Position numbers and translations under genes: made by a program. Shown here piece by piece: positions 1 to 49,271 of a stretch of DNA of 49,271 bases (positions are counted from its first letter, which is position 1; the number at the start of each line of letters is the position of its first letter). This stretch comes from Pseudomonadota bacterium (GTDB lineage: Bacteria; Pseudomonadota; Gammaproteobacteria; Acidiferrobacterales; Acidiferrobacteraceae), in assembly GCA_021777535.1 (NCBI GenBank), contig JAJYDN010000008.1, positions 28,846 through 78,116 on the forward strand, given 5' to 3'. Under the pieces are notes generated by a model. The model made no database searches. It had not been told where the DNA came from and worked only from the letters and a program-made list of their open reading frames with translations.

Positions 1-1052
1 GGATCCTTTACGTAGGCGATCCGGGCCAGCTGCCTCCCGTCGCAATCCGCGAGCCGCACACCGCCCCTGCCCCGTCGCTCTGGCAGGACGGCTCCCCGCG
101 CGTGCCGCCGGTTTTTGTCTCCGCCCACACCACTCATTACCTCACCGAGGTGGTGCGCCAAAAGAGCACGGGGCGGCCGCATCCCATCATCGAATTTGCC
201 CAGGCGATCCGCCGCCACATCGAAGGGGAGTCCGATGGCCTCTTCGATCAAGAGGCGATCGCCGCGCATGTGGCCGCGCACGCCGCGACACTTGGCAACG
301 CGGTCCGCCTGGCGTCTGCGCGCAACCTGGCTGCGGGCGTCGTGCAGCTGCGCCAGCGCCGCCCCGAAAAGGACGTGCGCGCGGTTGCCTGGCGCAATCG
401 CACCATCGACGCCTGCAACCGTTTCATCCACGACGGATTGGCCGGCCTCTACGGCCACGAGGCGCCCCCGCAAGGCGTTACCGCCCCTCCCTTCTGGGCG
501 GGAGAGACACTCGTCGCCCGCGAAACTCTCTACACCTTCGAGCCCGATGTCGACATCGCAACGCGTAATGCCCAAACCTGGGAGCGCGCACTGGCACCCG
601 CCGACAGCCCGGACTCCCTCGTCACGTTGATCGCCAACAACAGTGAACTCGTCGTCGAAGCCGCCGTCCTCATGCCGCACCCCTACCTCGGCACCATTAG
701 CTGGCGCATCACCGCCACAGGCAGCGACGGCCGCCCCGTGCAATTCTTCGTACCCGATGATCTGCGCGCGCACGACCAGCTTGTCCGGCGGACATGGGCG
801 AGCTATCGCGCCAGTCCGGATCGCGTCCCCGAGGACTTCCGCCGTGCCTGGGCCGTCACCCGCGCCTGTGCGCCGGTATCGCATGCCTATGCCGTGACCG
901 CACACAAGGCGCAAGGCAGCACATTCCATTATGTGCTGATCGATGTTGCAGACCTGTGCCGCATCATCCCAGTCTCCGGGGCCGATGAATACCATCGCGC
1001 GCTCTACGTCGCGGTCACCCGCGCCACCGAACGCGTCTGGCTTTGCTGCTGA
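1..1052 (+). CDS. RecD-like superfamily 1 DNA helicase, C-terminal part (5' end outside window)
   Basis: The frame is open from base 3 and ends in TGA at 1050-1052, so the N-terminal part with the Walker A loop lies outside the window. The first visible residues, VGDPGQLPPV, are the typical motif III stretch of RecD/Dda-type SF1 helicases. Near the end come TAHKAQGSTF (motif V region) and YVAVTRATERVWL (motif VI), whose arginine completes the ATP site. These motifs are characteristic of ATP-driven 5'-3' helicases that act in repair, phage-type replication or conjugation. About 350 residues are visible. The gene converges on glucokinase with only 18 bases between the stops and no clear hairpin. 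A standalone Dda-like helicase or a longer TraA/RecD2-type protein cannot be told apart without the upstream part. Confidence 0.85.
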   Translation, partial: ILYVGDPGQLPPVAIREPHTAPAPSLWQDGSPRVPPVFVSAHTTHYLTEVVRQKSTGRPHPIIEFAQAIRRHIEGESDGLFDQEAIAAHVAAHAATLGNAVRLASARNLAAGVVQLRQRRPEKDVRAVAWRNRTIDACNRFIHDGLAGLYGHEAPPQGVTAPPFWAGETLVARETLYTFEPDVDIATRNAQTWERALAPADSPDSLVTLIANNSELVVEAAVLMPHPYLGTISWRITATGSDGRPVQFFVPDDLRAHDQLVRRTWASYRASPDRVPEDFRRAWAVTRACAPVSHAYAVTAHKAQGSTFHYVLIDVADLCRIIPVSGADEYHRALYVAVTRATERVWLCC

Positions 1053-1070
1053 TGGCCGCGCGGAAGTTTC

Positions 1071-2102
1071 CTATGGGGCGGAGGGATGCGTCGCCATCAG
1101 GCGTGTCTGCGCATAATGCGCGGCACCGAACAGGGTGGCATCAGGGTTTGTGATGACCGCGACCGGGATGTTGCGCAGGATGTGCGCAAACCGGCCTTTG
1201 CGGAAAAAAGCCTGCATGAATCTTCCGTCCGCCAAAGCCGGCAGAACCCGCGGCGGAATCCCGCCCCCGATGAACAGCCCGCCGGTCGATAACACCTTCA
1301 GGGCCAGATTGCCTGCCTCTGCCCCCAGAATCGTCACGAACGCGTCGAGGGCCGCGACCGATAGCGGCGAGACGGGTCCGCGCCCGAGCGCCGATTCGAC
1401 GATCAACGGTGTGGGGTCGGCCGCCGACGCAAGCGCCGCGGCGAATTCCGGCGTATCTGCCGCCCGGCCGCTATCACGGTAATAGTCATACAGGTGGGGT
1501 ATGCCACGGCCCGAACAGACGAGCTCGTAGCTCACGTGCTCGAGGCGGCCCGACAGGTAACGGAAAAGATCTATGTATTCCGGTGTCGGCGGCGCAAAAT
1601 CTGCGTGCCCTCCTTCGGACGGAAAATGCCGGTACGCCACGCCATCCCATACAAGAAACGCCTCGCCAAGCCCCGTACCCGGCGCTATGACGGCAAGGGC
1701 CCCGCCCGGTGCGGCCATGCCGACATTGAGAACCTGCAAATCGGGCGGCGCGAGGAACGGAACGGCCTGCGCAATGGCCGCCAGATCGTTCAGGACCCAC
1801 ACACGCTCGAGGCCAAGCGCTTCGCGCAGATCCGCCGCATCCACATCCCAGGGCAGATTGGTAAGGCGCACCCGCCCGCTCAGGACGGGACCCGCCACAT
1901 CGAAACAGGCGGCATCGACATCAAGGGCGGCCTGCCGCAGAAAAACCGCGACGATGCTCTTCAGATCGGTGTAGTCGGCGTTATAAAAGTGCGCCCGTGC
2001 CAGCGGTTTGCGCAAATCCTGGTCAAACGCGAATATCGCCAGATCGGTTTTCGTGCCGCCGACGTCACCGACCAGCAAAAGCGCGTGTTGGCTATTGGTC
2101 AT
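1071..2102 (-). CDS. glk: Glucokinase
   Basis: Phosphorylates glucose to glucose 6-phosphate with ATP in the cytoplasm. The 343-residue protein begins with the phosphate-binding GDVGGTKTDLAIF, and carries APGTGLGEAFL and the sugar-binding SEGGHADFAPP, all matching the bacterial Glk (ROK-unrelated, E. coli Glk) family in order and spacing. The ATG at 2102 is chosen because GGGAGG lies just upstream (about 3 bases from the start codon) and the family's N-terminus begins right after it; the longer reading adds 18 residues without similarity. It lies 99 bases downstream of the P-type ATPase on the same strand, so co-transcription is possible. Together with phosphoketolase and acetate kinase nearby it suggests use of stored or imported sugar. 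Confidence 0.93.
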   Translation of the reverse strand: MTNSQHALLLVGDVGGTKTDLAIFAFDQDLRKPLARAHFYNADYTDLKSIVAVFLRQAALDVDAACFDVAGPVLSGRVRLTNLPWDVDAADLREALGLERVWVLNDLAAIAQAVPFLAPPDLQVLNVGMAAPGGALAVIAPGTGLGEAFLVWDGVAYRHFPSEGGHADFAPPTPEYIDLFRYLSGRLEHVSYELVCSGRGIPHLYDYYRDSGRAADTPEFAAALASAADPTPLIVESALGRGPVSPLSVAALDAFVTILGAEAGNLALKVLSTGGLFIGGGIPPRVLPALADGRFMQAFFRKGRFAHILRNIPVAVITNPDATLFGAAHYAQTRLMATHPSAP

Positions 2103-2140
2103 ACACCTCCCTGCCTTTCCGTCCGGCGCCCTTAATCCCT

Positions 2141-2159
2141 CTTGCGCGTCACGCACAAG
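2141..2159. other. Imperfect inverted repeat between ATPase and glk
   Basis: Arms CTTGCGCG and CGCACAAG (one mismatch) flank a 3-base loop in the 99-base gap between the ATPase stop and the glk start. It could form a small hairpin. No T-run follows on either strand, so a terminator call is weak. Confidence 0.25.
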
Positions 2160-2201
2160 ACTATCACCACCGCCTTGCGCGCACGATCCCGTCGCGCCTG
2201 C

Positions 2202-4754
2202 TCACCGGGCAGCACCCGCAGGAGATAAGAAACCGCCGGCCAGGCGCCGTACTGCTTCCAGCCACACCCCGATGCCCGCCACCAAAAACCCCGCATACAC
2301 AAGCTGGGCGGGGCCGGACCACGAAAACGCCATCAGCGAACGCAGCGTCGGCACGAATATCATCAAGACAAGCATCGCACATGCCGCGGCGGACACCATG
2401 ACGATCGATCTGTTATGATCCAGTGCGTGACGGTAGAACGGCCGTGACAGATCGCGGTTCGACGCAATCAGGAACAAAAGCCCGAGTACGAGACCTGCAA
2501 AAAGCGACAAGCGGCGTTGCGCCCCCGTAAGACCGTGCATCGCCAGCAGATGGTTGCCGACCAGAAGCCATGCGGCGATACCGGCACCCTGCACGACCGC
2601 CAAAAGGATGTCCCGCCGGGAAAATGGCGTGGCTGCCAGCGGCCGCGGTGGGCGCGCCATGACATCTGCATCGGCCGCCTCCGCCTCGAACACCACGGAA
2701 CACGTCGGGTCGATCAGCAGTTCGAGCAGGACGATATGCACGGGCATCAAGAGTGTCGCGCCATGCACGAGCACCGGATAGATCACGAGAACGACGATCG
2801 GTACGTGCACGGCAAACACGAAGCGGGTCGCCTTGGCGATGTTGTCGTAGATGCGCCGGCCCTGGCGGATTGCCAAGACGATGTTCGCGAAACTGTCGTC
2901 CAGAAGCACGAGCGCGGCTGCCTCGCGCGCCACATCGGTGCCGCGTTCGCCCATGGCGATCCCGACATCAGCCGCCTTCAGGGCCGGCGCATCATTGACG
3001 CCGTCTCCCGTCATGGCCACCACCACACCACTTTGCTGCAGACTGCGCACCAGCCGCAGCTTCTGCTCGGGCTGCAGACGCGCACAGACATCCACATGGC
3101 GCATACGCTCGCGCAGGTCATCGTCTGACAGGGCGTTGATCTCGGGTCCCGTGATGACGACCGGCCGCGCGCTCAATCCCACGCGCAGGGCGATGGCGGA
3201 CGCCGTCACCGAATGGTCACCGGTCATCATGATGACACGCACGCCGGCGCGGCGACATTCGGCGAGCGCCGCCGGCACGTCCGCGCGTGGCGGATCGAGG
3301 AGACCTACGAGGCCCACGAAAGTCAGGCGAAGACCACTCTGGGTCTTTGGCAGCTCACCGCGCATCTGCGCCTTGGCGACTCCGAGGACCCGCAGGCCAC
3401 GCGCCGCCATGGCGGCCACCTGCTCCTGGATCGTCCGCAGATCGGCAGCCGGCAGATCACACAGGCCCAATACGGCCTCCGGAGCGCCCTTGGTCGCCAG
3501 CATCCGGGCCGGCGTCCGTTGCGCATAGACCCGCGTCATCGCCAGCATGTGGGGCGCAAGATCGTAGGCGCCCTCAAAGACGAGACCCGCCGGACGCACG
3601 CGGCCCCTATCCACTGCAAACTGGCAGATGGCGCGCTCCATGGGATCGAAGGGATCGGGGGGCGTGGCAAGCAGCAGGACGTCCACGAGCCGGGCGAAGC
3701 CGTTGGACAAGGGCGCACCCGCCTGCGCATCGAACCAGTCGCCTTGCAGGGCAAGCTCCGCCACTTCCATGCGGTTTTGCGTGAGCGTGCCGGTCTTGTC
3801 GACGGCGAGCACGCCAATGGCCCCGAGCGTCTCCACGGCTGCCACCTTGCGGGCCAGAACTTTCTGGCGCGACAACCGCCACGCCCCGAGCGCCAGAAAG
3901 ACCGTGAGAATGACCGGAATCTCTTCCGGCAGGATGGCCATCGCGAGCGCAATGCCGGACAACAGACTGTCGAGAAAACTGTGGCCAGCCCACAACCAGC
4001 TCAACAGCAGCTGCGCAAGGGCCAGCGCCAGACCCACCACCGTGAGATTGCGTATCAAGCGGCGCGAGGCCCGCTGCAGACCGGATGGCGCCTCCTGCGT
4101 CTGCGCAAGCGACTGGCCTATGCGGCCCACGGCCGTCGCCCCGGCAATGGCGCGGACGAGGGCGACACCGCGGCCCTTGGTGATGACTGTGCCGGCAAAC
4201 AGCGAACCCGCCTGCGGGTCACCGGGCAGACCCAGCTCGGCATCAGGGGACACGGGCCACTTGTCCAGCGGCACCGGCTCCCCGGTCAGAACCGATTCGT
4301 CGGCCGCGAGATGGCCCTCGCAGAGCACGGCATCCGCGGGCACCCGGTCCCCCTCGTGGAGCCGTATCACATCGCCGCGGACCACGTCGTGCGCCGCGAT
4401 GGAAAACTCCTCGCCATCACGGATCACGCGCACGCGGGGCGCCGCGAGATCCCGCAGGGCCTCGAGCGCCCGCTCGGTCTTGCGCTCCTGCACGAATGTG
4501 ATGCCGATGACGATGAACACGAAGCCGAGCAGAAAGAGCGCCTCGGCGCGGTCGCCGAGCACGAGATAGATACCGCCTGCGACGAGGAGCATCTGAAACA
4601 TCGGCTCGGCGGCAATGTTCAAGGCGAGCACGAGAAGCGGCTTGGGCCGGGCGCCCGGCAAGACATTGGCTCCTTCCTCCCGGTGGCGCCTGGCCGCCTC
4701 GGCCGGACTCAATGCGCGCTTTTTCACATCGGCCATCGCTGCGTGCGTGGACAC
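2202..4754 (-). CDS. Cation-translocating P-type ATPase, calcium-pump-like (P2 type)
   Basis: A membrane pump of about 850 residues that moves a cation using ATP. The phosphorylation site is DKTGTLTQNR (Asp about 319), the hinge is TGDGVNDAPALKAADVGIAMG-like, and the actuator loop has LTGEP. The helix M4 motif PEEIPV (276-281) and the M6 stretch LLIDPTCSVVFEAE resemble bacterial SERCA-like pumps (Ca2+ or Mn2+) rather than the proton pump at 22605. About ten hydrophobic helices can be counted. GTG at 4754 is preferred because AGGAGG lies 4-5 bases upstream; an ATG follows at 4736. The open frame continues upstream to 5486 but there overlaps ackA on the other strand, so that extension is spurious. 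Ion specificity is inferred by resemblance only. Confidence 0.88.
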   Translation of the reverse strand: MSTHAAMADVKKRALSPAEAARRHREEGANVLPGARPKPLLVLALNIAAEPMFQMLLVAGGIYLVLGDRAEALFLLGFVFIVIGITFVQERKTERALEALRDLAAPRVRVIRDGEEFSIAAHDVVRGDVIRLHEGDRVPADAVLCEGHLAADESVLTGEPVPLDKWPVSPDAELGLPGDPQAGSLFAGTVITKGRGVALVRAIAGATAVGRIGQSLAQTQEAPSGLQRASRRLIRNLTVVGLALALAQLLLSWLWAGHSFLDSLLSGIALAMAILPEEIPVILTVFLALGAWRLSRQKVLARKVAAVETLGAIGVLAVDKTGTLTQNRMEVAELALQGDWFDAQAGAPLSNGFARLVDVLLLATPPDPFDPMERAICQFAVDRGRVRPAGLVFEGAYDLAPHMLAMTRVYAQRTPARMLATKGAPEAVLGLCDLPAADLRTIQEQVAAMAARGLRVLGVAKAQMRGELPKTQSGLRLTFVGLVGLLDPPRADVPAALAECRRAGVRVIMMTGDHSVTASAIALRVGLSARPVVITGPEINALSDDDLRERMRHVDVCARLQPEQKLRLVRSLQQSGVVVAMTGDGVNDAPALKAADVGIAMGERGTDVAREAAALVLLDDSFANIVLAIRQGRRIYDNIAKATRFVFAVHVPIVVLVIYPVLVHGATLLMPVHIVLLELLIDPTCSVVFEAEAADADVMARPPRPLAATPFSRRDILLAVVQGAGIAAWLLVGNHLLAMHGLTGAQRRLSLFAGLVLGLLFLIASNRDLSRPFYRHALDHNRSIVMVSAAACAMLVLMIFVPTLRSLMAFSWSGPAQLVYAGFLVAGIGVWLEAVRRLAGGFLSPAGAAR

Positions 4755-5030
4755 TCGCCCTCCTCGAACCGCCGGATCCCGCCACGATCCTTCACCCGCT
4801 GGCACCGTACCACCCCAGGCTTGCGCTGGTGTCCTTTTCTGCGAAAAGACACTGCGGTAGACCCGAGACGGGCACAACCGACCAAGGTCGCTGCGCCCCT
4901 GCCGGGGATGCCGGCCGCGCTCCGGCATCCTATACTGGACACCGATGGGATCCTTTCGCGCGACACCGCGCCTAGCCTGTGGCCGGGGCATCGGGGCACG
5001 CGACAGCCTCTTGAACGGGAGACCGCCTGC
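4755..5030. promoter_or_regulatory. Divergent control region, ATPase / ackA, with 9-bp inverted repeat
   Basis: This 276-base region separates two divergent genes. At 4906-4930 a perfect inverted repeat has arms GGATGCCGG and CCGGCATCC with a 7-base spacer. TATACT at 4931-4936 directly abuts the right arm and would make a fair -10 box for ackA, which places the repeat over the -35 position, as for a repressor or activator site. A good -35 match is not visible. The ackA start at 5031 is preceded by GGGAGA. Confidence 0.4.
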
Positions 5031-6206
5031 ATGTCCACAGCCGCGCCGATCCTCTGCATAAACAGCGGATCCTCCTCCCTCAAATTTGCCCTCTACCGGA
5101 TGGAGGACGGCCAAGAGGAAGCAATCGGCCGCGGAGCGGTCGAAGAACTCGGCAGCGCGAATAGCCGTATCTGGCTGCAGGCTGGCGCCGAGGTCGTGCG
5201 CGCGCCAGCCCAGCCCGTCCTGAATCACCACGAGGCCATCGGCGCGATGTTTGCGCTGTTCGCCACCCGGCAGATCGGCAGCCCGCGTGCAGTCGGCCAT
5301 CGTCTGGTCTCCGGGGGGCCTCACCACGTGCGCCATACGCGCATCGATGCCGCGTTTCTGCGCGACATCCGCCGGGCGGTACAGTTCGCACCCTTGCACT
5401 TGCCGGCCGCGATCGACGCCATTGAAGCGGTGGGTCGCCACTACCCCCACTTGCCGCAGGTAGCCTGCATGGATACGGCCTTTCATGCGGATTTGCCGGA
5501 AATCGCCGCGCGGCTGCCCCTGCCCCGCTATCTATGGGACGAGGGTGTGCGCAAATATGGTTTTCATGGCCTGTCTTATGAATACATCCTCGGCACCTTG
5601 CCCGCCGAAGAGCAGCGCAAGCGTCTCATCATCGCCCATCTCGGCAACGGTGCGAGCATGGCGGCCATAGCCTTTGGCAAGCCCGTCGATACGACCATGG
5701 GACTCACGCCAGCCGGCGGCTTCATGATGGGAACCCGCAGCGGCGATCTCGATCCCGGGGTTCTTTTGTATCTTCTCGGCCACAAGACCTACACCCACCA
5801 GACCATTCAGGACCTGGTCAACCACCGGTCGGGTCTTCTCGGTGTTTCGGGAGACACCGCCGACATGCGCCTCCTTCTGCGCGATCGCGCCACCAACGCG
5901 CATGCCGCACAGGCCATCGACATGTTCTGCTATCAGATCCGCAAGGCGGCCGGCGCATTGGCGGCAGCAATGGACGGACTCGATACGCTGGTCTTTACGG
6001 GCGGCATCGGCGAACACGCACAACCCGTGCGGGCCCTCGTTGCCGGGGGGCTTGGCTGTCTCGGTGTACGCCTCGACCATAAAGCCAACGCCCGCGATGC
6101 CGACATCATCTCCACACAAGACAGCCGCGTGCGCATACGGGTCATTCCCACACATGAAGACCTCGTGATCGCGCGGCACACGCAACGGATTTTGCAGACC
6201 GCCTGA
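5031..6206 (+). CDS. ackA: Acetate kinase
   Basis: Interconverts acetyl phosphate plus ADP and acetate plus ATP in the cytoplasm. The 391-residue product is of normal family length (about 400). It starts with ILCINSGSSSLKFALY, the acetate kinase signature 1, and has GHRLVSGG, MDTAFH, YGFHGLSYEY (signature 2), HLGNGASMAA and FTGGIGEHAQPVR near the end. The ATG at 5031 fits the family N-terminus and has GGGAGA about 8 bases upstream; the frame is open much further back, but that part lies opposite the P-type ATPase. No phosphotransacetylase gene is present in the window. Convergent phosphoketolase makes acetyl phosphate directly, so AckA most likely harvests ATP from that route (inference). Confidence 0.95.
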   Translation: MSTAAPILCINSGSSSLKFALYRMEDGQEEAIGRGAVEELGSANSRIWLQAGAEVVRAPAQPVLNHHEAIGAMFALFATRQIGSPRAVGHRLVSGGPHHVRHTRIDAAFLRDIRRAVQFAPLHLPAAIDAIEAVGRHYPHLPQVACMDTAFHADLPEIAARLPLPRYLWDEGVRKYGFHGLSYEYILGTLPAEEQRKRLIIAHLGNGASMAAIAFGKPVDTTMGLTPAGGFMMGTRSGDLDPGVLLYLLGHKTYTHQTIQDLVNHRSGLLGVSGDTADMRLLLRDRATNAHAAQAIDMFCYQIRKAAGALAAAMDGLDTLVFTGGIGEHAQPVRALVAGGLGCLGVRLDHKANARDADIISTQDSRVRIRVIPTHEDLVIARHTQRILQTA

Positions 6207-6273
6207 GACCCCACCTGCCCCCCGGCAGCCGATCCGGCCGGTACGACATCCTTCCAATAGCGGAACATGTCAG

Positions 6274-8640
6274 TCAGAAGGGCCAGATCCAGCTTTCTGT
6301 ATCCGGCCGATCGGTTCCCTCCTCCATCGCATAGCGCAGATGCTCCAGGATCTCGTTTTTCATCTGCTCCTTCAGATGGGCGCCCGCCACCATGAGCCGT
6401 GGAACACGGTCGATGGCATCGATCACGAGATTGAAGCGGTCTACCTGATTGTTTATCGCAAGCTGCATGGGCGTATTGATGCTGCCCTTCTCCTTGTAGC
6501 CACGAACGTGGATGTTTCCCTCGTTGTTGCGCCGGTATGTAAGTTTGTGGATGAGCTGCGGATAGCCATGAAAATTGAATATGACAGGCTTGTTGCGCGT
6601 GAAAAGGCTGTCGAAATCACGGTCCGACAGGCCGTGTTCGTGCTCGGTCTGTGGCTGCAGCGTAAAGAGATCCACCACATTGACGAAACGGATCTTCAAT
6701 TCCGGAAACGCCTGGCGCAGGATGGCCGTAGCGGCCAGCGCCTCGATGGTGACGATATCCCCTGCCGCCGCCATCACCAGGTCGGGCTCGTCGCCCGCGT
6801 CGTTCGATGCGAAAGTCCAGATACCGATACCCTTGGCACAATGCTCCGCAGCCGCCTTTACATCGAGAAACTGCAGGTGCGGCTCCTTGTCCGCGACGAT
6901 GATGTTCACATAATCCATGCTGTCGAGACAGTGGCGCGCGACATACAGAAGACAATTGGCATCGGGTGGCAAATAGATTCGTGTGACGATGGCCTGCTTG
7001 TTGGTTATGACATCCAGAAAACCCGGATCCTGATGCGTAAAGCCATTGTGATCCTGGCGCCAGACCGTCGAACTCAGAAGGATATTGAGGGATGGCACCG
7101 GCGCGCGCCAATGCACTTCGGTCTTGCACTTCTCGAGCCACTTGGCGTGCTGGTTGACCATCGAATCGATGATGTGGGCGAAGGCCTCGTAGGTACTGAG
7201 AAAGCCATGGCGCCCCGTCAACACATACCCTTCGAGCCAGCCCTCCAGGGTGTGTTCGCTCAGCATCTCCATGACGTGCCCGTTGGGTGCGAGCTCACTG
7301 CCATCGCTGTCTTCGGGCAGGAAGTCACCCATCCATGCCTTCTTCGATGCTTCGTAGATCGCCTGCAGGCGGTTGGATGCGTTCTCGTCTGGACTGAATA
7401 CGCGGAAGCGCCCCCGATTCGCCCGCATGACGTCGCGCAAGTACTGGCCCAGGACATACGTGTTCTCCAGATAGGTATGACCCGGGTCCGGGACCGCCAG
7501 CGAATAGGGCCGCACGTCCGGCAGGTTCAGTGGCACACGCAAGAGGCCGCCGTTGGCATGGGGATTGGCGCTTATGCGGCGGGCACCCCTGGGGGCGAGC
7601 GCGCGCAGGCGCTCGATCAGGCGCGATTGCGCATCGAACAGCTCCTGCGGACGATAGCTCCTCATCCACGCCTCCAGCACGGCGAGATGGCGCGGATTGT
7701 CCACCACATCCAGTATGGGGACCTGGTGTGCGCGCCAGAACCCCTCGATGTGATGCCCGTCTACTTCCTTCGGCGCAGTCCATCCCTTCGGCGTGCGCAA
7801 GATGATCATGGGCCAGCGCGGACGTACCGGTGTACCGCCTGCACGCGCCTTCGCTTGCACACGCCGGATCTCGTCGGCACAGGCATCCAGTGTGCGCGCC
7901 ATGGCCTGGTGCATGATGAGCGGATCATCGCCCTCGACGAGGTGGGGCGTATAACCGTATCCCCGGAACAGGTCGAGCAACTCCTCCGTGGAGATCCGCG
8001 CCAGCACCGTCGGGTTGGCGATCTTGTAGCCGTTCAGGTGCAGGATGGGCAAAACAGCGCCGTCCTGTGCGGGATTCAGAAACTTGTTGCTGTGCCACGA
8101 TGTCGCCATCGGACCGGTTTCCGCCTCGCCATCCCCGATCACCGGGACCACGAGGAGGTCGGGGTTGTCGAAGGCGGCACCAAAGGCGTGCGACAGACTG
8201 TAGCCGAGTTCACCGCCTTCGTTGATGGATCCCGGTGTCTCGGGGGTGCAATGGCTGCCGATCCCAGCCGGATGCGAGAAAAGCGTAAAGAAGCGTTTGA
8301 GACCCGCCTCGTCGAGACTGCGATCCGGATAGACTTCCGTATAGGTCCCTTCCAGATAGGCGTTGGCAAGCGTAGCCGGAGCACCATGTCCGGGTCCACT
8401 GATATAGATGACGTTCAGATCGCGGTTTCTGATGAGACGGTTCAGATGCACGAGGACGAAGTTCTGTCCCGGATCCGATCCCCAGTGGCCGAGCAGGCGC
8501 CGCTTGATGTGATGTGCCTTGAGCGGCTCGCGCAAAAGCGGATTGTCCCGCAGGTAGAGCATGCCGACACAAAGATAATTGGCCGCCATCCAGTAATCGT
8601 TGATGTCCCGGAGCTCGTCTTCGGTCAGTGTTTGCGTCAT
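6274..8640 (-). CDS. xfp: Xylulose-5-phosphate/fructose-6-phosphate phosphoketolase
   Basis: A thiamine-diphosphate enzyme of 788 residues, the usual family length, that splits xylulose 5-phosphate (or fructose 6-phosphate) with phosphate into acetyl phosphate and glyceraldehyde 3-phosphate (or erythrose 4-phosphate). The N-terminal YISGPGHG and [15 protein letters not shown] motifs bind the cofactor, and the C-terminal part has [14 protein letters not shown] typical of XFP. ATG at 8640 is supported by AAGGAGG 6 bases upstream and by the family start ([12 protein letters not shown] follows). It lies 126 bases downstream of hypX on the same strand, and converges on ackA with 67 bases between stops. 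Whether it is read from the hydrogenase operon or from its own promoter is not clear. Confidence 0.95.
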
Positions 8641-8678
8641 GAGTGCCTCCTTGGCTTGCGGCTGAAAGACCTTGATGG

Positions 8679-8704
8679 GGCCGCTTGCGCGCAGGACAGC
8701 GGCC
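8679..8704 (-). terminator. Hairpin between hypX and xfp
   Basis: GGCCGCT and AGCGGCC form a perfect 7-bp stem with a 12-base loop in the 126-base gap after hypX. There is no T-run, so it may be a weak terminator, a processing site for the long operon, or simply chance in GC-rich DNA. Confidence 0.25.
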
Positions 8705-8766
8705 GCACGACTGCAGTCCACCCGGCTCCGCGGCAGGCCACCGGAAGCCCCCCAAACCTCCGTCCC

Positions 8767-10491
8767 CTATTCCGCGGTCTTGCGCACCAACCGCGTGCGG
8801 CGGTGCGCAGCCAGATACAGCGGTGTGCGCGAAGGAGGCGTCCTGTGCACGAAATGGTGGCGCGCAACATGGTAGCTGCGGTCGAATCCGTAGAAATTCC
8901 GGCGCATCTGTTCGAGTTCGGCCGCCCTGTAGGAGGCAAGCGGGCATCTTGCCTCGTCGGCGGCCCGCGCGGCCACCTTGCGGGCGAGGGAATCCTCCCA
9001 GAAAGGGGAGGCCGCCCACGCCTGCGCGATCCGTCCAATCGCTTCACGAAACGCATCATTCGTGTACCCGAATGCGCCGTCGATCAGCCCCATGGCCGTC
9101 GCGGCCGCGGCGGTGAGCGGCAACCGCCCGGCAAGCAGGCGGCCGGCGTCTTCGGAGTCCAGACGCCGTGGCAGCAGATAAGTCCAGTATTCGGATCCGT
9201 ACAGGTTACCCATGTTCTTGTAATGCGGATTCAAGATTACGCCCTGGCGCGCGTAGACCGCATCGGCCGCCAACGCGAGAAATACCCCGCCAGCCGCGGC
9301 ATTGCCCGACAGCGCGGCAATGGTCAGCTGGCGGCTGTTCGACAGGAATTCGAGTACCAGATCGTCCATCGCCTCGATGTTGCGCCACGATTCGTCGGCA
9401 GGGCTTTGGGCTGCCTCGATCAACTGGAGATGTATGCCATTCGACCAGAAATCCGCGCCTCCGTGCAGTACGATGACACGGGCGTCGCCCTCGCGGGCCT
9501 GCCGGTAGGCCTCTGCGAGGCGCCTGCACTGGCTGGTGCTCATGGCCCCATTGTAGAAAGGAAAATGGAGATGACAGACCGCGCCTTCGCGAACACTCTC
9601 GATCTCCCGCCAGGTGATCGCCGGTACCGGCGCGAGCGGGACTTCCGGCACATCGGCGAGCGCGCCGCCGAGCACCCGTGCAGCCGGCAGCTTGAGTCCG
9701 CGGCCGCCGGCCCCGGCGGCCTGCATGTGGGTAATCCAGACGGCGCCGTCGACGGTTGCCCGGCAGACGGCCCCGTCGCGCTGCCCAAGCAGGCTTCCGG
9801 GCGCGCCCCGCAATACACCTTCCGGCCATCCGCCATACAGGTACACCGTGCGCCCGCAGACGAAATCCCGCACACCTGGCGCGCCGTCCGCCGCATGGAT
9901 TTTCTTAAGGACGGCAGCGGTTCTGTCGGTCTGCCAGTCGATAGCGCGGTCCGCCTGCGTCATTGGCGGATGCGCGCGGCCACGCAGGACACCTTGCCGC
10001 ACCGCGGGACCGCATTGGGGCAACGGCAAGAGCGTGCCTCGTTCATACGCGGCAAGCGCACGCGCAAGGGCGCGCACGGCCGCTTCCGTCACTTCCTGCC
10101 TGTACAGCGTGCTTTTGGGAACAGGGCGCATGGAGAAGGTCTCGAACGCCCAGATATCCCCGCCATCGAGTTCTTCGTTGGCCTGCAGGATCGTCACTCC
10201 CCATTGCGTCTGCTCTTCGAGAATGGCCCAGTCGAGAGCCGAGGGACCCCGGTCTCCCGGGATCCCGGGGTGGACGATGAGGCAGGGCCAGCGGCTCCAG
10301 ACACTGCGGGGTATGGCCCGCTTTAGGTAGGGCGCCACGATCACGTCCGGCCGGAAAAGTCCCACACCCTCTTCCGTTGCCGCATCGTGCACATCGAATT
10401 CCACCGCGAGCTCATGTCCGCCACGCGCAAGTTCGGCATAGATGCGCTGGCTTAGTCCATTGAACGACTCTACCAGCAGAAAAATACGCAT
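8767..10491 (-). CDS. hypX: Hydrogenase maturation factor HypX (CO ligand synthesis)
   Basis: HypX (HoxX) makes the carbon monoxide ligand of the [NiFe] centre from formyl-tetrahydrofolate under aerobic conditions (established for Ralstonia and Aquifex homologues). The 574-residue protein has the two expected halves. Residues about 1-270 resemble formyl-transferases (IVHPGIPGDRGPSALDWAI, with the conserved His-Pro-Gly loop). Residues about 290-560 are a crotonase fold (HGGADFWSNGIHL; SGNAAAGGVFLALAAD). ATG at 10491 follows the hypE stop by 7 bases and has GAGGCGG upstream. As last gene of the hyp series it is translationally close to hypE. Its presence suggests the hydrogenase is built in oxygen or microoxic conditions. 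Confidence 0.93.
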   Translation of the reverse strand: MRIFLLVESFNGLSQRIYAELARGGHELAVEFDVHDAATEEGVGLFRPDVIVAPYLKRAIPRSVWSRWPCLIVHPGIPGDRGPSALDWAILEEQTQWGVTILQANEELDGGDIWAFETFSMRPVPKSTLYRQEVTEAAVRALARALAAYERGTLLPLPQCGPAVRQGVLRGRAHPPMTQADRAIDWQTDRTAAVLKKIHAADGAPGVRDFVCGRTVYLYGGWPEGVLRGAPGSLLGQRDGAVCRATVDGAVWITHMQAAGAGGRGLKLPAARVLGGALADVPEVPLAPVPAITWREIESVREGAVCHLHFPFYNGAMSTSQCRRLAEAYRQAREGDARVIVLHGGADFWSNGIHLQLIEAAQSPADESWRNIEAMDDLVLEFLSNSRQLTIAALSGNAAAGGVFLALAADAVYARQGVILNPHYKNMGNLYGSEYWTYLLPRRLDSEDAGRLLAGRLPLTAAAATAMGLIDGAFGYTNDAFREAIGRIAQAWAASPFWEDSLARKVAARAADEARCPLASYRAAELEQMRRNFYGFDRSYHVARHHFVHRTPPSRTPLYLAAHRRTRLVRKTAE

Positions 10492-10498
10492 GGCCGCC

Positions 10499-11548
10499 TC
10501 AGCAAATGCGCGGCAATGGATCGCCGGCCAGCCAATCCACCATCCGGCTGCCGCCGAATGCCGTCTCCATTTCCACGAAACGGAATGGGTCGGCCACCAC
10601 CTCGCCGATAATGGCCGCCTGGGATCCCAGCGGATGGGCGCGCATGACCTGCAGGAGCGCTGGCGCCCGCTTCGCCGGACAGATGGCGATGAGCTTTCCT
10701 TCATTGGCGATGTAGAGCGGATCGAGACCAAGAAATTCGCAGGCTGCGCGCACCTCGGAGCGCACCGGAATGTCGCGCTCGCGTATGCGCATGCCCACGC
10801 CCGATAGATCGGCGATTTCGTTCAAGGCGGTGGCCAGTCCGCCGCGGGTCGGGTCACGCAGGCAATGGATATCCGGCACCGCGCGGACCATGTCCGCAAC
10901 AAGCCCATGCAATGCCGCGGTATCTGACAGGATGCGGGCATCGAAGGATAAATGCTCACGCTCCGACATGATCGCCACGCCGTGGTCGCCGACCGATCCG
11001 CTTATCAGGATGCAATCGTGCGGCTGCGCGCGGTTTGCATGAATGGCGAGCGCAGGATCCACGACCCCGATACCGGTGGTGGCGATAAAAAGGCCGTCGG
11101 CCTTGCCGCGTTCGACCACCTTGGTGTCGCCGGCGACGACCGCCACCTGCGCCGACTGCGCGGCTTGCGCCATCGAATCGGCGATTCGCTTCAAATCGGC
11201 GAGCGCAAACCCCTCCTCGATAATGAAGCCTGCGGTGAGATAAAGCGGTGTCGCACCGGACATCGCAACGTCGTTGATGGTGCCATGGACGGACAATGCG
11301 CCGATGTCGCCTCCCGGGAAGAAGAGCGGTGACACCACATGGGTATCGGTGGCTATAACCAGACGGCCGGCAGGAAGATCGCAACGGGCCTGGTCGTCCA
11401 TGGCCCGCAACCACTCGTTATCGAAGGCGCCGAGGAAGACTTCTTCCACGAGCTGCGTCGTGGCGCGACCCCCGCTGCCATGGGTCATGTCGACACGCCC
11501 GTGGCGCAGATCGAGCGCCCGTGCGTGGCGGCGCACCCGCGCGCTCAC
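10499..11548 (-). CDS. hypE: Hydrogenase maturation protein HypE
   Basis: HypE receives a carbamoyl group from HypF on its C-terminal cysteine, dehydrates it with ATP to a thiocyanate and hands cyanide to the HypCD-bound iron. The 349-residue product has MTHGSGGRATTQLVEE near the N-terminus (AIR-synthetase-like fold) and ends in the required PRIC, the modified cysteine being the last residue. The chosen GTG at 11548 overlaps the hypD stop (GTGA), giving translational coupling; an internal ATG some 20 codons later at MTHGSGG is an alternative start closer to some family members. Confidence 0.95.
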   Translation of the reverse strand: MSARVRRHARALDLRHGRVDMTHGSGGRATTQLVEEVFLGAFDNEWLRAMDDQARCDLPAGRLVIATDTHVVSPLFFPGGDIGALSVHGTINDVAMSGATPLYLTAGFIIEEGFALADLKRIADSMAQAAQSAQVAVVAGDTKVVERGKADGLFIATTGIGVVDPALAIHANRAQPHDCILISGSVGDHGVAIMSEREHLSFDARILSDTAALHGLVADMVRAVPDIHCLRDPTRGGLATALNEIADLSGVGMRIRERDIPVRSEVRAACEFLGLDPLYIANEGKLIAICPAKRAPALLQVMRAHPLGSQAAIIGEVVADPFRFVEMETAFGGSRMVDWLAGDPLPRIC

Positions 11549-12702
11549 GGCCCACCTGCGGCCATGCGGCCGCTCGCAGCCTTGCGCCGGTAGCGCCCAT
11601 AGGCATAGTGCGCCGCACACGCGCCTTCCGATGAGACCATGCAGGACCCCAAGGGATTATCCGGCACGCAGGCACTGCCAAAGAGGCGGCACTCCTCGGG
11701 CTGCTTCACGCCCCGCAGGACTGCCCCGCACTCGCATCCCTTGTGGTCCGGCACGGGGCTGTGCTCCAGGCCAAATCGCCGCTCGGCGTCGAAACGCGCG
11801 TAGCGCTCCTGGATGCGCAGCGCGCTGTACGGCACATCACCAAGGCCCCGCCACTCGAACGTCCGGGCAAGCTCGAACACCTCGCCGACCAGGGCCTGTG
11901 CCTTGGCATTGCCGTCGCGGGTCACTGCCCGCCTGAACTGGTTTTCCACTTCTGCGCGGCCCTCGTTGATCTGTTGCACCAGCATCCACACGGCCTGGAG
12001 GACATCCAGGGGCTCGAAGCCGGCGATCACGACCGGTTTTTCGTATTCCTCGGCGAAGAATTCGTGGGGACGGCTGCCGATCACCGTGCTGACGTGCGAC
12101 GGCCCGATGAAGCCGTCTATCTGCACACGGCCAAGACGCCGCACCTCGGACGAATCGAGCAGACTCTGGATGGCCGATGGGGTCAGTACATGATTACAGA
12201 CGACACTGAAATTTTCGAGCCCGCACCGTTGCGCCTCGAGGATGGCCGCCGCGGTAGGCGGTGTCGTGGTTTCGAAGCCGATTGCAAAGAACACGACCTC
12301 GCGACGCGGATTGCCGCGGGCCACTGCCAGCGCATCCTGAACAGAATAGACCATGACGATGTCTGCGCCCGCCGCCTTCACCGTGAGCAGACTCTCGCGG
12401 CGGGACGCCGGCACCCGCATTACATCGGCATAGGTGCAGAGAATGACGCCTGCATCGCGCGCAGCCGCAATCGCCATGTCGATGCGGCCGATTGGCAGCA
12501 CACAAACGGGGCAGCCGGGCCCATGCACGAGCCGGATCGATGCAGGCAAAAGATCCGGCAGCCCGTAACGGGCAATGGCGTGGGTGTGCCCACCGCAGAA
12601 TTCCATGATGTGGTAGATCCGCCCGGTCCGGACTTCTTCATGGATGCGGCGCGCCACTGCAGCGGCCACCCGTCCATCCCGGAATTCATCGACGTACTTC
12701 AT
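11545..12702 (-). CDS. hypD: Hydrogenase maturation protein HypD
   Basis: Scaffold iron-sulfur protein on which Fe(CN)2CO is assembled together with HypC. In the 385 residues the invariant FCGGHTH (Cys36) and GPGCPVCVLP (Cys64, Cys67) motifs are intact, and the C-terminal region has the four cysteines of the [4Fe-4S] cluster (CECGAVLRG, EECRLFGSAC, GSCMVSSEGAC). ATG at 12702 overlaps the hypC stop as ATGA, and the stop overlaps the hypE start. Normal length for the family. Confidence 0.96.
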   Translation of the reverse strand: MKYVDEFRDGRVAAAVARRIHEEVRTGRIYHIMEFCGGHTHAIARYGLPDLLPASIRLVHGPGCPVCVLPIGRIDMAIAAARDAGVILCTYADVMRVPASRRESLLTVKAAGADIVMVYSVQDALAVARGNPRREVVFFAIGFETTTPPTAAAILEAQRCGLENFSVVCNHVLTPSAIQSLLDSSEVRRLGRVQIDGFIGPSHVSTVIGSRPHEFFAEEYEKPVVIAGFEPLDVLQAVWMLVQQINEGRAEVENQFRRAVTRDGNAKAQALVGEVFELARTFEWRGLGDVPYSALRIQERYARFDAERRFGLEHSPVPDHKGCECGAVLRGVKQPEECRLFGSACVPDNPLGSCMVSSEGACAAHYAYGRYRRKAASGRMAAGGP

Positions 12703-12944
12703 CCGGCCCCCGGGTTCGCGATTCCCGCGGTCTGCGCGATTTCGGCGAACAGTGCGAGCGTCTTGTGCGCCTCTTCGGCATCGAGCCTCGTCAGCGCAAA
12801 ACCGACATGGACGATCACATAATCCCCTGCCACCACCCCGTCGACGAGGGCCATGGACACGGTCTTGCGAACGCCGCCCATTTCGACAATGGCCATGTCA
12901 TCCGGCAGAATTTCCTCCACGCGCATCGGCACGGCAAGACACAT
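12699..12944 (-). CDS. hypC: Hydrogenase maturation chaperone HypC
   Basis: Small chaperone (81 residues) that carries the iron with its ligands between HypD and the large subunit. It starts MCLAVPMRVEEI; the cysteine at position 2, exposed after Met removal, is the family's iron-binding residue. The gene lies 2 bases after hypF stops and overlaps hypD by ATGA. Only one hypC-type gene is visible, so it should serve HynL. Confidence 0.95.
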   Translation of the reverse strand: MCLAVPMRVEEILPDDMAIVEMGGVRKTVSMALVDGVVAGDYVIVHVGFALTRLDAEEAHKTLALFAEIAQTAGIANPGAG

Positions 12945-12946
12945 GT

Positions 12947-15301
12947 CTAGACTCCCTCCTGCAAGGCATGCAACGCGACCCAGGCCTGCCCCAGACTGAG
13001 ACCGGCATCGTTTGGCGGCACGCGCACCGCACAGTAGACGGCGACGCCCCGTCGCTCCAGATTCGCACGCAGACGTTCGCGCAGGATACCGTTGACGAGA
13101 CAGCCACCGGAAAGGGCCACCCGCCGCACGCCAGTCTGATCGACGGCGCGCATGATCCAGGCCACGATACCCTCGGCGAGCGTCGCATGGAAGACGGCGG
13201 CACCCGCTGGCGCATCCTGACAGCTGCGCAAAAAATCGAGCAGGGGCAGAAAGGACAGGTACCCGTCTTCTGTCACCGTATGGCCGGCGGAAAGCGGCAC
13301 TTCCTCACCAAACTGCGCAGCGAGACCTTCGAGAATCATAGCAGCCTCCCCCTCGTAGCTGGCATGCGTGCACACGCCAAGTAAACCTGCAGCAGCGTCG
13401 AAAAGGCGGCCTGCGCTGCTCGACAACGGTGTATTGATGCGCCGCTCGAGCATGCGCGCAACGACGGCCGCGGCATCTCCCTTGAAGCGCGCGGTGATCT
13501 CCTCCATACGGCCCAGGGCATGCAACGCGGAGGCGGCCATGCGCCACGGCTCGCGGGCGGCGCGATCGCCCCCCGGCAACGCCAGCGGCAGCAGGCTCCC
13601 GACACGCGAAAAACGCGGGCCCTCGAGCAAAAGCAGCTCTCCGCCCCAGATCTCGCCGCCGGTGCCATAGCCGACGCCATCGAGGGCCACACCCAACACG
13701 GAGCCCGTCACGGCGTGTTCGGCCAACACGGCCGCGACATGCGCGTGATGGTGCTGGACTGCGATACAGGGGATATTGGTTTGCAACGAAAGCGATTCGG
13801 CAAAGCGCGTGCCCGGGTAGTCGGGGTGCAGGTCATGGGCCACGCACTGCGGGCGCACGCCGACAAGCGCGGTAAGCGTCCTCACTGCGTCCTCGAAGGC
13901 CCGGCAAGCCAGTCCGTTCCCCAGATCGCCGACATGCGCGGAAACAAACGCCTCACCGTCGCGGGTTACGCACAGGGTATTTTTGAGCATCCCCCCCACC
14001 GCCAGCACGGGGGGGCCGGCGAGGGACAGGCGGACGGTCGTGGGCGCCTGGCCGCGGCCCCGCCGCAGCCAGGCATGATCGCGCGTATCGGTGCGGACCA
14101 CACCGTCATCGCAGCGGGAGATGATGGCGCGATCGTGGACGACAAAGGCGTCTGCCAGAGATCGCAAGCGGGCGACAGCCTCTTCGTTTTGCGTCACAAG
14201 CGGCTCGCTTCCGGGATTTGCCGACGTACATACAAAGAGCGTGTCCTGCCGCGTACCCAGCCAGTCCGTGCCGGCAGGCCGGCCTGCCGCCTCGTGAAAC
14301 AGCAGATAGTGGATCGGCGTATAGGCGAGCATCGCGCCGATGCGGTCGAGCCCCGGCGCCACGCCGGGCAGCCGCTCGTCGCAGCCGGATTTTTTTCGCA
14401 GCAACACGATCGGCCGGTCTATCCCCTGCAGGAACTGCCGTTCGGCCGCGCCCACATGGGCCAGACCCTCGAGCGACCCCGCATTCAGCGTGAGCAGGGC
14501 AAACGGTTTGGCCAGACGGCCCTTGCGGCGGCGCAGCCCCGCAACGGCCGTGGCGCTGCGCGCATCGCACATGAGATGGAATCCGCCGATGCCCTTGACC
14601 GCGATGACAGCGCCATCCCGCAGCAGCCCGAAGGCGGCACCTATCACATCATCCACGCGCTGTTCCCGACCCTCGTTATCCCAGAGCGCAAGGCGCGGCC
14701 CGCAAGCCGGGCACGCCACCGGTTCAGCGTGGAAGCGCCGGTCCGCCGGCTGGCCATACTCCGCACGGCACTGGTCGCACAACACGAACGATGCCATGGC
14801 CGTGTTCTTCCGGTCATAGGGCATACCGGTCATGATCGAAAACCGGGGGCCACAGTGAGAACAGTTGATGAATGGGTAGCGGTAACGGCGATCAGCCGGA
14901 TCGAACAGCTCCCTGAGGCAGGGTACGCAGGTGACCGCATCGGCCGGTATCGCCGTATCGATCCTTCCGCCGATGCTCGGCCGGATGACAAAGCCCTCCG
15001 TCTCGGCCGCGAGCGCACATTCCTCCATCTCGACCTGTTCGACACGCGCAAGCGCGGGCGCCTCGTCGTAGAGGGCGTTGACCAGCCGCGCCAGCGCCTG
15101 CATCGGCCCCTGCACTTCCATGATGACGCCGCTTGCGTCATTGCGAACCCAGCCACCCAGCGCAAGCTTGGTAGCCCACCGGTAGACGAATGGCCGGAAC
15201 CCGACCCCCTGCACCTGGCCGCGGACCCGCAACTGCCAGCGCACGGCCGCGTTACCGCTGCGCGCGTCGTGGCGCTGCGTGGGATCGGCTTCGTTACCCA
15301 T
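12947..15301 (-). CDS. hypF: Carbamoyltransferase HypF
   Basis: Makes the carbamoyl adenylate used for the cyanide ligands. The 784-residue protein has all expected domains: acylphosphatase at about 21-108 (VRGQVQGVGFRPFVYRW), a double zinc finger with four CxxC pairs (Cys125/128, 147/150, 175/178, 197/200), a YrdC-like domain (KGIGGFHLMCDA; AMLAYTPIHYLLF), and a Kae1-like C-terminal domain with VQHHHAHVAAVLAEH and ALSGGCLVN. ATG at 15301 lies 8 bases after the hypB stop, with GGAAGG upstream; the frame extends further back only into hypB. Order hypA-B-F-C-D-E is a common proteobacterial layout. Confidence 0.96.
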   Translation of the reverse strand: MGNEADPTQRHDARSGNAAVRWQLRVRGQVQGVGFRPFVYRWATKLALGGWVRNDASGVIMEVQGPMQALARLVNALYDEAPALARVEQVEMEECALAAETEGFVIRPSIGGRIDTAIPADAVTCVPCLRELFDPADRRYRYPFINCSHCGPRFSIMTGMPYDRKNTAMASFVLCDQCRAEYGQPADRRFHAEPVACPACGPRLALWDNEGREQRVDDVIGAAFGLLRDGAVIAVKGIGGFHLMCDARSATAVAGLRRRKGRLAKPFALLTLNAGSLEGLAHVGAAERQFLQGIDRPIVLLRKKSGCDERLPGVAPGLDRIGAMLAYTPIHYLLFHEAAGRPAGTDWLGTRQDTLFVCTSANPGSEPLVTQNEEAVARLRSLADAFVVHDRAIISRCDDGVVRTDTRDHAWLRRGRGQAPTTVRLSLAGPPVLAVGGMLKNTLCVTRDGEAFVSAHVGDLGNGLACRAFEDAVRTLTALVGVRPQCVAHDLHPDYPGTRFAESLSLQTNIPCIAVQHHHAHVAAVLAEHAVTGSVLGVALDGVGYGTGGEIWGGELLLLEGPRFSRVGSLLPLALPGGDRAAREPWRMAASALHALGRMEEITARFKGDAAAVVARMLERRINTPLSSSAGRLFDAAAGLLGVCTHASYEGEAAMILEGLAAQFGEEVPLSAGHTVTEDGYLSFLPLLDFLRSCQDAPAGAAVFHATLAEGIVAWIMRAVDQTGVRRVALSGGCLVNGILRERLRANLERRGVAVYCAVRVPPNDAGLSLGQAWVALHALQEGV

Positions 15302-15309
15302 TTCCGTCG

Positions 15310-16176
15310 TTACCTTCCGGCCATTTCGGCCACCGGGGCGGGCTGCCGCGCCCACTTTGCCCGTTCCGCCGCGAGCCATGAAAACCAGGCATCCATGCCG
15401 TCCCCGCGGGTAGCCGACACCATCAGTACGGAAAGATGCGGATTGATGGCCCGGGCATGCGCCCGGCACGCTTCGACATCGAAATCGACATAGGGCAGCA
15501 GATCGACCTTGTTCAGCACCATGACATCAGCGATGCGGAACATGTCCGGATACTTGAGCGGCTTGTCCTCGCCTTCCGTCACCGACAACACGACGACTCG
15601 CCGGGCCTCCCCCAGATCGAATCCGGCCGGGCAGACGAGATTGCCGACGTTCTCGACAAAGAGCGTGCTGCCCGTGGCCACCTCCATGCGCGCACAGGCA
15701 TGGGCCACGCGATGCGCGTCCAGATGACAGCCCCGCCCGGTGTTGATCTGCTGAACAGGAACACCCGTGGCGCGAATGCGCTGCGCGTCCCGGTCCGTTT
15801 GCTGATCGCCTTCGATCACCGCGACGGGCCCCTTTTCCCGTAGCGTCCCGATGGTGCGCACGAGCAGCGTAGTCTTGCCGGACCCCGGACTCGACATGAG
15901 ATTCAGAGCGAATATGCCTTGTTCCGCGAAGGATCGCCGATTGTCCTCGGCATAGCGGTCGTTTTGGGCGAGCAGGTCACGCTCGACCTGGACCATCCGG
16001 TGTACCGAGAGACCTGGCGCATGCGCGAACACCGGCAGCTGCGCGTTCGCGCGCCCATCGCCCGGCCCCCCTTCCTGTCCGCGCCGATGAACGTGCCCGT
16101 GTTCAGGCCCATGCGCATGACCGTGATGATCCTCATGGTCATGCCCCGCTTCGCCACATCCACAGACACCGCACAT
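15310..16176 (-). CDS. hypB: Nickel-inserting GTPase HypB
   Basis: GTPase that with HypA delivers nickel to the large subunit. The 288-residue protein has the N-terminal high-affinity metal site (Cys2, Cys5, Cys7 in MCGVCGCG) followed by a histidine-rich stretch with nine His between residues 12 and 30, probably a nickel store. The P-loop is SSPGSGKTTLL at about 95-105; IEGDQQTDRDAQRI, VENVGNLVCP and LNKVDLLPY follow as in the family. ATG at 16176 shares one base with the hypA stop (TGATG). The frame is open up to 16611, but that extension lies over hypA. Confidence 0.96.
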   Translation of the reverse strand: MCGVCGCGEAGHDHEDHHGHAHGPEHGHVHRRGQEGGPGDGRANAQLPVFAHAPGLSVHRMVQVERDLLAQNDRYAEDNRRSFAEQGIFALNLMSSPGSGKTTLLVRTIGTLREKGPVAVIEGDQQTDRDAQRIRATGVPVQQINTGRGCHLDAHRVAHACARMEVATGSTLFVENVGNLVCPAGFDLGEARRVVVLSVTEGEDKPLKYPDMFRIADVMVLNKVDLLPYVDFDVEACRAHARAINPHLSVLMVSATRGDGMDAWFSWLAAERAKWARQPAPVAEMAGR

Positions 16177-16514
16177 CACTCCACCTCCATTTCCTTGATG
16201 CGCAACGCGCGATCGCCCGTCATGTGCAGACCGCCGCCGCAGGCCGGACACAGACTGACAGGCCGCGACACCGTCTCTTCGAAGCCGCACAACAGACAGT
16301 GTGCCTGCGCCGTGGCCGCCAGAATTTTCAGTTCCGCGTCCTGCGCGATCGTGCCCTGACTTATCGCACGGAATCCAAACAGAAGCGCTTCCGTTTCCAC
16401 GCCCGCGAGCGCCCCGACCTCGAGACTGATGCTGTGCACCTGCCGGAACCCGCCGGAGGCCGCCTGCTCCTCGATGATCGCGATCAGGCTCTCGCACAGG
16501 GCCATCTCGTGCAT
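16176..16514 (-). CDS. hypA: Nickel metallochaperone HypA
   Basis: Binds nickel and passes it with HypB to the hydrogenase precursor. The 112-residue product begins MHEMALCESLI (the family's nickel-binding His2) and has the structural zinc site as two CxxC pairs (CLLC and CPAC) at about 74-91. It lies 27 bases after hynL and overlaps hypB by one base. Start at 16514 is dictated by the conserved N-terminus. Confidence 0.95.
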   Translation of the reverse strand: MHEMALCESLIAIIEEQAASGGFRQVHSISLEVGALAGVETEALLFGFRAISQGTIAQDAELKILAATAQAHCLLCGFEETVSRPVSLCPACGGGLHMTGDRALRIKEMEVE

Positions 16515-16541
16515 CAGGCCTCCGTACCCACGGGCACCGGT

Positions 16542-18284
16542 CTACACGACCTTGACCTGCAGCATTTCCTCGCCATTGGGATCTACCATATGTACCGCGC
16601 AGGCTATGCACGGATCGAAACTGTGGATCGTGCGCAGAATTTCGAGAGGCTGATCGGCCACTGCCAGCTTCAATCCGCGCAACGAAGCCTCATACGGGCC
16701 CTCCTGCCCGGCCGCATCCCGCGGTCCGCCATTCCACGTGCTCGGTACGACCGCCTGGTAGTTTTCGATCAGACCGTCGTTTATTACCACCCAATGCGCA
16801 AGCGCGCCACGCGGTGCCTCGGTAAAGCCCACCCCTTCGGCGCGCGCGGGCCATGTCCCGGGATCCCAGAGCGCCTCGTTGAAGGTTCTCACGTCACCCT
16901 TGCGGATATTGCCCATGAGCTCCTGATACCATCCCTCCATGGAATCGGCGATCCATTTCGACTCCAGGGTCCGCGCGGCCGTGCGGCCCATTGTCGAAAA
17001 GAGGGCCTGCGGCGGCAAATCGAGATGCTTCAGCGCCATTCCGATGAGTTCGCGCGCCTGCTTGTCGCCTTGGGCATAGGCAACGAGCATGCGGGCGAGC
17101 GGGCCCACCTCCATGGCCTTGCCCCTCCACCGCGGCGCCTTCATCCATGAATAGCTCGCCGTCTTGTCCAGTATCTCGAAGGGGGGCTTGGGCCCGGTAT
17201 AGTCGAGATTCGTCTGGCCGACGAAGGGATGCAGTCCGCTATCCTTGCCCGTCGAATAGCTGTACCACGAATGGGCAACAAACTCCTCCACCTGATGCGG
17301 ATCCCGCAGATCGACCTCTTCCACGTGCGACAAATCGCGCCCGACGATCGCGCCCCGCGGCATCATGAAGCTGCCGGTGTCTGCGATCGACTTCAAGGGA
17401 AACTCCCCATAGGAAAGGAAATTGCCGATCCCCTCTCCAGTGCGGAACCAGTCCTTGTAAAAGCCCGCGATCGCGAGCGTATCCGGCACATACACCTGAT
17501 CGACGAAACGGCGCATCTCGCCGATGACGCCATGCACGATCTCGAGTCCTGTCATGTTCACGGCGGTCGCGCCCGCCCCCTTCTGGTCCGGTCCCACACT
17601 GATCGCAGTCGGCGCCCCGCCCACCACGAAGTTCGGGTGCGGGTTCTTGCCACCGAAGATCGCATGCAGCTTGGCCACCTCGCGTTGCCAGGCAAGCGCA
17701 TCGAGGTAATGGGCCACGGCCATCAGATTGGCCTCTGCTGGCAGGCGGTAAGCCGGGTTACCCCAGTAGCCGTTCGCAAAAATACCGAGCTGTCCCGACT
17801 GCACGAAGCGCGCAAGCTTTTCCTTCACGCCGGCGAAATAGCCAGGCGAGGAGCGCGGATAACTGCTTATCGACTGTGCCAGAGCAGACGTCTTGGCGGG
17901 ATCCGCCTTCAGGGCCGAAACCACATCCACCCAGTCAAGCGCATGCAGGTGATAGAAATGCATCACGTGATCATGGACAAACTGGGCCCCTATCATCAGA
18001 TTGCGGATGATTTCCGCGTTGCGCGGAATCGGATAATGCAGGGCATCTTCGACGGCGCGCACGGACGCGATGCCGTGGACGAGCGTACACACTCCGCATA
18101 TGCGTTGCGTAAATGCCCAGGCGTCGCGCGGGTCGCGCCCTTGCAAAATGATTTCGATGCCGCGCACCATCGTTCCCGAACTCGTGGCCTGGGTTATCGC
18201 CCCGGAGTTGTCCATGTCCGCCTGGATCCGCAGGTGTCCTTCGATGCGCGTGACCGGATCTACTACGACTGTTCTTTTTGCCAT
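16542..18284 (-). CDS. hynL: [NiFe] hydrogenase large subunit (Isp-type, group 1)
   Basis: Carries the Ni-Fe active site for hydrogen oxidation. The 580 residues show both active-site motifs: RICGVCTLVH (Cys63, Cys66) and DPCIACAVH (Cys559, Cys562, His565). The 15 residues after His565 are the C-terminal extension to be cut off by the HynD protease after nickel insertion. The gene is placed after isp2 rather than directly after the small subunit, the arrangement known from Thiocapsa and Acidithiobacillus ferrooxidans hynS-isp1-isp2-hynL. It starts 11 bases after the isp2 stop. The gene symbol rests on that order; a HyaB/HupL-type name would be equally valid by sequence. Confidence 0.95.
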   Translation of the reverse strand: MAKRTVVVDPVTRIEGHLRIQADMDNSGAITQATSSGTMVRGIEIILQGRDPRDAWAFTQRICGVCTLVHGIASVRAVEDALHYPIPRNAEIIRNLMIGAQFVHDHVMHFYHLHALDWVDVVSALKADPAKTSALAQSISSYPRSSPGYFAGVKEKLARFVQSGQLGIFANGYWGNPAYRLPAEANLMAVAHYLDALAWQREVAKLHAIFGGKNPHPNFVVGGAPTAISVGPDQKGAGATAVNMTGLEIVHGVIGEMRRFVDQVYVPDTLAIAGFYKDWFRTGEGIGNFLSYGEFPLKSIADTGSFMMPRGAIVGRDLSHVEEVDLRDPHQVEEFVAHSWYSYSTGKDSGLHPFVGQTNLDYTGPKPPFEILDKTASYSWMKAPRWRGKAMEVGPLARMLVAYAQGDKQARELIGMALKHLDLPPQALFSTMGRTAARTLESKWIADSMEGWYQELMGNIRKGDVRTFNEALWDPGTWPARAEGVGFTEAPRGALAHWVVINDGLIENYQAVVPSTWNGGPRDAAGQEGPYEASLRGLKLAVADQPLEILRTIHSFDPCIACAVHMVDPNGEEMLQVKVV

Positions 18285-18295
18285 GTTCGGGTCTC

Positions 18296-19621
18296 TCAGT
18301 GTTTTTCAGCGAGATTGCCGGCGACGAGTTCGAGCAGGCTGTGCGCCGTCTTGTCCCAATGAAAATAGGCCTGCCCGTCATCGAATGTCAGCCGGCAATT
18401 GGAGCAGCTCGACACGAGAAGATCTGCACCTGTGTCCTCGACCTGCTGCATCTTCAGATGGAACACGCGGTGTCTCAGGGCGTCGGCGCGGTGGATCGAC
18501 ACCACGCCGCCGCCGCCACCGCAGCACCAGTTGAGAGACGGGTTCGCGTTCATTTCGCGCAAATCGGCACCAAGCGCCCTGAACACCACGCGCGGCGCCT
18601 CGACCACACCGCCACGCCGGGCGATCTGGCAGGGATCATGAAAGGTCATGGACCGCGAATCGGTTTTCAGCTTCAGGCGGCCTGCGCCAATCTCTTCGGC
18701 GAGAAACTCGGAGATATGGAGCGCCCGGAACGGCAGGGGTTTCCCGTAGATATTGGCACCTGCCCAGCGGAAGGCCTGATAGGCATGCCCGCATTCGGGG
18801 AGGATTACGGTATTCGCGCGGATGGCAACCGCCGCGTTGACAAGCCGCATGGTCGCGTCTTTCTGCCCCTTGCGGTCGCCTGCCAGCATGCCGAAATTCG
18901 TCGCCTCATAGCCATCGCTGCGGAATGTCCACGACGCGCCTATGTGTTTCATGACCCGGGCGAGGGCTACGATCGATTGCGGATATTTCATGACCTCGAT
19001 CGACGACACCGTCACCAGCACGTCGGCCTGCTCGCGATCGAGCGGAATCTCGACGGCATTCTCGTCTGCAAGCCACGCAAGCCGCTCCTTCAGGACCTGC
19101 CTCGTGGCGCCGAGCGGACTGCCCTCGCGCTCGGCGCGGTCGGTAGCCTCCCACAGGTCATGCGGCACGAGGCCGGCCGCCTGCATGCCGTGACGGGCCG
19201 CCAGCACGAGAAACGGTATGTCGATACCCATCGGACAGACGAGCGTGCAGCGGCCGCACATCGTGCAGCTATCGTAGATGAGCTCCTGCCAGCGCTCGAG
19301 CTCACCGGTCGTCACCGCTTTCTTCAGGCCGAAGAGCCGGTAGAACGGCGAGAAAGGACCCATAAGCCGCTTGTAAGCCTGCTTGAACGGCTCGATCTTC
19401 CAGATCGGCGTGTACTTAGGGTCCCCCGTCTGCACGTAGTAGTGACAAGCCTCGGCGCACTGCCCGCAGTGGACGCAGGCCTCCAGATACAAAGCTGCGG
19501 TGGCACCAAAATCTGCAAGGAATGATTCGAGGGCTCGCGACAGGCGCTCGGGATCGGATACCGTTCCCTGCTTGTCGGCAGCCGGCAAAGGCCGGCTTGC
19601 ATCAATCGTGGTCGCACTCAT
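18296..19621 (-). CDS. isp2: Isp2, HdrD-like iron-sulfur protein of the hydrogenase operon
   Basis: A 441-residue soluble protein resembling heterodisulfide reductase subunit D. Two [4Fe-4S] ferredoxin motifs lie near the N-terminus (Cys49/52/55/59 in CVHCGQCAEAC; Cys119/122/125/129 in CTMCGRCTLVCP). The C-terminal half has one complete CCG motif (C-x34-CC-x38-CxxC, in DPCQIAR, NWCCGGGG and SSCSNC) and one reduced version (PECGHAYQAFRW). By analogy with Thiocapsa Isp2 it relays electrons between the hydrogenase/Isp1 and another acceptor. ATG at 19621 overlaps the isp1 stop (ATGA); the longer reading lies over isp1. Confidence 0.9.
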   Translation of the reverse strand: MSATTIDASRPLPAADKQGTVSDPERLSRALESFLADFGATAALYLEACVHCGQCAEACHYYVQTGDPKYTPIWKIEPFKQAYKRLMGPFSPFYRLFGLKKAVTTGELERWQELIYDSCTMCGRCTLVCPMGIDIPFLVLAARHGMQAAGLVPHDLWEATDRAEREGSPLGATRQVLKERLAWLADENAVEIPLDREQADVLVTVSSIEVMKYPQSIVALARVMKHIGASWTFRSDGYEATNFGMLAGDRKGQKDATMRLVNAAVAIRANTVILPECGHAYQAFRWAGANIYGKPLPFRALHISEFLAEEIGAGRLKLKTDSRSMTFHDPCQIARRGGVVEAPRVVFRALGADLREMNANPSLNWCCGGGGGVVSIHRADALRHRVFHLKMQQVEDTGADLLVSSCSNCRLTFDDGQAYFHWDKTAHSLLELVAGNLAEKH

Positions 19622-20280
19622 ATGGCCGCCCCCCGCCGCCCATAGACGGCCCCCGTCTTCCCGCGCGAAAAGGCAAAGAGAATCACATGCATGAGTTTGC
19701 CAAACGGCAACCACGCAAAGAGGATGTCCCCGGACAGGATGTGCAGGCCCAGCACCATCTGGTAGCTGTCACCGATGTTGTAATAGGCCATAAGCCCCGT
19801 GATGAGCGGCACGAATGCGATGAACCAGCTGAAGTAATCATCGAAATTCGACAGCTTCCGCAGGACCGGGGATGTCAGGCGGTGGCCAAGGAGGGCGAGC
19901 AACGACGCGGCGGCGATACCCGCCGCAAAGGCGATGGCGCCACCCGGGAGACCCGGCCACCGCAGGCCGGTAAGATTGCGGATGAGCAGAATGTGCGGCA
20001 GGTAACCGAGGATCGCGACCGCATAGCCGAGATGAAAGAGGTAGCTCACGATGTCCCAGTGAAGGACCCGCTCCCGGAATTCCGCCTGCGGCCACGACCG
20101 CGAGAAAATGACGCGCAGGCCGCTCACCCATCCCGCTGTCTTGCGGCCTTCCGAATAATCCCGCGACCGGCGCAAGGCCAGGATCCCCACAAGTCGCCAC
20201 ACCATGCCGAAAATCAACATCGCCAGGGCCACCTCGAAGGCCGGGCCCCGGGCAAAAGTCAGCAAACTCGCTCCGCTCAT
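19618..20280 (-). CDS. isp1: Isp1, membrane cytochrome b subunit of the hydrogenase
   Basis: A 220-residue NarI-type cytochrome b with about five hydrophobic helices. Histidines at 74, 83, 180 and 198 (VLHWDIVSYLFH; MVLGLHILSGDILF; KLMHVI) are placed as two haem b ligand pairs in two helices. It should anchor HynSL to the membrane and pass electrons to quinone. ATG at 20280 has GAGGAA upstream and comes 10 bases after the hynS stop. The frame is open back to 20415 but lies over hynS there. Confidence 0.9.
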   Translation of the reverse strand: MSGASLLTFARGPAFEVALAMLIFGMVWRLVGILALRRSRDYSEGRKTAGWVSGLRVIFSRSWPQAEFRERVLHWDIVSYLFHLGYAVAILGYLPHILLIRNLTGLRWPGLPGGAIAFAAGIAAASLLALLGHRLTSPVLRKLSNFDDYFSWFIAFVPLITGLMAYYNIGDSYQMVLGLHILSGDILFAWLPFGKLMHVILFAFSRGKTGAVYGRRGAAI

Positions 20281-20290
20281 GACGGATTCC

Positions 20291-21397
20291 TCACGATTTG
20301 GGGGTCTTTTGGTTGGTATCGCCGCCGGCATCCGGCTTGTGGGTACGGTCCTGCCGGACCCGGGCGGCCACCGCAGCGCCGAGGCCTGCCACCACGCCTG
20401 CCGCTGCGGCAGCACCCATCACGCCCGCGCGGGACCAGTGTCCCGTCGGCACCGACAACGGCCGGTAGAAGCCACCCTTGTCCCAGAAATCCGGCTCCGA
20501 ACAGCCAAGGCAGGGGTGACCCGACTCGATCGGGTAGCTCGTACCGCCGTTCCATTTCATTGTCGGGCAGGCGTTGTGCGTGACCGGCCCCTTGCAGCCG
20601 AGCTCGTACAGGCACCACCCCTGGCGCGCCCCTTCATCATCGAAGGTCTTCGCAAACATTCCGCGATCGTAAAACGGACGGCGATAGCAACGGTCGTGAA
20701 TGCTGTTTCCGTAGAAGCTCATCGGCCTGTGCAGACGGTCAAGAGCGGGCAGGCCGAAGGTCGTGTAATAGATGATGACACCGGTTATGACTTCTGCGAT
20801 CGGCGGGCACCCGGAGACATTGATGATCGGGCGATCCCGCACGATCTCCGATACGGGCACGGCGCCTGTCGGATTGGGCGCTGCATAGGGCAATCCGCCA
20901 AACGACGCACAGGTACCAACCGCCACGACCGCCGCTGCCCCGCTCGCCGCGTGCCTCAAATCGCTCACGGCGCTGCGGCCTGCCACCGTGCAGTAAGCGC
21001 CGTTTTCCGCCAACGGCACGGCCCCATCCACGATGAGGACATACTTGCCCCACGCCTTCTTCATTGCGCTGTCCTTGGCCTCCTCGGCCGCCTCTCCCGC
21101 CGCCGCCTGGAGGGTGTCGTTGAAGGCAAGCGAAATGTCATTGAAGATCAGGCTGGCAATGCCCGGCGAGAACGACCGTGTGAGGCTTTCAAGGCATCCC
21201 GTGCACTCCTGATAGGAGAGATAGATGACGGTCGGACGCGGCTTGGAGGCCAGAACCTGCGTTATCCGGGCGGCCTCCGCTGGCGACAACGCGAGCGCCG
21301 AAGTCACCGCTGCGCACACTTGAAGGAATGCCCGGCGCGTGAGTCCGCGCCGCTCCAAAACATCCAGTACGGTTTCGTCCCCGGTTTCCTCTTTCAC
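20291..21397 (-). CDS. hynS: [NiFe] hydrogenase small subunit with Tat signal (Isp-type)
   Basis: Carries the three Fe-S clusters. Of 368 residues, the first 43 are a Tat signal (LTRRAFLQ at 19-26). Proximal cluster ligands are Cys65, Cys68, Cys163 and Cys197. Medial ligands are Cys277, Cys296 and Cys299, with Pro289 consistent with [3Fe-4S]. Distal ligands are His234, Cys237, Cys262 and Cys268. A hydrophobic stretch at about 324-346 is the membrane anchor. Cys65-T-G-Cys68 lacks the second of the two adjacent cysteines of oxygen-tolerant group 1d enzymes, yet Cys136 (GAYCTV) lies where E. coli Hyd-1 has its other extra cysteine. The GTG start at 21397 overlaps the upstream stop (GTGA) and has AGGAGG. 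Confidence 0.95.
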   Translation of the reverse strand: MKEETGDETVLDVLERRGLTRRAFLQVCAAVTSALALSPAEAARITQVLASKPRPTVIYLSYQECTGCLESLTRSFSPGIASLIFNDISLAFNDTLQAAAGEAAEEAKDSAMKKAWGKYVLIVDGAVPLAENGAYCTVAGRSAVSDLRHAASGAAAVVAVGTCASFGGLPYAAPNPTGAVPVSEIVRDRPIINVSGCPPIAEVITGVIIYYTTFGLPALDRLHRPMSFYGNSIHDRCYRRPFYDRGMFAKTFDDEGARQGWCLYELGCKGPVTHNACPTMKWNGGTSYPIESGHPCLGCSEPDFWDKGGFYRPLSVPTGHWSRAGVMGAAAAAGVVAGLGAAVAARVRQDRTHKPDAGGDTNQKTPKS

Positions 21398-21807
21398 GCG
21401 TCCTCCTCAGCCCTGTCCGCACACAGCCTCTGCACGCTTCGCCCGATGTCCGCCGCGCTTGCGCGCACGATCTCGGGAATGTCGGTGATTTCTATCTGCT
21501 CGCCGCGCATGGAACCGTCTGGGTCTTCATGCCGCACGCGCCACACACCGGCATAGCGGGTCTCCTCGACGCGCGTGTACAGAAGGGAACGGATCTCAAT
21601 GGCCACTTCGCCCGTCCCCAGCTGTTCGTCCAAGCGTTGCGTGTCGTCTTCGGAAAGCGGCATGGCGCTCAGGTCGATTACATGCGGTTGCCCGTCCTGC
21701 GCATACCGCGAGAGCGCCGCGGCGATTTCACGCATCAGGGCGTCGGCAACAACGCTCGGGGGAGCGGGTGCGGGATGGATGGGAATGACTCTGTCAGGCC
21801 TGCTCAT
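21394..21807 (-). CDS. HupH/HyaF-like hydrogenase assembly protein
   Basis: A 137-residue cytoplasmic protein. EIRSLLYTRVEETRYAGVW followed by IEITDIPEIV resembles the C-terminal domain of HupH/HoxQ/HyaF, proteins needed for small-subunit maturation in uptake hydrogenases. It is about half the length of full HupH (about 280), which suggests a single-domain version. It overlaps the protease gene by 14 bases and hynS by 4 bases, so it is firmly in the operon. Function is inferred from domain resemblance and position. Confidence 0.75.
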   Translation of the reverse strand: MSRPDRVIPIHPAPAPPSVVADALMREIAAALSRYAQDGQPHVIDLSAMPLSEDDTQRLDEQLGTGEVAIEIRSLLYTRVEETRYAGVWRVRHEDPDGSMRGEQIEITDIPEIVRASAADIGRSVQRLCADRAEEDA

Positions 21808-22318
21808 CGCGCCACTCCTTTAGCACCTGGCCTACGGCGGCCGCTACATGAGGCAGCGCCGCCTGGACGGGCCCGCTCAGCATGGTGCCCCAGGCGACCC
21901 CTTCGGGCTGCACGCCTATGAGCGCGCGCCGCGGCGGCAGGCATTCACGCAAACGCGCCATATCGAGCACTTCGGAAAGACTGACTTCATGCACGCTGCC
22001 GGCCTGCGGCCGCGCAAGCAGGCGATCCATCTCGGAACCCTTGAAAACATGTACCGCGCCGGGCTCGCCATCGAGGACCACGGCATCGAGGACGATGAGC
22101 GATGTTGCGGTTTCAACCGCGCCAAGGAGGGTAAAGCTCGCGGTCCCGCCGTCGACGAATTCCGCCATCTGCGAAAACCGCGGATCCCCCTGGAGCCACT
22201 CAAGGGCGCGCACACCAACCCCATCATCCCGCTGAAGAATGTTACCAAGCCCAAGGATCACCACACGATCCGTCGTCGGCGGGACTTCCTGATCTTCTTC
22301 CGTTACGTCGCTCCCCAT
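21794..22318 (-). CDS. hynD: Hydrogenase maturation endopeptidase
   Basis: Cuts the C-terminal tail of the large subunit after nickel insertion. The 174 residues include ILGLGNILQRDDGVGVRALE, the nickel-sensing Asp/Glu loop of the HyaD/HybD/HycI family, then LIVLDAVVLDG and a histidine in SVHEVSL that fits the third metal ligand. First gene of the hydrogenase run; the leader before it holds palindromes. Start ATG at 22318 has GGAG about 6 bases upstream. Confidence 0.93.
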   Translation of the reverse strand: MGSDVTEEDQEVPPTTDRVVILGLGNILQRDDGVGVRALEWLQGDPRFSQMAEFVDGGTASFTLLGAVETATSLIVLDAVVLDGEPGAVHVFKGSEMDRLLARPQAGSVHEVSLSEVLDMARLRECLPPRRALIGVQPEGVAWGTMLSGPVQAALPHVAAAVGQVLKEWRDEQA

Positions 22319-22388
22319 GACCAGCTCCTGCCTTGTCTCGGATATGAAACGCCGAGGGCCGATCGACCGCGAACGGTTATTCTTCTTT

Positions 22389-22478
22389 GATCAAAACTCC
22401 ACTCCAGAAACTTTTGATCTCCCATATACACATAAATATTATGTGGCCATTCATCCACAGGCGTATGCCTTTTGTCAA
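22389..22478 (-). promoter_or_regulatory. Hydrogenase operon leader: -35 box and two palindromes
   Basis: An AT-rich patch in GC-rich DNA, 70-160 bases before hynD. On the minus strand a perfect TTGACA (22473-22478) is followed at 17 bases by a weak -10 (GATGAA, 22450-22455). At 22429-22445 a perfect palindrome has arms CACATAA and TTATGTG around 3 bases, near the expected transcription start; it also contains TAATAT as an alternative -10. At 22389-22419 arms GATCAAAACT and ACTTTTGATC (one mismatch) are centred two helical turns apart. These look like operators for a dimeric regulator. A loose sigma-54-like TGGCA-N8-TGC further upstream (22552-22567) is less convincing. Confidence 0.5.
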
Positions 22479-22604
22479 TTTTCCATGCCCGCCCCATCCG
22501 TAACCACGGACCCGGCGCCCCCCAGGACCGCTGCCTGCCGCGTGGCCACACGGCATGCGTTTTGCCATTCCCCATCATGGAAAACCGAATAGTCACCGTC
22601 CCCT

Positions 22605-24941
22605 TCAGGACACGGCGGCGCCGCCAAGAAGAAGCACCTTGAACTCGTCGACCACGATGCACCACAACGCAGTCGAGCCGAGAAGGGCCAGCACGAGCGA
22701 TGGCCCCACCGGCGCCATCAGCACGCCGCCAATGGCGAGGCCGCTCACGATCAAAACATCGGCAGCCGAACTCCCCATGAGCCACAGACTCGCCCGTGAC
22801 CGCCAGAAATGGTGCCGCTCACGCACCACGTATACGGTCCCCTGTCCCGTGAACACGAGTACCAGAAACATGAAGGTCTGCAGTTGAGGCAGCGGCAGAG
22901 CAAAGAAGTCGCGTGCCACATAGAATGCGGCGAAGGAAAACACGAGCATCAGCACGGCGAGGACCGCGCCGATCCGCACGAGGCTGGCCACATTCCACGC
23001 ATCCGGTCTCTGCGAAAATCCCACGCGGTCCGTGGCAAGTGACATCGTCGCGAAATCGTTGGCAAAGAGGAGCAACACTATCAGAAGCGGCGTCACCATG
23101 AAGACGCCGGACACCATCAGACCCACGCTCAGCAGCACGGCAACCTGCAATGTCTTGGTGATCTTGTTCAATATGTACGTCAGCATCCGCTGATAGATGC
23201 GCCGGCTCGTCTGAATCGCGTTGACGATATCGCCCAGTCCGGGATTCGTGAGAACAAGGCTCGCCGCCGCCTTGGCAACATCCGTCGCATTGGCGACCGC
23301 GATGCCGACCTCTGCTTGCTTCAGCGCCGGGGCATCGTTTACACCATCGCCTGTCATGCCCGTCACATGGCCGCGGCGCTGCAGCGCCTGAACCAGGCGA
23401 TATTTATCCTCCGGAAAAATGCCCGCATAGATGTCGTAATCGAGAGCCGCGCCATCCTCTGATTGGTGCAGCTTTTCCACCGGACAGGCGCGGTCCCCAA
23501 CACCAACCTCGGCCGCGATCGTACGCGCCGTCAATAGATTGTCGCCCGTCAGCATGACAGGGCGGACGCCAAGTGCGCGCAGCGCACCGATCAGGGTTTT
23601 CGAATCCGCGCGCGGCGGATCCTCGAAAGCCAGGAGACCCGCAAGATGCAGCGTGTCCGCAGGACCGGCTGCCACCGCAAGGACCCGGTAACCGGAGGCG
23701 GTGAACCGCTCGATATCCTGCGCGATATCCGGCTTCCCGGCCGTCAGTGCGGCGACCGGATCGGGCGCACCCTTTACCACGCGCAGACGGGCACCGTCCG
23801 TCCGCAGGAAGGCTTCTGCCCGCTTCGTTGCGGGGTCGAACGGAATAAACTGCTCACGCCCCTTTGGGGCGCGCTCGATCCCGCGTGCCGTGGCGGCCTC
23901 CAGAATGGCAAGGTCCAGTGGATCCTGCGTAGACTCGTCACTTGCGGCCACCGCCAGCCGCAACAGATGCTCTTCAGTCACCGGTGCATACGGCTGCGCT
24001 GCCCGCAAAATGAGCTGGTTTTGCGTTATGGTGCCCGTCTTGTCGCAGGCAAGCGTATCCATCGCGGCCGCCTCTTCGATCGCCGACAACCGGGTCACCA
24101 TGACGCCGTGGGCCGCCAGCTCAAGAGCCCCCAGGGCGGTCGCAAGCGTGAACGTCGCCGGCAACGCCACCGGCACCGAGGCCACGAGCAAGATGAGACC
24201 AAATGGCAGCATGTCGGCAAGGGGGATGCGCGTGCGCAGCGCATACACGAACAAGGCGGCGACAAGAATTCCATCCAGAGACACAAGGTAGGTAACGATG
24301 CGGAAGATCGTCTGCTCGAGATGACTTGCGGTGGCCGCCGTGCGCACGAGTTCGGCGGTCTTGCCAAAGTATGTATGACCGCCCGTGGCCACGACCAGCC
24401 CCGTGGCTTCGCCCCGCTTGACCTCGGCCCCCGCATAGGCGACCTGGTGGGCTGTAACGTCTACCGGCAGCGACTCGCCGGTAAGTGCCGACTGATCGAG
24501 CAGGATCTGGCCTGTAATGATCTGCATGTCGGCGGGCACGAGATCGCCCATGCGCACATGGATGACGTCTCGCGGCACCAGTCTTTGCGCTGCCACCATC
24601 CGCCAGTGGCCGTCGCGCAACACCCGGGCGCGCACGCTCAGCCGCTGGCGCAACAGCGCGAGCGCCCGATTGGCGCGATTCTCCTGCGCGAAACTCAAAA
24701 CACCGTTGAATACGAGCAGCGCGGCGATGACAAGTGCTTCGCCGGACCGGCCGAGCAGGATTTGAAGGGCAATGGTCGCCTCCAGCATCCAGGGGACGGG
24801 CGCCCAGAATTTGCGCAGCAGCAGGAGTAAACGGTGCGGACGCTCCTCGGCCACGACATTGGGCCCATAGCGCGCAAGCTGCTGCGCCGCTTCGGGCCCG
24901 GTTAAACCCTTTGGTTCTCCGGTAGACGGCGCTTGCGCCAC
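22605..24941 (-). CDS. Plasma-membrane proton-efflux P-type ATPase (P3A)
   Basis: A 778-residue pump that exports protons with ATP, as in fungi, plants and acidophilic prokaryotes. The phosphorylation motif is CDKTGTITQN (Asp300), the actuator loop LTGESLPV, and helix M4 has PVALPATF, the hallmark of PMA-type H+-ATPases. TGDGVNDAPALKQAEVGIAV and the following DIVNAIQTSRRIYQRM are also of that type. GTG at 24941 is preferred, with GGAG 7 bases upstream; the longer frame runs into the usp gene. It follows usp by 50 bases and is probably co-transcribed. It differs clearly from the calcium-like pump at 2202. A role in cytoplasmic pH balance is inferred. Confidence 0.92.
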   Translation of the reverse strand: MAQAPSTGEPKGLTGPEAAQQLARYGPNVVAEERPHRLLLLLRKFWAPVPWMLEATIALQILLGRSGEALVIAALLVFNGVLSFAQENRANRALALLRQRLSVRARVLRDGHWRMVAAQRLVPRDVIHVRMGDLVPADMQIITGQILLDQSALTGESLPVDVTAHQVAYAGAEVKRGEATGLVVATGGHTYFGKTAELVRTAATASHLEQTIFRIVTYLVSLDGILVAALFVYALRTRIPLADMLPFGLILLVASVPVALPATFTLATALGALELAAHGVMVTRLSAIEEAAAMDTLACDKTGTITQNQLILRAAQPYAPVTEEHLLRLAVAASDESTQDPLDLAILEAATARGIERAPKGREQFIPFDPATKRAEAFLRTDGARLRVVKGAPDPVAALTAGKPDIAQDIERFTASGYRVLAVAAGPADTLHLAGLLAFEDPPRADSKTLIGALRALGVRPVMLTGDNLLTARTIAAEVGVGDRACPVEKLHQSEDGAALDYDIYAGIFPEDKYRLVQALQRRGHVTGMTGDGVNDAPALKQAEVGIAVANATDVAKAAASLVLTNPGLGDIVNAIQTSRRIYQRMLTYILNKITKTLQVAVLLSVGLMVSGVFMVTPLLIVLLLFANDFATMSLATDRVGFSQRPDAWNVASLVRIGAVLAVLMLVFSFAAFYVARDFFALPLPQLQTFMFLVLVFTGQGTVYVVRERHHFWRSRASLWLMGSSAADVLIVSGLAIGGVLMAPVGPSLVLALLGSTALWCIVVDEFKVLLLGGAAVS

Positions 24942-24991
24942 GCGTTTACTCCGGTTTCCGCCACCCCGGCTGCCGCCCTCGCACCGGGCTT

Positions 24992-25435
24992 CTATTGCCC
25001 ATGGACGAGGAGCACCGGCATTGCGGCGGTTCGCAATATGCCCTCGGCGACACTGCCGAGCAGCAACCGCTCCACCCCGTGGCGGCCATGCGTACCGACG
25101 ACCAGTAGTTGCGCAGACCATGCGCGCGCCTCATCGGCGATCACATTGGCGACCCTCTTGCCGCTTTCACGCAACAGGCTTGGTTCCGCCTTGAGACCCG
25201 CTTCCCGCACTTTTGCCAAGCCATCATCCATCACGCGCTGGCCGGTTTTGACAAAAACTTCTTCGAGCTCGCCGTTGTCCGGCCAGCCTATGTCCGCCTG
25301 CATGATGGGTGTCTGATCGATGACGTGCACGAGCCGCAGCTCGGCCTTCTGGTCCTTTGCAAGGGCGATCGCTTCCTGAAGCGCCCGATCCGACGTGCTG
25401 CTCCCATCTATTGCCACCATAATGCGTGCGTACAT
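24992..25435 (-). CDS. Universal stress protein, UspA family
   Basis: A 147-residue cytoplasmic protein. ARIMVAIDGSSTSDRALQEA at the start and the ATP-binding GTHGRHGVERLLLGSVAEGIL near the end (G2xG9xG(S/T) type) are the family signature, so this is probably an ATP-binding Usp. ATG at 25435 has AGGGGA upstream and fits the usual start; the longer reading adds 16 unrelated residues. It directly precedes the proton ATPase. Confidence 0.92.
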   Translation of the reverse strand: MYARIMVAIDGSSTSDRALQEAIALAKDQKAELRLVHVIDQTPIMQADIGWPDNGELEEVFVKTGQRVMDDGLAKVREAGLKAEPSLLRESGKRVANVIADEARAWSAQLLVVGTHGRHGVERLLLGSVAEGILRTAAMPVLLVHGQ

Positions 25436-25761
25436 GGTCGTTCCCCTTTTGTTTTCTTTCGACGCAACTCTTCTATCCAGCATAGAGCGAAATGGCGCAT
25501 TGGCAACCAGTCCGCGCGGATTCGCCTGCCCCGCAGCAGGACCGGGGCGTTACGCCTCCGGCGCACCTGCGGCACCCCTCCATTTCATCAGAATTCCCGA
25601 AAGAAAACCGATGAGAACGTCATAGACAGAGAACGCCGATCGGCGGATGATAGGCTCTTTGCGCAACGTGAAAATACCCGCCTCGTCCACCCCGGAACGC
25701 TATCACGGTTACCTGTACACACAAGGCGACCATGGGCGGATCGCTGCCCTGCCTCCGATCC
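25436..25761. promoter_or_regulatory. Gap between pelG and usp: usp promoter and end of pel operon
   Basis: On the minus strand TTGCCA (25501-25506) and TATGCT (25479-25484) with 16 bases between make a fair sigma-70 promoter for usp and the proton ATPase. At 25738-25761, right after the pelG stop, GGATCG and CGATCC can pair around 12 bases, but no T-run follows, so it is only a weak terminator candidate. No credible gene was seen in between. Confidence 0.4.
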
Positions 25762-27135
25762 TTACGAACGGGCGCCCATGAAAGTCACATATTCGAGATC
25801 GGCAAAATCCCGGTCGAGAAGAGCAAGACCCGCTGCGTCGGCAATCAATAATGACGCCATGAACCCCGCGCCATAGGCAAACGGGCCAATCCACAGCGTG
25901 ACCGCCGTGAGGATGACGTTGCCGGCAAGGAAGATGCTCACGAGCAGCAGGCTGCGCAGCTGCCGGTCCAGATAGAAATACACATTCAGGATGCTCATGA
26001 AAAGCAGCTGCAGGCTTACACCCACCACGTCGAAATCAAAAATGTGTGTATAGCCCATCTTGTATCCAAGGAGCCAAAGCAGCTGCCGCCCGAACGCCAC
26101 GCTCACAAGGACGACCGTCCCCTGGACCTTGGCGATCTCCAGGAAGCCCCGGCGCGCCGCCTGCACCATGCCGTTTTTTGCAGCCGCGATCTCCGCGTAA
26201 ACGCCCCCTTCCCGGATCGCCCGGTAGAAGCGGTCGTAGGCTTCGACAAAATCGGTCTCCAGGCGCATGAGGAAGACGGCGAGGCCCGGTATGATGAGAA
26301 GATACGAAAGGAAGATCGGGCCATCATAGAGCGGTGAGGCGCGCAGAGGCCCCAGTACCCGCCCGCCCGTTTGCGGATCCCACCAGAAAAGAAGCTTGTC
26401 CGCCCACACGCCCATATTGAAGAACAATCCGACAGGAACCAGCATCCATGCGGGGCGCACCGAAAATGCTGCCGCCGGCCAGTTCACCTCGCCCGGATAC
26501 TGAGCGATGACGAGGGCGGCAAGCATGATGAGCAAAATCGCCTGACCTGCATCGAAGGCGGCCAGATCCCCGTCGATGCCATAACGGGTCAGGTAGATCC
26601 CGAGCATGACGATACTGCCGTAGGCCAGCAGATAGGAAAGGGACAGTCCCTTGTAGTTCTTGATGCTGGTCGCCATGATCGTCAGGATCCATACGTTGCT
26701 GAGTTCGATGAATCCCGCCTCCATGAGCAGCGTGTAGCCGCGCCCCATGTGGCGGAAAAATAACAGCTCTGCCACCGCGGCAAACACGGCGCTCACGAGC
26801 GTCGTTACGAGCAGCATGAACATCAGCGTGGACACCACGGCAGTGCGTTCGCCGGCAAACAGGAGGTCTGCGATCACCCGCGTATAGAGCAGCTGTCCAA
26901 GCCCCGTGAGCATGAGGGAGAAGGCGATCAAATACGTGACAGATACCTGGAAGGCGGAAACGGCAAGCTGCTGGTGCGCGGCGTGCGCAGACAGTATACC
27001 GACGAACAGCACGCCCGCGATCGACATGATCCACGGGGCCGACGCTATGAGGCCCGCGTAGCCATAGGCGCGCAACAAGCTGAAGTAACTGTCATCGCGC
27101 AGAATCTTGCGCAACTCAAAGCCGATACCGGCCAT
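25762..27135 (-). CDS. pelG: PelG, inner-membrane Pel polysaccharide transporter
   Basis: A 457-residue integral membrane protein with about twelve hydrophobic helices, of the MOP/Wzx-like flippase class that moves Pel across the inner membrane. The start MAGIGFELRKILRDDSYFSL is the distinctive PelG N-terminus. ATG at 27135 shares a base with the pelF stop (TGATG). Last gene of the pel operon. In Pseudomonas PelG acts in a complex with PelD, PelE and PelF. Confidence 0.93.
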   Translation of the reverse strand: MAGIGFELRKILRDDSYFSLLRAYGYAGLIASAPWIMSIAGVLFVGILSAHAAHQQLAVSAFQVSVTYLIAFSLMLTGLGQLLYTRVIADLLFAGERTAVVSTLMFMLLVTTLVSAVFAAVAELLFFRHMGRGYTLLMEAGFIELSNVWILTIMATSIKNYKGLSLSYLLAYGSIVMLGIYLTRYGIDGDLAAFDAGQAILLIMLAALVIAQYPGEVNWPAAAFSVRPAWMLVPVGLFFNMGVWADKLLFWWDPQTGGRVLGPLRASPLYDGPIFLSYLLIIPGLAVFLMRLETDFVEAYDRFYRAIREGGVYAEIAAAKNGMVQAARRGFLEIAKVQGTVVLVSVAFGRQLLWLLGYKMGYTHIFDFDVVGVSLQLLFMSILNVYFYLDRQLRSLLLVSIFLAGNVILTAVTLWIGPFAYGAGFMASLLIADAAGLALLDRDFADLEYVTFMGARS

Positions 27136-28637
27136 CAGGCAGACCCCGCGCCAAGGTGGTAGAGCTCTCTGTAGGCCGCAAACATCTGCTCCTCCTGATA
27201 GTGGCGCTCGACTCGCGCGATGGCGGCCTCACTCATCGCGCGCCAGCGGGCGGGCTCGCTCAGGATGCCCTGGATTCCCGCGGCAAGCGCCTCCGGATTG
27301 GCGATGGGCGCCACGGCACCGGCCGGCCCGAGCGCGGCATCGTCAGGTCCGCCGCCGAAGATGAGTTCCCGGCAGGCGCCGACATCGGTCGCCACCACGG
27401 GAACGCCGGCGGCGAAGCTCTCGAGAACGGTGAGCGGCAAACCCTCGCTGATCGAACTCAGCACAGACACACGTATGTCATGCAGAATGTCGATGGTGGA
27501 ACGATGCCCGAGAAGCCGGATGCGCCCCTCGAGGCCGAGACGTCCGATAAGCGCCTGGCATTCCGCGGAGTACTCCCGGTCCTCGCCGGTCGGCCCCACG
27601 ACCCACGCCTCGAGTTCGCGATCACGATCCAGCAAAATGTTTGCGGCGCGAATGAAGGTCTTGATGTCCTTGATCCGCACCACGCGGCCGATGAGGGCAA
27701 TGACAGGTCGCCTTAACTCGTAGGACCTGCGGGCGGAGGAGAAGGATCGCACTGCGATGCCATTGGGCACGGTAGACAATTTTCCGGCATGTGCACCGTC
27801 TTTGATCTGGAGCGCGCGGGCGCCCGCGTAGAGATTGACGATGCGTTCGGCCTGCTGGTAGGCAATGTGCGCAAGGGTCTCGAAGAAGCGGATCCACAAG
27901 AAACGGATGGACTCGCTGGCGCCTGCATGGGCGAATCCGTCCTTGCGCGCACCGGCCCATGACGCCAACATGAGATCGATGCGCCGCTCCTTGGTATAGA
28001 TACCGTGTTCCGACACGATCAGGCGGCCGCCGTGACGATGGCTGAGAAGGGCCCCGAGATACCCCGCATACCCGGTCGACGCGCTATGAAAGATGCGCGC
28101 CCGCGGCGCGTTCTTGACGATCTTTTCGATGACCCACAAAGGTCCGTGCATCCCCCGCAGCGTCCAGAAATAATCGGCAAAAGGCGGCTTTTCCTCGATC
28201 TTCTCGTAGGCCTCGAGGATCCATTCCCAGGCTCCGCGCGCCTGGTAGAAGTCCGCCTCCGTGAGCCCTGTGTTTTGGTTCAAGGATTCGAGCGGCACTC
28301 TCCCGCACCCGTCGCAGGCCACGCGAAATGCACTATGAAGGGTACGGACACGTACGCCATCGATCCGGCCAGCGGGCCGTTCCCGGCGCGGACGGGGCGT
28401 GGTATCGGGCACATACAGAAAATGCTCTTCGTAATGGACGACGTTGCCGGCCAGCGCGTAGGCGTGGCCATCGTAGTCGGCCGGATCGCTGCCGAGAAAG
28501 ACGATGCCAAAACGCACGTCCGGGAAACCAACGATAAGCCGGTTGATCCACGATGACACGCCACCGCGGACATAAGGATATGTTCCCTCGAGAAGAAACA
28601 GCACATCCACCGAGCGCGCCGTGCGTGCCGCCATCAT
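27135..28637 (-). CDS. pelF: PelF, GT4 glycosyltransferase for Pel synthesis
   Basis: The 500-residue cytosolic enzyme polymerises the Pel polymer from UDP-sugar. DVLFLLEGTYPYVRGGVSSW is the N-terminal signature of PelF, and SEGLPLTVLESFAAGVPVVA near 410-430 is the GT4 donor-site E-x7-E motif. ATG at 28637 overlaps the pelE stop (ATGA); a second ATG follows immediately and either may be used. The open frame extends to 28973 over pelE, without similarity. Length is normal for PelF. Confidence 0.93.
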   Translation of the reverse strand: MMAARTARSVDVLFLLEGTYPYVRGGVSSWINRLIVGFPDVRFGIVFLGSDPADYDGHAYALAGNVVHYEEHFLYVPDTTPRPRRERPAGRIDGVRVRTLHSAFRVACDGCGRVPLESLNQNTGLTEADFYQARGAWEWILEAYEKIEEKPPFADYFWTLRGMHGPLWVIEKIVKNAPRARIFHSASTGYAGYLGALLSHRHGGRLIVSEHGIYTKERRIDLMLASWAGARKDGFAHAGASESIRFLWIRFFETLAHIAYQQAERIVNLYAGARALQIKDGAHAGKLSTVPNGIAVRSFSSARRSYELRRPVIALIGRVVRIKDIKTFIRAANILLDRDRELEAWVVGPTGEDREYSAECQALIGRLGLEGRIRLLGHRSTIDILHDIRVSVLSSISEGLPLTVLESFAAGVPVVATDVGACRELIFGGGPDDAALGPAGAVAPIANPEALAAGIQGILSEPARWRAMSEAAIARVERHYQEEQMFAAYRELYHLGAGSA

Positions 28638-29536
28638 GATCCCGGGTCCTGCCAGAAACCGGCGCTTGCCCCATAGCGCGGCGACAGGCGCAGCGACGGC
28701 AGACGCGCCATCAGGCCCCGCACCGAAGAAAACTTGCCCAATTTCAGGTAGGCGGCGGCCAAGTGCGGTGCCACGAGGTACTCGGGCAACCCCCGGGACC
28801 GCGCCACATCCAGGCTCTGGCACGCCTCGAGCGATGCGCCGGATTCGAGCTCGGCTAGGGCCTGGAGCAGTGCAAGCGAGGGCCGCGCGCAAGACAGCGT
28901 ACCGGCCTCTGCGGGGGCCGCCGCTGCCGTGCCGGCGGCGGCCCCCTGGTGGGCGATGCTCCACGCAAGCCACGCCCGCTGCTCGACGAGCCGGTCGCGG
29001 ACAATCCTCTGCGCATCGGGGGTCCGCTGCAACTGTTCGCCAAGGCGGATCATGAGCTGCGTGTTGTCGTGCTCGCGCCGGTCGAGGGTACTGTGGGCAA
29101 GCAGACGCACCTCTTCGGCAGGATCGGCAAGCGCCAAGTTCAGCAGACGATATTGCTCGGGATGGCGGGGCGCAAGAATACGCGAAACGGCGTGGATGCG
29201 ATCTTCCTCGCGCGCGGCGTGGCTCAAGCGGGCGGCTATGCTGCCCATCGCCTCGCGAGAGGGCTTGACGGGATCACTCCAGGCATACTCCGGCAAGACA
29301 ATGGGCTGCATGTCGGGCGGAATGCGCCTGCGGGCCGCACTGCGGCAATAGAGGGCGTAAAGAGGTGCAATCAGGGGGCCATACAGCGGTATGAGCGTGC
29401 CGAGGGCGACACTGATGGCAGCCCCCACCCGGTACGGACCCGAACCGCGCCCGGGCAGGGCCATGTACGCAGCGGCCATGCCGATCATCCAGTACGACAC
29501 ATAGGCGCCCACCAGGAAGCCCGCCGAATCCATCAT
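28634..29536 (-). CDS. pelE: PelE, membrane-anchored helical-repeat protein
   Basis: A 300-residue protein with two N-terminal hydrophobic segments (about 5-27 and 38-62) and a cytoplasmic helical part. Matches PelE by place between pelD and pelF and by its layout of two membrane helices plus TPR-like repeats; sequence conservation of PelE is generally low, so position is the main support. In Pseudomonas PelE bridges PelD and PelF. Start ATG at 29536 overlaps the pelD stop (ATGA). Confidence 0.82.
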   Translation of the reverse strand: MMDSAGFLVGAYVSYWMIGMAAAYMALPGRGSGPYRVGAAISVALGTLIPLYGPLIAPLYALYCRSAARRRIPPDMQPIVLPEYAWSDPVKPSREAMGSIAARLSHAAREEDRIHAVSRILAPRHPEQYRLLNLALADPAEEVRLLAHSTLDRREHDNTQLMIRLGEQLQRTPDAQRIVRDRLVEQRAWLAWSIAHQGAAAGTAAAAPAEAGTLSCARPSLALLQALAELESGASLEACQSLDVARSRGLPEYLVAPHLAAAYLKLGKFSSVRGLMARLPSLRLSPRYGASAGFWQDPGS

Positions 29537-30807
29537 GCCGCCTCCTGCGCGCCAACTATGCGGCGAAGACGCGCCACCGGGTCGACACCGGTGAGGTCGT
29601 GATCGGCTACGGACAAAAAGTCCCGGTACCGCTCATCCCCGAAATGCGCAGCGAGCGACCGGTGGGCGCGCTCGATATGACCATCGATCATCGCCGGCCC
29701 GGCGAATGGCAACAGGAATAAAACGCAGCTAAGCGTGCCGGCACGATGGACCCAGACCATGTCCATGCCCCGGCACAGACCCGCAAGCCGCCGGACAACG
29801 CCTTCGGCGTCCTGCCTGGCGCGCACCCGATAACTGAGAAGCCGGCTGCCGACACCGAGGCGGCCCTCCAGTGCCGAAAGCCGCATGTAGCCTGCGGCAA
29901 ACTCGACTGGACAATCCGGCCACTCGGCAAGCACCGCAAGACCGCGCTCGATGGCCACTTGCTGCTGACACACGTATTGGAATATTGCCTCGATCACGAG
30001 AAGGTTATCCTTGTGGAGAGACAGGAAGGCCATATCGCTCACCGCAAGCACGATGACTCCACCACGCGGATCGGCAAAGACATGAATCGCGAGATAATGG
30101 CGCCCGTCTGCGTGGCTGACATCGGCGAGCGAACGGCTCTGCCCGTGCGTGAGCGCACTGCGGCACACGGGATCATCCATGCGCAGGGGTTCCTGCGCGC
30201 CGAGAACCGCCAGCATGACGGGCGTCCGTCCTGCCACAATCCGGTAGAGGCCTGCCGTCTGCACACCACTCATCTGGCTCAGGAGATAGAGCACCTGGTC
30301 GGCGACCTCGGCCGTCAACGCGCCCCGGCTCCTGGCAAGGCGGCCATTCAACGCCTCGAGTGCACCCCGCAGAGACATCGGCTTGTAAATCAGATTCTGT
30401 TCGAGGCGTTCATGAGAGATGCGGATCACATGCAGATCCTCCGTCAGGCGGCGCATCCGCTCCTCCATGACATCGCAACGCGCACGGGTGCGCGCCGAAC
30501 GCATGACCCATGAATCGGCATATTCTCCGCACAACATCGTGACAAGAATGAGGCCGGTGGCGGCGGGCACCCAAAGGAACGCCGGTTGGGGCGCCCACGC
30601 GAGACTCGACAACAAAACGCCAAGCGACACGGCGCCGGCACCCTTCCCGTAGCGCAGCGCGACGAGAATCAGTGGTAACACAAGCCATGGAAACGGCGCG
30701 CCCAGCAACAACGGATCCCTTGGCGAAAGCATTCCGCTCACGAAAAGCGCAGAGGCGGGGATGACAACCGCCTCCAGCCAGCGCAAGTGGCTCGCATGGA
30801 TTCTCAT
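29533..30807 (-). CDS. pelD: PelD, c-di-GMP receptor of Pel synthesis
   Basis: The 424-residue inner-membrane protein switches on Pel synthesis when it binds cyclic di-GMP. N-terminal hydrophobic helices lie at about 12-100, a coiled-coil-like linker at 105-140, a GAF domain at about 150-290 and a degenerate GGDEF domain at about 300-424. The catalytic GGDEF is lost (RAGTLS at 355-360), but the RxxD inhibitory-site motif is kept as RGMD (346-349), at the same distance before the degenerate motif as in active cyclases. So it should bind but not make c-di-GMP. ATG at 30807 overlaps the pelC stop. Confidence 0.92.
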   Translation of the reverse strand: MRIHASHLRWLEAVVIPASALFVSGMLSPRDPLLLGAPFPWLVLPLILVALRYGKGAGAVSLGVLLSSLAWAPQPAFLWVPAATGLILVTMLCGEYADSWVMRSARTRARCDVMEERMRRLTEDLHVIRISHERLEQNLIYKPMSLRGALEALNGRLARSRGALTAEVADQVLYLLSQMSGVQTAGLYRIVAGRTPVMLAVLGAQEPLRMDDPVCRSALTHGQSRSLADVSHADGRHYLAIHVFADPRGGVIVLAVSDMAFLSLHKDNLLVIEAIFQYVCQQQVAIERGLAVLAEWPDCPVEFAAGYMRLSALEGRLGVGSRLLSYRVRARQDAEGVVRRLAGLCRGMDMVWVHRAGTLSCVLFLLPFAGPAMIDGHIERAHRSLAAHFGDERYRDFLSVADHDLTGVDPVARLRRIVGAQEAA

Positions 30808-31328
30808 CGGTCAAGCACCCGGCTTATCAAGCGGCGGATCAGGGTCTGGCCGAGCGTGCTCGTGCCGCCCTCGGAAAAACTGCCCCCGCTGCCGCTCGCC
30901 ACACCGCTCCAGACAACCTTGTCGTCACGCAAATCCACCACCCATAGGGTAAGTCCCACGACCGGCTGTGCATTGATGCCGGCCCGATAGCTCCACTCAT
31001 CGACCGACCCGGCGAGCCCATACGCGGCCCCTGCTGCGTGCGCCGCCTGCAGGGCCGTCTGATAGTGGTGACCCCAGTTCCCGCCGAGCAATTGCTGTGC
31101 ACGGCTTGCGTGCGGCAGGTTGCCGACTACGGATTCGCCGTCCGCCTGCAGAATCGCCGCCGCGGTAAAGGCGGCCCGCTCGTTGGCGAGCGGTGTCTCG
31201 GTGTTGTTGGCAAATGGCAGCACCGCCCATCGGCTGTGCGGGGCGATATGGGGAGGATGGGCACCCTGCACCTGCAGGCTTGCGCAGCCAGCGACCAGCA
31301 ACAAAGATATCCATAATGCCTTTTTCAT
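30804..31328 (-). CDS. pelC: PelC, outer-membrane lipoprotein of Pel export
   Basis: The 174-residue precursor has a lipoprotein signal (MKKALWISLLLVAGC; lipidated Cys15). WAVLPFANNTETPLANERA and the later VVDLRDDKVVWSG fit PelC, whose dodecameric ring beneath the outer membrane guides Pel to the PelB pore. ATG at 31328 is 21 bases before (downstream of) the barrel gene's stop at 31350. The stop overlaps pelD. Confidence 0.9.
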   Translation of the reverse strand: MKKALWISLLLVAGCASLQVQGAHPPHIAPHSRWAVLPFANNTETPLANERAAFTAAAILQADGESVVGNLPHASRAQQLLGGNWGHHYQTALQAAHAAGAAYGLAGSVDEWSYRAGINAQPVVGLTLWVVDLRDDKVVWSGVASGSGGSFSEGGTSTLGQTLIRRLISRVLDR

Positions 31329-31349
31329 TTTCGGGCTCCTTAGCCTTTA

Positions 31350-32843
31350 TCATGAGAAGTACACGGAATAGCTTGCCTCCACCGTGCGCTCCGTTTGTGC
31401 CAGGACATTGCGGCCCTGTCCCTGGCTGAATGTGAGACGGAATTGATCTGCTCCGCGCACGGGCGTCCGCACTCCGGCGGCGATTTCATACTGCAGACCA
31501 AAACGTGTACTTTCGTAGAGGCTCGCTGCCACATAGGGGGACCACCCCGCTGCGAGCGCTGCATGCGTAGACCCCAGGAAGGCGCTCAAGCCATAATCGG
31601 CCCGGCTTGCGGCCAGCACCGAACCCGGCGTGCGCGCCAGGGGCCCGAGGCTCTGGGCCAGCACGCCGGTGAGCGTGGCACTGCGGGTTATGGCGTGATA
31701 ATCCGCAAACGGCCCGATCTGCCAGGCGAGAAATCCAAAGTGGCCAGGGCGGTACACACCGACTCCCGCGTAGCGGTCGGTGCCAATCGTGACACCGTCC
31801 TGTCCCTGATAAGCCGTCCAGCCTGCATAGACATGGCCCGCCCACCCGCGTCCGTGATAGGCGGCTTGTACGAAGGCATCATTTTTCATGCCGGCCACGA
31901 CCAGGGCGGGACTCTGGCGGCTGAAGCGGTGAAGACCGAGGTGCCCGCGAACGTGCAGGGCACCAGACCACCAGCGCGCCGACACAATGCCCGTGACGAC
32001 ATGACGCCATGCGTGTCGTGTACCCCACGCCGTCTGGGCCTGCCAGTGCGGGCCGTGGACAAAGACGCCGGCTTCGGCCATCTGCTGTCCTGCCGGAATG
32101 CCCGAAAGCAGTGAGCCTGCGCCCGCACGTTGCCAGAGGGCGCGTTCCCGGATCAGGATACCCGCGTCGGGACTCATGTAGACGCGGCCACGCGCGTCCT
32201 CGTCACCGTACACATAGTGGCCAAAGGACAGCCACTGCGTCCCGACCGTGACATGGCTCGCATCAAAATCGATCGTGCGCAGGAAAAAACGCCGGTCTGC
32301 CCGGTCGAGCGGATTATCCTCCACGGCGCGCAATGCGACGCTCTGCGCGCGCACATAATCACCAAGGAAAAAGTAGGCGCGCGCAGCCCCCTCATCCGAC
32401 AGCGCCCGGGGGTGCGCGGCAAGCCGCGCGATCGCACCGATATCCTCGTCGTGCAAAGCAAGTTCCAGGGTGATCCAGGGGGGCAAGGGGCGCGAACTGC
32501 GCAGCGCCAGTGCGCGGGCAAGCGCAAAGTGTCCGTGCGCCATGCTCCAGACAATGGCCGCGCGCACATGCCCTTTACGGGCTGCAGCCAACAGCACACG
32601 CAAACTCACGTTGCCTCCCGAACCCTGGGCCGCCAAGGCCCGCGCAAGCAGCGCCAGTGCATCGGGGCGCACCTTATGTGTGCCCTTGCGCGCGCCCGCC
32701 GCAGCGTGACGGCGCGCCCGCCGGACCCGTGGCGACTGGATGTGGGCATGGGCCGGCCAGGGCGCCCCTCCACCCAGCAACGCAACAAGCGCCAGCACCG
32801 CCCGGCGCCCTGCGGATCCGTCCTGGCCGGCATCGGGCGTCAT
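31350..32843 (-). CDS. pelB: PelB C-terminal part: outer-membrane beta-barrel as a separate protein
   Basis: A 497-residue protein with its own signal peptide (hydrophobic stretch at about 15-33 ending PAHAH). Residues about 45-185 are helical, repeat-like; from about 195 to the end there are alternating short strands rich in aromatic and glycine residues, ending EASYSVYFS, with a terminal Phe-Ser typical of an outer-membrane barrel. The order (TPR protein, barrel, then pelC) makes it the export pore domain of PelB, which in Pseudomonas is one chain of about 1190 residues. ATG at 32843 overlaps the preceding stop (ATGA), so the split is not a simple frameshift error. Confidence 0.8.
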   Translation of the reverse strand: MTPDAGQDGSAGRRAVLALVALLGGGAPWPAHAHIQSPRVRRARRHAAAGARKGTHKVRPDALALLARALAAQGSGGNVSLRVLLAAARKGHVRAAIVWSMAHGHFALARALALRSSRPLPPWITLELALHDEDIGAIARLAAHPRALSDEGAARAYFFLGDYVRAQSVALRAVEDNPLDRADRRFFLRTIDFDASHVTVGTQWLSFGHYVYGDEDARGRVYMSPDAGILIRERALWQRAGAGSLLSGIPAGQQMAEAGVFVHGPHWQAQTAWGTRHAWRHVVTGIVSARWWSGALHVRGHLGLHRFSRQSPALVVAGMKNDAFVQAAYHGRGWAGHVYAGWTAYQGQDGVTIGTDRYAGVGVYRPGHFGFLAWQIGPFADYHAITRSATLTGVLAQSLGPLARTPGSVLAASRADYGLSAFLGSTHAALAAGWSPYVAASLYESTRFGLQYEIAAGVRTPVRGADQFRLTFSQGQGRNVLAQTERTVEASYSVYFS

Positions 32844-34468
32844 GGCACAGCCCTCCCCGCCGAATGCCGCAAAAGTTCCTCGGTGGCACGCCGGATGACC
32901 ATCTTGCGCAAGGCCCAGGCGGACCGGGGTAGACCGCGCTGGCCAAGTTGGTCTGCACGACTCAAGGTGGAAGGCAATGAGGAAGACTTACGCGGGCCCT
33001 GCAGGGATCCCCGTTCATGGGCGACCTGCGTGGCATTGGCAACCGCCTGGCTCAACTGCTTGCCAAATCGCACGTGGACGGCGAGCAAGGCACGCAGGTC
33101 GGCGACCTGCCTGTGATCGATGAGCGTCCAGACCAGATCCTGGCCGATAACCGGATCACCGCCGTCGAGCGTCAGCGCCTGCGCATAAGCTGCGGCCGCC
33201 ACCTGCGGATGATGCGTCTCCGCGCTAAGCGCGGCGGCGGCAATCCAATAGGACGCATACTGGCGAAGGTGCCTGGCTTTGCGGGCCGGCACAGATTTCA
33301 AAAGGCGGGCGAGAGCGGACCAGTTGGCCTCCTGCACGGCAAGCGACGCACCCTCAAAGAAAAAGATCGACAAATGGAACTCCCGCCAGGCCTGAAGGGC
33401 CACCGCCAGGGCCGCAGCCGGAACGCGGTGACGGGTAACCGCGATCAGACGCTGCAGGTCGTATTGGCCGGCGGCACCGAGCAAATACAGGGTTTTTTCG
33501 GCATAAAGGGTCTCCCGCGCGTTGTCTGTATCCCAGGCGAGCACGGCGTACAGATGCCAGAACGGCACATCGTTCAACGTAGCCTGCCCTTGGCTCGCTT
33601 GCATGGCGCGCAAAGCCTGGTCCGGATGTCCCTCGTAGGCCAAAAGCCGCGCCTCGCGCAAGGCAATCCGCGGTGTCGTGCCATACACCAAAGACAGCTC
33701 CCGGAGTGCCGCGACACTCTGACCGAACACGCCCATTTGATCATCGAAATAGGCTTCTTCCTTGAGCAAATAGCGATTCGGCCGTATCCGCAACGCCCGC
33801 TCGATCTCGGCGACAGCATGATGCGGTTCGCCCAGTTCATCGTATGCACCAAGGAGAATCTTCCATTCCCCTGTGTCGAGTTGCGCCCTGGCACCCGGGC
33901 GCGCCAGATCCCGGATGACAATGTCCGGGCGCGCCAGCGACGAGGCCAGAAGGATCACCTTGGCAAGCGCCTTGTGATCTCCGTGCCGGAAGAACCACTG
34001 CTCTTGCCGCAGAACCTGCTCACGCTGGCCGAGCCAGGTGGCAACCCGGATGAGCCTGTGCCGCCACAATGCGCCAAGCGGGCGGAGACTGACGGCCGTC
34101 AGGGCAAGCCGGTATGCCTGGATCAGGCGATGGGTCTGGACGAAGGCCCGGAAGGCCAGACGATAGAAGGGTCCATTGTAGGGAGCGGGATAAAGGGAGA
34201 CTCGCAACGGCGGCCGATACCAGGAAGGCGACACGCCGCCTTGCTTGAGATAAGCAAATCCCTTGCCGGTCTTCAGGCTGCGGGCGAGTGCGTCGGCGAA
34301 GGCGTTTGCGTTTTCCTTGTGCGCCACATACGCGCGCCGCCATCGTGCATCGTAGTGCGACAAGCTTCCGGGCGCCTGCCACCACGACACGGACGCCGCA
34401 GCCCAGACGGGAACCGAAAAGCCCAGGCAGGCGATGAGCGCGCCCTTTGCGATATGCCTTGCACTCAC
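32840..34468 (-). CDS. PelB-like periplasmic TPR protein (middle part)
   Basis: A 542-residue protein with an N-terminal signal (VSARHIAKGALIACLGFSV then PVWAAA) followed entirely by helical repeats, for example DDQMGVFGQSVAALRELSLV and PRIALREARLLAYEGHPDQA, which resemble TPR units. No barrel and no catalytic motif is visible. By place between PelA and the barrel it corresponds to the PelB TPR scaffold that binds PelA in the periplasm. The GTG at 34468 has AGGAGG 5 bases upstream and overlaps the previous stop (GTGA). It may keep its signal as a membrane anchor or be released. Confidence 0.78.
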   Translation of the reverse strand: MSARHIAKGALIACLGFSVPVWAAASVSWWQAPGSLSHYDARWRRAYVAHKENANAFADALARSLKTGKGFAYLKQGGVSPSWYRPPLRVSLYPAPYNGPFYRLAFRAFVQTHRLIQAYRLALTAVSLRPLGALWRHRLIRVATWLGQREQVLRQEQWFFRHGDHKALAKVILLASSLARPDIVIRDLARPGARAQLDTGEWKILLGAYDELGEPHHAVAEIERALRIRPNRYLLKEEAYFDDQMGVFGQSVAALRELSLVYGTTPRIALREARLLAYEGHPDQALRAMQASQGQATLNDVPFWHLYAVLAWDTDNARETLYAEKTLYLLGAAGQYDLQRLIAVTRHRVPAAALAVALQAWREFHLSIFFFEGASLAVQEANWSALARLLKSVPARKARHLRQYASYWIAAAALSAETHHPQVAAAAYAQALTLDGGDPVIGQDLVWTLIDHRQVADLRALLAVHVRFGKQLSQAVANATQVAHERGSLQGPRKSSSLPSTLSRADQLGQRGLPRSAWALRKMVIRRATEELLRHSAGRAVP

Positions 34469-35283
34469 GGTGCCTCCTGGAAGCGGAGGGCCAACGTGAG
34501 CACCGACGCGGCGATCCCGGGGCGGCCAGCCGCCATCGCCGTACGCGCCACACACAGCACAATCGCGCGGTCTGCCGGCCAGCTCGCAATACGCTTAAGC
34601 GCCCTTTGTGCCTGCGCCAAGGCCTTTACGGCCCCCTCGGATCCCTCGAGATAGGCCACACCCTGCCGAAACAGCCGACCCCGGCGGCCGGCCCCCTGAG
34701 CCCGGCCGGCAAGGCGCAGACACAAACGTCCCGCCCGGCGCGTCTGGCCGTCTGCCGCCCACACCTGCGCGACCCGATATTCATCATGAATGGCAGCGGC
34801 GGGGTCGCCATGCCCCGCGAAGGTCCACGCGCGTGCCGCCAGGGGCAGGCGCCCGAGCGCAAGCGCACCATGGGCGAGGGCACGCCACTGCGCGCGATTC
34901 CAGCCGCCAAAAGCGATGAGCGCCGCTGTCTGGCGCACGAGCTGCCTGCGCGCCCGCGGCCACCTTGGATTGTCGCGCGCAAGGCTGAACGTCTGCGCCC
35001 AGTCCATCCGCCACGACAGCCAGCGCGCGGCCCGGAAACCCGGCACACCGGGTTCACGCAATAGCGGCGCCAACTGCTCCCTGGCGGCAAAAAACTCCCC
35101 GCTCTTCTCCAGGATCCGTGCGCTTTCCAGGCGGGGCGTCACCTCCGTTGCCGTGACGGCGTGGCCGCCATCGGGCCGCCACCCCTCCATCACCGCAAGC
35201 CCCATGACGATCACACAAACACCAACGACGAAGACCCCGAGGACGCCGGGCGTCAAAAGCCGCCGGTCGTGCACCGCGCTCAT
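34465..35283 (-). CDS. Membrane-anchored helical protein between pelA and the PelB-like genes
   Basis: A 272-residue protein with one hydrophobic helix at about 10-30 (LGVFVVGVCVIVMGLAV) and an alpha-helical, arginine/alanine-rich periplasmic part with TPR-like character (ESARILEKSGEFFAAREQLA). It takes the place of the N-terminal membrane segment and first repeats of PelB. Homology is not certain from sequence alone. ATG at 35283 overlaps the pelA stop (ATGA), and its stop overlaps the TPR gene. The frame upstream of 35283 lies over pelA and is spurious. Confidence 0.68.
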   Translation of the reverse strand: MSAVHDRRLLTPGVLGVFVVGVCVIVMGLAVMEGWRPDGGHAVTATEVTPRLESARILEKSGEFFAAREQLAPLLREPGVPGFRAARWLSWRMDWAQTFSLARDNPRWPRARRQLVRQTAALIAFGGWNRAQWRALAHGALALGRLPLAARAWTFAGHGDPAAAIHDEYRVAQVWAADGQTRRAGRLCLRLAGRAQGAGRRGRLFRQGVAYLEGSEGAVKALAQAQRALKRIASWPADRAIVLCVARTAMAAGRPGIAASVLTLALRFQEAP

Positions 35284-38042
35284 GCATGCGCTCCACAGCG
35301 CACATCCAGCGTCACCCGATTCCCGCGTGTGCCGACCACGCCACCGGGCGCCGGTACCGTCTTGCCATTGGCCAGCACGCGGCAACCCGCCACGCCGGCA
35401 AGCCGCAGCCACACCGGCACCGTGCCGCGCAGCTGCGCCGAAAAACCCCGGCCCTGGCGGCGGAAGTGACTGATCGGCGCGTTCGCGTCGACGATATAGG
35501 CCACTCTCGTGATACGCGCAGACAAGGCGAGATAGGCGGGCGAGTGCCCATCCAGATGCACATACCAGTTGCCGTTCGGACTTTTGTCGAAGCCAGCCAC
35601 ATGGCGGCTGCGCATCAGATTCGGCACACCGAGCCCGGGCGGCATGCGCAGTTCACGCAGCGCATGCGCCCCGATGATCACGAATCCGCCGCTGGCGCGG
35701 GCGATGTGGACATGGAAATAATCGAGAACGATACGGGCATAGTCGGCCACATAGATGGGCGTAATCGGCCGCTTCAAAACCCAGGCATAGACCTTTTTCA
35801 AGGCAGCGAGCGAAGCAAGACGCGTGGCCGAATACCAATGGGTGTAGATGTCGATGGGCTTCAGGCGATGCGGCCTGTCCGTCATCCTGAAGGTCTGGAT
35901 GACGTTCTCAAAACCCCAGAAAGGGCCGCGCCAGAAATTGGTGAAGTAATCCTCGTTGGCATCGGGCGCAAACACCTGCAGATAAGGCCCCCGGAAAATG
36001 CCAAGCGGAGGCACTGCCGTGATGCTCGAATCCCTGCGACTGATGAAACTGTTGCCGCCGTTGACGTTCATGAGGCCGGCCTGGTAGGCAAGCCCCAAAA
36101 CCTGGGCATCCGGTTCGCAATCGCCAGACCACTGGTCGATGACGACCTTCTTGCCTTGCGGGACGAGATGCGTATCGATCCATCGCGCGGCGCCTACCGC
36201 TTCCATGTAGGGATTGAAGTGATAATGGGGGACCGGAAGATTAATGCCGGGATAACGGCGGCCGGCTTCGATCGCGGGCCAGTTGAACGGGTGCGACCAC
36301 ATGTGCGAGCCGATCTCAACATAGGGCAGACGGAAAATGTCCCGCGCAATCCGGGCCCCGAGCGGAGCCATCGCCGGGAACATCCCCGCCTTCCCCGGCA
36401 ACAGATCCCCGACGATGACAGAACCGGTAAATGGCAGCCGATAACGCAGGAGAATGCGGTGAAAATACGTTTCGCCTGCGATGTGATAGGGAGGGAACTC
36501 CGTCCGGCTCAAAAAGCCATCGCCGTCGGCCTGCGCCATGAAAAGCCGCCGCCCGCTCTCCGTGGTGGTATCCGGGACCGGCATCTTGGGCAGGCGCAAT
36601 GCCGCGCAATACAAGGCAAAAGGATCGACGAGCCAGCGCGTCACCTTGTTGGGCAGCGTCGTCAGCACATACGGCGCAAGCACGTAGCCGCCCCATGACG
36701 TGATCGCCGCCGCATCCTCCTGCTTCCCGCCGCGCGTCAGCGCAAGCCACACCTGACTGCCCGGCGGCGCCTGGGCGACCGTAAAATCCCGCGCCCGCGC
36801 CCGTACCGGCATTTCATACCCGAACCCGGCGGATTCCGCGCGCACCTGGACCGGTCCCATTGCGCGTCCGCTTTGCAGCCGCACCCCCAGCGTATGCGCA
36901 AAACGGTGATTGCTGCCTCCGGCGACGCCGTTCATGAACAAAACCGGAACACCCGCGGCGCGGCAGTTTCCAAGAAATTCTATCAACGCGGATGCGTTGG
37001 GCGTCGATTGGCCGTCGCTCCACACGATCACGCCCGCGTATTGCCCCGGACGTGGCTCTGCAACGTTGTCGCCCAGGCGGTGCATGACCGGGACGTAGCC
37101 GAGATACTCGAGCGGCATGATTGCGCACAAGAACGCCGTGCTGTCATCACGGGGCTTGTTGCTCCCATACAAAACCAGAACACGCCGCGGCATGGGTTCC
37201 TCAAGGCCCGCCCCCACTGCCGTGAGATCGCCATTCGTCACGTACGGGATGAAGCCCTGGCGCGCGATGCGCCGCGCGTCCTGCCACCATCCCGCGCGCT
37301 GCATGCGGGTCGGCAGGTAGTCGATGACGATGACCGGCATGCGCTGGGCGCCGATGCGTTTCAATTGCGCAAGGAGTGCTGCGCGCGTTGCATGCGCCAC
37401 GGTCTCGTAGCGCTGCCGGGCCTCATTCCAGGCGTGATAGAGCCCCTCCGCCGTCACCGCTACCAGATCCTTGCGGATGCGTGGAAAGACAGAAAATCCC
37501 CGGTTGGCAATCAGCTTCACGCCCGGATAGCGCTTTGCCAGGCTGCGCACAAAGGCGACAAGCCCGCTTCTCTGGGCCGCAAGATGTCTGCGGCCATGGA
37601 CGACGAGTTCATAGGAATTCAGCGTGTCCAGGAAAAATCCCCGGTAGCCTGCCTTCCATGCCGGTCCGGCCACATGCCGCAAAAGAAAGCGGCGGCAACG
37701 GCGCTTGGCCAGATTGATGATGGTTCCTCCCCAACTCATGTTCCGCCCCATTGCGCACACCTTGGGCAGTTGCCCATAGAGGGGATTCCCGGGCACCGAT
37801 TCACCGACACTGAGGTACGCGAATACAGTCTGCTTGGGGGCGAAATCGCGCGGCAGACGCTTCAGGCCCGGATTCACCACAACCCAATCGAAGTCACGGA
37901 ACGCCCGTGGCGCCATTCCGCTTCCGTAATAGAAGGCCACGCTCGGCGCCGCCACCGCCGCTGTCACCCACACAGAGAGACAGAACGCAAGCAGCGTGTG
38001 CCATCTGGCGCGCAGCCACACCCCTCCCCGTGGCCTGCTCAT
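35280..38042 (-). CDS. pelA: PelA, Pel hydrolase and deacetylase
   Basis: A 920-residue periplasmic enzyme with an N-terminal signal (about 1-32). Residues about 35-275 form the TIM-barrel glycoside hydrolase; Asp139 (GFFLDTLNSY) and Glu199 (VTAEGLYH) are likely active-site acids. About 285-400 is a Rossmann-like domain (RRVLVLYGSNK). About 495-790 is the deacetylase: Asp506/Asp508 in QADGDGF and the metal-binding pair His580/His584 in GSHMWSH. A C-terminal beta domain follows. In Pseudomonas PelA trims and de-N-acetylates Pel for export through PelB. First gene of the operon; start at 38042 is followed by a good signal peptide, though the RBS (GAGG) is very close. Confidence 0.93.
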   Translation of the reverse strand: MSRPRGGVWLRARWHTLLAFCLSVWVTAAVAAPSVAFYYGSGMAPRAFRDFDWVVVNPGLKRLPRDFAPKQTVFAYLSVGESVPGNPLYGQLPKVCAMGRNMSWGGTIINLAKRRCRRFLLRHVAGPAWKAGYRGFFLDTLNSYELVVHGRRHLAAQRSGLVAFVRSLAKRYPGVKLIANRGFSVFPRIRKDLVAVTAEGLYHAWNEARQRYETVAHATRAALLAQLKRIGAQRMPVIVIDYLPTRMQRAGWWQDARRIARQGFIPYVTNGDLTAVGAGLEEPMPRRVLVLYGSNKPRDDSTAFLCAIMPLEYLGYVPVMHRLGDNVAEPRPGQYAGVIVWSDGQSTPNASALIEFLGNCRAAGVPVLFMNGVAGGSNHRFAHTLGVRLQSGRAMGPVQVRAESAGFGYEMPVRARARDFTVAQAPPGSQVWLALTRGGKQEDAAAITSWGGYVLAPYVLTTLPNKVTRWLVDPFALYCAALRLPKMPVPDTTTESGRRLFMAQADGDGFLSRTEFPPYHIAGETYFHRILLRYRLPFTGSVIVGDLLPGKAGMFPAMAPLGARIARDIFRLPYVEIGSHMWSHPFNWPAIEAGRRYPGINLPVPHYHFNPYMEAVGAARWIDTHLVPQGKKVVIDQWSGDCEPDAQVLGLAYQAGLMNVNGGNSFISRRDSSITAVPPLGIFRGPYLQVFAPDANEDYFTNFWRGPFWGFENVIQTFRMTDRPHRLKPIDIYTHWYSATRLASLAALKKVYAWVLKRPITPIYVADYARIVLDYFHVHIARASGGFVIIGAHALRELRMPPGLGVPNLMRSRHVAGFDKSPNGNWYVHLDGHSPAYLALSARITRVAYIVDANAPISHFRRQGRGFSAQLRGTVPVWLRLAGVAGCRVLANGKTVPAPGGVVGTRGNRVTLDVRCGAHA

Positions 38043-38705
38043 GCCTCTTTGCGATCACCCTCACCGTTCGATGTGAGGCAGAAGGAATACAGGAATTCCT
38101 GTGGATCCTATATCCGACCTCTGTCGCGCGGATGCGTACGATGAAGACCGCTTGCAGGATGGTGTTTCCCGCCTGTGCATTTGCCGCGCCCGCTCAGGAC
38201 CGTTACCGCCCTGCGGCAGTCCCTATCGGGGAAATGAGGACAGATCCGATCTGCTTGACACGCAGCCCTGGCGAGGGCCCTGAAACGATTTTTCGCCTCT
38301 GGCGATGTGCGGGGATATCCCTGCGGGTACGGCGCGGGCACGCGGTCTGATCGGGCGTCCACGCGCGTACCGCGCAACGGTGACGGAAACAGCGGGACAT
38401 GGACGCAGATCCACAACACCAGAGGGGCGCGCGGGGTGCCGCGGCCGCCCGCAGCCTGGCGAGGATCAGGCGGCCCTTGTATCTGGCAAACGTGGCCAGA
38501 TGCCGCAGGCGATGCATGAGTCCGCGTATCTTGTCCCGGCCCCGCGGTGCGCATTCCCGTACCCATGCCTTTGCCCGGAGTCTCCTGAATTGCGCGGATA
38601 CCTCCCTTTCTGCGTTAGCATGTTTGCGCCCCACAGATCACAAGATTCCGTTTCGGCTGCCCCTGGAAGGACCCCGCACCAACCGCACGATCCCCCTCCG
38701 GATTC
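38043..38705. promoter_or_regulatory. 663-base gap upstream of pelA with 14-bp palindrome
   Basis: ACAGGAATTCCTGT at 38089-38102 is a perfect 14-bp palindrome, 47 bases before pelA. GATATA or TATAGG just upstream on the minus strand could be the -10, so the palindrome may cover the transcription start. It does not resemble the known FleQ box. The remaining 550 bases hold overlapping minus-strand frames of low character; one (from about 38634, containing HRLRHLATFARYKGRL) has some protein-like composition, but I cannot support it as a gene. A decayed or frameshifted small gene is possible. Confidence 0.4.
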
Positions 38706-40055
38706 TCAATGTTGATGCTCCCGCGCGCGGTGCGCCTGCACAACACAGACCCGGTTGCGGCCCTGCTCCTTGGCTTCGTAGAGCCCACGGTCTGCAAGGC
38801 GCAGCAGTTTCTCCACGCTGGCTGCCGAACCGCGCAGTTCCGTTACGCCGATGGATAAGGTGACCCGGCACACGCCGCCCTCTTCCAGCGGGAGCGATGC
38901 ATGCGCAACCGCCTCGCGAATTCTGTCGGCCGCATGGACAGCGCGGGACAGGTCGGCTTCCGGCAAGACAACCGCGAATTCCTCGCCGCCGATGCGGGCC
39001 AGGATATCTGCGTCGCGCAACACCTGCCGGCATGCGCGCACGACATGCACCAGAACTTGGTCACCCACCTCGTGTCCATATTGGTCGTTGACGGACTTGA
39101 AATGATCGACATCGATCAAGAGCAGCGAAAGCGGATGCGCAAAGCGCCTGGCGCGCGCGATTTCGCGATCCGATTCCACCATAAAATAGCGTCTGTTTAC
39201 CGCGCCAGTCAGGGCATCAATGCGCGCTTGCCTCTCCAGTTCGTGCTCGAGAAGCTTTCTCTCCGTTATATCGGTAAATGACGCCACTACCGCATAGGGC
39301 TTCTGTTCGCCGTTACGGACTAGCGGCTGGGAATTGACGGCCACCCATCTCCTCTTGCCGTCCGGCATATCCACGCGCATGACCACGCCGCGATAAGACT
39401 TTCCGGTACGCAGCGCCGCCACGGCCGGGCGCTCTTCCGGAGGAAAAGGTGTCCCGTCTTCCTGTGACACGACCCAGCGGGGATCGAGCGGCACGCGGCC
39501 CCCAATCTGATCAACGGTCAGTCCCAGGATTCTTTCCGCGCTTGCATTGCTCGCGCGGATCACACCGTCTGCATCCATCAGAATGACGCCCTCGGAAAGC
39601 GCGTCGACGACCGACCGGTACCGCACTTCGCTTTCGCGCAGCGCCTCCTCCATCTCCTTGCGCCGCGAGATGTCGAATACGGTGCCGCGACTGACCAGGA
39701 ACCGGTGCGAATCGTCGTACACGACGGTGGCATTCAGCAGTGCTGCGAATCTCGATCCATCCTTGCGGCGCATCAGATACTCGACATCCCGCACAAAACC
39801 CCGCTCCATGAAGGCCGCGAAATTTGCCTGAAACATCGGGACGTCTTCGGACGCAATGACATCCGAAAATTTAAAGCGGTTGACGACTTCTTCCCTGCTA
39901 TAGCCAAGCCACGACAGCTCGGTGTCATTTATGCCCACGAAAACACCATCCTTGTCGAGGGAGTGATAGCCGACCGGCGCGTTGTTATACAGATCCTCAA
40001 AATTATGCAGCGCGCGCTCCATCGTCCTGCCCTCACATCCATCATCTTCTGTCAC
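38706..40055 (-). CDS. Diguanylate cyclase with two PAS domains
   Basis: A soluble 449-residue signalling enzyme. PAS 1 spans about 20-130 (NNAPVGYHSLDKDGVF, then FDISRRKEME), PAS 2 about 145-270 (ESEVRYRSVVDALSEGVILM, then FTDITERKLLEHEL) and GGDEF about 280-440. The active site is intact (GGEEF, 356-360) and DVDHFKSVNDQYGH has the metal and substrate residues. RDAD (347-350) is an inhibitory RxxD site, so product feedback is expected. Both GTG 40055 (GGGGA upstream) and ATG 40022 (GAGG 8 bases upstream) are good starts. It lies upstream of pelA on the same strand, 663 bases away, and may supply c-di-GMP to PelD (inference). Confidence 0.92.
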   Translation of the reverse strand: MTEDDGCEGRTMERALHNFEDLYNNAPVGYHSLDKDGVFVGINDTELSWLGYSREEVVNRFKFSDVIASEDVPMFQANFAAFMERGFVRDVEYLMRRKDGSRFAALLNATVVYDDSHRFLVSRGTVFDISRRKEMEEALRESEVRYRSVVDALSEGVILMDADGVIRASNASAERILGLTVDQIGGRVPLDPRWVVSQEDGTPFPPEERPAVAALRTGKSYRGVVMRVDMPDGKRRWVAVNSQPLVRNGEQKPYAVVASFTDITERKLLEHELERQARIDALTGAVNRRYFMVESDREIARARRFAHPLSLLLIDVDHFKSVNDQYGHEVGDQVLVHVVRACRQVLRDADILARIGGEEFAVVLPEADLSRAVHAADRIREAVAHASLPLEEGGVCRVTLSIGVTELRGSAASVEKLLRLADRGLYEAKEQGRNRVCVVQAHRAREHQH

Positions 40056-40720
40056 GTTCCCCGCGCCCGTGCGGCCACTTCCGCATCACCCATCCGCCAC
40101 CGCCAGCCATCGCTGCCAGGCCGCAGGCCACTGCCCCGCACGCATGAACCGCAGCGGCCACGCGGGACCACTCCGTCTGGCCGTCCCAGCCAAATCACCT
40201 GACCACGTTACTACACGTGGCCTCCCGGCCGCTCCGGCCTCTCGATCCCCCTTCCGGTACACGCGCCCTTCCTGTCCGGCTCGCTGTGCCCACGACGATC
40301 GCGCGAGTTATGGACGCCTGGCAACGGACCCGTCCCGGCACTTTTCTCCACAACCGGTTACGGGGCTTCCCAATCGCCAGACCTGGGGCGCTGGCGCGAC
40401 CCGGATCCCCACGCATCCCGTGGCGCTGCGGCAGCAAGCCACGTTCTGTGCATCGACTCTGAAGCAAGACGCCTGACGGGAATTGTCGCGCAAAGCGGTG
40501 GCATGATTCCGGTCCCATGAGCGGAGAAAAAAGCCGGGACCGGCGTGGTTCACCCTGCCGGGACACGCCGCGTGGGTTTCATGCACCGCGCCTTGTGCAC
40601 CCTTCCTGCACGGCGTCCGCCGTGACCGGAATCTCTGGTGCGCGGACAAAGGTGGATAATCAGGCGGCGTCGCGATGCGGGGCAAATCCGCGTCACGGAG
40701 GTGTATGGCCGCCACCGGCC
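40056..40720. other. Gap without supported gene; long inverted repeat
   Basis: In 665 bases no frame looks like a real protein. The main structure is a perfect inverted repeat with arms CCGGTCCC (40509-40516) and GGGACCGG (40536-40543) around 19 bases that contain a run of six A. It could be a terminator-type hairpin for the phosphoesterase operon read leftwards or a protein site. The promoter of the cyclase gene should also lie here, but no strong boxes were seen. Confidence 0.3.
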
Positions 40721-41515
40721 CTATGCGGCCTGTCGTTTCTCGAGGACAAGAGGCGGATTCCAGTGAAGAATCTCCATCCGGCCATCATGGTGTTCGACCA
40801 AGGCGGTACAACTCTCCACCCAATCACCGCTGTTGTAATACTGAACGGCAGCGATCTGTTTCTTCTCCGCGTGGTGAATGTGACCGCATATCACGCCATC
40901 ATAGTGGCGCCGCAAGGCCTGTTCGGCAAGCAGCGACTCATAATCGTTGATGAATTGGACAGCCCGCTTGACATGATATTTCACATAGGCGCTCAGCGAC
41001 CACTGATAACGAACCCCGAGGACACGGAACAGCCTCTGCAAGGAATGATTTAGCCACAGCAGCGCCGTGTACCCGTGATCCCCCAGATGCGTGAGCCAGC
41101 GGGCATAGCGCATGGCCGCATCGAACTGGTCACCATGGATGACCCAGAACCGCCGCCCATCCACCGTCTGATGAACGCACTCCCCCATGATCTCGATGTC
41201 TCCGAACGGAATGGCGGAATTGTCCGTCAGGATGAGCTCCGAAAGAAACTCAAATATGGGATCGTGGTTGCCGCGAATGTAGGACACCCTTACCCCATTG
41301 CGCGCCATCCGCAGAATTTTCTGGATGACCGTGTTGTGGCTGCGGGGCCAGTACCAGCGCCTTTTCAGCCGCCACAGATCGATGATGTCGCCCACCAGAT
41401 AAAGCTGCTCGCATGAATGCTCCCGCAGGAAATCGAGAAGCCTGTCCGCCTGGCAACCGCGGGTACCAAGATGCACGTCCGAGATGAAAATGGCACGGTA
41501 CCGGGCATCATTCAT
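40721..41515 (-). CDS. LpxH-like metallophosphoesterase
   Basis: A 264-residue calcineurin-type phosphoesterase. All metal-binding blocks are visible in order: FISDVHLGT, LVGDIIDLW, YIRGNHD, VIHGDQFD and GVICGHIHHAE. This set and length fit the UDP-2,3-diacylglucosamine hydrolase (LpxH/LpxG-like) group, in a branch often sitting beside GT4 glycosyltransferases. A role in lipid A or glycolipid synthesis is likely but the exact substrate is unknown. ATG at 41515 has GGAG 8 bases upstream. It follows the glycosyltransferase by 54 bases, probably as one transcript. Confidence 0.85.
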   Translation of the reverse strand: MNDARYRAIFISDVHLGTRGCQADRLLDFLREHSCEQLYLVGDIIDLWRLKRRWYWPRSHNTVIQKILRMARNGVRVSYIRGNHDPIFEFLSELILTDNSAIPFGDIEIMGECVHQTVDGRRFWVIHGDQFDAAMRYARWLTHLGDHGYTALLWLNHSLQRLFRVLGVRYQWSLSAYVKYHVKRAVQFINDYESLLAEQALRRHYDGVICGHIHHAEKKQIAAVQYYNSGDWVESCTALVEHHDGRMEILHWNPPLVLEKRQAA

Positions 41516-41569
41516 GGGAATATCTCCACATCCCATAGCTCGGGGACACCCCGATAACCCGGGAAATCT

Positions 41570-42754
41570 TCAGGGTTCCTGGGTGGTCCATCGCACGGCC
41601 GCCTCTTCGTCGATCAGGGCCGCATAGGTCCGGCCCAGACGCCGCGACATGGCATCCTGAGACAGGCGCGCGGCAAGCGCGCTTGCCTCCATCGCGAGCC
41701 GGGCGCGCAATTCGGGATCCCGCAGAATGGTAAGGCAGATCGCGCTGAAGACGTTCGGGTCCGCCGTACTGCCACGGGTTCCCTGGCGGCTTACGAGAAG
41801 ATCGGCGACGCCGAGCGCCGGGATCGCCACCACCGGCAATCCGGCGGCAAGGGCCTCGGCGAGAACCATGCCCTGCGTCTCTGTCTGTGAGGCGAAGACG
41901 AAGAGGTCCGCAGCCCGGTATACGTCCTTGAGTGTCGTCTGGCGATCGACGTAACCCAGGAAGCGCACCACATCCGTAAGGCCCTTTTCACGGCTGTAGG
42001 CCTCGAGAGCGGGCCGTGCCGGACCATCACCCGCGATCAGAATCAGGAGGTCGGGGATCACCGCATGCAGTTTGGCGACGACGTCGAGGAGAAAGGGAAT
42101 ATTTTTCTCTGGGGCGAGCCGTCCTGCGTAGAGGAGAACGGGCCTTTTGGGGTCTATGCGGTTGCGGCTACGAAAGGAAATGCCGTCCCCGGCGTAGCAC
42201 GAGGACACGTCGATACCGGTCGGAATCACCTCTGCACGGGCCCGCACACCATAGGCCGCAAGCACCCGCTCCATGGCGGCAGAAGGGATGATGACGGCAT
42301 CTGCGGCATTGCACTGGCGACGCGAGACGAAGCGCACCAAACAGCGCCCCCAGGATTTGGGTATCCAGGGGTAATAGTGTCCGATGTAAGCCTCGAAGTA
42401 GGTGTGATAAGAAATGACGACCGGAATCTCCCACTTGCGGGCGAGATACAGGCCGTAAAAATGCGCCATGAAGGGCGTCTGGATGTGGATCACGTCATAG
42501 CCGCGCCGCCTCAGGCGTTTTTGCAGGCGCGCGCGGCCCGTGAACCGCATGATCCGCTCTTCCGGATACAGGCCGATCCGCCAGGCCCTGACATGAAAGA
42601 CACCGGGCCCTTGTGTGTCGCCGTCACCGTATGCGGGGATCAGGAGATCAACCTCATGACCGAGCCGGGTAAGCCCGGCGCGAAAACTCTGGATGGAACT
42701 CGCCACCCCACTGATGCGAGGGAAATATGTATCGGACACCATCAGGATCCGCAT
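41570..42754 (-). CDS. GT4 family glycosyltransferase
   Basis: A 394-residue cytosolic glycosyltransferase with two Rossmann domains. The N-terminus MRILMVSDTYFPRISGVASS binds the acceptor; IPTGID, LLYAGRLAPEKN and SQTETQGMVLAEALAAGLPV (donor E-x7-E type region) are typical of alpha-mannosyl- or glucosyltransferases acting on lipids. With the LpxH-like phosphoesterase it may make a membrane glycolipid. The acceptor cannot be read from sequence. Start 42754 fits the family N-terminus. Confidence 0.88.
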   Translation of the reverse strand: MRILMVSDTYFPRISGVASSIQSFRAGLTRLGHEVDLLIPAYGDGDTQGPGVFHVRAWRIGLYPEERIMRFTGRARLQKRLRRRGYDVIHIQTPFMAHFYGLYLARKWEIPVVISYHTYFEAYIGHYYPWIPKSWGRCLVRFVSRRQCNAADAVIIPSAAMERVLAAYGVRARAEVIPTGIDVSSCYAGDGISFRSRNRIDPKRPVLLYAGRLAPEKNIPFLLDVVAKLHAVIPDLLILIAGDGPARPALEAYSREKGLTDVVRFLGYVDRQTTLKDVYRAADLFVFASQTETQGMVLAEALAAGLPVVAIPALGVADLLVSRQGTRGSTADPNVFSAICLTILRDPELRARLAMEASALAARLSQDAMSRRLGRTYAALIDEEAAVRWTTQEP

Positions 42755-43228
42755 GCGCCGAACCTTGAGTAGCTCTGTCAGGTTTCCGGGGGCCGCCGTT
42801 TACCCGCTTTGGGCTTGCAGGGACAGACGCCCGCCTCCATCGCCGCCCTTTATGGCACGGCAATATGCCAGCCGTATGACAGGGTCAGATGCCGGGCGGG
42901 CATTTTTCCAGCCCACCCGCCGGACACTCCCGCAGAAGACGCCGGATTCGCCGTCAAAGGAATGCGCAAACGCCATGCAAACGATATGATGTGCGGGGAA
43001 CGGTTGGGGCGCGGCCCCGGTATGAGTACAATCCCTATTTTTCTGGTCTTGGCGCCCTCTTCGTCCAGTCGGCAGCAAGGACATTTCGGGGGCCCCGGGA
43101 AGACCCGCTGAGCCGGTTCTGGCAAATCGGCGCTGGAGTATCAGGGCGCTTCCAGAGGAACACGGGGCTTAAGGATCCTGGGCGATACAGCAGGCATGGC
43201 GAAACATCAACGGACACGGGAGCCGTGC
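42755..43228. promoter_or_regulatory. Divergent gap with a plus-strand promoter candidate
   Basis: 474 bases between divergent genes. TTGGGG (43004-43009) and TACAAT (43027-43032) with exactly 17 bases between form a fair plus-strand promoter for the gene at 43229. At 42889-42907 ATGCC/GGCAT pair around five bases and are followed by five T, a small terminator-like element on the plus strand with no plus-strand gene before it. No convincing reading frame was found. Confidence 0.4.
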
Positions 43229-44047
43229 ATGAGGCAGTGGACACATCGGACCGCGCGGGCATTGCTCCCGGCCATCGCGATCGCGGCACACAGCATCCGG
43301 GCCGGCGTCATCCCCGATCCGTGTAGCGGATCTTCCGCCTTGCTTGCCATTCTGGATAGGCCCACCGTGTCCGATAGCGCCTGTACAGTGCCGTACCATC
43401 AGGCGGTCCTCGAGATGGGTTATCAATACGCCAGCCTCACGGGAGGGGGCAGCGCCGACAACTTCCCCGAGGCCGAGTGGCGTTTTGGCCTGCCATTCCA
43501 CAACGAATTCGTTTTCCTGCCACCCAACGAGAATCGCCAGCACATTCCCGGCGCATCTTCCCTTGAGGGGTTCTCGGCAACCACAATCGGCATCAAACAC
43601 GAAGTGGGCTATACGCGCCGCTGGCTGGGGGCCGTGGAAAGCCTGTTCACCCTCCCCTCGGGAAGCCCGGGGTTCGGTAGTGCCGGATTGACCGTGGCGC
43701 TCAACGGAATCCTCTCTTATGCAACGAGCGCCAACACCAGCGTGTCGCTGCAACTCGGCGCCACCTCCCAGACCAATCCAGTGCTCGCCGGCGGCGGGCG
43801 TTATGCAAGCGTCAATCCGGATGTCACCTTCACCTGGCAACCACGCTGGGATCTGCAGCTTTACGGGGAAGTTTTCGGCCAGAGCCGCACCGGTCCGGGA
43901 CTTGGTGCCGGTTTCGATGCGGACGGAGGCGTTCAGTATCTCGTGACGCCGGATTGGGAAGTGGATCTTGAAGAAGGCACCCGACTGAGCGGCAACCTGG
44001 GCGGATTCACGCATTACTTCGGGGCGGGAACCGGCCTCATCTTTTAG
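43229..44047 (+). CDS. Probable outer-membrane beta-barrel protein (MetA/phenol-degradation transporter-like)
   Basis: A 272-residue protein with an N-terminal signal (MRQWTHRTARALLPAIAIAA) and alternating amphipathic strands (QAVLEMGYQYASL; TTIGIKHEVGYTRR; RWDLQLYGEVFGQSRTGPG), ending HYFGAGTGLIF with a terminal Phe, typical for outer-membrane insertion. The pattern of gain-of-signal stretch SLFTLPSGSPGFGS and VQYLVTPDWEVDLEEGTRLSG resembles the putative MetA-pathway outer-membrane family, but that is a loose match. ATG at 43229 has GGGAG about 6 bases upstream; an earlier ATG at 43196 would add 11 residues before the signal. It stands alone on this strand. Confidence 0.7.
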   Translation: MRQWTHRTARALLPAIAIAAHSIRAGVIPDPCSGSSALLAILDRPTVSDSACTVPYHQAVLEMGYQYASLTGGGSADNFPEAEWRFGLPFHNEFVFLPPNENRQHIPGASSLEGFSATTIGIKHEVGYTRRWLGAVESLFTLPSGSPGFGSAGLTVALNGILSYATSANTSVSLQLGATSQTNPVLAGGGRYASVNPDVTFTWQPRWDLQLYGEVFGQSRTGPGLGAGFDADGGVQYLVTPDWEVDLEEGTRLSGNLGGFTHYFGAGTGLIF

Positions 44048-44272
44048 CATGCAAGCGCTGCGCTTCCGGGAATCAGCAGACCAAGACCCTTCACGCAGAA
44101 CGCAAAAAACATGCCGGTGACATCATCCAATCGGCCGCAACCCGCCACAGCCCACATAGACCAGGACGACCATCTGCCTTTGGCCTCTGTGTACAGCACC
44201 GCCGCCTTCTTCAGCTGATTCGCGGCCTCGCCGTGTATCCATCCCCGCTCCCGCCGCAGACTCTCCCGTCCA
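44048..44272. other. Convergent gap with small hairpin
   Basis: Just after the upstream gene stops, AAGCGC and GCGCTT (44053-44065) can pair around one base. A minus-strand frame running across this gap (ending LLIPGSAALAC) overlaps the nickel transporter and is not supported as a gene, although its last 20 residues are oddly membrane-like. Confidence 0.25.
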
Positions 44273-45313
44273 CTACGCGCGGCGCTCGACCCGGGTCTTC
44301 CACAGGGCATAGGAGATAAGCCAGGACAGCGCAAACATCGACACAATGATATAGCCGATGGCATTGAATGACAGTCCTGCGATGGCGGCGGCGATAACAC
44401 CGTGCAGACCGAATTCCCCGATGAAAACCTGCGCAAGCTCAATCGAGCCGATCACCAGCGCCACCGCGACCGACAGCGAAGTCGTCGCCATGTTATAGAA
44501 GATCCGGCGCACCGGATTGAAAAAGGCCCAGCCGTAGGCGCGGGTCATAAGAACCCCATCCGCCGTGTCCATCAGGGACATGCCGGCAGCAAAAAGGGTC
44601 GGCAACGCGAGTACTGCGCCGACGGGGATCTGGCTTGCCGCAGCACCCCCCGTCAACGCCAGTAGCGCGATCTCGGACGCCGTATCGAAACCCAATCCAA
44701 ACAGGAAGCCGACCGGGTACATTTGCCAGCTCCGGTCGATCAGCTTGGTCAGCCGTTGACCGAACAGGCGGTTCAACAACCCCCGCCTGGACAGGAATTC
44801 GTCCAGTCGGGCATGACTATGCGCGGCATGACGCCGCCGCCACACCTGCAACATGCCCAACAGCGCGCCCAGATTGAGCAGTCCAATGAGCCACAGGAAC
44901 AATCCCGAAATGAGCGTGCCCAACACATAGCCAACATTCTCGAGGCCCGGCAGATGGCGCTTGACGAGAGCCGCAGCGAAAGCCGTCAGCGCAGCGAGAA
45001 GGAACACTACCGTCGAGTGTCCGAGGGAAAAGAAGAAGCCCACCCCCAGTGGACCACGCCTTTTCTGCAACATAAAACGCACCGTGTCGTCCACGGCGGC
45101 GATATGATCGGCATCGAAGGCGTGACGCAAACCAAAGAGATAGGCCGATAAACCCAAACCGAGCAAAAGAGGGTGCGCGCCCGCATACGCCAAACAGAGC
45201 CCCCAGCCAAGGACGTGCAAACCCGCGATCGCTGCACCGTAACCCGCCAGCGAACGGCGCTCGGCGCGCGTAAACGGCCCCCCGGACTCCGAAGGCGGCG
45301 TGATTGCATTCAT
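44273..45313 (-). CDS. Nickel/cobalt transporter, NiCoT family (HoxN/NixA type)
   Basis: A 346-residue inner-membrane permease with about eight helices that imports Ni2+ (or Co2+). The signature RHAFDADHIAAVDDTVR (His64, Asp69, His70; H-x4-DH) in helix II and FGLGFDTASEIALL, plus LFAAGMSLMDTADGVLM, are the NiCoT motifs. Nickel is needed by the hydrogenase encoded at 16542-21397, so a supply role is plausible, though it lies 23 kb away. ATG at 45313 has GGGAGGGGAG upstream; the longer frame adds 14 residues without similarity. Confidence 0.92.
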   Translation of the reverse strand: MNAITPPSESGGPFTRAERRSLAGYGAAIAGLHVLGWGLCLAYAGAHPLLLGLGLSAYLFGLRHAFDADHIAAVDDTVRFMLQKRRGPLGVGFFFSLGHSTVVFLLAALTAFAAALVKRHLPGLENVGYVLGTLISGLFLWLIGLLNLGALLGMLQVWRRRHAAHSHARLDEFLSRRGLLNRLFGQRLTKLIDRSWQMYPVGFLFGLGFDTASEIALLALTGGAAASQIPVGAVLALPTLFAAGMSLMDTADGVLMTRAYGWAFFNPVRRIFYNMATTSLSVAVALVIGSIELAQVFIGEFGLHGVIAAAIAGLSFNAIGYIIVSMFALSWLISYALWKTRVERRA

Positions 45314-45781
45314 GCTCTCCCCTCCCGGCCACTCGGATGTAGCATATGACTTCATTCAGGTCAGTGCCACTCCCAAGGCGCACCTTGCCGGTGGTTCCCG
45401 AGGCCGGGCACCCCAAAAAAACCGTGTTTAGCTGCCCACTTTTTGGCCTTGTCAAGGAAGCCGTCCATGACGCCGGTGACACACTCGACACTTCCCTTCT
45501 TCGACCAACATTGACGCAGGCGCCGCTGCACATTACGGCCGGCGGATGACAAACAGCCGCCCGCCGTTTTCTGGTTGCGTCGAAGCCGGGTCCGTCGGAC
45601 CGGTCCGCAGAACAATGGGTACGTTCCGGGCCATTTTGCGCGGCCAAGACAGCGTGATGCCGCCCACGGCAGAGAGCGCCGAAGGCACCCTCTGTTGTCG
45701 CAATGCGCAGACGGACCCTATGTCAGGTGTGTCAGTACGCGCTGGTTAAAACAACATGCGGACTTCGCGCATATTACCCAT
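45314..45781 (-). promoter_or_regulatory. Leader and promoter candidate of the nickel transporter
   Basis: On the minus strand a perfect TTGACA (45450-45455) and a weak GCTAAA (45427-45432) are 17 bases apart, which would give a leader of roughly 105 bases. That leader can form short hairpins (CCCG/CGGG around four bases; CAAGG/CCTTG around TGCG). A frame of 35 codons from 45468 (MDGFLDKAKKWAAKHG) overlies this promoter and lacks a clear RBS. The rest to 45781 shows nothing I can name. Confidence 0.35.
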
Positions 45782-46204
45782 CTACTCATCACCCCACGCC
45801 TCCGCTATCGTGTCCGTGGAAAAGAAGTAGTCTTCGAACCGTTTTATTTTTCCTCCTACAATCTTAACTGTGGATACGCCCTTGTTTGCGAATTCCTTCC
45901 CGTTTCTATTCGTGGTCCTGACGCTCCATGCAAGAGTCATGTCATTGGAGGAGCCCATGGCGAAACAACGGCTAATGCAGACGTTATGACAGGTGAAATG
46001 CGCCTGCGGGAATTGTTCCAGAAAATGTGCCCACCAGGATCGGATCGCTCGTTTCCCCGCATGTTCTCCGCTTACGGATGCGTGACCCGGGTAAACGAAT
46101 ACAGCATCCTCTGCCCAACTCTTCATGAATCGGTCGAGGTCGCGGTCGTTCAGGTTTTTAAAGCCGCTCCTTGCCTTCGTCGTCATTATTATTGAACCGA
46201 TCAT
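45782..46204 (-). CDS. SnoaL/NTF2-like protein
   Basis: A 140-residue protein. LDRFMKSWAEDAVFVYPG, GKRAIRSWWAHFLEQFPQAHF, MTLAWSVRTTNRNGKEFANKG and VKIVGGKIKRFEDYFFSTD are the helix-strand blocks of the SnoaL-like cone fold, which serves as polyketide cyclase, isomerase or ligand-binding domain; which applies here is unknown. Start ATG 46204 is preferred because GGGGG lies 8-9 bases upstream; ATG 46228 and ATG 46186 are alternatives. Base composition is visibly more AT-rich than in the neighbouring genes, which suggests acquisition. Confidence 0.75.
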   Translation of the reverse strand: MIGSIIMTTKARSGFKNLNDRDLDRFMKSWAEDAVFVYPGHASVSGEHAGKRAIRSWWAHFLEQFPQAHFTCHNVCISRCFAMGSSNDMTLAWSVRTTNRNGKEFANKGVSTVKIVGGKIKRFEDYFFSTDTIAEAWGDE

Positions 46205-47044
46205 ATCGCATACCCCCACAGATGACATCGCATCACTACTAAACAGACACGCTGTTCGTATTCGATTACACATCGGCGTTGGTCTTTGTATTCTGAATTT
46301 CCCACAAACTCGGCCTTTCTGGTATAGATCTTATTCCTCATTCATGTGACAAGGCGGGGCGCCGGTAAAAGGCCGCGCCCCCCAGTGGCGCGGAATCTGC
46401 TCGGAGTCTGCGCACAGGATGTGCCCGCGTTCCGCGAGCTGACAGGGGCTGCTTCGGGAAACAACACGCGGCTTAACGGAATGACTATGACTTCGGGCGA
46501 AGATCTGCCTTCTGAAAGGGGAGCGGGATCGCGCCGCTGTAATGATGCTTTCGGGCGTTGATGTACATGCCGCGTGTTTCCGGCCACCGATTTATGCCCC
46601 GCGACCACCCGGCGCGTGCGGGCGGCGCTTGCGGCTTGAGCGCAAACCGTGCCGGAAGGGTTTCGCAACGTACAGGCCGCAGGCATCTTTCTGGCCGGTG
46701 CGCCGATAGCCGGCACGGTCGACTTGTTAGCGGGGATTGTCGGCCATGTCGCTGCAGAGCATTTTTTGGCGGCCACCGTCCACCGGCTGGATTGTGAGGA
46801 TGACCATCATCGCCTCTGGATCCCTAACCAGCTCTACGACCGTGCCGCGGCCAGCGCCGACGGCGCTTAGTCCACGAAGCGCGTGACACTGCCGATTGAT
46901 ACAGACTGTTGCGGTAGTCCTCGCTTTACGGCGCCCTCTTATTGTCCGTGTGCGGGCCGCGCGTTCCGCTTTTTGGGGGCCGCTTGCATGTCCTGGCACC
47001 CCTCTCCGTGCTTTCGCCCGAGGGCGTACCGCCGGTCGCAAACT
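46205..47044. other. Mostly unassigned 840-base region with several hairpins
   Basis: At 46356-46381 GGGGCGC and GCGCCCC form a perfect 7-bp stem around a 12-base loop. Further on the plus strand, CTTC/GAAG (about 46493-46504) and a nested GAAAG/CTTTC plus AGCGG/CCGCT structure (about 46516-46555) follow. The row of hairpins could be a structured RNA on the plus strand, but it lacks the conserved boxes of known riboswitches I can recall. Only one weak reading frame (46649-46870) is given separately. Confidence 0.3.
46649..46870 (+). CDS. Small hypothetical protein, uncertain
   Basis: GTG-started frame of 73 residues with a hydrophobic middle (AAGIFLAGAPIAGTVDLLAG) and a polar end (RLDCEDDHHRLWIPNQLYD). 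I do not recognise it. It could be a short membrane protein, the remainder of a larger gene, or chance. An in-frame stop lies four codons upstream of the GTG, and no strong RBS is visible. Confidence 0.25.
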   Translation: MPEGFRNVQAAGIFLAGAPIAGTVDLLAGIVGHVAAEHFLAATVHRLDCEDDHHRLWIPNQLYDRAAASADGA

Positions 47045-47617
47045 TCAGGTGGGGGTACGCAGGATATACTGGCGGAGATGCTCGTAGGCTATTTTCCAGC
47101 CACCCATCACGAGCCATGATGCCCCGAACGTGACTGGCAAAACCGATACGGGACAGGAGTAGACATGGAGGTGCGATGCGTCATGCTGCGCAAAGAGTGA
47201 CTCAATCCATTCCCTGCCGCTTAGCTCGACCCGCAGTGTGTGGACACCGGCGTCTGTCGAGAACAAGGATGTCCCGTAGGCGAGAACGGCACCGGCTGCG
47301 GTCGCGCCTCGAATCACCTCTGGCGCTTTATCGTACTGGAACCAAGCCGCGAGCGCCGCCACTCCCAGAAAGCAGGTAATCCAGACAGCGTCGCTATGCA
47401 CATTCCACGGAAAGAGCCAGACGACAGACGACGAATCGCCCCACGCAACCGTCACGTTGACAGGCAGAAATCCCGCACTGGCCACAAGCGTGCTGCCAAC
47501 AAGGCCCTGCAAGACGAGTGTCGCGCGCGGGTTATCCTTGGCCAGCGTATACCGGCCCCGGAGCCGTAACGCGACGACCGAGGCTGCTACTGCAAACACC
47601 AATCCTGAAATCAGCAT
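47045..47617 (-). CDS. Unrecognised membrane protein
   Basis: A 190-residue protein with hydrophobic stretches at about 1-18, 35-58, 76-95, 102-118 and 157-172, so four to five membrane helices. A polar region with His-Asp-Ala-Ser-His-Leu-His (AQHDASHLHVY) lies before the last helix and might bind a metal. No family was recognised. ATG at 47617 has GGGAGCGGG about 5-12 bases upstream, which supports it as a true gene. Its nearest neighbour on the same strand is the Sel1-type gene, 38 bases upstream. Confidence 0.6.
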   Translation of the reverse strand: MLISGLVFAVAASVVALRLRGRYTLAKDNPRATLVLQGLVGSTLVASAGFLPVNVTVAWGDSSSVVWLFPWNVHSDAVWITCFLGVAALAAWFQYDKAPEVIRGATAAGAVLAYGTSLFSTDAGVHTLRVELSGREWIESLFAQHDASHLHVYSCPVSVLPVTFGASWLVMGGWKIAYEHLRQYILRTPT

Positions 47618-47655
47618 GTCGCCCGCTCCCTTCTGTTGTATGGACTACCCGCCAA

Positions 47656-47868
47656 TCAAAGCGCGTTACCCTGCCGCCGGGCCTGCGCCGCGCGCTGCCG
47701 GGCAGCTTGCTGTTTCATCTGCCGCTTCATCCGGGCGCGCATGGACGGGTCTATCAGATTCAGATAAGTCGTCGTATTGGGCCAGCCGCGCGTGACCCTC
47801 ACCTCCATGCCGTCCCCCATGTTCCATGTGGCGGTGACGGCTCCCAGGGCGTAGTTACCGCGTAACAC
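47656..47868 (-). pseudogene. Out-of-frame C-terminal piece of the Sel1-repeat protein
   Basis: This 70-residue frame begins over the stop of the Sel1 gene and reads RGNYALGAVTATWNMGDGME and then WPNTTTYLNLIDPSMRARM. It fits well as the continuation of the upstream protein, which breaks off at YGAPTRVTR. One base skipped near 47862-47868 would join them. It lacks its own RBS. It may be a real frameshift mutation, a sequencing error, or, less likely, programmed frameshifting. Confidence 0.55.
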
Positions 47869-48697
47869 GGGTCGGCGCGCCGTATTGGGCTTTCACCGTG
47901 CCAATGACGCGGCGCACGAGCCCTGTATCCCCAAGCCCGGGAAAGGTGTACCGCGCGATGGCAAAACGATTGTTGTATGTGTAGCCCACCATGAGCCTCG
48001 TGGCCCCTTTGACCCGTCCGTTGACGTCGTACTGGTCAGACCACCACTGCGCGCCGACTTGCCCCTTGTGCGGGGCAAGGCCGGCAGACACCAATACGGG
48101 CTCAAGTTGTCCGCGGGTGATTTCCTTCAGGCCAGCACCGAAAAGCTTCAGCGGACTGGATTGCTGCTCCTGAAACGCCGCAAGGTTGGAGCGGGCCTTC
48201 GCATACCCCTGCGCCGCGGCCTTGCGAAACCAGTAGATGGCCTTGGCATGGTTCTGCGGGACGCCCGGACTGTCCCGATAGTCGATGCCCAGGGCGTTCT
48301 CTGCCCGGGCATACCCCTGCACTGCCGCTGCTGTGTACCAGTAGCGCGCCTTGGTGCTACTTTGCGGGACGCCCCAGCCGTTGTCGTGGTTCACCCCCAG
48401 GTTGTATTCTGCAGCGGCGTTCCTTTGCATTGCGGCCTTGCGGTACCACGCGACTGCCTTTATGTGGTTCTGCAGGACGCCCCAACCCCGGTCATACAGA
48501 ACTCCGGCGTTATGTTGTGCGCTGGCGTATCCGGCCCACGCCGCCAACATGGCTCGGTACACGGCTTGGGTATTACCCGCCCGGGCCTCTCTCACGAGCG
48601 TCCGGTAAGGGGTTAGGGCCGCGTACGCCCAGATTGCCATGATCGCCATAAAACAAGCGGCGCCTGCAACCTTATACCCGCTCCTGTTCGTTCCCAT
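47855..48697 (-). CDS. Sel1-repeat protein with N-terminal membrane helix
   Basis: A 280-residue protein. A hydrophobic helix near the N-terminus (VAGAACFMAIMAIWAYAA) acts as signal or anchor. Then come three 36-residue Sel1-like repeats, each with an A-x-x-x-LG-x-x-Y/H core (ASAQHNAGVLYDRGWGV, AAAEYNLGVNHDNGWGV, ARAENALGIDYRDSPGV), seen as 108-bp tandem units between about 48210 and 48530. A C-terminal domain (GAQWWSDQYDVNGRVKGATR) follows and seems cut short. Sel1 proteins are scaffolds in envelope stress and secretion; the role here is unknown. ATG 48697 is preferred; ATG 48727 is possible. Confidence 0.75.
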   Translation of the reverse strand: MGTNRSGYKVAGAACFMAIMAIWAYAALTPYRTLVREARAGNTQAVYRAMLAAWAGYASAQHNAGVLYDRGWGVLQNHIKAVAWYRKAAMQRNAAAEYNLGVNHDNGWGVPQSSTKARYWYTAAAVQGYARAENALGIDYRDSPGVPQNHAKAIYWFRKAAAQGYAKARSNLAAFQEQQSSPLKLFGAGLKEITRGQLEPVLVSAGLAPHKGQVGAQWWSDQYDVNGRVKGATRLMVGYTYNNRFAIARYTFPGLGDTGLVRRVIGTVKAQYGAPTRVTR

Positions 48698-48963
48698 TCT
48701 GGCCCGGCCCCCGCTTTCCTGCACCATAGATATAGACGAAATGGTAGCCGTACGGTACATCGCAGGCCAAGGCATTACTGCATTTGCGCGGCTGTCATCA
48801 CGGCACGGCGAATTTGCCAGCAGTTTTCGCAGGGCATTCCCCTGCCTTGGAGACACTCGCCAAAATGCGGCAGTCATGCCGGGCCGGACTGGCCGTACCT
48901 CTATTGTAGAGACGGAAACATAGTAACGGGCTTATTGATCCGGCGTCTTGAAGGTTGAAGTCA
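48698..48963. other. Gap between Sel1 gene and transposase remnant
   Basis: Contains the presumed promoter of the Sel1 gene and the left end of the IS630-type element. No perfect terminal repeat could be defined because the other end lies outside the window. No further gene seen. Confidence 0.3.
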
Positions 48964-49271
48964 TCATGCTGCGCACTTGATGCGCGGATCCCGGAAGCAG
49001 GCCTTCACGCGTTCTGGGTTGGTCTCGATGGATTTCATGTGCCCAGTGGCGGTGGCATGCCGCCTGGCTTTCGTGCGCACAGGCACCTTGCTGGCCGATG
49101 GCATGCTGGAGATCGGCGTTGGGCCGTTCGTCCGGATTCGGTTCCGGGCTGTAACCGGGCAGGCAGAAGACCTTGATCTCATCCTTGCGCTCATCAAGCC
49201 AGGCCTTGACCGGTTTGCAGTGATGGACGCCAGGCTTGCCGGGCATCAGGAAGATTTTCTTGCGCGCACGC
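48964..49271 (-). pseudogene. IS630-family transposase, C-terminal part, frameshifted and truncated by window end
   Basis: From the window edge the minus strand reads RARKKIFLMPGKPGVHHCKP, then VKAWLDERKDEIKVFCLPGY and SPEPNPDERPNADLQHAI. This matches the last DDE-domain block of IS630-type transposases, where the catalytic glutamate lies in the S-P-x-x-N-P-x-E region; here that position is Asp (NPDE has the Glu just after). Near 49095-49103 the match moves to another frame (SKVPVRTKARRHATATGHMK) and ends RIKCAA at a TGA. So the gene carries a frameshift and is probably inactive. Confidence 0.75.

Follow-up and report, generated by a model that had tools for sequence, protein, structure and literature searches.

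A pel operon with three genes at the position of pelB

The window, by which we mean the whole analysed stretch of 49,271 nucleotides from a member of the Acidiferrobacteraceae, carries a complete pel operon on its minus strand. The genes pelA, pelC, pelD, pelE, pelF and pelG lie in this order, and the position of pelB is taken by three ORFs. The product of pelA (35280..38042) has a GH114 domain. The remaining genes are pelC (30804..31328), encoding a lipoprotein, pelD (29533..30807; PelD_GGDEF, E 6e-19), pelE (28634..29536), pelF (27135..28637; NF038011, E 2e-172; probable start 28637) and pelG (25762..27135; PF16933, E 9e-130). The three ORFs between pelA and pelC, likewise on the minus strand, were named pelB1 (34465..35283, ATG start, 272 aa), pelB2 (32840..34468, GTG start, 542 aa) and pelB3 (31350..32843, ATG start, 497 aa), and their products are called B1, B2 and B3. 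These coordinates agree with the original prediction, in which three ORFs of 272, 542 and 497 residues replaced one pelB. As had also been claimed, each gene overlaps with its upstream neighbour by four bases. The junctions read ATGA between pelA and pelB1, GTGA between the pelB1 stop and the pelB2 start (34465..34468) and ATGA between the pelB2 stop and the pelB3 start (32840..32843). A Shine-Dalgarno-like AGGAGG lies directly upstream of the pelB2 start, and the Shine-Dalgarno-like GGGGAGGG precedes that of pelB3. A second PelB barrel was not found elsewhere in the genome.

Two congeneric genomes share the DNA that flanks pel, in synteny and with 74–77% identity. In the congener G002, a PelG that is 81% identical is encoded at the same place, at a contig edge (L128 3-665). 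Because of these syntenic flanks and the PelG at the same site, the pel locus is no binning contaminant. The congener G001 has a PelG remnant only, adjoining the same flank (L127 1692-1814), and pel has decayed or been deleted there.

Just upstream of pelA, a PAS-PAS-GGDEF diguanylate cyclase is encoded on the minus strand (38706-40055), which is a plausible source of c-di-GMP for PelD. Beyond it, the pel strand carries genes (minus, 40721-42754) for a calcineurin-like phosphoesterase and a GT4 glycosyltransferase. Elsewhere the window holds a hydrogenase cluster with NiFe large subunit, iron-sulphur protein and HypF (12947-19714, minus), a NicO nickel transporter (44273-45355) and, on the plus strand, an ORF of 1328 residues (6340-10326) without Pfam match at E 1e-5.

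Correspondence of B1, B2 and B3 to PelB

B1 begins with an uncleaved N-terminal membrane helix, whose hydrophobic stretch starts at residue 14, and continues with TPR-like helices. The Pfam search gave no match for B1. A B1 profile matched residues 141–241 of P. aeruginosa PelB (9h80) with E 5e-7. Comparison with a Pseudomonas-like single-chain PelB gave E 9e-19, and the N-termini of single-chain PelB proteins were matched by the B1 profile at E 7e-7 to 5e-63. Judged from these matches, B1 is a homologue of the N-terminal segment of PelB (residues ~1–280), comprising the inner-membrane helix and the first TPRs.

B2 consists of a signal peptide (assigned by inspection), a clade-specific element of ~70 aa and a TPR superhelix, which matched TPR_15 in Pfam with E 5.6e-33. 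The membrane helix of B1 and the signal peptide and TPR repeats of B2 had all been predicted and agree with the sequence. The B2 profile matched residues 299–724 of PelB in 9h80 (E 2.5e-26) and also the crystal structure 5wft (E 0.003). A fold search returned many TPR proteins and did not single out PelB; the assignment of B2 to PelB therefore comes from the profile match. By this match, B2 is PelB ~290–725, and its TPR superhelix equals residues ~299–724, including the PelA-binding repeats 9–15. The N-terminal element is strongly conserved, with the pattern WW..PGSL..GKG..YL..GG.SP.WY.PP. Among the loci examined it is confined to the three-gene clade, including the re-fused forms described below. 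In the B2 model it has pLDDT values below 50 (residues 7–40 and 61–84). We regard this element as a candidate dock to B1. Assignment of B2 as a lipoprotein, based on a 'LIAC' lipobox, was rejected, since the position of the cysteine varies among relatives.

B3 matched the PelB C-terminal barrel PF24604 with E 6.3e-26 and 92.1 bits (cut-off 31). A profile search of the ORFs against PelB had been proposed as a check, and all three found their counterpart, B1 and B2 in 9h80 and B3 in this family. B3 is composed of a signal peptide (by inspection), a disordered linker, a helical domain (62–191) and a 16-strand barrel (196–496). Signal peptide and barrel had been recognized before, whereas the helical domain ahead of the barrel had been overlooked. 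The AlphaFold model of B3 (mean pLDDT 70.5; residues 1–63 below 50) shows nine helices followed by 16 strands, and strands 7 and 8 are separated by a short helix that resembles Plug-I. Its best fold match was the PelBC cryo-EM chain 9h80_M (Z 29.1, 368 residues aligned, 3.3 Å), with residues 119–497 aligning to residues 803–1192. Next came PgaA (Z 22.5) and BcsC (Z 20.4), the exporters of PNAG and cellulose, which combine TPRs and a 16-strand barrel in single chains and match the fold of B3 more weakly than PelB does. Residues 119–191 of the model align with 9h80 from residue 803 on, so that B3 contains the alpha-rich module with which PelB docks into the PelC ring. By family match and model, B3 is PelB ~735–1193. 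A PDB sequence search with B3, as single sequence or as profile, did not find PelB; Pfam and structure did. The net charge of the B3 barrel gave no signal of acid adaptation, since the ranges overlap.

A full-length alignment placed the junctions at ~277 and ~725–736 of a Pseudomonas-like PelB. In P. aeruginosa PelB, TPRs 1–19 span residues 69–726, the alpha-rich region starts at 727 and the barrel comprises 876–1193; PelA sits on TPRs 9–15 and 13–19 (PMC12022489). Thus the second cut falls on the boundary between TPRs and alpha-rich region, and the PelA site lies entirely within B2. P. aeruginosa PelB (1193 aa; 9h80, 5wft) and the window have the inner-membrane helix, the TPR scaffold, the alpha-rich module and the 16-strand barrel in common, and in both cases the coding region sits between pelA and pelC. 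However, P. aeruginosa PelB is one chain, whereas the window encodes three, cut near ~280–290 and ~726–735. In addition, B2 has the extra ~70-aa element and B3 an extra signal peptide and linker, and the B2/B3 junction carries ~100 residues that are missing from fused forms. The single continuous polypeptide, a trait of PelB, is absent in the window, and its equivalent is B1, B2 and B3 jointly, none of them singly. In the original prediction, the pore was parted from its TPR scaffold. This applies to the long TPR arm, which is detached, but the pore keeps a terminal helical/TPR module that docks PelC.

Distribution and history of the divided pelB

Layouts of related loci were determined by running iterated profiles over the pel loci. 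In Pseudomonas-type loci pelB is one gene, and one-gene forms were seen in G278, G226, G224, G195, G242, G304, G063, G786 and G661. Within the window's own family, seven genomes have two genes, B1 and a fused B2B3, as do G285, G411, G203, G173 and G429; in most of these, B1 and B2B3 overlap by 4 bases. The three-gene form occurs in the window and in at least 14 other genomes, of the Acidithiobacillaceae, as a survey of acidophile pel operons suggested by the original prediction made clear. Among these are Acidithiobacillus sp. YTS05 (L097, complete chromosome), A. marinus SH, A. concretivorus ATCC 19703, A. montserratensis GG1-14, A. sulfurivorans RW2 and A. ferrivorans DSM 22755, as well as MAGs. 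Most pel-bearing Acidithiobacillus relatives encode PelB as three proteins. The B1/B2 overlap measures 4 bases in all complete three-gene loci, the B2/B3 overlap 4 or 8 bases in three-gene relatives with both genes complete. The signal-peptide-like N-termini of B2 and B3 and the membrane helix of B1 were judged by inspection in the relatives. A PelB barrel above cut-off was detected in 16/398 genomes drawn from the phylum and 17/369 drawn from the class; within those draws only the window and G334 are of the three-gene type. A contig scan of genomes with B3 alone gave no match, and the named three-gene loci were obtained with the B2 alignment as query. It had been asked whether close relatives have one continuous pelB at this place. 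Relatives in the same family have two genes, B1 and a fused B2B3. Hence, within this family, only the B2/B3 split of the window is special, and it is shared with the Acidithiobacillaceae.

The frame shifts at each junction, as would be expected for a frameshifted or mis-assembled pelB or for a decaying pseudogene, and damage is seen in related genomes, since pelB of G008 is rearranged and the congener G001 is down to its PelG remnant. However, junctions, starts and signal peptides are alike in at least 14 genomes at 34–45% identity, and the ~100 extra junction residues relative to fused forms correspond to no single indel. In pairwise comparisons of close three-gene loci, dN/dS was 0.07–0.28 for B1, B2 and B3 in most pairs, and higher (0.19–0.52, at low dS) for the pair G447/G449. 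By these ratios, each of the three genes evolves under purifying selection. Damage is already refuted by the recurrence of the three-gene layout across genomes, and we give it practically no credence. The claim of an evolved split is borne out by this recurrence, which includes the YTS05 chromosome, and by the purifying selection.

Some related loci deviate from these layouts. In G008, a pelB of the two-gene type is broken by rearrangement, with the TPR part (C2:174298-176229) and the barrel (C2:736244-737242) 0.56 Mb apart and query residues 603–649 present in both halves. In L043 (G317, 6751-9815), the pelB2 frame changes near TPR residue 150, possibly through a frameshift, a pseudogene or another split. 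In L125 (G796), a short PelA-like ORF is accompanied by a compact PelB, which measures ~618 residues and has a signal peptide of its own.

Trees were calculated with FastTree from concatenated Pel proteins and carry local supports only. The three-gene loci and two re-fused loci form one clade (support 1.0), and the window locus groups beside A. ferrianus/A. ferrivorans. In both re-fused loci, those of A. ferrianus (G429) and of G173, B2 and B3 are joined, although the loci are nested among three-gene ones. In A. ferrianus ~190 bases were lost, comprising the B2 tail, the stop, the B3 start, the signal peptide and the linker, and the frame was kept. In the G173 fusion, the former signal-peptide region is retained as a linker. 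On these trees, the shortest history is one fission and two fusions. Rooting on G661, a locus with single-chain PelB from another class, groups every split locus in a single derived clade and places the B2/B3 split well inside the two-gene group. We infer a stepwise fission at domain boundaries, from one gene to B1 and B2B3 and then to B1, B2 and B3, the direction of the first step being set by the single outgroup locus G661.

The opposite course, in which separate TPR and barrel proteins were ancestral and later fused into the single-chain PelB of Pseudomonas, would agree with midpoint rooting, which sets the two-gene G285 beside the single-chain group. Fusion demonstrably occurs (A. ferrianus, G173), and alginate export has a separate AlgK and AlgE. 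With the G661 outgroup, however, the split loci are one derived clade, and the B2/B3 split lies deep within the two-gene group, so we consider ancestral pieces unlikely. The proposal that the locus might show how PelB arose found no support, as the split forms are derived, two of them re-fused, and fission is the likelier direction.

Since the genes overlap in different frames, occasional frameshifting at the overlaps might yield a continuous PelB alongside or instead of the pieces. A slippery heptamer was not found at the junctions, and folding of the junction RNA was no better than that of shuffled sequences (z -0.5). Moreover, a fused chain would be broken up by the signal peptides and disordered linkers lying inside it, and the A. 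ferrianus fusion came about by deleting signal peptide and linker. We therefore regard frameshifting as very improbable.

Because the window's own family has another, two-gene type, it is simplest to assume a transfer between these acidophile lineages. The window and Acidithiobacillus loci are thus probably related by horizontal transfer, in one direction or the other. The GC content of the pel region (~65%) shows no anomaly against the window (59–67%), and it is therefore the tree and not the composition that argues for transfer.

A working model of the divided exporter

We conclude, with a probability of roughly 0.8, that the three ORFs are a single PelB, cut at two domain boundaries and made as three co-expressed proteins. 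This reading is supported by the homology of the pieces and their order, by the conserved overlaps and the purifying selection, and by recurrence and re-fusion. B1 would be the inner-membrane-anchored first TPR segment, remaining with the synthase. B2 would act as a soluble periplasmic TPR arm that holds PelA through its PelA-binding repeats, and B3 would provide the outer-membrane barrel with its helical module seated in the PelC ring. Exported separately, the pieces would rejoin non-covalently in the periplasm, TPR end to TPR end, perhaps via the N-terminal element of B2. The assembled path would do the job of single-chain PelB: Pel would leave PelDEFG, pass PelA and reach the pore with its PelC ring.

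P. aeruginosa PelB may be held in the inner membrane by its N-terminal helix, and its TPR arm is long enough to cross the periplasm; an artificial PelB 762–1193, given a foreign signal sequence, arrived in the outer membrane and formed an assembly with PelC, and the barrel alone failed to retain PelC (PMC12141448). A separate B3 is credible because this construct assembled with PelC and B3 keeps the same module, having by nature the layout of the construct. By its gene layout, the three-gene locus is devoid of the covalent inner-to-outer bridge of single-chain PelB. That three non-covalently stacked modules secrete Pel, with the WW..GKG..WY.PP element of B2 as the dock in place of this bridge, is a tentative proposal. 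A. thiooxidans makes Pel, according to work with a pelD mutant and lectins, and the accessible parts of these reports present the pel operon as complete, with no mention of a divided pelB (PMC5852609, PMC7825692). By kinship with A. thiooxidans, three-gene loci may likewise produce Pel.

A TPR protein and an outer-membrane barrel are separate gene products in alginate export as well (AlgK-AlgE, compared here from the literature). In contrast to the window, AlgK is a lipoprotein, whereas inspection of B2 revealed no consistent lipobox, and AlgK-AlgE has no PelC-like ring. The legend of Fig 5(iii) in Bundalovic-Torma 2020 (PMC7112194) names a 'pelB fission' in aquatic thermophilic species. In the portion of that paper available to us, the divided pelB is named in this legend and the text gives no piece boundaries; three genes, Acidithiobacillaceae, re-fusion or a matching to PelA- and PelC-binding modules are not described there. 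We found no description of a conserved three-gene pelB, its boundaries or its re-fusions in the open-licence literature.

The locus bears on the question whether a single PelB molecule has to connect the two membranes, and on which part binds PelA and which nucleates the PelC ring. If the stacked modules secrete Pel, a covalent inner-to-outer bridge would be dispensable for exporters of the Pel class. B2 with PelA and B3 with PelC are ready-made constructs that could be expressed apart and then reassembled. Evolution has cut PelB at the boundaries of these parts, has maintained the division in an acidophile family and has twice closed one of the cuts again, and thus offers an export machine already dissected by nature at its natural joints.
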